42,703 nt of DNA from a virus. The stretch covers positions 1 through 42,703 of the IMG/VR virus record IMGVR_UViG_3300026533_000008; one strand, given 5' to 3'. The position numbers and the translations under genes were made by a program. Positions within the stretch are counted from its first letter, which is position 1. Every line of letters begins with the position of its first letter. This document shows positions 1 to 42,703 of this stretch, piece by piece. The notes under the pieces are model-generated. The model was not told the DNA's origin. It was given only the letters and a program-made list of their open reading frames with translations, and did no database searches.

Positions 1-136
1 AATTAGCTCTACACTTAGAGTGGATTTCAAGCTTTGAAGAAATATATCTATGGTTTGATAATGATGAGCCTGGTAGAAAAGGTGTAGAAGAGTGTATTAA
101 TATACTCCCTATAGAGAAGGTTAGGATTATAAGACA
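1..136. repeat. Terminal overlap, left copy (contig closes to a circle)
   Basis: Positions 1-136 match 42568-42703 base for base except at position 10 (T here, G at 42577), so 126 bases from 11 to 136 are identical. Both copies lie inside the primase-helicase reading frame and keep it open across the junction. The mismatch changes a Leu codon (CTA, here) to an Arg codon (CGA, right copy). This is best read as an assembly overlap of a circularly closed contig rather than a natural end. The non-redundant length is 42567 bases. Confidence 0.93.
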
Positions 137-1100
137 TCCTGACTATAAAGATGCCAATGACTTACTAATACATAAAGGTAAGCCAAGCATCATAAATGCT
201 TTCTACAATGCAGAGCCATACAAACCAGAAGGTATATGTATTCCTTTAGATATTATGGAAGATGCTTTAAAACCAGTTGAGGTTGGAAGACCTTGGTTCT
301 TTGAGAAGCTATCCACTATAACATATGGAAGAAGATTAGGAGAGATTGTATCTCTAGGAGCTGGTGTATCTGTAGGTAAAACTGATGTTGTAATGACTTC
401 AATTGCTTATGACTTAAAACAAGGATACAAGGTAGGTACATTCATGTTAGAACAATCAACGAGAGAAACTCTTTTAAGAATCTCTGGGAAGATTGATGAT
501 TGTTTCTATCATTTACCTAATCAAGAGAACAGTGACCCAGTGAAACTAAAGAAAACAATACAAGATATTGATGGATTATACATCTATGATAACTTCGGTA
601 TGATTGACTGGGATACAATCTCAAGTAAGATTAGATTTATGAAACACTCATTTGGTGTTGAACACTTCTATATAGATAACCTAACAGCTTTAAATGCAGC
701 TGCTGATGATGAACGTAGAAACCTTGATAAGCTTATGGCTGAGGTTGCTGGGTTAGCTCAAGAGTTAAATGTATGGATACTATTAGTAAGTCACCTTAAC
801 CCACCTAAGACTGGTAATTCCCATGAACAAGGTGGTAAGGTTGAACAGAATCAGTTTACAGGTTCTCGTAGTATTATGAGATGGTCAGCATTGATGTTAG
901 GTGTAGAGAGAAATACAATAGCTGAAGATGTTGATGAACGACAGAAAGGCTTGATAAGAGTTATTAAGGATAGGTTCAGTGGAGAGGCTACAGGTCAAAC
1001 CATAGGCTTTAGGTATGATATGGGAACTGGTCAGTTACTAGAGAGTGACGATATAGACCAGTTACTTGATGAAGAAGATAATGAAAGTGAGGATTTTTAA
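3..1100 (+). CDS. DNA primase-helicase, C-terminal part (T7 gp4-like)
   Basis: This is the 3' two thirds of a gene whose start is at 42042 at the other end of the contig. Joined across the terminal overlap the protein has 541 residues, against 566 for T7 gp4A. Visible here are the end of the TOPRIM primase domain (DNDEPGRKG, a metal-binding acidic patch) and a RecA-like helicase domain with the Walker A segment GAGVSVGKT, a DNL Walker B region and SHLNPPK near the expected arginine/glutamine switch. The tail is acidic and ends in Phe (ESEDF), as in T7 gp4, where the terminal Phe contacts the DNA polymerase. The protein unwinds DNA 5' to 3' and primes the lagging strand. It is followed two bases later by a small gene and then the DNA polymerase, as in a T7 replication operon. 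Confidence 0.95.
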   Translation, partial: LALHLEWISSFEEIYLWFDNDEPGRKGVEECINILPIEKVRIIRHPDYKDANDLLIHKGKPSIINAFYNAEPYKPEGICIPLDIMEDALKPVEVGRPWFFEKLSTITYGRRLGEIVSLGAGVSVGKTDVVMTSIAYDLKQGYKVGTFMLEQSTRETLLRISGKIDDCFYHLPNQENSDPVKLKKTIQDIDGLYIYDNFGMIDWDTISSKIRFMKHSFGVEHFYIDNLTALNAAADDERRNLDKLMAEVAGLAQELNVWILLVSHLNPPKTGNSHEQGGKVEQNQFTGSRSIMRWSALMLGVERNTIAEDVDERQKGLIRVIKDRFSGEATGQTIGFRYDMGTGQLLESDDIDQLLDEEDNESEDF

Positions 1101-1101
1101 G

Positions 1102-1227
1102 ATGGATAAAGCTACATTAAAATTATTACGTAAACTAGCTACGATAAATGACTTAATATTGAATGAAGGTTATCCAGCTAGAGACCTTCCAGATAGATTA
1201 TGGGAAGCCTGGGAGCTGTGTGAATAA
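1102..1227 (+). CDS. Small hypothetical protein, 41 aa
   Basis: A short open frame starts one base after the primase-helicase stop, and its TAA overlaps the next ATG (TAATG at 1225-1229). This fits translational coupling on a tightly packed transcript. The peptide begins MDKATLKLLRKL, is probably helical with a basic front half, and has an acidic, Trp-rich end (LWEAWELCE). It has no recognisable domain. The tight packing with real genes on both sides is the main reason to believe it is translated. A GAGG at 1089-1092 can serve as its ribosome binding site. Confidence 0.6.
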   Translation: MDKATLKLLRKLATINDLILNEGYPARDLPDRLWEAWELCE

Positions 1228-1436
1228 TGAAAAGAAGATTTGATATGTTAGGGAATGAGATATTCATTGGTGATAAAGTTATTACTTATTTATCACAACG
1301 AGGTAAAAGCAGAAACGCTGGATTAGTGGTAGCTACTATTACTGCTTTTACGCCTAAAGCTATAAGAACTGATATAGGTCTTAAAGGTTGTGTTGTTTTA
1401 ATTACTAAGCAAAATGACAATGAAGTTGATAGATAA
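1227..1436 (+). CDS. Small hypothetical protein, 69 aa
   Basis: A 69-residue basic protein lies between the 41-aa gene and DNA polymerase, sharing stop/start bases with both neighbours (TAATG at each junction). The sequence GDKVITYLSQRGKSRNAGLVV followed by beta-strand-like hydrophobic stretches and KGCVVLITK suggests a small beta barrel of the KOW or SH3-like kind, which often binds nucleic acid or protein. That is a shape-based guess only. The position between helicase and polymerase suggests an accessory replication role, but nothing in the sequence proves it. Confidence 0.75.
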   Translation: MKRRFDMLGNEIFIGDKVITYLSQRGKSRNAGLVVATITAFTPKAIRTDIGLKGCVVLITKQNDNEVDR

Positions 1437-3319
1437 TGAGACGCTTAGTATATGATTTAGAGACCAACGGACTATTGTATGAAACTACAGAGATACACTG
1501 TGGTACTATATACGACTTAGATTCTAAAGAGTCCTTTATGTATAGTGATAATGAATCAATGGTAGGTAGAGATGGTAACATACAAGATATGTTATGTAAC
1601 CTACAAGCTGCTGATGTAATCATAGGCCATAACATCATTAAGTTTGATAACATGGTAATACAAAAGTTATATGGTATTAACCTAAGCAAAGAGGTTGAGT
1701 GTATTGATACATTAATTCTTAGTAAACTTAAGTACCCTGACACTATGAAGTTAGATGCTAGAAGACCTGCAATGCCTCCAAAGCTTAAAGGTAAGCATAG
1801 TCTAGCTGCATGGGGTTATAGAACTAAAACTATGAAAGATGATTACTCTGGTGAGTGGCATACATTAAACCAAGAGATGTTTGATTACTGTAGACAAGAT
1901 GGAGTAGCAACTGCTGCGATATACAACCACTTCCTAGATAAAGGAATGCCTCCTCAGGAAGCTATAGACCTTGAACAACAGTTTGCACATATCATAGCTC
2001 GACAAGAGTTATATGGTGTATTGTTTGATGTTAAAGCAGCACAGAAACTTCATGTAGAACTTGAAGAAGCTAAACTTACTATGGAACAGGAAGTATTTAA
2101 TGTATTTAAACCATTACCTATCTTTACAAAGAAGAATGAAATCAAGAATAAGACTAAGAAAGATGGTGGTATATCTGCTGTGTATCAAAAGCAACTTGAT
2201 AAAGGTTTCTACTTTAATAAAGAGGGTGTATGGGGAGTTGATGTAATTACTGAGTTTAACCCAGGGTCACGACAGCACATAGCGTATTGGATGAAAACCT
2301 TATTCAACTGGGAGTCACCAGAGAAAACTGATAAAGGAAACCCAGTTATCAATGAAGGAATACTTAAAGGTGTTAAGGATATACCAGAGGCACATACACT
2401 AGCTACTTATTTTAATGTTACAAAGATATTAGGTCAGTTAGCTTTAGGGCCTCAGGCATGGCTTAAGCAAGTTAGAGATGATGGTAGAATACATGGAAGT
2501 GTAGATACACTAGGAGCAGTTACTCGTAGATGTACTCACAGTCGTCCTAACATGGCTCAGATACCTTCAGCTAAACACAATGATGATGGTGCTATTATGG
2601 GTATTGAAGGAGGCTTTGGTGTTGAATCAAGGTCTTTGTTTATAGCTAAAGAAGGATACAAAATAGTTGGGTGTGATGCAAGTGGTTTGGAACTACGTGT
2701 ATTAGCTCATTTTATGGCTAAATATGATGGAGGAGCTTATGGAAAAACAATATTGGATGGAGACATACACACCGCAAACCAAAAAGCTGCTGGACTCCCT
2801 ACAAGGAACAATGCTAAGACTTTCATCTACGGTTTCCTCTATGGGGCTGGAGCAGCGAAACTGGGGGAGATTGTTGGCGGAGGATTTAAAGAAGGTGATA
2901 GACTTAAAAAGAGATTCCTTAGAAAGTTACCAGCTATCGCAAAGCTTGGAGAAGCTGTTGTCGGAGCAGTTAAGAAGAATGGAACACTAAAGGCTCTTGA
3001 TGGAAATCCTTATTTAATTAGGAGTGAACATAGTGCATTGAATGTATTGCTCCAAGGAGCTGGAGCTTTAGTTATGAAATACTGGAACGTAGAGTGTGAT
3101 AGATATTTTCAAGAAGATATGGGGCTTACACCTGGTATTGATTATGAACAGGTACTGTCAATTCACGATGAGTGTCAGTGGGAAGTTAAGGAAGAGTATG
3201 TAGAGGACTTCAAGAAAGCTACAGAACATTGTTTCCATAGGGTAACAGAACAATTAGGATTTAGGATAAGATTAGATGGAGAAGCAAAATCAGGAGCAAC
3301 TTGGTATGAAACCCACTAG
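1436..3319 (+). CDS. DNA polymerase I family, T7 gp5-like
   Basis: Replicative family A DNA polymerase with 3'-5' proofreading, 627 aa (T7 gp5 is 704). The exonuclease motifs are clear: YDLETNGL near residue 6 (Exo I), GHNIIKFDN near residue 65 (Exo II) and YCRQDG near residue 155 (Exo III). The polymerase motifs follow: CDASGLELR (A), RNNAKTFIYGFLYGAG (B, O-helix) and SIHDE (C). The protein ends in His, as T7 gp5 does. It is about 77 residues shorter than T7 gp5. Part of this loss falls where T7 carries its thioredoxin-binding loop: a Lys-rich insert is still present around residues 215-250 but is shorter. Codon use in about 2720-2990 looks different from the rest of the gene (more C/G at third positions). 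Confidence 0.97.
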   Translation: MRRLVYDLETNGLLYETTEIHCGTIYDLDSKESFMYSDNESMVGRDGNIQDMLCNLQAADVIIGHNIIKFDNMVIQKLYGINLSKEVECIDTLILSKLKYPDTMKLDARRPAMPPKLKGKHSLAAWGYRTKTMKDDYSGEWHTLNQEMFDYCRQDGVATAAIYNHFLDKGMPPQEAIDLEQQFAHIIARQELYGVLFDVKAAQKLHVELEEAKLTMEQEVFNVFKPLPIFTKKNEIKNKTKKDGGISAVYQKQLDKGFYFNKEGVWGVDVITEFNPGSRQHIAYWMKTLFNWESPEKTDKGNPVINEGILKGVKDIPEAHTLATYFNVTKILGQLALGPQAWLKQVRDDGRIHGSVDTLGAVTRRCTHSRPNMAQIPSAKHNDDGAIMGIEGGFGVESRSLFIAKEGYKIVGCDASGLELRVLAHFMAKYDGGAYGKTILDGDIHTANQKAAGLPTRNNAKTFIYGFLYGAGAAKLGEIVGGGFKEGDRLKKRFLRKLPAIAKLGEAVVGAVKKNGTLKALDGNPYLIRSEHSALNVLLQGAGALVMKYWNVECDRYFQEDMGLTPGIDYEQVLSIHDECQWEVKEEYVEDFKKATEHCFHRVTEQLGFRIRLDGEAKSGATWYETH

Positions 3320-3713
3320 AATGTGTAGACATTGTGGTAAGGAGTCAATGGATTTAACATTATATAGAAAATGTAATACAAAATTAGGTTATGCTAATGA
3401 ATGTAAAGAGTGTATAAATAGAATTAATAGGGAGCTATGGAAAGACCCTAAGAGTCCTAGGAAGAAATTTCAATTAGCTACTAGATATAAATGTACTCCA
3501 GATGAATATACAGAACGTATGGCTTCTTCTAATTGCTGTGAGATATGTGGTAAGATTAACGAGCTTTGTTATGACCATTGCCATACTACAATGAAGTTCA
3601 GAGGTGTTATATGTAGGTCATGTAATAAAGCTATAGGACAATTAGGTGATACAGCAGACTCTGTATTAAAAGCATATAAGTATTTAGAAAGGTTTGAAGA
3701 TGAAGCGAAATAG
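3306..3713 (+). CDS. HNH homing-type endonuclease, endonuclease VII-like (copy 1)
   Basis: A free-standing nuclease of about 135 aa. The N-terminus carries a zinc-ribbon-like CRHC...CKEC pair and the C-terminal half a recombination endonuclease VII-type treble clef: CEICG, then LCYDHCH (catalytic His), then FRGVICRSCNKAIGQLGD. It is probably a mobile intron-less homing endonuclease that cuts DNA near its own insertion point. The start at 3306 is chosen because AGGAG at 3292-3296 lies nine bases upstream and the encoded head matches the sister copies; ATG 3321 and upstream start codons remain possible. The gene overlaps the DNA polymerase end by 14 bases and the nrdA start by 14 bases. It is clearly paralogous to the gene at 5427, on the other side of nrdA. 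Confidence 0.88.
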   Translation: MKPTRMCRHCGKESMDLTLYRKCNTKLGYANECKECINRINRELWKDPKSPRKKFQLATRYKCTPDEYTERMASSNCCEICGKINELCYDHCHTTMKFRGVICRSCNKAIGQLGDTADSVLKAYKYLERFEDEAK

Positions 3714-5436
3714 AGGATGGGGTAATTTACCTAAATTTAGTCAAGATATGTTTGAAGAGCGTTACTTCCTAGAAGATGAGAATTACGATGAGTGGTTAAC
3801 TAGAATGTCTAAGTATGCTGATGATGAGCCGATGGCTGAGAGAATTAAAGATTATATAAGTAATTATTGGTTTATGCCTAGTACACCAGTAAGCTCTAAC
3901 GGTAACTCACCAGAACGAGGATTACCTATCAGCTGTTATGTTAATGAAGTACCTGATAATAAGGAGGGGATATTTGGAAAATACACAGAAAACAACTGGC
4001 TCGGTGCAGCAGGAGGTGGCATCGGAACTTCTTGGTCAAACGTTAGAGGAATTGGAGAGCGAGTTGGAATTAACGGTAGGTCTTCTGGCATCATCCCGTT
4101 CATCAAGGTATCAGATTCTTCAACACTTGCGGTTAGTCAAGGGGGACTTAGACGAGCTAGTCAAGCAGTATACCTCGATATTAATCACCCTGAAATCGAA
4201 GAGTTTATAGATGTTAGAAAACCTACAGGTGATGCTAACAGAAGAAGTCTTAATGTTCACCATGGAGTTGTTATCACTGATAGTTTTATGGCTTGTGTTG
4301 AAGCTAGAACTACATATCAGCTAGTAAGCCCTAAGGATAACAAGGTAGTTAGAGAACTAGATGCCTTTGATGTATTTAAAAAGATATTGGTTAGTAGAAT
4401 GGAAACTGGAGAACCTTACATATTATTTAAAGATAATGTTAATAGATTAAAACCTGATGAATACAAAGCTAAGAACTGGGATGTTACTATGAGTAACCTA
4501 TGTGCAGAAATAACATTGCATACAGAACCTGACTATACTGGTGTATGTTGTTTAGCTAGTCTAAACTTAGAGTACTTTGATGAATACAAACAAGACTTAA
4601 ATCAAGTTGTATATGATTGTACAAGATTCTTAGATAATGTATTAACTGATTTCATTAATCTTACTGAAGATAAACCAGGTTTTGAAGCAGCAAGAAAGTC
4701 TGCTATGTACGAGAGAAGTATTGGCCTTGGTGTTATGGGATTCCATAGTATGTTACAGAGTAAAAATATACCTTGGGAATCTCCAATGGCTAAAGGATTG
4801 AACCTTAGTGTGTTTAAAGCTATTAAAGAAGCTACAGAGTTAGCTAACCTTGAGGCAGCTTGTAGGTATGGTGCGAGTCCTTTAGGTGTTGAGACACTTA
4901 CAGGTAAGAGGAATACACATACAACAAGTATAGCACCTACAGCTTCTATAAGTACTTTATGTAATGGTACGAGTCAAGGTATTGACCCTAGATTAGCTAA
5001 TGGTTATATACATAAAACTAATATAGGTAGTTATACGATAAAGAATAAGTATCTTGAAAGCTTACTGCTTACTAAGTGTAATGTAGACCATACAACAACT
5101 TGGAAGTCTATCATAAAACATGGAGGTTCGGTACAGCACCTTGACTTCCTAACGGACTATGAGAAGGATGTATTTAAAACAGCTATTGAGTTGAATCAGT
5201 TTGTAACTGTAGACTTAGCAGCTGATAGAGCTCCTTGTATAGACCAAGCACAGAGTGTAAACCTTTTCATACCTTCAGATGAAGATGTAGAGAATGTATA
5301 CAACCTACATGTTAGAGCTTGGAAACAAGGTGTTAAGAGTTTATATTACTGTAGGTCTACTGCAGCAGTTAGAGGTGATGGTGGTTCTAAGGAACGAGAG
5401 ATTATAGCAGTTGATGAGTGTTTATCATGTCAGTAG
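3700..5436 (+). CDS. nrdA: Ribonucleoside-diphosphate reductase large subunit, class Ia
   Basis: Reduces ribonucleoside diphosphates to deoxy forms together with the small subunit at 5821. Catalytic residues are visible: a first redox Cys at about 79 (GLPISCY), Asn266, Cys268 and Glu270 in the MSNLCAE active-site loop, a second redox Cys near 283 (GVCCLASLN), a radical-relay Tyr pair (LYYCRS) and C-terminal shuttle cysteines in CLSCQ at the very end. The protein has 578 aa against about 760 for E. coli NrdA and starts directly at the catalytic part, so the ATP-cone regulatory domain is missing. ATG 3700 is preferred (AAAGG seven bases upstream) over a TTG at 3694. The region of about 3960-4210 uses unusual codons for this genome. 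HNH genes abut both ends. Confidence 0.96.
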   Translation: MKRNRGWGNLPKFSQDMFEERYFLEDENYDEWLTRMSKYADDEPMAERIKDYISNYWFMPSTPVSSNGNSPERGLPISCYVNEVPDNKEGIFGKYTENNWLGAAGGGIGTSWSNVRGIGERVGINGRSSGIIPFIKVSDSSTLAVSQGGLRRASQAVYLDINHPEIEEFIDVRKPTGDANRRSLNVHHGVVITDSFMACVEARTTYQLVSPKDNKVVRELDAFDVFKKILVSRMETGEPYILFKDNVNRLKPDEYKAKNWDVTMSNLCAEITLHTEPDYTGVCCLASLNLEYFDEYKQDLNQVVYDCTRFLDNVLTDFINLTEDKPGFEAARKSAMYERSIGLGVMGFHSMLQSKNIPWESPMAKGLNLSVFKAIKEATELANLEAACRYGASPLGVETLTGKRNTHTTSIAPTASISTLCNGTSQGIDPRLANGYIHKTNIGSYTIKNKYLESLLLTKCNVDHTTTWKSIIKHGGSVQHLDFLTDYEKDVFKTAIELNQFVTVDLAADRAPCIDQAQSVNLFIPSDEDVENVYNLHVRAWKQGVKSLYYCRSTAAVRGDGGSKEREIIAVDECLSCQ

Positions 5437-5837
5437 TACTTAGAAAGTGTAGGATTTGTAGTAAAGAAGCAATAACAGTTGAGGATTTAGAAGGCTTCAC
5501 TAAGAATAATAAGAGTCCTTATGGTAGAACTACTTTATGTAAGCCTTGTGGTAGTATTCAAAGTAGTAAAGCCCCTAGACATTCCAGATATAAGAATGTA
5601 TATGGAATAACTGCAGATGAGTATAAACGATGTATGGCGACAGCAACCTGTTGTAATAAGTGCGGCAGTATAGATAGCTTATGTTATGACCACGACCATA
5701 ATAAAAAAGGTATTGTAGCTTTTAGAGGTGTCTTATGTAGACAATGTAATCAAGCTATAGGACAGTTAGGTGATACAGAAGAAGGTATCTTACAAGCATT
5801 ACAATATCTAAGGAGATATAATGAGCAATTTAATTAA
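5427..5837 (+). CDS. HNH homing-type endonuclease, endonuclease VII-like (copy 2)
   Basis: A 136-aa paralogue of the nuclease at 3306, with the same plan: CRIC...CKPC head, then CNKCG, LCYDHDH and FRGVLCRQCNQAIGQLGD. It starts inside the last codons of nrdA (10-base overlap) and its own last codons overlap the nrdB start at 5821 and contain that gene's ribosome binding site AAGGAG. A GTG at 5418 is an alternative start; ATG 5427 gives the N-terminus most like the sister proteins. Its role is presumably homing next to a conserved RNR gene. It is most likely free-standing rather than an intron product, because both flanking RNR genes look intact. Confidence 0.88.
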   Translation: MSVVLRKCRICSKEAITVEDLEGFTKNNKSPYGRTTLCKPCGSIQSSKAPRHSRYKNVYGITADEYKRCMATATCCNKCGSIDSLCYDHDHNKKGIVAFRGVLCRQCNQAIGQLGDTEEGILQALQYLRRYNEQFN

Positions 5838-6828
5838 AGGAGAGTCTAAAATTTTTAAGCCTTTCCATTATCCCTGGGCGTTTGAAGCCTACAGATTACA
5901 TGAAAGTAGTCATTGGTTAGCTACGGAAATACCACTAGCTGATGATGTACAGGATTTTGGTAAAGCTTCTAAAGAAGAACAAGTATTTATAGAGAATGTT
6001 ATGAAGATGTTCACTACTAATGATATAGCAGCCTCACAGGGCTATACAGGGCTTCTACGTATCTTTAAGCCAACAGAGGTAGTTATGATGCTTTCAAGCT
6101 TTGCAGCACGAGAGGCATGTCATATAGATGCTTATAGTCTATTTACAGAGACATTAGGTTTTGATGATGATATATACAAAGACTTCTTAGATATACCAGA
6201 GATGTCAATCAAAACTGATTACCTAGATAAAGCTAAGGTTAAGAAATACGAAGACTATAAGTCAGTAGGTTTATCTGATATACAAGTGGATAAACAATAC
6301 AGAAGAGATGTTGCTAGGATGTTAGCAGTATATGGAGGATGCTTAGAAGGTATTGAATTGTTTGCACAGTTTGCTATGTTATTACAATATCAGTTTGACA
6401 ATAAATACAAAGGTTTATGTCAGATAGTAGACTATAGTATCAAAGATGAATCACAACATCAGATTAATAATAGTAAGTTATTTAGAACTTTTGTAGCTGA
6501 GAACAGTGATATTTGGGATGACGACTTAAAGTATGATATATATCAAGCAGTACGAGAGGTTGTAGCTCAAGAAGAAGTTATGATTGACTACCTTAATCCT
6601 CCTCATATGGATAATGAGGTATGTAAACAGTACGTTAAGTATCAAGCAGACAATGCTTTAAAACTTTTAGGTATGAAACCTAATTACAATATAATAGATA
6701 ACCCTCTTCCTTTTATGGATGAAGTGTTAGGTGGTGTTAGTCTTGTAAACTTCTTTGAGAATAGAGTTACAGATTATGGTAAAGGAACTCTTACAGGTTC
6801 TTGGGATAAATTAAAAGGAAAGAAATAA
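5821..6828 (+). CDS. nrdB: Ribonucleoside-diphosphate reductase small subunit, class Ia
   Basis: Holds the di-iron/tyrosyl-radical cofactor that activates NrdA. The ferritin-like fold ligands can be placed by analogy with E. coli NrdB: Asp68 (TTNDIAASQG), Glu98 and His101 in REACH, the radical Tyr105 three residues after that His, Glu176 (CLEGIELF), then Glu210 and His213 in DESQH. Length 335 aa is usual for phage R2 proteins. Translation starts at ATG 5821 behind a strong AAGGAG that is part of the upstream nuclease gene. The MazG-like gene follows two bases after the stop. With nrdA it makes a complete aerobic enzyme; no glutaredoxin or thioredoxin gene is seen nearby, so the host presumably supplies electrons. 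Confidence 0.96.
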   Translation: MSNLIKGESKIFKPFHYPWAFEAYRLHESSHWLATEIPLADDVQDFGKASKEEQVFIENVMKMFTTNDIAASQGYTGLLRIFKPTEVVMMLSSFAAREACHIDAYSLFTETLGFDDDIYKDFLDIPEMSIKTDYLDKAKVKKYEDYKSVGLSDIQVDKQYRRDVARMLAVYGGCLEGIELFAQFAMLLQYQFDNKYKGLCQIVDYSIKDESQHQINNSKLFRTFVAENSDIWDDDLKYDIYQAVREVVAQEEVMIDYLNPPHMDNEVCKQYVKYQADNALKLLGMKPNYNIIDNPLPFMDEVLGGVSLVNFFENRVTDYGKGTLTGSWDKLKGKK

Positions 6829-6829
6829 T

Positions 6830-7300
6830 ATGCAAATAGCTAAATGGAATTACACAAGAAACAATACAAACTTTAACCCTGAGGTTGAACACAGAATGCT
6901 GAGAGAAGAAGCATTAGAATTTAAGTATGGGATGGATATGTATTTCGTAAGAGATACTATAAGTAACTTAGAGCATAACGAACAGGCAAGAGTTACCGCT
7001 ATAATTGAGATGGTAGATGCCTGGGCTGACTTCTATTTTGTATTATCTGGGAGTATCTATAAGTCATTAGGTACTCACGAAGCTTTCGACTTCGACCACT
7101 ACAGAACACAGGAGCGTTATATGTATAATTTATTAACAACTGATTTAGAAATACCTTGTGATGTACTTGATAACTGTCTTCAAGTTGTTATAGATGCTAA
7201 CAACGCTAAAGGAGCTAAGAAGCTTGATGGTAAGGTACAGAAAGGTGATAACTGGAAAGACCCTAAAGATGTTATAGCAGCTATCTTGGAGGTACTATAA
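6830..7300 (+). CDS. MazG-like nucleotide pyrophosphohydrolase
   Basis: A 156-aa all-alpha protein with the metal-binding arrangement of the MazG/HisE superfamily: EEALE at residues 26-30 and EMVDAWAD at 60-67, where paired Glu and Asp side chains would hold Mg2+ for hydrolysis of a nucleoside triphosphate to monophosphate and pyrophosphate. The C-terminal segment ANNAKGAKKLDGKVQKGDNW resembles the Asn-Lys-rich tail of phage members that also act on nucleotides. The context, between nrdB and a DUF5664 gene, fits nucleotide-pool control. The substrate (dUTP, dGTP, ppGpp or other) cannot be read from the sequence. It shares its stop with the next start (TAATG). Confidence 0.78.
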   Translation: MQIAKWNYTRNNTNFNPEVEHRMLREEALEFKYGMDMYFVRDTISNLEHNEQARVTAIIEMVDAWADFYFVLSGSIYKSLGTHEAFDFDHYRTQERYMYNLLTTDLEIPCDVLDNCLQVVIDANNAKGAKKLDGKVQKGDNWKDPKDVIAAILEVL

Positions 7301-7659
7301 TGAAAACATCTTTAGGAAGCTTAAAGAAGTTTGACTCAGGTAAGCCTATGGTAAGCTTGGTAGAACCTAAGTTTATCTTAGGGATTGCTGATATACTTAC
7401 ATTTGGGGCTGAGAAGTATGGTAAGAATAACTGGAAGTTAGCTAAAGAAGATGACATGGCTAGATACAAAGATGCTTTAATGAGACACCTTATGAGCTAC
7501 CTTGATGGTGAGCTGTTAGACCCTGAGAGTGGTAAACCTCATCTACATCATATTGGTTGTAACTTAATGTTCTTAGAGTACTTTGATAGACAACCAAAGA
7601 CTCATGGACTTGAAGAGTTCATACACGAGGTACAATATGGGAATGCTGGAGATGTCTGA
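7300..7659 (+). CDS. DUF5664-type protein (dATP/dGTP diphosphohydrolase N-terminal-like)
   Basis: A 119-aa protein with the hallmarks of the DUF5664 family: a start of the form KKFDSGKPMVSLVEP, then LTFGAEKYGKNNW, RYKDALMRHLMSYLDGE, DPESGKPHLHHIGCNLMFLEYF. The conserved His/Asp/Glu residues would form a metal-bound all-alpha pocket like that of MazG proteins. Pfam associates this family with dATP/dGTP diphosphohydrolase activity in some phages; whether that reaction applies here is inference. It lies in the same transcript as RNR and MazG-like genes, overlapping the former by the TAATG junction and the next small gene by 23 bases. Confidence 0.82.
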   Translation: MKTSLGSLKKFDSGKPMVSLVEPKFILGIADILTFGAEKYGKNNWKLAKEDDMARYKDALMRHLMSYLDGELLDPESGKPHLHHIGCNLMFLEYFDRQPKTHGLEEFIHEVQYGNAGDV

Positions 7660-7765
7660 GAAAATATACCTAACGAATAAAGAGAAAGTTGTAATGATGT
7701 GTCACAATGGAGATATTCCCGAGGCACTTCTAAATAAGATAGTAGATACCTACTGGAAAGGATAA
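7637..7765 (+). CDS. Small hypothetical protein, 42 aa
   Basis: A 42-residue frame overlaps the end of the DUF5664 gene and stops five bases before the exonuclease gene. ATG 7637 is preferred because CGAGG lies six bases upstream; in-frame ATGs at 7643 and 7652 are alternatives. The peptide is helical in character (SEKIYLTNKEKVVMM, then ALLNKIVDTYW) and has no recognised domain. Overlap with neighbouring real genes on a compact transcript is its main support. Confidence 0.55.
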   Translation: MGMLEMSEKIYLTNKEKVVMMCHNGDIPEALLNKIVDTYWKG

Positions 7766-7769
7766 GACA

Positions 7770-8555
7770 ATGGCTATAGCATTAATAGACGCAGATAGTT
7801 TTCTGTATAGATGTGGGTTCGCCCTAGAGGAAGAGTTAGATGATGGTACATTCTTTGTAGACTTTGATAACGCTAAAGATTACCTAGATGGGTTTATTGA
7901 TGGTGTATTGTTTAATACAGACTGTGATGACTATGAACTATGGCTTACAGGTAAAGATAACTTTAGATACAAAGTAGCTTCAGACACCTTACCAGATGCC
8001 TATAAATACAATAGGAAAGACTCTAGGAAACCTGATAAGTTTGATGAGATGTGGAACTACTTAGTGAAAGTACATAAAGCTAAGGTAACACCCTTCTGTG
8101 AAGCAGATGACGTTTCGGTTACTAAGAAGACCGAAACTCCTAACGAATATATATTATGTGCTATTGATAAGGATGTATTGTATCAATCAGAAGGTACACA
8201 TTATAATTATGGTAAGGATGAATGGGTTACAGTATCGTTGGAAGAAAGTATATACTATGCTTACTTACAGACTCTTACAGGTGATGTTACAGATGGATAC
8301 AAAGGTTGTAAGAACATAGGGCCTGTTAAGGCTAAGAAGCTCCTAGGAGAGCCTGGAGAGTTTAATGAACGTCAACTATGGGCTAGAGTCTTAAAGGCTT
8401 ACAGAGCTGCTAAGATGCCTAAAGACTATGCACTTGCTACTATGAGATTAGCACAGATGCACCAACTAAAGAGAGATACCAAAGGTAAACTTAAACTTAA
8501 CCTTTGGACTCCACCAAGCAAAGGAGAATGTATGATAGATGCATTACCATTTTAA
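7770..8555 (+). CDS. 5'-3' exonuclease, FEN family (T7 gp6-like)
   Basis: Removes primers and degrades host DNA in T7-type phages. The 261-aa protein has the FEN nuclease landmarks: Asp7 and Asp9 at the N-terminus (LIDADSF), the central acidic cluster CEADD at 110-114, DKD at 133-135, and a helix-hairpin-helix-type DNA-binding segment GDVTDGYKGCKNIGP at about 170-185 with the family Asp residues. The second part of the usual EADDxA motif reads EADDVSVTKK, slightly unusual. T7 also has its exonuclease gene after the polymerase. The gene is preceded by AAAGGA and its stop overlaps the following small Cys-rich gene (TAATG). Confidence 0.9.
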   Translation: MAIALIDADSFLYRCGFALEEELDDGTFFVDFDNAKDYLDGFIDGVLFNTDCDDYELWLTGKDNFRYKVASDTLPDAYKYNRKDSRKPDKFDEMWNYLVKVHKAKVTPFCEADDVSVTKKTETPNEYILCAIDKDVLYQSEGTHYNYGKDEWVTVSLEESIYYAYLQTLTGDVTDGYKGCKNIGPVKAKKLLGEPGEFNERQLWARVLKAYRAAKMPKDYALATMRLAQMHQLKRDTKGKLKLNLWTPPSKGECMIDALPF

Positions 8556-8650
8556 TGAGAGTCTTATGTAGACTATGTGGTCAAGAGAAACCAGGTAATT
8601 GGTATACATTGATATGTGATGATTGTAATAAAAAGATAAACCCTCTGTAA
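8555..8650 (+). CDS. Tiny zinc-ribbon-like protein, 31 aa
   Basis: A 31-residue frame begins in the TAATG that ends the exonuclease gene. It contains two CxxC pairs (CRLC near residue 5 and CDDC near residue 21) separated by 12 residues, enough to bind one zinc ion. Its last codons form the left arm of the terminator at 8638-8684. Its function is unknown. The cysteine spacing and stop/start overlap argue that it is real rather than a chance frame. Confidence 0.55.
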   Translation: MRVLCRLCGQEKPGNWYTLICDDCNKKINPL

Positions 8651-8684
8651 CTCCCGATAACTTGGGGGCTGCAGGGGGTTTTCT
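8638..8684 (+). terminator. Hairpin terminator after the replication operon
   Basis: The arms AAACCCTCTG (8638-8647) and CAGGGGGTTT (8672-8681) pair fully if one U-G is allowed. An inner stem CTCCC/GGGGG lies within the loop. The outer stem runs into TTTT. It overlaps the end of the 31-aa gene and sits just before promoter P1 at 8695, so it insulates the replication operon from the structural operon. Confidence 0.75.
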
Positions 8685-8694
8685 GCATTAGACT

Positions 8695-8707
8695 GGACAT
8701 ATTAGGA
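8695..8707 (+). promoter_or_regulatory. Phage RNA polymerase promoter P1 (structural genes)
   Basis: The 13-base core GGACATATTAGGA occurs identically at four places, always on the + strand and always at a gene-block boundary. By analogy with T7-type promoters (TATAGGG) the last part, TATTAGGA, would hold the transcription start at the first G of AGGA. This copy directly follows a terminator and precedes the structural genes. It shares the upstream bases TTAGA-T with P2. Confidence 0.8.
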
Positions 8708-8962
8708 AAAAGAATGGATAGAGAAGGTTAAAGTATATAAAGACTCTTTAAGACTCTTAAGGAGATTCTTCATTATGAAGCAACCTTAACTACCTTAAAC
8801 ATTCCTTTATGATTAACATCGAGCTTTCATGTATCGCTGTTAGGATTATACAAACAAGGCTAGAAAAGTACAGAGTTTCTGTAGTCTCTCTCAGGTTAAC
8901 TAAAGACTGATTGATAAAACTACTATAATATAATAATAACATACCCTTATAAGGAAATAATA
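8708..8962 (+). other. Long leader between P1 and the first structural-region gene
   Basis: No gene is supported here (the gene-free stretch is 8651-8962). It holds a five-codon frame (MDREG) directly after P1 at 8713, a direct repeat AAGACTCTT at about 8741 and 8752, a perfect hairpin TACAGA-GTT-TCTGTA around 8870, and the 18-base element TGTATCGCTGTTAGGATT at 8830-8847 that returns at 31491-31508. A TATAAT at about 8923 has no good -35 partner. AAGGA upstream of 8963 serves the next gene. Confidence 0.6.
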
Positions 8963-9133
8963 ATGTTAAAACAAATAATACAAGAATTGGATGTATTGTA
9001 TCCAGATAGGTTTAGTCCAGAGACTGACCAATTTAAACAAGGTGAAATCTATGGTGCTATAAGAGTAATCAGATTTTTAAAAGATAAATACTTAGCTGAA
9101 GAGTTTATGGTATTACCGAAAGGAAAGGTGTAA
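8963..9133 (+). CDS. Small hypothetical protein, 56 aa
   Basis: First gene of the structural transcript. ATG 8963 has AAGGA eight bases upstream. The protein is amphipathic helical (LKQIIQELDVLYPDRF, then IYGAIRVIRFLKDKYLAEEF) without Cys or membrane segments. It has no family I recognise. T7-like phages often have one or two small genes of unknown use between the exonuclease and gene 7.3, which is where this one lies. The gp7.3-like gene begins five bases after its stop. Confidence 0.6.
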   Translation: MLKQIIQELDVLYPDRFSPETDQFKQGEIYGAIRVIRFLKDKYLAEEFMVLPKGKV

Positions 9134-9138
9134 GCTCT

Positions 9139-9711
9139 ATGGGTTGGGGAAGTAAATTTAAAAAAGCAGTGAAGAAAACTAAGAAGGTTATTAAGAAAAT
9201 TAATAAACCTATAAAGAAGGTTACTAAATCTGTTAGTAAGCCAGTTAAGAAGGCAGCTAAGAAAACATTACCAAAAGCTGTTGTTAAAGCATCTAGTAAA
9301 GCTGTCAGTGATACTAAGAAAACTGTAAATAAAGCTGTACGTGATACAGAAAAAGAAGGCTCTAGGTTTGTTAAGTCTGCTGGTACTGCTCTAGGTAAAG
9401 CTGGAACAGATATATGGAAGACTGTAGAGAAAGCTGGACAAGATGTTAGAGGCTTAATGAATCCAGTGGGTGATTACTTATGGGATGAAGGTATGGATAA
9501 AGTAAGTGAAGTAGGTGAATCATGGGGTAATACATTAACAGGTGGGCCTAAAGGTATAGATACAACATATGCTGGTGATGCTTATGCAGAACGTACAGCT
9601 AAAGGCCTATTAGCAACTGATGATACACCTACAGGTCTTAAAGGACTTAAAATTAAAAGGAAAGATAAAGATAGTGCTTCTACTAGCCAACGATTATCTA
9701 CTGGAAGGTAG
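9139..9711 (+). CDS. Tail assembly / virion protein, T7 gp7.3-like
   Basis: A 190-aa protein with an extremely Lys-rich N-terminal half built on KK-V/I repeats (KKAVKKTKKVIKK, KPVKKAAKK), closely resembling the start of T7 gp7.3 (MGKKVKKAVKKVTKSVKK), a minor tail protein needed for adsorption. It is longer than T7 gp7.3 (99 aa); the extra part, from about residue 60, is alanine/glycine-rich with GTDIWKTVEKAGQDV. Position directly before the portal matches T7. The basic part may bind DNA or the inner portal surface, which is inference. Confidence 0.72.
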   Translation: MGWGSKFKKAVKKTKKVIKKINKPIKKVTKSVSKPVKKAAKKTLPKAVVKASSKAVSDTKKTVNKAVRDTEKEGSRFVKSAGTALGKAGTDIWKTVEKAGQDVRGLMNPVGDYLWDEGMDKVSEVGESWGNTLTGGPKGIDTTYAGDAYAERTAKGLLATDDTPTGLKGLKIKRKDKDSASTSQRLSTGR

Positions 9712-9717
9712 TATTAG

Positions 9718-11202
9718 ATGGCTAAACAAGAATTAGACCACAAAGGTCTACAGGCAATCTCAACTGTTAAAGCAGCTTATGATACATTAGATAAAGACCG
9801 TATAACAGTAATTGATAAAGCAGTTGACTGTGCTAAGGTTACTATTCCTAGTGTATTAGTTGCTTCATCACATACAGAGCAAACAGCTCTTGTAGATACA
9901 TTCAACTCTATAGGTGCTAGAGCAGTTAACAACCTTAGTAGTAAATTACTATTATCGTTACTACCTCCATCTACACCATTCTTTAGGTTAAACCCTAGTG
10001 ATGATGTATTGGCTGAAGGTGGTACTACAACAGAGATTGAGAAACAACTAGCAGCCCTAGAGTTACGTATTGTCTCTGAAGTAGAACGTAAAGCATATAG
10101 GTCAACAGTATTCGAAGCATTTAAATCTCTAATAGTTACTGGTAATTCTTTACTATTATTAGAAGAAGGTACAATGAGTATGTTCAAACTAGATAGATAT
10201 GTTATTAATAGAGACTTCTCAGGTAATGTGCTTGAGATAATCCTAAAAGAAACTATATCTGGTAGAGAACTACCTGAAGACCAACAAGAAGGTTTAGAAG
10301 CTGATGAACTTAAGAAACCTGTTGATGTATATACACGTTACTATTCAACTGGTAATGGTAACTGGTTAAGTTATCAAGAGATTAAAGATGAGGTTATTGA
10401 AGGTTCTGAAACAACCTTCAAAGATGATACACTACCTGTAATTCCATTAAGATGGTCAAAGATTTCAGGTGAGAACTATGGTCGTGGTATGGTTGAAGCA
10501 TTCCTAGGGGACTTAAGAAGTCTTGAAGGTTTAACACAACTACTATTAGAACATACATCAATAGCTGCAACTACTATCTTTGGTGTAAAACCAGGGAGTG
10601 TATTGTCAGTAAGTGACCTTGAGGGTGCTGAGAATGGTGGTGTTATCATTGGAGACTTAGAGCGTGATGTATCTGTATTAAGAGTCGACAAGGGTTCTGA
10701 TATGCAATTACCGATGCAGATGTCACAAGAGATAACACAGAGAATCTCAATAGCCTTTATGTTACAATCAGGTGCTGTAAGAAACTCTGAGAGAACAACA
10801 GCAGTTGAAGTACAATACTTAGCTAAAGAACTTGAAGATACTCTAGGTGGTATCTATAGTGTAATTAGTCAAGAGTTTCAACTACCATTAGTTAAGTTAA
10901 TACTTAATGATTTAAAATATGACTTAGAAGGTTCAGTAGAGATATCTGTTGTAACTGGTTTAGAGTCTTTAGGTCGTAACAGTGATTTACAGAAACTAAG
11001 AGAATTAAATGCTATGATAGCTGAGGTTAATCCTCAATATCTAACACAGTATCTTAAAGTAGATGAATACTTAAAGAGAATAGCAACCGCAGTAGGTGTA
11101 CAGAATACAGAAGGTCTATTTAGGTCTGATGAAGAAGTACAACAACAACAAGCAGCACAAGCTCAAGCTCAAGCAGCCCCAGACCAACAACAACAAGGAT
11201 AG
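9718..11202 (+). CDS. Portal (head-tail connector) protein, T7 gp8-like
   Basis: Forms the dodecameric ring through which DNA is packaged and ejected. At 494 aa it is near T7 gp8 (536). Family-like segments are visible: LSSKLLLSLLPPSTPFFRL around residue 80, LIVTGNSLLLLE around 140, RWSKISGENYGRGMVEAFLGDL around 245, and RTTAVEVQYLAKELEDTLGGIYS around 365, all typical of Autographiviridae portals. The C-terminus is a low-complexity Gln/Ala tail from about 465. The gene is followed four bases later by a small basic gene and then the scaffold. Confidence 0.95.
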   Translation: MAKQELDHKGLQAISTVKAAYDTLDKDRITVIDKAVDCAKVTIPSVLVASSHTEQTALVDTFNSIGARAVNNLSSKLLLSLLPPSTPFFRLNPSDDVLAEGGTTTEIEKQLAALELRIVSEVERKAYRSTVFEAFKSLIVTGNSLLLLEEGTMSMFKLDRYVINRDFSGNVLEIILKETISGRELPEDQQEGLEADELKKPVDVYTRYYSTGNGNWLSYQEIKDEVIEGSETTFKDDTLPVIPLRWSKISGENYGRGMVEAFLGDLRSLEGLTQLLLEHTSIAATTIFGVKPGSVLSVSDLEGAENGGVIIGDLERDVSVLRVDKGSDMQLPMQMSQEITQRISIAFMLQSGAVRNSERTTAVEVQYLAKELEDTLGGIYSVISQEFQLPLVKLILNDLKYDLEGSVEISVVTGLESLGRNSDLQKLRELNAMIAEVNPQYLTQYLKVDEYLKRIATAVGVQNTEGLFRSDEEVQQQQAAQAQAQAAPDQQQQG

Positions 11203-11205
11203 ATA

Positions 11206-11334
11206 ATGGTAAATGTTAGAAAATTAGTTAAAGATACAGACTATAAACCAAGAGACAAGAAGAAAGAAAATGGTAGTAATACTATTGACTTAACACCAAA
11301 GAAAGTAGTAGCTAAAAAAGCTGCTGCTAAATAG
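11206..11334 (+). CDS. Small basic hypothetical protein, 42 aa
   Basis: A 42-residue, Lys-rich frame between portal and scaffold. It begins MVNVRKLVKDTDYKP and ends in a Lys/Ala run (KKVVAKKAAAK). It starts four bases after the portal stop, with AAGGA immediately upstream (11196-11200), and stops 23 bases before the scaffold start. The composition is like other small virion-associated or DNA-binding peptides, but no family is recognised. Confidence 0.6.
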   Translation: MVNVRKLVKDTDYKPRDKKKENGSNTIDLTPKKVVAKKAAAK

Positions 11335-11357
11335 TAATAACACCGTAGGAGGATACA

Positions 11358-12179
11358 ATGGAAGACATACAACAAGAACAACAATTAACAGAACATGACC
11401 AAGCAATGGTAGATTTAGTAGATAATAAAGCAGCTGCAGCTAATGGGCAAGCAAACCCAGATGAAGCTCCAGAATATGTAGAGCCTACAGAACCTATACC
11501 ATTACCTGAGAAGTTCAAATCACAAGAAGATTTAATCAAAGCATACAATGCACTTGAACAGAAACTTCACAGTAACCAGTCAGAATCTGAACCAGAACTC
11601 GAGGCTTCAACAGAGGATGTTCACGAACAACCTGAAGCGACAACGGACAATTCTAGTAAAGATACGGATGAAGTTACAGTAGATGTTAATACAATAGTTG
11701 ATAGTATTGTTAGTGGTAATACTGAAGTAACACCTGAGATGAAGGACGCTTTAATAGCTGGTGGTATGACAGAGGCTACAATCGAATCATTGATTAATGT
11801 TGGTAATGTAAAGGTTACTGAGATTAAGAATGATTTGTATTCTACTGTAGGTGGTGAAGAGTCTTATGATTCTTTAATGGAACAAGCTGGGGATGTATTA
11901 TCAGATGATGAGATTGACTCATATAACGAGGTATTATCTTCAGGAAACCTTGGAGCTATGAAGTTAGCTTTAAGAGGCCTAGCAGCTGCTGTAAACCCTT
12001 CAGGAGATACACAGCAATACACTAGACCAGTAAGAGGTTCGAGCACTCCACAAGCTCCACAGGGTAAATCATTCGATGATAAAGGGGAGATGTTTAAAGC
12101 AATGAATAACAAGCTTTATGGCAAAGACCCAAGTTATACTAGAATGGTAGAGAATAAAATAGCAATGAGTAACTTCTAG
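11358..12179 (+). CDS. Capsid assembly scaffold protein, T7 gp9-like
   Basis: A 273-aa acidic protein directly before the capsid gene, as in T7 (gp9, 307 aa). It begins with a Gln/Glu-rich disordered stretch, has PIPLPEKFKSQEDLIKAYNALEQKL near residues 48-72 (a signature-like scaffold motif), a long acidic linker, and a C-terminal helical and basic end (KMFKAMNNKLYGKDPSYTRMV type). Scaffold proteins guide procapsid shell formation and leave before DNA packaging. Translation is supported by AGGAGG at 11347-11352. Confidence 0.93.
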   Translation: MEDIQQEQQLTEHDQAMVDLVDNKAAAANGQANPDEAPEYVEPTEPIPLPEKFKSQEDLIKAYNALEQKLHSNQSESEPELEASTEDVHEQPEATTDNSSKDTDEVTVDVNTIVDSIVSGNTEVTPEMKDALIAGGMTEATIESLINVGNVKVTEIKNDLYSTVGGEESYDSLMEQAGDVLSDDEIDSYNEVLSSGNLGAMKLALRGLAAAVNPSGDTQQYTRPVRGSSTPQAPQGKSFDDKGEMFKAMNNKLYGKDPSYTRMVENKIAMSNF

Positions 12180-12240
12180 GTAGTCTATACCTCGAGGTTT
12201 ATAACTTAAAATAGACACAATATAAAACAGGAAAACAAAC

Positions 12241-13185
12241 ATGGCAATTACTAACGTAGGTGTATTAACAAAAGACGGAGCAGGTGATTCAAAAGCACTA
12301 GCATTAAAGATTTATTCAGGTGAAGTATTAAACGCATTTGACAAAAAGAACTTAGCATTAGATTTAATTAAAGTTAGAACAATAGCTTCTGGTTCAAGTT
12401 CTCAATTCCCAGTTACAGGAAACATTGCTGATACTTCAGTTGCTACACATACTCCAGGTGCTGATGTATCTACAACAGATATGTTAGTGTCTGAAAGATT
12501 AATTGCAATCGAAGACTTACAATATGTATCAACATTCGTAGATAACTATGAAGAAAAGATGGCACACTTTGAAGTTAGAGGTGAGTTAGCTAAGAGAAGT
12601 GGTGAGTCACTAGCTACTAAGATTGATAAACAAGCATTTGGTGTTGTATTAGCTGCAACTCAAGCTACAGGTGTTGCTAATCAACCTAATGGTTCTGAAG
12701 TAAACAATGATGTTATTGAAACTGGAGCTACTTCTGAAGAGAAGGGTGATGCTATTATGGCTTCTATCTTTGCTGCTGTATCTATCTTAGATGGTAACGA
12801 TGTTACTGGTGATAAGATTTTCATTACTAACCCAACTAACTACTACAATATTGTACAATCTCAAAAAGTTATTAACAGAGATTTCAATGGTGGTGATAAT
12901 GGTAGTATTGCTAAAGGTAATGTTATCGAAGTTGCTGGTGTTAAGATTATGATGTCTAACCACATGGGACAAGGTACTGCTGTAGATGTAGGTGGAGTTA
13001 ATAAGAAACTTCAAGGTTTACTATTCACACAAGATTGTGCTGGTGTAGTTAAGCTTATGGACGTTGCTTCTGAGTCTAACTATATTCCTGAGAAACTAGG
13101 AACATTAATGACAAGTTCATATGCTCTTGGTATGGGAATATTAAACCCAGGTGCAAGTGTTGCTATATGTGGCGGAGACGCTTAA
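12241..13185 (+). CDS. Major capsid protein, T7 gp10-like
   Basis: A 314-aa HK97-fold shell protein (T7 gp10A is 345). Recognisable segments are the start MAITNVGVLTKDGAGDSKALALKIYSG-like head, SSSQFPVTG near residue 52, DLQYVSTFVDNYEEKMAHFEVR near 95-120, and the C-terminal IPEKLGTLMTSSYALGMG. Codon use looks strongly biased to A/T-ending common codons, as expected for the most abundant protein. No second frame for a 10B-type frameshift is apparent. A near-perfect terminator follows the stop, so this gene would be favoured in transcript abundance. Confidence 0.96.
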   Translation: MAITNVGVLTKDGAGDSKALALKIYSGEVLNAFDKKNLALDLIKVRTIASGSSSQFPVTGNIADTSVATHTPGADVSTTDMLVSERLIAIEDLQYVSTFVDNYEEKMAHFEVRGELAKRSGESLATKIDKQAFGVVLAATQATGVANQPNGSEVNNDVIETGATSEEKGDAIMASIFAAVSILDGNDVTGDKIFITNPTNYYNIVQSQKVINRDFNGGDNGSIAKGNVIEVAGVKIMMSNHMGQGTAVDVGGVNKKLQGLLFTQDCAGVVKLMDVASESNYIPEKLGTLMTSSYALGMGILNPGASVAICGGDA

Positions 13186-13203
13186 TAGTTAAGCATTAAA
13201 ATA

Positions 13204-13240
13204 AGGTAATCTCTTTAATTAGAGGTTGCCTATTTTTTTC
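13204..13240 (+). terminator. Strong terminator after the capsid gene (T-phi equivalent)
   Basis: The arms AGGTAATCTC (13204-13213) and GAGGTTGCCT (13222-13231) form an uninterrupted 10-pair stem with two wobble pairs and an eight-base loop, followed by ATTTTTTTC. T7 has its class III terminator in the same place, directly after gene 10. Partial termination here would give less tail than capsid transcript. Confidence 0.9.
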
Positions 13241-13266
13241 TGTTTAGTTTTAAACGCTAAATAAGA

Positions 13267-13281
13267 TTAAATAGAGGAAAT
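13267..13281 (+). repeat. Duplicated translation-initiation leader, copy 1 (before HNH gene)
   Basis: TTAAATAGAGGAAAT here recurs exactly at 13688-13702 before the tail tubular A gene. Each copy carries the GAGGA ribosome binding site of the gene behind it. The two copies bracket the HNH gene, as if the cassette brought or duplicated the leader when it inserted. Confidence 0.85.
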
Positions 13282-13284
13282 TAT

Positions 13285-13686
13285 ATGTTAAGAAAATGTA
13301 GAGTATGTAGCTTAGAGGCTGAAGATGAAGGAGAGTTAGTTCTATTCTATAAGGATAAAACTTGTAAATATGACAGAGATAACATCTGTAAGCCTTGTGC
13401 TAATATACAGAGAGCTAAGGCTAATATATTACGCCAGGAGAGATATCAATGGGAAGCCATACAGTCACTAGGTGGTAGTTGTGAGGGCTGTGGTAAAGTA
13501 GTCACTAAGGATACTATGGTGTGTTTTGATTTCCATCATACACAAGATAATAAGAGAGAGGGTGAGCTTACTATGTCCCACATAATACAGAGAAACTCTC
13601 TTAGTATTATTCTTAAAGAAGCCACAAAGTGTATTTTGTTTTGTGCGTGTTGTCATAGACTTCACCATAAGAAATACGGATATTAA
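13285..13686 (+). CDS. HNH endonuclease (copy 3), between capsid and tail genes
   Basis: A 133-aa protein with the same CRVC...CKPC N-terminal head as the nucleases at 3306 and 5427 but a different HNH core: CEGCG, FDFHHTQ (candidate catalytic HH), then CACCHRLHHKK near the C-terminus. This belongs to a different HNH subgroup from the endonuclease VII-like pair. It is probably a free-standing homing endonuclease. It lies between the terminator and gene 11, and only its own leader repeat separates it from the terminator, so its expression depends on read-through. Confidence 0.85.
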   Translation: MLRKCRVCSLEAEDEGELVLFYKDKTCKYDRDNICKPCANIQRAKANILRQERYQWEAIQSLGGSCEGCGKVVTKDTMVCFDFHHTQDNKREGELTMSHIIQRNSLSIILKEATKCILFCACCHRLHHKKYGY

Positions 13687-13687
13687 T

Positions 13688-13702
13688 TTAAATAGAGGAA
13701 AT
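13688..13702 (+). repeat. Duplicated translation-initiation leader, copy 2 (before tail tubular A)
   Basis: Second exact copy of TTAAATAGAGGAAAT (first at 13267-13281). It provides the GAGGA for the gene at 13708. Confidence 0.85.
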
Positions 13703-13707
13703 ACAAT

Positions 13708-14283
13708 ATGGAATTATACGTAGGTATTAATAAGCTGTTAACAGCGATAGGTGAAACTACAATAGATGTAGATTTCAGTTTAGAGAATGCAGACCCAGCT
13801 AGTGATGTGGGTAGAGCTAAGGCGTTGCTTGAGGCAACAAATAGAACAGTACAGTTACAAGGGTGGTATTTTAATAAAAGTAAAGATATTACATTCGTAC
13901 CGGATACAGAAGGATACATAGCATTAGGTACACATATTCTATCTGTAATAGGTACAACAGGTAACTACATTGAGAAAGACCACAAGTTATTTGATGTAAC
14001 TGCTTATAGTTTTGTATTTGATAAACCAGTACACTGTGATATAATTACTTTAGTTCCTTTTGATGATGTACCAGCAACAGTAGTTGAGTGGGTTGTTAGA
14101 GAAGCAGCTGTAGAGTTCTATAATAACGTTGTAGGTGATACAACAGAACTAGCACAACTTAAGGAAGCAGCACAGAGAACATATGTATTAGTACAGAAGG
14201 AAGAGAACTTACATACTAAAGCTAACTTAATTAGTGGTTCTAGGGTTGTATCAAGAAACAGATTACCAACAGGAATTAGGTAA
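13708..14283 (+). CDS. Tail tubular protein A, T7 gp11-like
   Basis: The 191-aa adaptor that connects the portal to the tail nozzle (T7 gp11, 196 aa). Family-like segments are INKLLTAIGETTIDVDFSLENADPASDVGRAKALLEATNRTVQ-type text at residues 6-50, followed by GWYFNKSKDITFVPDTEGYI and a C-terminal helix-rich part with WVVREAAVEFYNNVVGD. The length, position and start of the domain all match. Start at ATG 13708 is supported by GAGGA in the duplicated leader. The tail tubular B gene follows after five bases. Confidence 0.94.
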   Translation: MELYVGINKLLTAIGETTIDVDFSLENADPASDVGRAKALLEATNRTVQLQGWYFNKSKDITFVPDTEGYIALGTHILSVIGTTGNYIEKDHKLFDVTAYSFVFDKPVHCDIITLVPFDDVPATVVEWVVREAAVEFYNNVVGDTTELAQLKEAAQRTYVLVQKEENLHTKANLISGSRVVSRNRLPTGIR

Positions 14284-14288
14284 GTCCT

Positions 14289-16448
14289 ATGGCTGGTATT
14301 ATTAATGAAAATATCCCAGGGTTCTTTGGTGGTATATCACAACAACAAGATGACTTAAGAAGAAATGACCAAGTTGAAGAGATGTTAAATTGTATGACTA
14401 CTATTACTGATGGTACAATACGTAGACCTAGAGTTCAATCAGATGGTGTATTTACCCATAATGACTCTGGTGAAGTACTTAAGAGTTTCTACTATAGACG
14501 TGATGATAATGAACAATACATCATATCTGTTGTAGAGTCCTTAGGTGCTTTAGTTATCTCTAGGGCTGATGGAAGCTCTACGGTAACTGTTGATGTACCT
14601 CAGGATGTTAAAGATTACTTAGCAACACCTGATGTTACTACAAATATTAAAGCTATAACACTTAGTGATGTTACTTATATTGTAAATACAACAAAGGTAG
14701 TAGGTACTGAGTTAGTAGCACCAAGTACTATGGATTTAGATGATGCATATAGTTATGATGTAACTACATTCCACGAAGCTAAGATGGATTCTATAGGATA
14801 TGTATGGTTATCTAGGAGTTCTATGGATGCAACTAGTGATGATACAAAATATACATATAGTGTTATAGTTGATGGAACTACTTATAGTGCTACTGATTCA
14901 CATTCTGATGAGGCTGCTAAGACTATAAGTACAAATATAAATAATGTAGATGGATGGCACAGTACTTACTCTGGTAGTATGTTGTATATTAACAAAGATG
15001 ATTACAGTTCTGATTGGACATTAAGTTACTCAGATAACTTTGGTAATGGTGCTGGGTATGTATGGAAAGGTACATCTACTGCTTTACAGAGATTACCAGC
15101 TGTTATGCCTTGGGATAATGTATTAGTTGAGATAGATGGTGACGGTGATAATCAGTTCACTAAGTATTATGTTAAGTACCATAAAGGTTCTTGGTTAGAA
15201 TACACTAACAACTATGTATATACTGTAAGAACTGATGGTTACTATGATAGACAATTGCCTAAGTTTACTAACTTACCTATAGAGCTACGTAGTGAGGCTG
15301 TGGATACTTTTGTAGCTTCAACTACTAAGACTAAGCATAAGGTTAAACCTAGGCTTAAAGGTAATGAGGATAACGCTAAAGACCCTAGTTTTGTAGGTAA
15401 TACAATACAGAGTATATTATTTGCATCTAATAGGTTGGTATTGTTAACAGCAGATGCTATGTGTCTTAGTGCTATTGATGATTTCTGGAACTTCTATCCT
15501 AGTACACTTTTAGGTGTTAAGGCTAGTGATAGGATTGATATTACAATCGCCTCTGATAGAGCATTAACTATTTATGATGGTTTAGTATATAGAGGTGGTA
15601 TTTTATTACAAACAAGTGAAGGACAGTATCTTCTTAATACATCAAGAGGTATAGCTCCTACAACTCTATCAGTTGATAAGTTATCAGTATATGAATACAA
15701 CAAACTTGGTGGTGGTGTATATGATGGTAATAGTGTTATATTCTCTAGTAATGCTGGTGAGTATACAACATTATATCGTTATGTATCAGAGGATTTAAAT
15801 ACAGAGAACAAAGGTATTAACCTTACTCTACAGATTCCTTCGTATATACCTAAGGATATTATACAGATTGTATCACACCCTCAAGAAGGGTTACTATTCC
15901 TATTAGCTAAAAACTCTAATAAGGTTTATGTATACAAAGAGGTTAAAGATAATGATGACATACTACAGGCTGCATGGTTTACTTGGGATTTCACAGAACT
16001 CCTAGGAATAAAAACAGCTTCTCTGGTTGGTTTAATGTCCCATGAGAATAGATTGTATTTAATTTTACGTACTGCTAATGATACTGTATATTATCCAATA
16101 GAGTTAAGTCTAGGGGCTATAGGTAGTGACTATGTTTACAAAGACTTAGAGACTATAGATTATCTTAGTGAGATTAAGCTTAGTAAATGGAGACCTAGAG
16201 ATGGTCAAGATGTACAGATACCTAGAGGTAGACTTCAGGTTCGTACAGCTAAGTTATCAGCTTCTGGGGATAGTATGTTACGTATCGAGAGACCCTCGAG
16301 AAATACAATAAAAGATTATACAGTACAGAAAGATATGAGATTAAGTATCCTTGCAGATAGTGAAGATTTAAAGCTTAGTATCAGGTCTATAGGTGATAAG
16401 GCTTTCAAGGTTAATACAATAAACTTTGAAGGTACTTATAAGAAATAA
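14289..16448 (+). CDS. Tail tubular protein B (nozzle), T7 gp12-like
   Basis: The 719-aa nozzle protein that forms the distal tail and docks the fibres (T7 gp12, 794 aa). The N-terminus reads NIPGFFGGISQQQDDLRRNDQVEEMLNC-like, the classic gp12 opening, and TRPVVQ-type beta segments follow. It is rich in beta structure with few cysteines, and the C-terminal part contains IEL-type strands (LSKWRPRDGQDVQIPRGRLQVR). It follows gp11 directly and is followed by the fibre genes. Confidence 0.94.
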   Translation: MAGIINENIPGFFGGISQQQDDLRRNDQVEEMLNCMTTITDGTIRRPRVQSDGVFTHNDSGEVLKSFYYRRDDNEQYIISVVESLGALVISRADGSSTVTVDVPQDVKDYLATPDVTTNIKAITLSDVTYIVNTTKVVGTELVAPSTMDLDDAYSYDVTTFHEAKMDSIGYVWLSRSSMDATSDDTKYTYSVIVDGTTYSATDSHSDEAAKTISTNINNVDGWHSTYSGSMLYINKDDYSSDWTLSYSDNFGNGAGYVWKGTSTALQRLPAVMPWDNVLVEIDGDGDNQFTKYYVKYHKGSWLEYTNNYVYTVRTDGYYDRQLPKFTNLPIELRSEAVDTFVASTTKTKHKVKPRLKGNEDNAKDPSFVGNTIQSILFASNRLVLLTADAMCLSAIDDFWNFYPSTLLGVKASDRIDITIASDRALTIYDGLVYRGGILLQTSEGQYLLNTSRGIAPTTLSVDKLSVYEYNKLGGGVYDGNSVIFSSNAGEYTTLYRYVSEDLNTENKGINLTLQIPSYIPKDIIQIVSHPQEGLLFLLAKNSNKVYVYKEVKDNDDILQAAWFTWDFTELLGIKTASLVGLMSHENRLYLILRTANDTVYYPIELSLGAIGSDYVYKDLETIDYLSEIKLSKWRPRDGQDVQIPRGRLQVRTAKLSASGDSMLRIERPSRNTIKDYTVQKDMRLSILADSEDLKLSIRSIGDKAFKVNTINFEGTYKK

Positions 16449-16473
16449 TAATAATTAAATAAGGAGATTATTA

Positions 16474-17463
16474 ATGGCAATAACAACAGATGTTTATGAT
16501 GGGCTTAGTGTTGATGGAAGTATTAAAGTATTCCCAGTAGCAAGTACCATCTTGTCAGACTCACATGTTAGGGTACACTTTACGTACCCTGATGAAGTTG
16601 GAGGCCCTATGGTAGACCATGAGGTACTTGCAAACACATGGGATGTAATAGATAACTCTATTGTATTTAGAGAAGCTCCAGATGAGAGTTACACTGTAAA
16701 GATTACTGTATCAACAACCGGAGAGGGTCTTGAGGTATCACCTAGTGTTGCTTCAACAGTAAATGAGAATATAGAGAATATAATTACAGCAGTTGAGATG
16801 AAACCTGAGATTGATATAGTTGCTGAAGCATCTTATAAAGCTAAGGTTATTAACGTTGCTGATAATAAAGTAAATGTAGATACTGTTGCAGGTGATACAA
16901 CAGCTATAAATCAAACAGCTAGTGATACATCAGCTATAAATGAGATATACAACAATAGACTTGAGATATATGAGGCAGATAATAATGCAGCTATAGCTAT
17001 AACTAAAGCTAGTGAGGCTGCTGTTAGTGCCAGTGAAGCTGCTACTAGTGCTGGAGAGGCTGTTATAAGTGCTAATGATGCTTTAGCTTCTAAGTATCTA
17101 ACTGATGATAATGTATTAATTACTAATAATGATGTACTAACTACTAATAGTAATAAAAGTATTACAGCAGCTGATGTTGTTACTACGAATACTAACAGAG
17201 ATACAACAACTTCTGATAGAGGTGTTGTATTATCCGATAAGTATATTACAGAGGCTTATAAGAAAACTGTAGAATCTCTAAACAACGAAGCAGTTGATGT
17301 ATTAACTAAGGTTTACACTAGTAATGGAGATGGTACATTCACCTCTGAGGATACAACAGGTTATAGTTGTTATCATTGGCAAGTTAAGGCTCTTGAAGCA
17401 GTAACAGATACAGCAAGTGCATTAGATGATGAACTTGGATTAACTTATGAGGGGTTACAATAA
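16474..17463 (+). CDS. Proximal tail fibre protein with T7-fibre-like N-terminal domain
   Basis: A 329-aa protein. Residues 1-90 resemble the T7 gp17 tail-attachment domain family (beta-rich, FPVASTILSDSHVRVHF, then EAPDESYTVKITVSTTGE). Residues about 100-290 are a long heptad-like coiled coil or triple-stranded stalk rich in Ala, Ser, Thr and Asn (ITKASEAAVSASEAATSAGEA). The C-terminal 40 residues (GYSCYHWQVKALEAV) look globular and may bind the next fibre protein. T7 has a single gp17; here the fibre seems split into this attachment/stalk part and the 969-aa protein behind it, whose ATG overlaps this stop (TAATG). Confidence 0.8.
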   Translation: MAITTDVYDGLSVDGSIKVFPVASTILSDSHVRVHFTYPDEVGGPMVDHEVLANTWDVIDNSIVFREAPDESYTVKITVSTTGEGLEVSPSVASTVNENIENIITAVEMKPEIDIVAEASYKAKVINVADNKVNVDTVAGDTTAINQTASDTSAINEIYNNRLEIYEADNNAAIAITKASEAAVSASEAATSAGEAVISANDALASKYLTDDNVLITNNDVLTTNSNKSITAADVVTTNTNRDTTTSDRGVVLSDKYITEAYKKTVESLNNEAVDVLTKVYTSNGDGTFTSEDTTGYSCYHWQVKALEAVTDTASALDDELGLTYEGLQ

Positions 17464-20372
17464 TGGGTAAACTTACACAACATTTAAAGGATACTAAGGA
17501 TTATCTAAATACTAGGATGTCTATAGCAGCTTCAAATGTACTAATGAATACATCAAGTGTTGCTATTGATAATACAGTTATTACTAAGAACTTTAGTGAA
17601 GTACTATATACGGGTAACGGTGATGTGCAAACTATAACTACAGGAATTAGTTCAATAGACTTCACACAACCAAATAATGGTACAGGATACTATAATAAAA
17701 GAGTTGGTAGTGGTTTCGCTGTAGTAGCTGATAGTGCTGTTGATTTAATAACAAGTAGTACTGATACATCAGATGCAGCTAACTGGACTGCTGGTAATAG
17801 TGCTAATTTAAGTTCTGATGGCACAACACTTAGCGTTAATGCTGATGATACAAATTATCCATATGCTTTAGAAACTATACAGCTATTGGCTGGGTCATAC
17901 TTCCTTAGTGTAGAGGCTACAGGTACATCTCCTATGATGTATGCCAATTTAGAAGGTACAGGTTCAGAAGGTAGACTCGTAAATGCTTCTTACACTAATG
18001 GGACTATAGGTGGTGTATTTACACTAACAGAAGATGGTGGAATTGATGTGTACTGTTTAATGTACGGTACAGGAAACGATGACACAGCAACATTCAGCAA
18101 CCTAAGTATATTACCTATTGAAACAAGTGGTTCAGTTGTTGGTAATGTTAGTAGGGTTCATATTAAATGTAGAAGTTATGCTTATGATAATACAATTACT
18201 GATGGATTAAGAAGTATTAATCATGACATAAGAACTAATACTACTGGTTCAGAAAATACTGTTAGTGGAGGTATAATCTCTTTTAACGATAACGGTATAA
18301 GTGTTGGTGATTATGCAGTTTACAACAAAGACACAGAAACCTATGTACTATACCAAACTCTATACACACATATCAAGTGGGGACTGACTTCGCATAATAA
18401 GTTCTGCGTGGAGGCTTATAATCCTATTACTAAACAAGGGATGATACTGTATGAGGGTTCGGGTAGTGCTGGGCATCAGATACCTCATAGTGCTGGGGTT
18501 AAAGTAGATTATAGTGAGATTAAGAATCTAAGTATAGCCAAAGACTGGGATGGTGCTATACTTGATACGAATAGAGGACATATTAACCTAGATAACCCGT
18601 TAGATGGTGTTATAACGAGTAATGATGATAAGTATATTGAATATTTATATGCTGGTAATAATTACAACGGTAATTATACATACATAACATACTATAAAGC
18701 TAAATCAACAGTATGGATTAACGGTACTTATATCGGAACAGGTGTAGCTGGGAATAAGATTGTTACTAAAGATAGTAATGGTAATATTAGGAAACCGTTG
18801 AGAGTTATTATTAAGAGGGTTGATGATGTTGGGAATTGGTCAGTATTTGATAAGATAAGGAATGATGACAAGAAGATATACTTAAATCTTTCCGATGAAG
18901 AAACAACAGATGCTCAATTATCATTAACTTCTAATGGATTTACACTAATTGTTGGAAGTGGCTCAGTAAACGCACTAAACGGACAATACTACTACGAAGT
19001 AGAATTCGATACAAACGCAATATCTGATACACCTGATGGAAGTTATTTCGATAAACCAGTTGACAGTTCAGATGCAGACGCAACGGACACAACTACAACA
19101 ACAGCAGATTATACAACTGGTACTATTGTAAAAGATAGTACAAGTGGTAAGATGTACAAAGCTATAGTTGATACTTTAGCCGATGATTTACTTACTAATA
19201 CAGATAAGTTTAAATCACTAAGTACATTATCAATAACAGATGGTACATTTATAAGCTGTACTGGTATTGATGGTCAAGGATATGTTCACAATACAGAAAA
19301 GTATTCAGGAACTATTGATTTTAGTGGTGAATCTGATGGATGGAAATGGGTTGGGAAGAAAGCTGACAATTCGTTTATATTCTTAGATAAGAAACCTGAA
19401 TTTAGTGGAGATTATGTTAAGACTAGTGCTGATGATAATAGATGGATACTGAATAAAGAAGATGGTCGGTTGTATGATACTGTTGGTGGTGAGTTGGTTG
19501 TTGGTGGTAACTTTGATACACAAGCTGATGTTGATTTAATAAATAGTACTACTGGTACGGTATCATTATCAAGTGGAAAACTAAGGGTAACACAAGATGG
19601 CTCAACTGGGGAAGCTTATACTCAATATGTAGACACGATAATAGGAGAAGAATATAGAATTTCTTGTAATGATATCGGTGGTACTGCTAATGGGTATTTC
19701 TTTCCAGTAAAAGCAGATGATAGTTATTATGTGTCCTTGGGTTATAACACTACAGGAAACTTAAGTGCAACATTTATAGCATCTGAAACAACTACTCGTG
19801 TTAAGTTTAGAGTTATTGATGGTACTGATGATTATGCAGAGTTTGACAACATAAGCATATTCAAAACAAAACCGACAATAGGAACAATGCAAGAGCCAAC
19901 TTCATTCTTAAAGAAGCCAGTTATGGTAGCAAGTGAAACACCTATGATGTTAGAAGCTGATAGTTTGGCTGATACGGTGCTTGGTGATGTTGTTGCGGGG
20001 AATATTGAATGTGATAATATTGAAGCTAAAGACATCGTTGCAGATACAATAGTTAGTAAAAATCAATGTACTGCTTGGGTTAATTTTGATGGAAGGGATG
20101 GAAGTATTAGAGATAGTTTCAATGTCGCTTATGTACTTAGAGAAGCTACTGGAAAATATAGAGTGTATTTTGATAGTACGTTAGAAACTCCTGATTACTC
20201 TGCTACTATAACTGCTGGATGGGATTCAGCGGATTCTGCTACTGACTCAAGAGCAATCATATCTAGTAGAGAGAAGGATTATTTTAGATTCCTGAATAGA
20301 GAAGATGATGCAACTAATAACTACATCGATAACAGCACTATATGCGTATCAATTATGGGAGGAATTAATTAA
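17463..20372 (+). CDS. Distal tail fibre, large receptor-binding protein
   Basis: A 969-aa protein coupled to the upstream fibre gene. Two regions look like carbohydrate-binding jelly-roll modules: about 95-220, ending ATFSNLSILP, and about 675-800, ending AEFDNISIF. Between them are YTGNG-type and GYVHNT-type beta segments seen in fibres of marine phages. The last 90 residues contain AWVNFDGRDGSIRDSFNV, the opening of a fibre tip domain common in marine phage fibres. This protein presumably recognises the host surface. Stretches such as 18960-19090 have different codon use (more C-ending), consistent with mosaic exchange of modules. Confidence 0.82.
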   Translation: MGKLTQHLKDTKDYLNTRMSIAASNVLMNTSSVAIDNTVITKNFSEVLYTGNGDVQTITTGISSIDFTQPNNGTGYYNKRVGSGFAVVADSAVDLITSSTDTSDAANWTAGNSANLSSDGTTLSVNADDTNYPYALETIQLLAGSYFLSVEATGTSPMMYANLEGTGSEGRLVNASYTNGTIGGVFTLTEDGGIDVYCLMYGTGNDDTATFSNLSILPIETSGSVVGNVSRVHIKCRSYAYDNTITDGLRSINHDIRTNTTGSENTVSGGIISFNDNGISVGDYAVYNKDTETYVLYQTLYTHIKWGLTSHNKFCVEAYNPITKQGMILYEGSGSAGHQIPHSAGVKVDYSEIKNLSIAKDWDGAILDTNRGHINLDNPLDGVITSNDDKYIEYLYAGNNYNGNYTYITYYKAKSTVWINGTYIGTGVAGNKIVTKDSNGNIRKPLRVIIKRVDDVGNWSVFDKIRNDDKKIYLNLSDEETTDAQLSLTSNGFTLIVGSGSVNALNGQYYYEVEFDTNAISDTPDGSYFDKPVDSSDADATDTTTTTADYTTGTIVKDSTSGKMYKAIVDTLADDLLTNTDKFKSLSTLSITDGTFISCTGIDGQGYVHNTEKYSGTIDFSGESDGWKWVGKKADNSFIFLDKKPEFSGDYVKTSADDNRWILNKEDGRLYDTVGGELVVGGNFDTQADVDLINSTTGTVSLSSGKLRVTQDGSTGEAYTQYVDTIIGEEYRISCNDIGGTANGYFFPVKADDSYYVSLGYNTTGNLSATFIASETTTRVKFRVIDGTDDYAEFDNISIFKTKPTIGTMQEPTSFLKKPVMVASETPMMLEADSLADTVLGDVVAGNIECDNIEAKDIVADTIVSKNQCTAWVNFDGRDGSIRDSFNVAYVLREATGKYRVYFDSTLETPDYSATITAGWDSADSATDSRAIISSREKDYFRFLNREDDATNNYIDNSTICVSIMGGIN

Positions 20373-20824
20373 TGAAAAAGTTTTATAAAATAGAAAATGG
20401 TTTAGTAATACAAGGTTCAGGGATTAAAACCCCTGATGATATGATAGTAGTAGGCTCGATAGAGGATACTATAGAGCGTAAAGAAGATGGAAGTTACTAC
20501 GAGTTCTACAACTTAGATTATACGCCAGACTTTGCTAAGATACAAACAACTCTCGAAGACTCTTTAAAAGCAATAGCGAAAGCTGAAGCTAAAGAAGCCA
20601 TAAAGGTCATTACAGTTACTACGGAATCTGGTTTAACATTCTATGCTGACCCAGAGAGTCGTACAGACCTTAGTGATGCTATATCAATTATGGTTGACAA
20701 TGGTATTGAAGAATACTTATGGAAGACTGTTGATGGTGTTAAGACTGTATCGCTTGCAGATATGAAAGAAGCACGACAACTAGGGTTACTTGAAAAAGGT
20801 AAACTAGTAGGTGCTGTTGCATAA
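20372..20824 (+). CDS. DUF4376-type protein, fibre-associated (possible fibre assembly)
   Basis: A 150-aa protein whose C-terminal 75 residues match the DUF4376 pattern (ITVTTESGLTFYADPESRTD, then ISIMVDNGIEEYLWKTVDG, then LADMKEARQLGLLEKG). This domain is typically found at the end of, or next to, phage tail fibres and is thought to help fibre folding. The N-terminal part (residues 1-50) is a separate small domain. The gene is linked to the fibre gene by one overlapping base (TAATG) and to the next small gene by another, so the set is probably co-translated. Confidence 0.75.
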   Translation: MKKFYKIENGLVIQGSGIKTPDDMIVVGSIEDTIERKEDGSYYEFYNLDYTPDFAKIQTTLEDSLKAIAKAEAKEAIKVITVTTESGLTFYADPESRTDLSDAISIMVDNGIEEYLWKTVDGVKTVSLADMKEARQLGLLEKGKLVGAVA

Positions 20825-21036
20825 TGGCAGCTGATAACTGTACTCTCTTTCCTGAGGGTACATGGTCCAATTGCTGTAAACGTCATGATAGAAGATACGA
20901 GAATAACAGACTGACTAGACGACAAGCTGACATACTATTAAAACGGTGTGTAGCTAAAGAAAACAAGTTAATAAGCTATATAATGTACCTAGGGGTTAGA
21001 ACCTTTGGGTGGCTGTACTATAATAAAGGAAGGTGA
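20824..21036 (+). CDS. Small phospholipase A2-like protein (CCxxHDxxY), possible lysis role
   Basis: A 70-aa protein with the phospholipase A2 active-site pattern: CTLFPEGTWSNCCKRHDRRYENN, where CC-xx-HD-xx-Y supplies a calcium/catalytic His-Asp pair in PLA2 enzymes. TRRQADILLKRCV continues the helix and adds the fourth Cys. The end (KLISYIMYLGVRTFGWLYY) is hydrophobic and aromatic and could lie on or in a membrane. It sits between the fibre genes and a membrane-anchored protein plus amidase, so a role in envelope damage is plausible. There is no signal peptide, and enzymatic activity is unproven. Confidence 0.6.
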   Translation: MAADNCTLFPEGTWSNCCKRHDRRYENNRLTRRQADILLKRCVAKENKLISYIMYLGVRTFGWLYYNKGR

Positions 21037-21045
21037 TGTATATCT

Positions 21046-21294
21046 ATGAGTGAAACAGACATACGAATTAATGATATAGAGAGAACTCTTGATAGGATTG
21101 TACTGATGCAAGAACAAACTACAAGAAACATAGACTCTATAACAAATGATATAAGGGATTTTGGATGCCCTAAGAGTGAGTGTAAAGCTTTAGCTCTAAG
21201 GGTTAGTAAGATAGAAGGTATAATGACTAAGTTAAACTGGCTAATATTAGGCCCTGTTGTTACTGCTGTTGTATATCTTGTATTAAATAAATAA
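21046..21294 (+). CDS. Putative holin-like/XhlA-like membrane protein
   Basis: An 82-aa protein with a charged coiled-coil N-terminus (residues 1-55, NDIERTLDRIVLMQEQTTRNIDSI) and one C-terminal membrane segment (about 62-80, LNWLILGPVVTAVVYLVLN). This architecture is shared by hemolysin XhlA-type holin partners of phage lysis cassettes. It lies three genes after the fibre and two before the amidase. A T7 holin (gp17.5) sits in a similar part of the genome but looks different, so this is holin-like by layout, not by proven similarity. Confidence 0.6.
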   Translation: MSETDIRINDIERTLDRIVLMQEQTTRNIDSITNDIRDFGCPKSECKALALRVSKIEGIMTKLNWLILGPVVTAVVYLVLNK

Positions 21295-21302
21295 AGGATG
21301 TA

Positions 21303-21545
21303 ATGATGTTTAAAAACATAATGATTGACCTAGGGTTAACAGTGGCAAGTTTCTTTGCTAAGAGTCATCCTGTAGCTATGATTGTAGTTGCAGGTATACA
21401 GAGAATTGTAGCTTCTAAAAGAGAATCTATAAGCAACGAGAGTTACAAAGATGTTATGGTATCTATGGCTAAGTCCAAAGGTAATACAATAACTGAAAAG
21501 AAACTAGCAGAGGCTCTTAATGTTTTAGGTCTTGAGGCTGATTGA
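21303..21545 (+). CDS. Hypothetical protein of the lysis cassette, 80 aa
   Basis: An 80-aa protein with a hydrophobic N-terminal half (residues 5-33, LGLTVASFFAKSHPVAMIVVAGI), probably one or two short membrane-associated helices, and a soluble Lys/Glu-rich C-terminal half (VMVSMAKSKGNTITEKKLAEALNVLGLE) reminiscent of a helix-turn-helix or EF-like fold but without clear motif. ATG 21306 is an equally good start. Its place between a single-pass membrane protein and the amidase makes a lysis role (holin or regulator) plausible only by context. Confidence 0.5.
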   Translation: MMFKNIMIDLGLTVASFFAKSHPVAMIVVAGIQRIVASKRESISNESYKDVMVSMAKSKGNTITEKKLAEALNVLGLEAD

Positions 21546-21920
21546 GTGGCTACATTAGGTGTTGTAATACACTGTAGTGACAGTCCCCAAGGTCGTGGTG
21601 ATGATGCTTCTACTATTGATAGATGGCATAGAGAACGAGGTTTTGATTGTATTGGCTATCACTATGTAATATTAGAAGATGGTACAATACAACCAGGGAG
21701 ACCTCATGGTGCTATGGGAGCTCATGCTAAAGGATATAACCATTATACTGGTATATGTCTTATAGGTATTGACAGTTTTACACCACAGCAGTTTAACTCG
21801 CTTGAAGTGTTGATAGGGAACTTTGATGTTCCATTAGATAGGGTATTAGGTCATTATGAAGTTAGTGATACTAAAACATGCCCTAACTTTGACGTAGAGG
21901 CCTTTAAAGCCTCTTGGTGA
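21546..21920 (+). CDS. N-acetylmuramoyl-L-alanine amidase (T7 lysozyme-like endolysin)
   Basis: A 124-aa zinc amidase that cleaves the peptide from peptidoglycan. Zinc ligands are His9 (VVIHCSDSP), His103 (LGHYE) and Cys112 (KTCPNFD). Tyr38 and Lys110 sit where T7 lysozyme has Tyr46 and Lys128, and the spacing from the first His to the Tyr (29 residues) is the same. GTG 21546 is the start, immediately after the previous gene's TGA; no close ATG is available that keeps His9. In T7 this gene (3.5) lies before the primase and also inhibits RNA polymerase; here it is a late gene among lysis proteins, and the T7 N-terminal extension needed for polymerase binding is largely absent. Confidence 0.92.
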   Translation: MATLGVVIHCSDSPQGRGDDASTIDRWHRERGFDCIGYHYVILEDGTIQPGRPHGAMGAHAKGYNHYTGICLIGIDSFTPQQFNSLEVLIGNFDVPLDRVLGHYEVSDTKTCPNFDVEAFKASW

Positions 21921-21955
21921 TACTGATTACCTCGGAGGAGCTTTAAGCTCTTCTA
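21895..21955 (+). promoter_or_regulatory. Two hairpins at the end of the amidase gene (possible weak terminator or RNA processing site)
   Basis: AGAGGC...GCCTCT around 21896-21914 and GGAGGAGCT...AGCTCTTCT around 21931-21951 are both good inverted repeats. Neither is followed by a T run, so they are more likely RNA stability or processing structures than strong terminators. They lie in the 90-base gap before the internal virion protein genes. Confidence 0.4.
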
Positions 21956-22010
21956 GGGTGTTTAGAATTAATATAAACAGTATACAAATATATATAAGGA
22001 GAATATACAT

Positions 22011-22538
22011 ATGTGGGTAGCAGCAGCAATGGCAGTAGTGTCAGTAGTGGAGAGCAGAAAGCAGAAAATGGCAGCTAAAAAAGAGGCTAAAGCTAAACAA
22101 AAGCTTCTTGAGAAGAAATTAAATATACAAACAAAGAGAGCACAGGAAGGTGTATCAGCTATACAGAAAGGCCTACAACTAGACCTTACAACTAATAAAC
22201 TTAATAGTATTCTTGAGGTTGGTAACATGGATGTAGCATTAGCTGAATCAGGGTTATCAGGTACAACTTTCAATGAGTTACGTACTGATAGAGCATTAGC
22301 TGAAGAACGGACAGCTAGTGGTATGAAGTATAACGCAGAGCAACAAGAGATTGATTTAAATAATAAGCTTGAAAGGTCTAGGTTATCAGGAGAGGTTGAA
22401 GCATTGAACATAGAATCATGGAAAACTGCTAATACTCCTAGTAACTTACAGACACTTTCATCAGCTGTTAATACTGGTGTATCTACATACAATTCAACTA
22501 AAGATTGGAATAATAATAATACACAAGGGATTAAATAA
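22011..22538 (+). CDS. Internal virion protein, T7 gp14-like
   Basis: A 175-aa protein in the position of T7 gp14 (196 aa), a core protein ejected into the cell, where it forms a pore in the outer membrane. Residues 1-15 are hydrophobic (WVAAAMAVVSVV), followed by a Lys/Glu/Ala-rich helix (KQKMAAKKEAKAKQKLLEKKL) and a GLSGTTFNELRTDRALAEERTASG segment at 77-102 that resembles family members. AAGGAGAA at 21996-22003 supplies the ribosome binding site. Its stop and the next start share one base (TAATG). Confidence 0.88.
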   Translation: MWVAAAMAVVSVVESRKQKMAAKKEAKAKQKLLEKKLNIQTKRAQEGVSAIQKGLQLDLTTNKLNSILEVGNMDVALAESGLSGTTFNELRTDRALAEERTASGMKYNAEQQEIDLNNKLERSRLSGEVEALNIESWKTANTPSNLQTLSSAVNTGVSTYNSTKDWNNNNTQGIK

Positions 22539-24604
22539 TGAGTAATGATTTATTTGGTGGGTATAAACCTGCAGTGGATGTATCACCTATAGTGACACCA
22601 CAGATTAGAGAGAGAAGTGTAAAGTCTGACTTTGCAGAGATAGAGAAGCTAGGTGCTTCTTTAATACAAGGTGTTAATGCTTACAAAGACCAACAAGTAG
22701 TTGATGCTAGGCGTGAGGTAGCTGAAGCTAAGCTAGTTAAAGCTAAAAATGATGATGAAGCTAAGAGAGTTAAATTAGCTGAAGAAGAGAAAGTATATAG
22801 TGTATCTAATAGTATTTCTAAGTCTAGGTTAGAGCTAGAGAATGCTAGGGCTACAGCAAGTGCTATATCAGTAGACCCTAAAGCATCTGAAGAGGATAAA
22901 GAGAAAGCATTAACATTTATAAATATAGATTATTATGCTAAGTTAGAAGGTGAATACAAAAAATACCAAGGAGTTGTTGGTGCGTATGATGGGAAGTCTA
23001 GGAGTAAACTAGACACAGCCTTAGGTAAACACTATGGTACAGCTATTAAAAAGGCTAGAGAAGACCAGCTAGATGGTATAAATAAAGCTAATCTAACTAG
23101 TATTGTAGGTAAAGAAGTTACTAGTGTGTTATCAAATGGCAGCACTATAACAGAAGGATACTCTAGTGTTTTAAGGACTGTTAAAGAGAAATACAAAACT
23201 AGTATAAACCCTAAAGATGCTACATCTAGTTATTTCGCTAGTTTAGCCTTAGATGTTACAACTAATGATGTGTTAACTCACGAAGAGATTATAACTATGG
23301 GTGATGAACTAGAAGAACTAGCAACTTCTAACAGTAAATATAATCTACGAGATATACCTGGGTATAAAAAACTTAGGAAAGCTTTAGTAACTTTAGATAA
23401 TAAAGCTACAACTAAGAGGAATAAAGATGTTATTAATACTATACAAGAGTATGAGAAAACTAAAGAGGTGTTGCCTGATATTGTAACTACTAATAAACAA
23501 TTTGGCCCATTAAAGACAAATGTAGTTAACTCTAAAGAATCTTGGGTAGCTAGTAATTCTATACCAGGGTATGTAGCTGCTCTAATTACTAAAGGAGACT
23601 CGCCTAAATTAGCTAAGATAAAAGAGAAAGCACTTTTAGAGAAACAATATGCATATCAGATAGTAGAAGACCTAGATGGTACACATGATGTAGCTATATC
23701 TACCATAGCAGACCAAACTGTTAAAACTGTGTATTCAACAAAAGTAAAACAAGAGGTAGTTAATGCTTACGAGGAAGGTAACTTTGATGTAGTACAAGAT
23801 ATAAATATAGTAAACCCTGAGGTTGTGACTACTATGTTAAAACCTCAGATAGGCGCTGAGATATCAACAGTATTTTTAAATACAGAGAACCCTGAAGAAG
23901 TACATACAAATGCTAAGAAGCTAGTTGAAAAAATAGATGCTATGGGTAGTGTTGGTTGGGCTTCAATGACACCTCTAAATAGAGCTACATTACAGGCAAT
24001 GGCTACAGATGGTACTAAATTGAATAGAATCATGGAGCTTAGGTCAGGTAAGATTTCACTAGAGGATTATACATATAGTGATAAAGACTTCTATGAGGCT
24101 ATGAGTGGGATGCCTGCTGATATGATAGGAGAAGCTAAAGAGCAATTACAGTTATTTGGTATTCTGTATGGTGATTCTTTATCACAAGAAGAGTTAATGG
24201 AAAGAGTACTAGATACTAGAGAAGAAAATACACTTACAAATGCTTGGAATGAATCTAGCTATGAGATATCTTTAAGCTCTAAAGTGAGTAAATCCTACCC
24301 TAAGAAGGACGCTTTAACTGGATTATTGAAGGCCTATGGTGTTACAGAGTTAGATACAGCCACTGTTGGTATTGTTGGTGCTAATGTATATATAAGTACT
24401 AAAGACCCTATGGGACAGCCTGTTACTTTTAAGGTAATACCTAAGGAATCATTTGATGATAGCTATACAACTAGAACACACAATATAGACTATGCTAGGA
24501 ATAAAGAAGACTTAGATAAGAAGAAAGCTACGAGCACTTTCTGGAAAGGATTGTTTCACACGGAGACAAATAACGACTTACGTAACCCAGCGTTACAATT
24601 TTAA
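22538..24604 (+). CDS. Internal virion protein, T7 gp15-like
   Basis: A 688-aa protein between the gp14- and gp16-like genes (T7 gp15 is 747 aa). In T7 it forms part of the ejected core that spans the periplasm. The N-terminus has a Phe-Gly-Gly-Tyr segment (MSNDLFGGYKPAVDV), followed by a very charged helical region (residues 40-130: VVDARREVAEAKLVKAKNDDEAKR) and long alpha-helical stretches without cysteines or a visible enzyme motif. Identity is from position, size, helical nature and start rather than strong motif matches. Confidence 0.88.
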   Translation: MSNDLFGGYKPAVDVSPIVTPQIRERSVKSDFAEIEKLGASLIQGVNAYKDQQVVDARREVAEAKLVKAKNDDEAKRVKLAEEEKVYSVSNSISKSRLELENARATASAISVDPKASEEDKEKALTFINIDYYAKLEGEYKKYQGVVGAYDGKSRSKLDTALGKHYGTAIKKAREDQLDGINKANLTSIVGKEVTSVLSNGSTITEGYSSVLRTVKEKYKTSINPKDATSSYFASLALDVTTNDVLTHEEIITMGDELEELATSNSKYNLRDIPGYKKLRKALVTLDNKATTKRNKDVINTIQEYEKTKEVLPDIVTTNKQFGPLKTNVVNSKESWVASNSIPGYVAALITKGDSPKLAKIKEKALLEKQYAYQIVEDLDGTHDVAISTIADQTVKTVYSTKVKQEVVNAYEEGNFDVVQDINIVNPEVVTTMLKPQIGAEISTVFLNTENPEEVHTNAKKLVEKIDAMGSVGWASMTPLNRATLQAMATDGTKLNRIMELRSGKISLEDYTYSDKDFYEAMSGMPADMIGEAKEQLQLFGILYGDSLSQEELMERVLDTREENTLTNAWNESSYEISLSSKVSKSYPKKDALTGLLKAYGVTELDTATVGIVGANVYISTKDPMGQPVTFKVIPKESFDDSYTTRTHNIDYARNKEDLDKKKATSTFWKGLFHTETNNDLRNPALQF

Positions 24605-24628
24605 TATTAATCATGAGGAGGAACTTAA

Positions 24629-27600
24629 ATGATTAGAAACGAAGAACTAGATGTATTACCACAGAGTATAACACCAGCATATATACCAAAGGATACTATA
24701 CCTGAGTATGACCCTACGGATGATGACAATGCGATACAGAGAGCGTTATATAATAGTAATACAGTAGGGGCTATGATTTATAATAACTTCTCTGATGATG
24801 ATAGTATTAGAGTTAGAGATAAGGATGTACAAGCTGAAAAGGACTCTGGATTTGAATTCTCTTGGGATAACCCTAAAGTACAAGAGGAATATAATAAGAT
24901 ACCTATAGATATTAGAGAACAAATGTCTGGGAACATACACTCACTTGTTGAGATGCGTGCTAATGCCGCTCGTATACAAAAGATGGCTGATAATAATAAT
25001 GTATTACACCATCAATATGGAGCTGTAGGAGCATTCGGATTACAAATGGCGACTGGATTAATTGATTACGACACATTAATGCCTTTAAGCTTTATAGGTA
25101 AAACTAAGAAAGCCTTAGACCTAGCTAAGATTACAAGTAAATCCACTAGAGCAGCTGCTTATGGTATTGCAGGTGGTACTCAGGCATATGCTTTTGATGC
25201 AGTATATCAACAAGTACAAGGGACAGATATAGCAGACCAAAGGATATTTAGTATTCTAGGTGGTTCTGTATTATCTGTAGCAGCTAGTAGATGGATTGAT
25301 AAGGTAGATACAACAAGTGGCAAGCTTGAAGTTGATGACCCTATTGTAGGCCCTAGAGAAGCTACTTTAGAAGAGAAAGCAACTCTTAAAGTAGAAGAAG
25401 GTAGATTAGCAGTAACAGCGTCTGAAGAGAAACTAGTTAAGCTTAAAAAGAGATTAGGTATTGTAGATGATACAACTAATATTAAAGTTAAAGGTAATCT
25501 TAAAGATGAACAGGTTAGGCTAAAGAAACATACAGAGGCCTTAGAGAAAGATATAGTAGTAAAGAAGAAAGAGCTTGTAGAAGCAGAGAAAGCAGCTAAG
25601 AGAGCTAAACATGATGAGGCTACTAATAATCTTAACATAACTAAAGATGCTGTTAGAACACATGAAACATCTACAGCAGTTATAGTTAAAGAGCAGAAGG
25701 TTTTAACTAAGAAGATACAAAAGCTTGAGGCTAAAGAGAAGGCAACTAAAGAGACTCAACAAGAGTTAGGGATACTTAAAGAAGCTAAACAAAGACTTGA
25801 AGTAGATTTAAAGAGAAATAAAGACCTTATTAAGAAGGCTCAACACCATAAGAATAAGCATGGTACAACTACTAAGAATCAACTAGCAGCTAAGATGGCA
25901 CAACAAAGAAAAGAGATACAAGAGATTAGCAAGAATCTTAAGAAACTTAGTAAAAGAGTTACTATGTCTAAAGAGGATATATCTGCATTAAAAGCAGCTA
26001 AACAAGCTTTAATTGATAATGGTAATATGTTACATAATGCATCTAAAGAGCGTAGCAAGCTTCACGGAGATTTAGAGACAGCTACTAGACTACAGAAGAG
26101 AGCACATAGCACATTACCTAAGAATAAACCTGAAGTATCTCATAGAAACATAGATGATATTAAGAAAGAGATTAAAGCTAGTGAAGATACAATAATCAGT
26201 AACAAGTCAGCTTTGGATTATGCAACTAATACATACAAAAGACTATCTAAGCAAGTTAAAACTTATACAGCTACAGCAAAGTCAGCTACAACTAGATTTA
26301 GCGATGCTGTTGATGAGTTAGATAATATAGCTGAGAAAGTTTTAGATGAATTACACGATGGCTCTAAGTTAGAATTAAACTGGTTTGAGAAAACTATGCT
26401 ATGGACACCAAGTTCGTATCTACATTCTTCTAGTAATAAAGCTTTAAATAAATTAGGTGACTTATTAGTAGCTCCTTACAAACCTAAGAAGTTATTGGAT
26501 GGTACATTTGCACCTACTAGACCTAATGCTATGTTCTTTAAACAACAGTTTAGTAATATACATAGAGTAATGTATGTTGAAACACTACAAGCATTTGCTA
26601 AGGCTACTAAAGAACAAGGATATAAAGGTGACTACAAACAGTTTATGATGGATGTAGGGGATACCTATAGACAAGCAAGTCAACAAGCACTTAGAGAAGC
26701 TCATAGTAATATACCTTCTTTTATTAAAGGGGAAGCTTTAGACGAAGCAATATTAAAAGCTGAGTCAGGTATTACTGTTGTATATACAAATAAGATACAA
26801 GCAATTAACGATGCTGCTGAAGCTGTTAAGAAGTTTAATATTACTTATGGTAAAGCAGGTAAAGAGTTAGGTGCTGCAGGTATGGAAGGTATATCACTTA
26901 ATGGTACATACCTTAGTCGTAACTTTAATCATGAGGCAATAGCTAAGATAGGTAAGCCTAAAGCAATACAACAGCTTACTCAAGCTATGAGAGAACATAT
27001 AGCTAATAGAGACTTATCAGATGAACAACTAGCTAAAGAAGCTACAAGAGTTATTAACAAGGTTAGTGAACGAGGTATCTTGTATGATTCTTTAATAGGT
27101 GTTGATAATGCTGGTGTACATCAACCTACTTCAGTTAAACAACGTACAATACATTATTATGAAGATGGTGTATTATCATTACTTAATAAAGATTTAAATG
27201 AAGACCTATTAGCTTATAATTACAGAATGTCAGGTAAGTTAGCTTTACAGAAAGCTTTAGGTGTATCTACAAGAGCACAGATTACTGAGCTTATGAGTAA
27301 GTTAGCTAATGAAGATGGGGCTACAGCGAAGGATATGAAGAATGTGGCAGCTGTTATTGATACTGTATTAGGTACTAGAGAGATTATGAAGAATCCTACA
27401 GCTCTTGGTAATACTGCTATGAGAATGGTAGCTAAGACTAATAGTATTATTTATGGACCAGGCTTTGGTATTACATCTTTAACAGAGATGGCTAATATTG
27501 TAGGTACTACAGGTGTTAAGAACACTATGGGATTACATTTCGATGCTATTAATAGTACATTTAAGATGGCTAGAGGTGAAGATGTACCTGTAGAATGGAT

Positions 27601-28570
27601 AAATGAAATACAAGCTATTGGTCTTGTAGGAGATATTGTACATGGTCTTCATATGCAAAGGTATGATGCTTCTGATTCTATATCAACTAGTAACGCACTA
27701 GAGAAAGCTTTAGATTTTGGTAATCACTTTGTACATAAGATAAGCGGATTACAACATACAACAGAGGCACAACGAGTTATAACTATAGGTGCTGGTATGA
27801 ATGACATTGTAGGGATAGCTAAGAACTTAAATCCTAGTACAGCAGACCTTAAGAGACTTGCAGTATATGGGTTACAGACAAAAGATTTAGATGGTATTAG
27901 ACATCTAGTGGATACAGGGGTTATTAAGTTTGATGGAGCAGGACACCTTAAAGCCTTTGGGTTTGATAAGTGGGACACAGCTTTATCAGATAAGATACAA
28001 TCAGGTTTGTATACACATATGGTTAATACTGTATTACATCCAGATGGTGCTACGTTACCATTGTTTTTAACTAATAATGATTTTGTAGGTAAGATAATGT
28101 TCCAGTTCTTAAGATTCCCTGCTGCTGCCCATGAGAAGTTAATGTTACGAGGGTTGGATTTAGCAGATGCTAGACAAGCTGTTGGTATCTTAAGTTCACT
28201 AGCTCTATTCACATTAGTAGCTAAAACTAAAGATTTCCTTAAGGGAGAAGATAGGTTCGATTTAGATACTGAAGAAGGTGTTAATAACCTTACGGGATAT
28301 TTAATAGCAAATAACTATATGACTGCTTCTTTAGCTGGAGGTAGTGATTTAATATATTCATTAGCAACAGGTAAGTCAGCATGGTCAGATTATACACAAG
28401 GTACAGCGAGTGTTCTTGGTGTTACTAATGCTACATATGGAGGATTTCAAAGAGCTATAGGAAGTCTTCAAGAAGGTGAAGTTAAGACTGCGTGGGATAA
28501 ATTACAAACACCTACGGAACACTTCTGGGCTACACAATTAGTAACCCAATTAATAACAGGAGAAGAATAA
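24629..28570 (+). CDS. Internal virion protein, T7 gp16-like (ejection core)
   Basis: The largest gene, 1313 aa (T7 gp16 is 1318). A very long coiled coil, rich in Lys, Glu and Ala, occupies about residues 250-560 (KLKKRLG, ELVEAEKAAKRAKHDEA, IQKLEAKEKATKETQQ). A hydrophobic stretch lies near 120-200, and there are several Phe/Leu-rich segments in the C-terminal half (IYGPGFGITSLTEMANIVG; IMFQFLRFPAAAHEKLMLRGLD). No lytic transglycosylase motif is visible at the N-terminus, where T7 gp16 has its SLT domain (active-site Glu in WTESRF). AGGAGG at 24616-24621 provides the ribosome binding site. Confidence 0.9.
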   Translation: MIRNEELDVLPQSITPAYIPKDTIPEYDPTDDDNAIQRALYNSNTVGAMIYNNFSDDDSIRVRDKDVQAEKDSGFEFSWDNPKVQEEYNKIPIDIREQMSGNIHSLVEMRANAARIQKMADNNNVLHHQYGAVGAFGLQMATGLIDYDTLMPLSFIGKTKKALDLAKITSKSTRAAAYGIAGGTQAYAFDAVYQQVQGTDIADQRIFSILGGSVLSVAASRWIDKVDTTSGKLEVDDPIVGPREATLEEKATLKVEEGRLAVTASEEKLVKLKKRLGIVDDTTNIKVKGNLKDEQVRLKKHTEALEKDIVVKKKELVEAEKAAKRAKHDEATNNLNITKDAVRTHETSTAVIVKEQKVLTKKIQKLEAKEKATKETQQELGILKEAKQRLEVDLKRNKDLIKKAQHHKNKHGTTTKNQLAAKMAQQRKEIQEISKNLKKLSKRVTMSKEDISALKAAKQALIDNGNMLHNASKERSKLHGDLETATRLQKRAHSTLPKNKPEVSHRNIDDIKKEIKASEDTIISNKSALDYATNTYKRLSKQVKTYTATAKSATTRFSDAVDELDNIAEKVLDELHDGSKLELNWFEKTMLWTPSSYLHSSSNKALNKLGDLLVAPYKPKKLLDGTFAPTRPNAMFFKQQFSNIHRVMYVETLQAFAKATKEQGYKGDYKQFMMDVGDTYRQASQQALREAHSNIPSFIKGEALDEAILKAESGITVVYTNKIQAINDAAEAVKKFNITYGKAGKELGAAGMEGISLNGTYLSRNFNHEAIAKIGKPKAIQQLTQAMREHIANRDLSDEQLAKEATRVINKVSERGILYDSLIGVDNAGVHQPTSVKQRTIHYYEDGVLSLLNKDLNEDLLAYNYRMSGKLALQKALGVSTRAQITELMSKLANEDGATAKDMKNVAAVIDTVLGTREIMKNPTALGNTAMRMVAKTNSIIYGPGFGITSLTEMANIVGTTGVKNTMGLHFDAINSTFKMARGEDVPVEWINEIQAIGLVGDIVHGLHMQRYDASDSISTSNALEKALDFGNHFVHKISGLQHTTEAQRVITIGAGMNDIVGIAKNLNPSTADLKRLAVYGLQTKDLDGIRHLVDTGVIKFDGAGHLKAFGFDKWDTALSDKIQSGLYTHMVNTVLHPDGATLPLFLTNNDFVGKIMFQFLRFPAAAHEKLMLRGLDLADARQAVGILSSLALFTLVAKTKDFLKGEDRFDLDTEEGVNNLTGYLIANNYMTASLAGGSDLIYSLATGKSAWSDYTQGTASVLGVTNATYGGFQRAIGSLQEGEVKTAWDKLQTPTEHFWATQLVTQLITGEE

Positions 28571-28818
28571 TGGCAAAAGCTAGTTTAGAGAGTTTAAATA
28601 CTCTACACGACTTAGTGGCCAAAGAGTTAGCTAGAGGTCTTGATGACCCTAGAACACTAACTGCGGCTATTAAGTTTTTAAAAGATAATGATATAACAGC
28701 TGATTTAATGACTGATGAGAGTGAGAACTCTTTAGGTACAGCAATCAGAGAGCATTTAAAGATGCCAAACAGAAACAAGACCTTATCAGTAGATGATATG
28801 TTGTCTATGGAGGCTTAG
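28570..28818 (+). CDS. Small terminase subunit, T7 gp18-like
   Basis: An 82-aa protein (T7 gp18 is 89 aa) immediately after the gp16 gene and before the large terminase, except for the inserted GIY-YIG gene. The two segments LNTLHDLVAKELARGLDDPRTLTAAIKFLKDNDI (residues 8-41) and the short C-terminal NKTLSVDDMLSMEA tail match family style. It recognises phage DNA concatemers and regulates the motor. ATG 28570 overlaps the stop of the previous gene (TAATG) behind AGGAGAAG. Confidence 0.88.
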   Translation: MAKASLESLNTLHDLVAKELARGLDDPRTLTAAIKFLKDNDITADLMTDESENSLGTAIREHLKMPNRNKTLSVDDMLSMEA

Positions 28819-28925
28819 AAGCTCTTTTAGGGGTCTACCCTAGTCATTGTATACCTAAATGGTTATAGTGGCTTGTAGGCTCTTATAAAGCGTTTTAGAC
28901 GCTATTAACAATCTAGGAGGATTAA
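28819..28925 (+). terminator. Hairpin-rich spacer between terS and the GIY-YIG gene
   Basis: No gene is seen here. GAGGCTTAGAAGCTCTTTT at 28810-28828 is a weak hairpin followed by four T, overlapping the end of terS. TAGGG...CCCTA at 28828-28842 and GCGTTTTAGACGC near 28889-28901 are further hairpins. They may slow or partly terminate transcription before the endonuclease. AGGAGG at 28915-28920 serves the GIY-YIG gene. Confidence 0.35.
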
Positions 28926-29327
28926 ATGAAATATTGTAAGACATGTGAGAAGAACAAAAAGAACAAATACTTTTATGCTACAAATAGCAGTAAATGTAAA
29001 GAGTGTATATCAGAATACAACAAGAACTATAACAAAGGTGCTATACAGCCTAAAGGTGATGCAGGATATGTGTATGTAATTACTAACCCAGCTTGGGATG
29101 GATACTATAAAATAGGATTGACTATAAACCTTAGTAAGAGGTTAAGTACATACCAAACAGCATCACCACTTAGAGACTATAGTTTCTTAACTACAAAGAG
29201 TGTTGATGATATGCATATAGCAGAGAGAAAGGTACTGGAGGAACTTAAGAAGTTCTATGATGTTAAAGGTGAGTGGGTTGTAGCTAGTAAAGCTGAACAC
29301 ATAATACACCTAGTGGAAGGATTGTAA
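28926..29327 (+). CDS. GIY-YIG endonuclease with CxxC...CxxC head
   Basis: A 133-aa nuclease with the GIY-YIG core: GYVYVITNPAWDGYYKIGLT at residues 41-60, followed by RLSTYQ and an ERKVLEEL helix whose Glu would be catalytic. Residues 4-29 hold a CKTC...CKEC pair of the same type found at the head of the three HNH proteins of this genome. It is probably a free-standing homing endonuclease inserted between small and large terminase genes. Its TAATG stop/start overlap with the large terminase couples the two. Confidence 0.86.
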   Translation: MKYCKTCEKNKKNKYFYATNSSKCKECISEYNKNYNKGAIQPKGDAGYVYVITNPAWDGYYKIGLTINLSKRLSTYQTASPLRDYSFLTTKSVDDMHIAERKVLEELKKFYDVKGEWVVASKAEHIIHLVEGL

Positions 29328-31063
29328 TGAATGATAAACGACAACAAGAACTAGAGTTAGCAGCTTTAGATGACTTTAAAGTATTTACTATGTTGGTATG
29401 GGAACACTTAAGGATGCCAAAGCCAACTGAGATGCAATTTCATATCGCTACATTCTTACAGGAAGAACATTCTCGTAAATTCTTGGCCGCATTACGTGGG
29501 ATAGGCAAGACATACCTAGGGGGTACATATGCTTGTTGGAAGCTATTAAGAAACCCTAATGAGAAGATACTTATTGTATCACAGTCAGGAACACACTCTG
29601 ATGCTATTGCACAGTTTGTACGTCGGTTGATAGATACAATGCCTATGTTAATGCACATGAGTCCTGATATGAGTAAGGGGCATAGAACATCTATTACAAG
29701 CTTTGATGTTGGAGGTGCTGAGATAACAGTACAACCTAGTGTTAAATCATTAGGTATTACAAGTCAGTTACAAGGAAACAGAGCTTCTCTACTAATCTCA
29801 GACGATATTGAGGGGAAGCAAAACTCAGCTACAGAAGTACGTAGAGAACAGTTATCATTACAAGCAGCAGAATTCGAAGCTATCTTAATGACAACAGAAG
29901 GAGCAGAGATTTTAGTATTAGGTACATACCAGAGTGCTGAATCTATATATCATGGTTTCACAAGAGATGGTTATATTACTAGAGTATTCCCTGCTAGATA
30001 TCCAGTAGATACGTCTATTTATAATGGTTGTTTAGCTCCTTATATAGAAGAGAGATGTAGAACTAAACCTGAATTATTAAATACACCTATTGACACTAGA
30101 TTTACTGATGAAGATTTAATACGTAGAGAAAGTAGATATGGTAAGTCAGAGTTCAACTTACAGTTTCAATTAGATACATCACTTAATGATGCTAATAAAT
30201 ACCCATTGAAACAGAGTGACCTTATAGTAACTGATTTAGATATATTTGAAGGGCCTAGGGCTATTACATGGAGCTCAGAACCCTCTAAGGAGATTACAGC
30301 TATACCTAACATAGGCTTTAGAGGTGATAAATTACATAGACCAGGCACAGTAGCTGAAGAACTTAAGAAGTATGAAGGTGTTGTATTGGCTATTGACCCT
30401 AGTGGTACTGGTTCAGATGAAACAGGGTGGGTTGTAATAGCACACCTTCTGGGTAGGCTATATGTATTAGACTTTGGTGGTTTTAATGGTGGTTATACTG
30501 AAAAGAACTTAATGTTCCTAGCAACTACAGCTAAGAAGTATAAGGTTAATGAAATATATGTGGAGGCTAACTTTGGAGATGGTATGTACTCTGCACTGTT
30601 ATCACCTATAATGAATAGTATATATCCTTGTCATATAGAGGAGGTTAAGGTTACTACTCAGAAAGAGGTTAGGATTATAGATACACTAGAGCCTATAATG
30701 AATCAACATAGACTAGTATTTAATTATAGTAGTTGTAATGAAGATGTAACTAGAGGATTATCTGACCCTAATAAAATGATGTATAGTTTAATGTTTCAGT
30801 TAACACATATAACCAAAGAACGTCAGTCATTACGTCATGATGATAGATTGGATGTATTAGCTTTAGGTATTAGTTATTGGTTAGAACGTGATGTCCTTGA
30901 GCAGAACCTTGATAGTGCTTTAGAAGCCTATAAGAAGAAACAATTAGATGATATGTTACAGCAACACAGTAATCGTTATAAGAAGAATCCTTTATATAAT
31001 GGCAATAATAAGTCATCTGTTGGTAGTAAATCTATGAGGAATTCAATGAGAGCCTTTAGATAA
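29327..31063 (+). CDS. Large terminase subunit (packaging ATPase/nuclease), T7 gp19-like
   Basis: The 578-aa motor (T7 gp19 is 586 aa). Walker A is LRGIGKT at 56-62, Walker B with adjacent acids is LLISDDIEG near 155-165, and the C-terminal RNase H-like nuclease holds LAIDPSGTGSDETGW near 345-360 and HDDRLDVLALGISYW near 505-520, with the acidic metal ligands expected for headful/terminal-cut terminases. EEVKVTTQKEVRIIDTLEP around 435 is also family-typical. The gene follows the GIY-YIG nuclease. No gene follows it for 1.2 kb. Confidence 0.96.
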   Translation: MNDKRQQELELAALDDFKVFTMLVWEHLRMPKPTEMQFHIATFLQEEHSRKFLAALRGIGKTYLGGTYACWKLLRNPNEKILIVSQSGTHSDAIAQFVRRLIDTMPMLMHMSPDMSKGHRTSITSFDVGGAEITVQPSVKSLGITSQLQGNRASLLISDDIEGKQNSATEVRREQLSLQAAEFEAILMTTEGAEILVLGTYQSAESIYHGFTRDGYITRVFPARYPVDTSIYNGCLAPYIEERCRTKPELLNTPIDTRFTDEDLIRRESRYGKSEFNLQFQLDTSLNDANKYPLKQSDLIVTDLDIFEGPRAITWSSEPSKEITAIPNIGFRGDKLHRPGTVAEELKKYEGVVLAIDPSGTGSDETGWVVIAHLLGRLYVLDFGGFNGGYTEKNLMFLATTAKKYKVNEIYVEANFGDGMYSALLSPIMNSIYPCHIEEVKVTTQKEVRIIDTLEPIMNQHRLVFNYSSCNEDVTRGLSDPNKMMYSLMFQLTHITKERQSLRHDDRLDVLALGISYWLERDVLEQNLDSALEAYKKKQLDDMLQQHSNRYKKNPLYNGNNKSSVGSKSMRNSMRAFR

Positions 31064-31122
31064 GATAAAAGCTCTGTATGTCCCTATGGCTAGGGGCTAC
31101 AGGCTAAAAAGGGTGTTAGAGT

Positions 31123-31135
31123 GGACATATTAGGA
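31123..31135 (+). promoter_or_regulatory. Phage RNA polymerase promoter P2
   Basis: Second exact copy of GGACATATTAGGA. It lies 60 bases after the terminase gene at the start of the non-coding region, so it would transcribe across the presumed genome ends towards the early genes. TTAGA-T precedes it as at P1. Confidence 0.8.
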
Positions 31136-31140
31136 AAGAC

Positions 31141-31200
31141 ATGATAACTTTAATAACAAACTTAAAGGCTAATGACCCTGCCCTCAAAGAACATTACTGA
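31141..31200 (+). CDS. Possible 19-aa leader peptide directly after P2
   Basis: The frame from ATG 31141 to TGA 31198-31200 encodes 19 residues beginning MITLITNLK. The AGGA of promoter P2 lies five bases before the ATG and could act as its ribosome binding site, as the promoter copy does for the RNA polymerase gene. There is no other support; it may be chance. Confidence 0.25.
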   Translation: MITLITNLKANDPALKEHY

Positions 31201-31440
31201 TATAGATAATTTTAATGAGCTCTCTCGCCTCCGAGAGTTCTTTAAAGGTATCTTGCTTAGGATATACAATACGATGTTACAGCTATAGAACAATACTTTT
31301 GCAGGTACTATGGTAGTAAGGCTTGATGCACCTCGTAACCCCTTGTATTATATGTCGTTCTTTGGGGATGCAGAAAAACAAAGATAACTATAAAAAACAA
31401 CTTAAAAGCTTAAAGGCCTTCTTAAAGAGTCTTTAAAGTA

Positions 31441-31512
31441 TGTTAGGATTCCTAACAGTAACCAAGGTAGTTTGTATTCTACAAGAACCTTGTATCGCTG
31501 TTAGGATTCCTA
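31441..31512 (+). repeat. Duplicated palindromic element TGTTAGGATTCCTA
   Basis: TGTTAGGATTCCTA occurs at 31441-31454 and 31499-31512; GTTAGGATTCCTAAC at the first site is a near-perfect palindrome. The second is preceded by TGTATCGC, making the 18-base word TGTATCGCTGTTAGGATT at 31491-31508 that is also found at 8830-8847. GTTAGGATTAT recurs at 33641 after promoter P3. Confidence 0.75.
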
Positions 31513-31629
31513 GCGTTACCTTAAAGCATCCTAGAGGTTCTGTAAGCCAATTACTATTGATACCTCCTTTGTTTATAAAGTATATAACTTATTGTATCCT
31601 TTATGTAATATAGCACCAGGGAGCTTTGA

Positions 31630-31677
31630 GATACCTTAGGGGTCTGTAAAAATACTACAGAAATCCCAAGGGGTATC
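31630..31677 (+). other. Long imperfect hairpin
   Basis: GATACC-TT-GGGG-TCTGTA on the left pairs with TACAGA-TCCC-AA-GGTATC on the right with small bulges and a seven-base loop (AAAATAC), about 18 pairs in all. It lies in the non-coding region where the genome ends are expected. It could be a terminator-like, replication or packaging structure; no T run follows. Confidence 0.55.
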
Positions 31678-31708
31678 ATCATAATCCCAGGCACACCTAG
31701 CCCCCCAT

Positions 31709-31749
31709 AGCCCCTTGTAAATCCTCAGTGATTCGCTAGGGGCTTTTTA
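31709..31749 (+). terminator. Terminator in the non-coding region
   Basis: AGCCCCT (31709-31715) pairs with AGGGGCT (31738-31744), and the right arm runs into TTTTT. The loop is long (22 bases), which lowers confidence. It would stop late transcripts coming through from the terminase or from P2 before the early genes. Confidence 0.6.
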
Positions 31750-32115
31750 GCTTCACTAATCATCTCAATGTACCTTAACGATACTCACTATCATTATCAT
31801 ATTGTATCTACCTACCATTCACATTATACCTTAATGTATCCTTTAGATGCCTTGAGTTCCTTTAATATCCTTCGAGATGTTACTAATCACTACATACTAT
31901 ACCCACCAACCACGAACCCATAGGGCTTTAAGCCTCCTACTGTTACCAAATGAAACACCTGAAGCCACTGAAGGAAAATTTAGGACTCTTTAAGAATTCT
32001 TTAAGCTTCCTTTCGCTATTCTCACGCCTACGCCTACGCGTTCCTTTATACACTATAAGCCACTCTATGCTTCCTTAAGTTCACCTTAGCTCCCTTAACT
32101 AATCACTATCTTTTA

Positions 32116-32143
32116 TTGTATCTTAAGAGTCCTCTGCTATACT
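32116..32143 (+). promoter_or_regulatory. Putative host sigma-70-type early promoter, copy 1
   Basis: TTGTAT (32116-32121), a 16-base spacer and TGCTATACT (extended -10, TATACT at 32138-32143). The stretch TTAAGAGT-CC-CTGCTATACTT is repeated, with small changes, 102 bases downstream. Confidence 0.6.
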
Positions 32144-32217
32144 TCCCTTATCACTTTGAGATACACCCAGTAACTTAACGACTGATAAATAACTTTGATA
32201 ATTTGTATAAGCTTTAA

Positions 32218-32245
32218 GATTACTTTAAGAGTAACCTGCTATACT
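32218..32245 (+). promoter_or_regulatory. Putative host sigma-70-type early promoter, copy 2
   Basis: TTTAAGAGTAACCTGCTATACTT repeats the -10 region of copy 1, with the extended -10 TGC-TATACT (TATACT at 32240-32245). The -35 is poor (GATTAC at 32218-32223). Transcription would begin about 25 bases before the first early gene, which fits an immediate-early promoter. Confidence 0.6.
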
Positions 32246-32276
32246 TACACTATCAAAACAACTAAAGGAAAAACAA

Positions 32277-32888
32277 ATGAAAACTGAAACAACAAACGAA
32301 ACAACACTTAAAGTACTTACAACTACTATAAGAGAAACACTAACTGCACTAGAGAGTGCTGATAATAGCTCTAAGGCTCTATTTAATGAAGCTAAACAAT
32401 ACCTAGCTAGTGTATCTTCTTTAGACTCTGGTGTATCTGCCTTAAAGAATATCATTAACGAAGAAGCTATCAATTATACTTCATACTATAAAAATAAACT
32501 ACTAACAATAGTTAAATACAGTACAATAGCTACAAATAGTAAACTAGCAATAGATACAAATATGATGTATTGGTATAATGTTGAAAAAGCCTTAAAACTT
32601 ATGGAACACTTAATGGAAAACTATACTTCTGATGTATCTACTATTAAAAACCTATTGAATGGACTTAAAGGTAAAACTAAAGCTCTTACAGCAACTAGAG
32701 GGGATAAAAACACATATAATGAACTGTATTCAGCTAAATTAGCCGAGCTTTACAAAGAATACAAACTGGAAGATGATGAGGAAACTAAAGGTATCAAGAT
32801 AGAAACTATGTTCAAACTGTTAAGCCTTGATGCTCAAAAAGCTTTAATTGCAAAACTTAGTAAAGGATTAAGCGAAACTAAAGAATAG
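32277..32888 (+). CDS. Early hypothetical protein, 203 aa, helical
   Basis: First gene after the putative early promoters, with AAAGGAAAA before its ATG. The protein is all-helical by composition: Thr/Glu-rich start (MKTETTNETTLKVLTTTI), several amphipathic helices, a KGIKIETMFKLLSLDAQKALIAKLSKGL end. It has no cysteine and no enzyme motif. T7-like phages put host-takeover genes in this position (T7 gene 0.3 inhibits type I restriction), but nothing here identifies a target. Confidence 0.75.
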   Translation: MKTETTNETTLKVLTTTIRETLTALESADNSSKALFNEAKQYLASVSSLDSGVSALKNIINEEAINYTSYYKNKLLTIVKYSTIATNSKLAIDTNMMYWYNVEKALKLMEHLMENYTSDVSTIKNLLNGLKGKTKALTATRGDKNTYNELYSAKLAELYKEYKLEDDEETKGIKIETMFKLLSLDAQKALIAKLSKGLSETKE

Positions 32889-33283
32889 TTATTGTATACT
32901 TACAGTATCTAAAGTTTATAGAGGGTATAATTACTATTGTATCTTCTATTAAGCCTTAAAAGCTTAAAGTTATTTAAATTATTAATGTATGTTACCGACT
33001 ATATAGGGAACTAAAGAGATTTTAAACATTTCTATGATAGTAATTAATGTATCGCACTTACGGTGGGTACTAAATGTTACTTAGAATTGACACAAATACA
33101 CTTAACTCTAAAAAATAAGTGAAATGAAAGTGATGGGTTTAATAGTTACCATAAACTATTTGTAATATTTAATGTATTACTAAAGGTTCATACAGAGCCT
33201 TTTAAGTGCATTAGGCAACACCAAGCACCTTGAAACCTTTTAAAGGGCTTCTAGGGTGCTTAAAACAACGATAAAGGATAACA
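32889..33283. other. 395-base gap between early genes
   Basis: No gene is supported. A TATACT at 32896-32901 with a TTACAGTATC that resembles the start of the early promoter (TTACACTATC) may be a decayed promoter. AAGCACC (33223-33229) and GGTGCTT (33255-33261) form the outer arms of a hairpin with an inner CCTTTTAAAGG palindrome just before the next gene. The stretch is AT-rich, with no long open frame. Confidence 0.5.
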
Positions 33284-33538
33284 ATGAAAAATAACTATAC
33301 AACACGGGACCTACTAATCTTACTCCACAATGGTTATGTATTGAAAAATATAACTGGTGGTATTGTAGTACTAGATGAGCAAGGCAGCCAACAAATAAGA
33401 CAAGCCCAGAACTACCCTAGAACTAAACCATATAAATTCAGTAACCCAGAGTACTGGGAGATACTAGGGGTTCGTAAAGGACACTTACCAACTCTTTGGG
33501 AAAAGATAGTGTATTTCGTATCATCAAAGATACTGTAA
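33284..33538 (+). CDS. Early hypothetical protein, 84 aa
   Basis: A small early protein behind AAAGGA. The start MKNNYTTRDLLILLHNGYVLKNITGGIVVLDEQG suggests a small alpha/beta domain; the middle is polar (QQIRQAQNYPRTKPYKFSN) and the end (LWEKIVYFVSSKIL) is hydrophobic and amphipathic. It has no family I recognise. It is probably part of the host-takeover set, by position only. Promoter P3 follows 22 bases after its stop. Confidence 0.65.
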   Translation: MKNNYTTRDLLILLHNGYVLKNITGGIVVLDEQGSQQIRQAQNYPRTKPYKFSNPEYWEILGVRKGHLPTLWEKIVYFVSSKIL

Positions 33539-33559
33539 ACTTAAAACTAACTTAAGAAA

Positions 33560-33572
33560 GGACATATTAGGA
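33560..33572 (+). promoter_or_regulatory. Phage RNA polymerase promoter P3
   Basis: Third exact copy of GGACATATTAGGA, in the gap between two early genes. It would let the phage polymerase continue to transcribe the second early block (33698 onwards). CCTAA...TTAGG around 33630-33645 forms a small hairpin in its leader. Confidence 0.8.
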
Positions 33573-33697
33573 GAAGCCTAGAAAAATACCCCAGAAACTT
33601 TAAGATTATATAGAGTACAGTAAGGATACCTAATCAATCAGTTAGGATTATGAATCTATAAGACAATAACTATTAACAAACAACTAAGGAATAAACA

Positions 33698-34165
33698 ATG
33701 AAAAAGATAACAAAGAAACAACTATTAATTAACAACCCAGTATTTAAAAGAATGATAACTACTATAGCTAATAACTATAATGTATTACGAGCTATAAATA
33801 AGAAGTTACCATTCAGTGATAACAGTGATTGTATTTCTGTATTAGCTACCGCTATAAACAATTGTAAAGATGAATTCAATGTATCAGTAAGCTTCATAAC
33901 AAAGAACCTTGGTATTGACCAAAGAACGATGCAAAACATCCTTGGAGAAACATACAGAATACAACAAGTTAAAAGGAATCCTAACAGTTTCCTAGATGAT
34001 AGAATGTATTATGCTAGAGCTGTTGTATCTAATAGTATGACTGCACAAGAAGTTGCAGATACTACAGGGTATGCTATAATTACTATTCGTAAATGGGTAA
34101 AAGATTACAGAGCATATGGTAGTGATACTATGAGAGCTGTAGCATTTAGTAGAAGGAGTTTATAA
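33698..34165 (+). CDS. Early DNA-binding protein with helix-turn-helix
   Basis: A 155-aa basic protein. The C-terminal part (about 108-145, SNSMTAQEVADTTGYAIITIRKWVKDYRAYG) has the spacing of a helix-turn-helix recognition unit. The N-terminal part (KKITKKQLLINNPVF...FITKNLGIDQRTMQNILGETYRI) may hold a second one at 68-90. It is probably a DNA-binding regulator or nucleoid-interfering protein acting early. Its TAATG stop/start overlap with the next gene suggests a joint function with that 473-aa protein. AAGGAA lies eight bases before the ATG. Confidence 0.7.
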   Translation: MKKITKKQLLINNPVFKRMITTIANNYNVLRAINKKLPFSDNSDCISVLATAINNCKDEFNVSVSFITKNLGIDQRTMQNILGETYRIQQVKRNPNSFLDDRMYYARAVVSNSMTAQEVADTTGYAIITIRKWVKDYRAYGSDTMRAVAFSRRSL

Positions 34166-35586
34166 TGAATGATATATTTGGATTACAAGAGATAACAGTA
34201 GACCAAGCACGCAAACTATGGGAAGCTAAATATTTAGTGAAGGTTATAGAGCCTGATTATAATATTAATCATTGTTTTGGGTGTCCTCCTGGACAATGGG
34301 CTAGTGGTGCTAAATACTATTTATCTGATAGTGTTACAGCTTATGATGACTACAAACTATTTAAAGCCCCAGTAGACTCTATAGACAAGCTTAAGGCTCT
34401 TTATATTTCAAAGCTAACTTCTCATAGGCTTTCAGACTTATTAGATATTAAAGTAGCTAGGTATAATCTTTGTACTAATCCTTTAGGTACTACAAGTGAT
34501 AAGATGATATATAATGGCCCTAGTGGTAACTTCTATGTTGGTAAAGAACAAAAACTACCTATCAAACTTGGTAAGGTTATAAAACAGTTACTACCAGAAG
34601 CCTCACCACTAGAGATAGAAGGCTTTGTAAGTACTTGGAAGAAAGCCTATACAGTTGATACATCTACAGTAGAGCTTAGAGATGATATTGTATCTATATA
34701 TGATGAAGGTGGTTCTGTAGGTGGTAGTTGTATGAGTGGTTATGGTGATAGACTAGAGATATATGAAGATTTAGGCTGTAAACTGTTATGTAGCTTTGAA
34801 GCTAATGGAATTACTCTTAATGCTAGAGCTATTGTATGGTATAATAACCTAGAAACAGTAGATGGGGCTAAGGATGTAGGTATTCTTGTAGATAGAATCT
34901 TCTATAATACTGAGAATGCTAAACTTACTATACAGAAGTATGTAGAAGAGCAAGGCTGGAAGTTTTTATATGAGAATGATGACATACCTCATGTAATTAC
35001 CAAAGAATCTGTAGGCAGCTATGCTGAAGTTCCTTATATTGATACAGTATATAATGTACTGACTGTTGATGGGTTCTATAAACTTACAACAGAAACTTGC
35101 TGTGATGATAGATTACAACAAACTGATGGTTCTAGTGAGAGTTTATGTGGTATCTCTGAGATGCTAAATGAGGATTATATTTACTGTATAGATTCTGATG
35201 ATAGACAGTACCAAGATGACTGTTACTATTGTGAAACTGATGACGAGTGGTATTGTAGTGATGAGTATTTAGTATATGTATATGGGAGAGGATATTACTT
35301 AAAGGATGATGACAACCTAGGGTTCTTTGAAGATACCAAGGAGTACTTCCATCACTGTGATAACAATACAGTATATACAACAGTAGACGGTGAACACTAT
35401 AGTGACTGTATGGACTTAATATACTGTGAAGATATAGATGGTTGGCTACATGAAAATGATTGTTACTATTATGTAGAAGACCTAGCTGTATATTATTCAA
35501 CAGATAGTGACCTACTAGACTACGAAGGTAATTACTACAGCTCACAAGAAGCTATAGATGAAATAAAGGAAAACAAAGATGATTAA
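34165..35586 (+). CDS. Early protein with phage SCM-type domain and Cys/Tyr/Asp repeats
   Basis: A 473-aa protein with two clear parts. Residues about 170-270 contain IYDEGGSVGGSCMSGYGDR, then ARAIVWYNN and VDRIFYNTENA, an arrangement I associate with an uncharacterised domain of other phages (a conserved SCM followed by a RA-x-W and DRI-Y strand). Residues about 335-465 are extremely rich in Asp, Tyr and Cys, with irregular units such as YCIDSDDRQYQDDC, YYCETDDEWYCSDEY and LIYCEDIDGWLHENDC, suggesting metal-binding ribbons of about 20 residues. The net charge is strongly negative, a common trait of DNA mimics. No function is proven. The gene overlaps the next one by eight bases. Confidence 0.75.
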   Translation: MNDIFGLQEITVDQARKLWEAKYLVKVIEPDYNINHCFGCPPGQWASGAKYYLSDSVTAYDDYKLFKAPVDSIDKLKALYISKLTSHRLSDLLDIKVARYNLCTNPLGTTSDKMIYNGPSGNFYVGKEQKLPIKLGKVIKQLLPEASPLEIEGFVSTWKKAYTVDTSTVELRDDIVSIYDEGGSVGGSCMSGYGDRLEIYEDLGCKLLCSFEANGITLNARAIVWYNNLETVDGAKDVGILVDRIFYNTENAKLTIQKYVEEQGWKFLYENDDIPHVITKESVGSYAEVPYIDTVYNVLTVDGFYKLTTETCCDDRLQQTDGSSESLCGISEMLNEDYIYCIDSDDRQYQDDCYYCETDDEWYCSDEYLVYVYGRGYYLKDDDNLGFFEDTKEYFHHCDNNTVYTTVDGEHYSDCMDLIYCEDIDGWLHENDCYYYVEDLAVYYSTDSDLLDYEGNYYSSQEAIDEIKENKDD

Positions 35587-36463
35587 CAAAACAATACTAG
35601 AGGTACTTAAAGCCTCTCAACAACAATTACATAAAAGCCTAAAGACTATAGATGGAATCCAAACATACCCTATGTACTCTATATATAGTAAAGGAGACCC
35701 TAAGGTTTTAAAGCCAATGTTGTGTGTTCACTTAGATACAATAAATACTTGTAGTCTTAAGGTTGATAAGGAGCTACAGGACAGTGATTTTATTACAACT
35801 GGTGGTATTGTTAGAGTGAATCCTAACAGCTCTTTAAACTGTCTTGGTGGTGATGATAGGGCTGGTGTATGGATTGCTTTACAACTAATAAAGTATATGG
35901 AAGAAACTCAAGACTTTAAGTATGATATAGGTTTCTTCCTAGATGAAGAGATTGGTTGTATTGGGAGCTCAAGCTTCATTACAAATACATTAGATTATAA
36001 TACTAGTTGTTATATTGGACTAGATAGAAGAAGCTCTCTAGGAGTTCATGAAGTAGCTATATATGGTGATGATAACACAGAGCTTATAGATATTTTTGAG
36101 AGTCTTGACTATAAACTAGAGATGGGTTCTATAACTGATGCAGCAACCCTAGCAACTCAAGAGATAGCTTGTGTGAACTTATCAGTAGGTTATGACTTTG
36201 AACACACAAAACAGGAGGTACTGCATCTTGAGTGTATGTTATATACTTTAAAGGTCTTACAAGAGCTTCAGCTTGAAAGTAAAGAATACCCTAGCGATTA
36301 CCTAGGGAGTTACTATAATAGCCCTAGTGCCTCTCTAAGGTACACTGAGGATGTATATGAAGACCACGAGATACTTAGAGAGTTTCTATTCTCTATGGGT
36401 TATGACCCTGATGATATTATAGAAGAACATTACAATGTACTAGGAGGTATTTTAAATGTATAA
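35579..36463 (+). CDS. M20/M28/M42-type metallopeptidase-like protein (early)
   Basis: A 294-aa protein with the ligand order of two-zinc aminopeptidases/deacylases: HLD at 51-53, GGDDRAG at 90-96 (bridging Asp), LDEEIG at 121-126 (catalytic Glu and metal Glu), LDRR at 148-151 (metal Asp) and FEHTKQE at 208-213 (last His). Together these support a working hydrolase, either a peptidase or an amidohydrolase. Such enzymes are uncommon in T7-like phages. It is translationally coupled to the Cys/Tyr/Asp-repeat protein (its ATG lies inside the last codons) and followed by a 46-aa gene that overlaps its end. The substrate is unknown. Confidence 0.78.
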   Translation: MINKTILEVLKASQQQLHKSLKTIDGIQTYPMYSIYSKGDPKVLKPMLCVHLDTINTCSLKVDKELQDSDFITTGGIVRVNPNSSLNCLGGDDRAGVWIALQLIKYMEETQDFKYDIGFFLDEEIGCIGSSSFITNTLDYNTSCYIGLDRRSSLGVHEVAIYGDDNTELIDIFESLDYKLEMGSITDAATLATQEIACVNLSVGYDFEHTKQEVLHLECMLYTLKVLQELQLESKEYPSDYLGSYYNSPSASLRYTEDVYEDHEILREFLFSMGYDPDDIIEEHYNVLGGILNV

Positions 36464-36596
36464 CAGGGAGTTAGCCCTTTGGTTAGCTAATGAAGCTCAG
36501 AAAGCTCCTCATTATGCTGAGAGAGTATGTTACCTAAAGGTATTAGAAAGAATAGAAAAGGATAAAGAATGTTTAAAGGAGATAAAAAATGATTGA
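36456..36596 (+). CDS. Small hypothetical protein, 46 aa
   Basis: A 46-residue helical peptide (MYNRELALWLANEAQKAP, then YLKVLERIEKDKECLKEIK). It has a strong AGGAGG at 36442-36447 and overlaps both neighbours by eight bases, which supports its reality. It has no recognised family. Confidence 0.65.
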   Translation: MYNRELALWLANEAQKAPHYAERVCYLKVLERIEKDKECLKEIKND

Positions 36597-36813
36597 AGTT
36601 GATGCTAACGAACATTACCTACAGACCTACCTAAGTGGTGAAGAACAAATGGAAGATGCTTTAGAGTGTTTCCTAGAGTCTGTGGATAATGACTTTATTG
36701 TAATAATGGAGATTGTGGATAAGATACAACAAGGTGCAAGTACTTATGAGTATCTTGGAGTAGAGTATGACTTCTCAGAAGAAGTTTTAAATGAAATAAA
36801 AGAAAGGTTATAA
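36589..36813 (+). CDS. Small acidic hypothetical protein, 74 aa
   Basis: A 74-aa strongly acidic protein (MIEVDANEHYLQTYLSGEEQMEDALECFLESVDND). The first half is Glu/Asp-rich and helical, the second includes YEYLGVEYDFSEEVLNEIKERL. Its AAAGGAGA lies seven to ten bases upstream, inside the previous gene. Acidic early proteins of this size are often inhibitors of host DNA- or RNA-binding enzymes, but there is no direct evidence. Confidence 0.65.
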   Translation: MIEVDANEHYLQTYLSGEEQMEDALECFLESVDNDFIVIMEIVDKIQQGASTYEYLGVEYDFSEEVLNEIKERL

Positions 36814-36817
36814 GAAT

Positions 36818-37297
36818 ATGTGTAGAAATTATAGAAAAGAAAATAACGAAGAGATAGCTCGATGGGTAGAACAAGATAGGCCTAAGGTGTGGTTTAAAGA
36901 TTATGATGGTTGGTTACTATTAACAGAAACTCCTATATGGTGTGATGATTTTAAATATATAGTAGACGATAAACATGTAGATATTAGAAAACAACTTCAT
37001 GATAACCCAGGGCTTAAAGTAGAAATGTTAGCTGTTTACAATGGTGATTGGCTATCAGCAGCAAGCCCAAGATTTCAGTTAGCTAGTGATTATCGTATAG
37101 CACCTAAAGCTTTCAAACCATTTACCCTAGAAGTAAATACACTTGAAGAAGCTCAGGAACTATGGCATAGATTGAATACAGCTTATGGTACAATAAAAGA
37201 TAATGTAAGTGGATGTACTACTATCCCTTATCCTGAAGATTCTACAACCTTTAATATGTGGAATACTATAGATAACAGGATGTATTATGAGTGCTAA
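36818..37297 (+). CDS. Hypothetical early protein with YRI-type repeat, 159 aa
   Basis: A 159-aa protein whose segments DGWLLLTETPIWCDDFKYIVDD (about 30-50) and NGDWLSAASPRFQLASDYRIAP (about 70-92) look like two copies of a small beta unit ending in Y-R/K-I-x-P/D that I associate with phage proteins of unknown use. The remainder (FTLEVNTLEEAQELWHRLN) is helical. Its start has AAAGG seven bases before ATG 36818. Its last codons overlap the thyX start by 11 bases. Confidence 0.65.
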   Translation: MCRNYRKENNEEIARWVEQDRPKVWFKDYDGWLLLTETPIWCDDFKYIVDDKHVDIRKQLHDNPGLKVEMLAVYNGDWLSAASPRFQLASDYRIAPKAFKPFTLEVNTLEEAQELWHRLNTAYGTIKDNVSGCTTIPYPEDSTTFNMWNTIDNRMYYEC

Positions 37298-37880
37298 TGT
37301 AACTTTATTAACAAATACACCCCTTTGGATAGCTGATAAGGCTATAGGTAAGTGCTGGGATAAACCTAAAGATGAGTGTGATGTAGCTAGGATAGAGAGA
37401 GTTGCTAACAAAAACAAACACGCTTCAACTATAGAACATCTAACATATAGCTTTGATATTACGATGTCAAGGTGTTGTCTTCAAGAATGGGCTAGACATC
37501 GTATGGCAAACCTAAGTGTTAAGAGCTCTAGGTATACTTTGAAGGAGCTTAAAGATTCTGAATACAAAGATTTACATACATTCTTAGTTAAATGTGGTGT
37601 AGACTATATAGATAATTGCAATGTAACTACCTTAGTAGCATTACAGAGAGCTCTTGTATCTGGAGTAGCTAATGATAAGGTAAAATATATGCTGCCTGAA
37701 GCTTACAAAACATCTATGGTATGGACTATCAACGCTAGGTCACTTCAAAACTTCCTAGCACTTAGAACATCACCTGCAGCACTATGGGAGATACGTAACT
37801 TAGCTTACGAGGTATATGATAATCTTCCAGAAGACCATAAGTTTTTATTCAAGGAGTGCTTATATGAAGACAGTAACTAA
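37287..37880 (+). CDS. thyX: Flavin-dependent thymidylate synthase
   Basis: Converts dUMP to dTMP using methylenetetrahydrofolate, FAD and NADPH. The 197-aa protein carries the ThyX signature RHRx7S at residues 70-80 (RHR, then Ser80), preceded by STIEHLTYSFDI at 47-58 and followed by the NARSLQNFLALR motif around 148-160 with ALWEIRNLAYEVY. It is shorter than many ThyX enzymes (200-250 aa) but has the conserved core. ATG 37287 is preceded by CAGGA and overlaps the previous gene. As an early or middle gene it supplies dTTP beside the RNR genes found later. Confidence 0.93.
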   Translation: MSANVTLLTNTPLWIADKAIGKCWDKPKDECDVARIERVANKNKHASTIEHLTYSFDITMSRCCLQEWARHRMANLSVKSSRYTLKELKDSEYKDLHTFLVKCGVDYIDNCNVTTLVALQRALVSGVANDKVKYMLPEAYKTSMVWTINARSLQNFLALRTSPAALWEIRNLAYEVYDNLPEDHKFLFKECLYEDSN

Positions 37881-38091
37881 TGATATCTTAGATAACCTAG
37901 ATGTTATAGTAGCAGAACATGAAAATGTATACAAAATGTTAATGACTAACTTTGCAACAGCCTTAATGGATGTAGTTACTGCTACAGATGATACAACAGC
38001 TAAGGAATCTGGGGTAATGTTAGAAGTCTATAGTAAACAACTAAACAAGTTTGTATTGGATTTAATAGCTAATCAACAATATAAAGCTTAA
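37864..38091 (+). CDS. Small hypothetical protein, 75 aa
   Basis: A 75-aa helical protein overlapping the end of thyX by 17 bases. ATG 37864 is preferred because AAGGAG lies eight bases upstream; a longer frame from 37816 would need a start without such a site. The sequence (NDILDNLDVIVAEHENVYKMLMTNF, then SGVMLEVYSKQLNKFVLDLI) is amphipathic, with no recognised family. Promoter P4 follows 15 bases after its stop. Confidence 0.65.
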   Translation: MKTVTNDILDNLDVIVAEHENVYKMLMTNFATALMDVVTATDDTTAKESGVMLEVYSKQLNKFVLDLIANQQYKA

Positions 38092-38106
38092 TTACACCTT
38101 AAACCA

Positions 38107-38119
38107 GGACATATTAGGA
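38107..38119 (+). promoter_or_regulatory. Phage RNA polymerase promoter P4, abutting the RNA polymerase gene
   Basis: Fourth exact copy of GGACATATTAGGA, ending six bases before ATG 38126. Its AGGAG would also be the ribosome binding site of the RNA polymerase gene. If transcription begins at the first G of AGGA, the leader is only nine bases long. Confidence 0.82.
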
Positions 38120-38125
38120 GAAACT

Positions 38126-40669
38126 ATGATTGGAACATTAGATAAACAGAAACAACTAGAGTTTGATGCTTATGATATAGCTTCCATTAGAGCCAAAGAA
38201 GAATTCCTAAGGGTAACTGAAGGAGAGCAAGGAGCTGAAACTAATGAAGGTATTGTATTTATCAAGAAGTTGTTACCACCAGTAACAGATAAGATTAATG
38301 AGTACCTAACGTCTAAAAGCTTACGAGGAACTTCCTTCCAAACTAGAGAACCTGTTATGGACTATCTAGGGAAAGAGAGCAACCTAGCTTATATGGTATT
38401 ATCTGCTATCCTTAATGGAACTTTGAGTTCCTTTGGTGGTAAGTACAAACCATATACTGTACCACTATTAACAGTTGCTAGGTTGGTACTTAATAGTATC
38501 AAACAAGAATACAAGATAGAAAGGTTTAAGAATGAAGCACCAAGACTTGATGTATATATCGACAAGAAATACAAAAAGCTTAGTGTAAGAAGACGAACTA
38601 ATAAGAAGATGATGTTAGGTAAGAAGAAGTTAGCATTAGGAAACCCTGATAACATACAAGGATTTACTCTAGGAGTTAACCTAGTTGATGCTGTAATTAA
38701 GTCTGATGTAGGCTTCTGTAAGATAGAGGTTATACGAGAAACAGCTAAACGTAAAAGAACTATGTTGACCTTAACAGATGCAACAATAGAGATTATACAA
38801 AGAATGAATGATATTGGGCCTCTATTCCACTATAGTTACCCTATAATGGTAATACCACCTAAAGAGTGGACTGGTTTTAGAGGTACTGGAGGATATCATG
38901 CTGGTATCTTAGATATTGACTTAGTTAAGATGCATAATGATAAAGCTAACAAGAGAATGGTTAGAGGTTACTTTGAGAACCATCCAGAATTCACCAAGAG
39001 ATATACAAATATTGTAAATGCTGTTGGTAGAGTTCCTTGGAAGATAAATCAAAGAGTACTTAAGGTTCTGGAAACAGTTTATGATAAACATCTAGTAGAT
39101 TATACCAAAGAATATTCACTTATTGGTGGTATACCTGATGATGACCTTCCTAATCCTTATGATTTAGTTCCTATCGTTGAATTTGACCCTGATAATACAC
39201 CACCTTATGTAGAGTATCGTGATAAAATCACAGCTCTTGAAGATAAGTTTGATGTATTGAAGTCCAAAGGACTAGTGGTTAAGTTAGCATTATCAACAGC
39301 TAAGAAATATAAAGACTATGACAAGATATACTTTAGCTATCAAGTAGACTTCAGAGGTAGATTGTATCCAATACAACCACACTTGAATCCACAAGGAGCT
39401 AAAGTAGTTAAGAGTCTGTTATTATTCGCTGAAGGGAAACCTTTAGATACAGATAAAGCAGTTGAATGGTTCAAGATACATGGTGCTAACCTTTATGGTT
39501 ATGATAAACTATTGTATCCTGATAGAATACTAAAGATTGAGGAGATGAATGATGAGATTTGTAAGATTGCAGATGACCCCTTGGTTAATCGTGAATGGAC
39601 GGAAGCAGATGAGCCTTTCGCATATCTTGCTTGGTGCTTTGAGTATAGTGATTGGATTAGAAATCCTAGTGCTTTTATCTCACATATTCCAATAGCCCTT
39701 GATGCGACATGCTCGGGTATACAGCTATATTCTGGACTTATGAAAGATAAGAAAGGTGCTTTAGCAGTTAATGTACTACAGGCAACTGATAGTGAAGGTA
39801 ATAAATGTATTGCTGATATATATGGTGAGGTTGCAGCTTGTGGTAATAGATACCTAGAGACAGGTGACTATGAGAAGAACATACACTATACAACAAAGGA
39901 CAAAGTAAGTCACACAGTAAACTTAGAGGCTTTAGGTAACTCAATGATGGGTAGACTAAACCGTAAGATTGCTAAGAGAAATACTATGACCTTCCCCTAT
40001 AATGTATCTACTTTTGGTATGAAAGACCAAGTGCTTACAGATATTATAGAACCATACAAGAATACGAAAGACCAGTTCTGGCTTGAAGGAGCTGAAGACT
40101 GGCAGGTAGCAACTCTAGTAGCTAAACTGAACTATAAAGGTATCAGTGAGGTTGTAGAAGGAGCTGTTGTATGTAGAGACTTCCTTAAGTCATTAACACG
40201 AGAGGTTGTTGAGAAAGGGGCGTTTATACAATACAATACACCTATATTTGGATTCCCTGTTGTACATCGTATAGTTAAATATAATGTATCAAGAGTTACA
40301 ACAGCATTAGCCAAGCTTACTATAAGAACACCAACAACTGTTCTTGATGGTACTAAGATGGTTAATGGTATTGCACCAAACTACATACATTCCTTAGATG
40401 CAACCTTGATGTTCAGAACAGTTGAGAGGTTGCTGGCAAGTGGTGTATCTAGCTTTGCTCTAATACATGATAGTTATGGGGTTCATGCAGCAGATACAGA
40501 GAAACTAGCCCATGAGGTTAGGGAATCATATATAGAGTTATTTGAAGATAATCCATTGTATGATTTTACAGAGCAGACAGCACCTTTTAAGGCGTTGGAA
40601 GCTAAGGAGTTACCGATAGGTGACCTAAACATACAGGAGGTACGAAACAGTGAGTACATATTCAGTTAA
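38126..40669 (+). CDS. Single-subunit DNA-dependent RNA polymerase, T7 gp1-like
   Basis: The 847-aa enzyme (T7 is 883) that transcribes middle and late phage genes from its own promoters. The four catalytic residues can be placed: Asp526 in ALDATCSGIQLYSG, Lys617 and Tyr625 in AKRNTMTFPY, and Asp782 in LIHDSYG; the Lys-Tyr spacing of eight equals that of T7. GIAPNYIHSLD near 750 corresponds to the T7 GIAPNFVHSQD segment just after the promoter-specificity loop, which differs here as expected for a distinct promoter. The C-terminus ends YIFS where T7 has FAFA. P4 drives it directly and its stop overlaps the next gene (TAATG). Confidence 0.97.
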   Translation: MIGTLDKQKQLEFDAYDIASIRAKEEFLRVTEGEQGAETNEGIVFIKKLLPPVTDKINEYLTSKSLRGTSFQTREPVMDYLGKESNLAYMVLSAILNGTLSSFGGKYKPYTVPLLTVARLVLNSIKQEYKIERFKNEAPRLDVYIDKKYKKLSVRRRTNKKMMLGKKKLALGNPDNIQGFTLGVNLVDAVIKSDVGFCKIEVIRETAKRKRTMLTLTDATIEIIQRMNDIGPLFHYSYPIMVIPPKEWTGFRGTGGYHAGILDIDLVKMHNDKANKRMVRGYFENHPEFTKRYTNIVNAVGRVPWKINQRVLKVLETVYDKHLVDYTKEYSLIGGIPDDDLPNPYDLVPIVEFDPDNTPPYVEYRDKITALEDKFDVLKSKGLVVKLALSTAKKYKDYDKIYFSYQVDFRGRLYPIQPHLNPQGAKVVKSLLLFAEGKPLDTDKAVEWFKIHGANLYGYDKLLYPDRILKIEEMNDEICKIADDPLVNREWTEADEPFAYLAWCFEYSDWIRNPSAFISHIPIALDATCSGIQLYSGLMKDKKGALAVNVLQATDSEGNKCIADIYGEVAACGNRYLETGDYEKNIHYTTKDKVSHTVNLEALGNSMMGRLNRKIAKRNTMTFPYNVSTFGMKDQVLTDIIEPYKNTKDQFWLEGAEDWQVATLVAKLNYKGISEVVEGAVVCRDFLKSLTREVVEKGAFIQYNTPIFGFPVVHRIVKYNVSRVTTALAKLTIRTPTTVLDGTKMVNGIAPNYIHSLDATLMFRTVERLLASGVSSFALIHDSYGVHAADTEKLAHEVRESYIELFEDNPLYDFTEQTAPFKALEAKELPIGDLNIQEVRNSEYIFS

Positions 40670-40875
40670 TGACAACTTATAAAGAAGAGACTAGGGAGTA
40701 CCTAGCAAACACGATAGATTCTATATTAACTATAGAGTCATCAAGAGCACGTCAAAGTGCATTACGAGGTATATTAATGGTAGTAGATGATATTAAATAT
40801 GATTTACAACTGTTACTAGGAGAGGCAGCCGCATTAGAGGCAATAAATAACAATAAAAATAAAGAGAGACAATAA
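40669..40875 (+). CDS. Small hypothetical protein, 68 aa
   Basis: A 68-aa frame linked to the RNA polymerase by TAATG. It is largely helical (TTYKEETREYLANTIDSIL, then SALRGILMVVDDIKYDLQLLLGEAAALEAI) and has no domain I recognise. It lies between RNA polymerase and SSB, where T7 has several small genes (1.1 to 2). The stop lies three bases before the SSB start. Moderately sure it is real, because of the coupling and the lack of any competing frame. Confidence 0.65.
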   Translation: MTTYKEETREYLANTIDSILTIESSRARQSALRGILMVVDDIKYDLQLLLGEAAALEAINNNKNKERQ

Positions 40876-40878
40876 CAT

Positions 40879-41511
40879 ATGGCAGTAGCAATTAAAAAAC
40901 CCTTCACGATTAAAGGACAAAACGTAACATCACCAAGAGGTAACGCTTTATGGGCTAAGTTAGATACACCTGATAGAGAATACAATGCTAAAGGACAGTT
41001 TTCTGTAGATTTAGTAGTCGACCCTCAAGCACCTGGTGTACCTGAATTCCAAGCAAAACTTGAAGCACTTAGAGATACTGCGATGGAACAAGCAAATGAA
41101 GGTAAACCTAAACCTAAACAATTCAAACCAAGACCAGTATTTAAAGATGAATACACTAAAGATGGTGACGAAACAGGTAATATTGTATTTAAATTCAAGA
41201 TGAACAATGTTGATGATAGAAGACCAGGGCAAAACAAAGTTAAACTTGTAGGACCTAAAGCTTCAGCTGGAGAGATTCCTATGGTTGCTATTGGTAATGG
41301 TTCATTAATTAGATGTGTTGCATTTGCTAACCCTTATGCAATGGCTTCAGATAAAACTGTTGGTATCTCATTGATACTTGAGAAAGTACAATTACTTGAC
41401 TTAGTGCCTATGGGTGGTGGTAACGATGAGCTTGAAGATGAAGACTCTGATTTAGAATTACCTACAGATAATGGTGAGTTTGCTGATGAAGACGAATCAG
41501 GGGACTTCTAG
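40879..41511 (+). CDS. Single-stranded DNA-binding protein, T7 gp2.5-like
   Basis: Coats single-stranded DNA and organises the replisome. The 210-aa protein has the gp2.5 opening (KKPFTIKGQNVTSPRGNALWAKLDTPDREYNAKG) and strands such as GNIVFKFKMNN, and an acidic tail (EDEDSDLELP, DEDESGDF) ending in Phe, the feature by which T7 gp2.5 contacts the polymerase and helicase. The size (T7 is 232) and location after RNA polymerase match. Confidence 0.93.
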   Translation: MAVAIKKPFTIKGQNVTSPRGNALWAKLDTPDREYNAKGQFSVDLVVDPQAPGVPEFQAKLEALRDTAMEQANEGKPKPKQFKPRPVFKDEYTKDGDETGNIVFKFKMNNVDDRRPGQNKVKLVGPKASAGEIPMVAIGNGSLIRCVAFANPYAMASDKTVGISLILEKVQLLDLVPMGGGNDELEDEDSDLELPTDNGEFADEDESGDF

Positions 41512-41514
41512 TAG

Positions 41515-41907
41515 ATGGCTAAGGGAGATATACACTCCCTGAAAGTACCATACTTCCTAACAGTTAGAAACAAGAGGCATAGTCTTAATCTAAATCAGTA
41601 CAGAAATGCTCACTATCAGCTTACAAACAAGTTGAAACGACAGTTCAAAGATGTGATTACAGACGATGTACTTGATTTACCTGTTATGGATAAAGTTAAA
41701 ATACATTACAAGATATTCTATGAGAACAAGAGATTGTTTGACTTAGATAATATAGCAAGTGTGGTTAGCAAGTTTACACAAGATGCTCTAGTAGAGCTAG
41801 GTAGACTACCTGACGATAACTACCAACACATACAACAGATTACAGCTACCTTTGGTGGTATTTGTAAAGATAATGCGTATGTTGAGGTAAGAATAAAAGA
41901 GATTTAA
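41515..41907 (+). CDS. RusA-like Holliday junction resolvase
   Basis: A 130-aa protein with the RusA pattern: RLFDLDNIASVVSKFTQDAL (Asp76, Asp78, Lys86 candidates) followed by GRLPDDNYQHI (Asp100/Asp101). RusA enzymes cleave Holliday junctions with acidic residues as metal ligands. In T7 this position, between SSB and primase-helicase, is held by endonuclease I (gp3), which also resolves junctions but has an unrelated fold, so this looks like a functional replacement. The gene starts four bases after the SSB stop. Confidence 0.85.
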   Translation: MAKGDIHSLKVPYFLTVRNKRHSLNLNQYRNAHYQLTNKLKRQFKDVITDDVLDLPVMDKVKIHYKIFYENKRLFDLDNIASVVSKFTQDALVELGRLPDDNYQHIQQITATFGGICKDNAYVEVRIKEI

Positions 41908-41917
41908 GGAAAAATCA

Positions 41918-42049
41918 ATGAACGAATTTGAAGATAGAGACCAGATAGCAAGAGAACTTATGTATAACGATAGGTTCTTACCACACCATGAAGCCCTTAC
42001 AAAGGCACAACATATATTAGATAACTTACAGGAGATACAATGTGGATAG
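41918..42049 (+). CDS. Small hypothetical protein, 43 aa
   Basis: A 43-residue acidic helical peptide (MNEFEDRDQIARELMYNDRF, then HHEALTKAQHILDNLQEI). AAGGAAAAA provides a ribosome binding site, and its stop overlaps the GTG start of the primase-helicase by eight bases. No family is recognised. Confidence 0.6.
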   Translation: MNEFEDRDQIARELMYNDRFLPHHEALTKAQHILDNLQEIQCG

Positions 42050-42703
42050 ACAAGATACAGCGGAATTTAGCTACCATACTTCTTGTGATGACTGCGGGTC
42101 TTCTGATGGTTGTGCGGTATATGATAACGGTAACACCTATTGCTTTGCTTGTGAGAGCTACACTTTTGGGGACAGTGAACAAGTTGATAGACGACCTAAA
42201 ACAGGCAAGACTATGGCTTTAATAACTTTTGAACCTCAAGTACTAGCCGCAAGGAAGATACCTGAGAGTATCTGTAAGCAATACAAATATGGGATAGGTA
42301 CTCTAGGAGGTAAGGTATGTCAAGTAGCTAACTACTATAATAAAGATAGACAACCAGTAGCCCAGAAGATTCGATTCGCTGATAAAACCTTCAAGTTTCT
42401 TGGGGACACTAAAGACGCTATGATGTATGGACAACAATTATGGTCATCAGGTGGAAAGAAATTAACAATAACTGAGGGAGAGATAGATGCTCTTTCAGTT
42501 GCAACAGCTTTTGATGGTAAATACCCAGTTGTATCACTATCATCAGGAGTACAAAGTGCAAAGAAGGAATTAGCTCGACACTTAGAGTGGATTTCAAGCT
42601 TTGAAGAAATATATCTATGGTTTGATAATGATGAGCCTGGTAGAAAAGGTGTAGAAGAGTGTATTAATATACTCCCTATAGAGAAGGTTAGGATTATAAG
42701 ACA
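42042..42703 (+). CDS. DNA primase-helicase, N-terminal part (T7 gp4-like), GTG start
   Basis: The 5' part of the gene whose remainder is at 3-1100. GTG 42042 is chosen because GGAG lies seven bases upstream and the resulting start VDRQDTAEFSYHTSCDDCG matches the T7 gp4 opening (a short acidic segment, then YH and the first CxxC). The zinc finger is CDDC...CFAC. TEGEIDALSV and, further on, the DNDEPGRKG region are the TOPRIM metal sites. An ATG at 42040 overlaps this GTG in another frame and would make only a 60-residue chance peptide. ATG 42213, in frame, corresponds to the T7 gp4B internal start and would give a form without the zinc finger. Confidence 0.93.
   Translation, partial: MDRQDTAEFSYHTSCDDCGSSDGCAVYDNGNTYCFACESYTFGDSEQVDRRPKTGKTMALITFEPQVLAARKIPESICKQYKYGIGTLGGKVCQVANYYNKDRQPVAQKIRFADKTFKFLGDTKDAMMYGQQLWSSGGKKLTITEGEIDALSVATAFDGKYPVVSLSSGVQSAKKELARHLEWISSFEEIYLWFDNDEPGRKGVEECINILPIEKVRIIR
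42568..42703. repeat. Terminal overlap, right copy
   Basis: Matches positions 1-136 with one difference (G at 42577, T at 10). It joins the two halves of the primase-helicase in frame. Confidence 0.93.

Follow-up and report, generated by a model that had tools for sequence, protein, structure and literature searches.

Organisation of the peptidase locus

The window, i.e. the whole stretch of viral DNA analysed here (42,703 nt, IMG/VR record IMGVR_UViG_3300026533_000008), is a T7-like phage genome, in which a single-subunit RNA polymerase, connector, major capsid, tail, internal virion protein and terminase match phage families. The regions 1-1100 and 42042-42703 are the two halves of a single primase/helicase gene in the sister phage L016; the window, thus, probably represents a whole genome, circularly permuted and opened within that gene. 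The phage also has the supply genes for ribonucleotide reductase and ThyX. Two endonuclease VII/HNH-type genes lie beside the DNA polymerase and nrdA/nrdB genes, and a T5orf172 (GIY-YIG-like) gene precedes the terminase gene; all of these are probably free-standing homing endonucleases. A metallopeptidase-like gene and an upstream partner gene are located between the terminase and RNA polymerase genes. The features are listed below.

3276-3713, 5418-5837 and 28926-29327: two endonuclease VII/HNH-type genes and the T5orf172 gene
33698..34165, + strand: HTH-like small protein, overlapping the partner gene by 1 nt
34165..35586, + strand: partner, an SC-domain protein of 473 aa, overlapping the peptidase gene
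34555..35064, + strand: SC domain of the partner, about residues 131-300; residues 131-275 are confidently modelled, with a predicted GNAT-like topology
34726..34734, + strand: S188-C189-M190 motif of the partner, invariant in 58 relatives
35152..35583, + strand: C-terminal Tyr/Cys/Asp-rich repeats of the partner, about residues 330-473, read from the sequence and of low model confidence
35579..35586, + strand: 8-nt overlap of the partner and peptidase genes, with AAAGGA at 35565-35570 upstream of the peptidase ATG
35579..36463, + strand: M20/M28/M42-clan metallopeptidase core protein, 294 aa, ATG start
35729..35737, + strand: HLD of the peptidase, H51 (metal ligand) and D53, invariant in 43 relatives
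35852..35857, + strand: GGDD, D92 (bridging ligand; invariant) and D93 (conserved in at least 90%)
35945..35950, + strand: EE, E123 (general base position) and E124 (metal ligand), invariant
36023..36025, + strand: D149, metal ligand position, invariant
36203..36205, + strand: H209 of FEHT, metal ligand position, invariant
38126..40669, + strand: T7-type single-subunit RNA polymerase (PHROG 414, E 2.6e-179), downstream of the pair

The peptidase ORF begins within the last codons of the 473-aa partner gene. The initial annotation had described the peptidase as an early gene coupled to this Cys/Tyr/Asp-repeat protein, and both points are supported, the former by gene order. The overlap and the AAAGGA preceding the ATG indicate that the two genes are translationally coupled. 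Since the gene order puts the pair upstream of the phage RNA polymerase gene, it was assigned to the early region, and the early timing of both genes is thus a prediction from their position. A promoter scan of the region gave a number of sites no higher than in shuffled sequences.

The HTH-like protein upstream of the partner showed a weak HTH match (E 0.0022, below the cut-off). Its homologue in L016 matches HTH_17, and it was not conserved in distant relatives. L016 has the same gene order as the window (HTH, partner, peptidase, ThyX and RNA polymerase). The block of HTH-like, partner and peptidase genes (33698-36463) diverges much faster between the two phages than its neighbours do: identities were 34% (HTH-like protein), 37% (partner) and 48% (peptidase), versus 72% (RNA polymerase), 81% (SSB) and 90% (helicase).

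Active site and predicted fold of the peptidase

The 294-aa protein matched PHROG 4191 'peptidase' with E 5.7e-31. A DNA-level search found no relatives, and neither did a search of viral contigs with the single peptidase sequence; the viral-contig relatives were obtained by profile search. Forty-three of them, from independent viral contigs and 20-46% identical, were aligned. H51, D53, D92, E123, E124, D149, D187 and H209 were invariant in this 43-row alignment, in which the mean column identity was 18%. The invariance of the active-site residues at this level of identity argues that the motif set is not due to chance. It had been proposed that every metal-ligand position of the M20/M28/M42-type enzymes is kept (HLD, GGDD, EE, D and FEHT), and that divergence of the ligands in homologues would speak against an intact site; the alignment bore out the former and showed no trace of the latter. 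The protein is most likely an active two-metal hydrolase of the exopeptidase or N-deacylase type, its metal binding and catalysis being predicted from the conserved site.

The predicted model of the peptidase had a pLDDT of 86 and a pTM of 0.82. Foldseek with this confident model, the structural check that had been suggested, returned PepT, M42 aminopeptidases and DapE catalytic domains with a probability of 1.00, indicating that the predicted fold is kept. The five metal-ligand positions and the Glu base on an alpha/beta core, by which the M20/M28/M42 clan is recognised, are all present in the sequence and predicted model of the phage protein. At the family level, Pfam M42 (PF05343) matched residues 69-149 only (E 1.5e-8, 34.5 bits against a cut-off of 23.2), and Pfam M28 (PF04389) matched with E 2.4e-5 (24.6 bits against 21.3), with a compact spacing free of insertions. 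Pfam M20 (PF01546) remained under its cut-off (14 bits against 24.6), and the NCBIfam PepT-like model TIGR01883 far under its own (41 bits against 274). Overall, the phage peptidase resembles M42 and PepT in sequence more strongly than M28.

In alignments, the distance between E124 and H209 was 85 residues in the phage peptidase versus about 204 in 3gb0, and, judged by this spacing, the M20 lid (dimerisation) domain is absent. M42 enzymes have a long insertion that separates the first His from the bridging Asp; it is absent as well, H51 and D92 being only 41 residues apart. Since both the lid and the long insertion are missing, the phage protein is a naturally bare catalytic core.

Distribution of the peptidase among phages

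A tblastn search with the window peptidase yielded 394 phage records, and a search with a Klebsiella homologue yielded 381. The records of isolated phages include 231 Klebsiella, 51 Pectobacterium, 42 Vibrio, 10 Escherichia and 4 Shigella phages, and are mostly phiKMV-type Autographiviridae. Annotated neighbourhoods placed the peptidase in at least five genera of this family (Drulisvirus, Kotilavirus, Maculvirus, Phimunavirus and Kantovirus). Phages of Lactococcus, Enterococcus, Bacillus, Brevibacillus and Thermus carry it as well, as do huge phages. The annotation of Pseudomonas phage C171 (Kantovirus) divides the peptidase between two successive ORFs (5272-6074), owing either to real decay or to a frameshift or an error in sequencing.

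Published annotations (PMC4411677 and PMC6115819) already use 'putative peptidase' for this protein. KP34p11 is so listed in the former, and in the latter the peptidase alone has an assigned function among the six early ORFs conserved in PhiM1-like phages. The statement in the initial annotation that such an enzyme is rare in T7-like phages is, thus, contradicted by the 381-394 phage records, the spread over at least five Autographiviridae genera and the existing 'putative peptidase' labels. Other phage metallopeptidases (SprT-like and ArdC-like) are given in a jumbo-phage survey (PMC7824862), in which a keyword search did not reveal the type found in the window. While the peptidase alone is already annotated in relatives, what appears new is its pairing, the breadth of the pair and the unnamed partner family.

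The partner protein

The partner's SC domain is not covered by any Pfam family, and all PHROG families matching it are of unknown function. Partners of the window type share the motifs SCM, RA(I/L), DRIY and PYxD, with S188, C189, M190, Y200, R221 and D293 invariant across 58 relatives. A second form, found in Gram-positive-type phages, has the motifs W-SCH, G-Y-G-SYMLD and R-YP. In a profile-profile comparison, the two forms aligned with their motifs in register at E 0.001 and a low probability score of 20%; they are likely to be related. Judged by the searches, the family, in which the SC(M/H) motif is invariant, is nearly restricted to phages and has no name. In Klebsiella phage QL, a hypothetical gene of 660 aa overlaps the start of the peptidase gene.

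The Tyr/Cys/Asp-rich repeats of the window partner sit where many relatives have CxxC zinc-knuckle tails. Tails containing at least two CxxC were counted for 83 of 170 partners and for 68 of 135 peptidases, and the occurrence of such tails in both proteins suggests that partner and peptidase have similar binding targets.

In the AlphaFold model of the partner, residues 131-275 were confident, with block means mostly of 80-93, and the remainder was poor. Foldseek against the PDB gave a best E of 0.02 (none below 0.001), with TM scores to the target mostly of 0.3-0.5. The best 50 matches were mainly GNAT N-acetyltransferases and Leu/Phe-tRNA-protein transferase, which has a GNAT fold as well. 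The order of elements in the core (strand, two helices, three strands, helix, strand) fits GNAT, and the model places the SC motif in the loop joining the first two helices. The (R/Q)xxGxG/A acyl-CoA loop was absent at the expected place in the partner alignment, neither Pfam nor the PDB gave a sequence match between the partner and a GNAT, and PF00583 had no match in the window. On balance, the predicted core is somewhat more probably GNAT-like than otherwise. Two other readings of the SC motif were discarded. Homology to PcfJ was considered for its similar conserved Cys motif, and PF14284 had no match in the window; for a cysteine protease, Foldseek returned GNAT-type folds instead.

Pairing of the peptidase and the partner

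Of the 96 peptidase ORFs, 76 had an SC domain no more than 300 nt away, with few exceptions on the same strand, and in most cases it preceded the peptidase. The non-redundant set comprised 71 loci with 1,502 other genes; in it, 58 of the 71 SC genes occupied one of the two slots flanking the peptidase, as compared to a mean of 7.3 and a maximum of 18 in 10,000 trials of random placement. A functional link with the repeat protein had been put forward as a possibility in the initial annotation, and this adjacency makes it the best-supported part of that proposal. In the reverse search from the partner, whose loci share a few contigs with the forward set and are not fully independent of it, the peptidase was adjacent in 39 of 60 loci. 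The partner stood alone in the other 21 and the peptidase in 19 of 96, some of them at contig ends; neither protein, therefore, strictly depends on the other in all phages.

The numbers of isolated phages were equal for the two proteins in Klebsiella (231), Vibrio (42), Escherichia (10) and Shigella (4). By tblastn, the partner was found in 10 Pectobacterium phages versus 51 for the peptidase; this gap arises because the partner has diverged there, and profiles, for which one of two Pectobacterium partner sequences served as a seed, do detect it. In a tree of 121 peptidases, paired members were present in every large clade and unpaired ones were scattered. The pair occurs in genomes as small as those of 43-kb podoviruses and as large as those of 735-kb huge phages. 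No fusion of peptidase and partner was seen in the set examined (170 partners and 135 peptidases), and no family recurred as a third component in more than two of the 131 flanking genes. The peptidase and the partner thus look like one widespread two-gene unit of phages, of which no description was found in the open-licence papers searched.

The arrangement varies in some of the largest genomes. In the 735-kb phage LR756501, the unit is locally multiplied, with four partner genes around two peptidase genes within 8 kb (5110-13029), and in two other huge phages (L141 and L155) a partner gene without a peptidase gene lies directly ahead of a DnaK-type chaperone gene. Bacterial genomes were searched non-exhaustively by short peptide patterns. 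The sole confirmed match was Clostridium citroniae, with both genes adjacent, and the sole plasmid match was pMM35_02 of Vescimonas fastidiosa, with both genes side by side. On this plasmid sequence (1-7384), an AcrIIA9-family anti-CRISPR (Cas9 inhibitor) gene is located four genes away from the pair and a gene for a PcfJ-domain protein is nearby, a setting resembling a counter-defence region.

Proposed role of the pair

The fast change of the block together with the fixed active site fits a host-facing role. In phiKMV-like phages, the GNAT Rac triggers cleavage of the host RNA polymerase alpha subunit (PMC7552054), a precedent for such phages shutting down the host via protein modification, and a review (PMC7824862) extends Rac-type shutdown to possible phage-encoded peptidases. 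On the grounds of the host-facing divergence and the Rac precedent, we tentatively favour the reading that the peptidase is the catalytic half of a conserved phage unit for early joint modification and hydrolysis aimed at a host target. The partner and the lid-less metalloenzyme would be produced together early in infection and may form a physical complex. The partner, with its SC(M/H) domain, probably a divergent GNAT fold without the usual CoA loop and often followed by zinc knuckles or degenerate repeats, would bind or covalently modify a host target such as a protein N-terminus, a lysine or an aminoacyl or peptidyl substrate. The metalloenzyme would strip an acyl group, an aminoacyl group or an N-terminal residue off the same class of target, and host transcription, translation or defence would thereby be switched off or redirected. 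The invariant active site, the predicted fold, the pairing, the CxxC tails of both proteins and the AcrIIA9-family gene near the plasmid pair also speak for this reading. Against it count the weak GNAT matches and the missing CoA loop, the loci with only one of the two genes, the lack of a fusion and the lack of a recurring defence-related family among the flanking genes.

The main rival, which we regard as doubtful, is a counter-defence hydrolase that destroys a small defence product (a peptide toxin or an N-acylated or aminoacyl signal), with the partner serving, without catalysis of its own, as a sensor or adaptor whose SC domain and zinc knuckles bind the substrate or a protein of the host. 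The early position, the fast divergence of the block, the lack of a CoA loop in the partner, the AcrIIA9-family protein near the plasmid pair and one ArdA match among the 131 flanking genes would all suit it. However, no defence or counter-defence family was recurrent among these 131 genes, and the host range is very broad for a single defence target. A more specific proposal, which we hold to be unlikely, is a phage-wide writer/eraser pair, in which a CoA-loop-less GNAT-fold transferase would tag host proteins early and the lid-less hydrolase would remove or trim the tag; the transfer could depend on aminoacyl-tRNA, as in Leu/Phe-tRNA-protein transferase, or proceed via the invariant Cys.

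Peptide salvage, in which a PepT-like aminopeptidase supplies phage protein synthesis with amino acids released from peptides of the host, would agree with PepT-like tripeptidases being the closest cellular relatives and with the other supply genes of the window phage. Since it leaves the conserved, phage-restricted partner and the shared zinc tails unexplained, and the usual M20 lid is missing, we consider it distinctly unlikely. The tight coupling of the genes and the similar tails of the two proteins might also reflect a maturation enzyme that trims one of the phage's own proteins, perhaps the Cys/Tyr/Asp tail of the partner itself. Members of the clan are, however, mainly exopeptidases or deacylases, the tails vary widely and are missing in some pairs, and the genes lie in the early and not the structural region, which makes this reading very unlikely. 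Inactive homologues are known in metallopeptidase families (reviewed in PMC11266112), but even very diverged relatives keep every ligand and the base unchanged, and a pseudoenzyme that merely scaffolds the partner is highly improbable.

Comparison with known systems

The pair is one of few early phage units that combine a readable enzyme with a very wide spread, and hundreds of isolated phages, many Klebsiella phages among them, carry it. Through the pairing, the 'putative peptidase', so far a lone label, becomes part of a two-protein system that can be tested, and large 'hypothetical proteins' of 43 to 735 kb phages can be assigned to a family with a candidate fold. Should the partner prove to be a GNAT-like transferase, the Rac precedent, which concerns a single genus, would be widened to a general strategy of phages; the writer/eraser pair, if true, would be a post-translational takeover system common to T7-like, Gram-positive and huge phages.

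The PepT-like M20B tripeptidases (3gb0 and 3rza) and the M42 aminopeptidases have the fold and all metal ligands in common with the phage protein. Unlike the PepT-like M20B enzymes, however, the phage protein has no lid, and it also lacks the long M42 insertion. The best overall match in size was given by the DapE constructs of the catalytic domain only (4op4, 4onw and 4h2k; TM to target 0.57-0.59), but these are one domain cut from a larger enzyme, whereas the phage family is naturally lid-less and comes with a partner protein. The 'putative peptidase' of Drulisvirus and Phimunavirus (KP34p11 and PhiM1_10; PHROG 4191) is homologous to the window protein (about 28% identity) and, as in the window, has an early location before the replication genes and a large coupled upstream gene. 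This upstream partner is labelled only 'hypothetical protein', and the pairing is not discussed, in the sections of PMC4411677 and PMC6115819 concerned. Rac, also an Autographiviridae protein, is tied to proteolysis and offers a model for modifying host proteins early in infection. It is a clear GNAT with an acetyl-CoA pocket, whereas the window partner is only probably one; the Rac gene follows that of the RNA polymerase, and the Rac phages have no recognised protease (PMC7552054).
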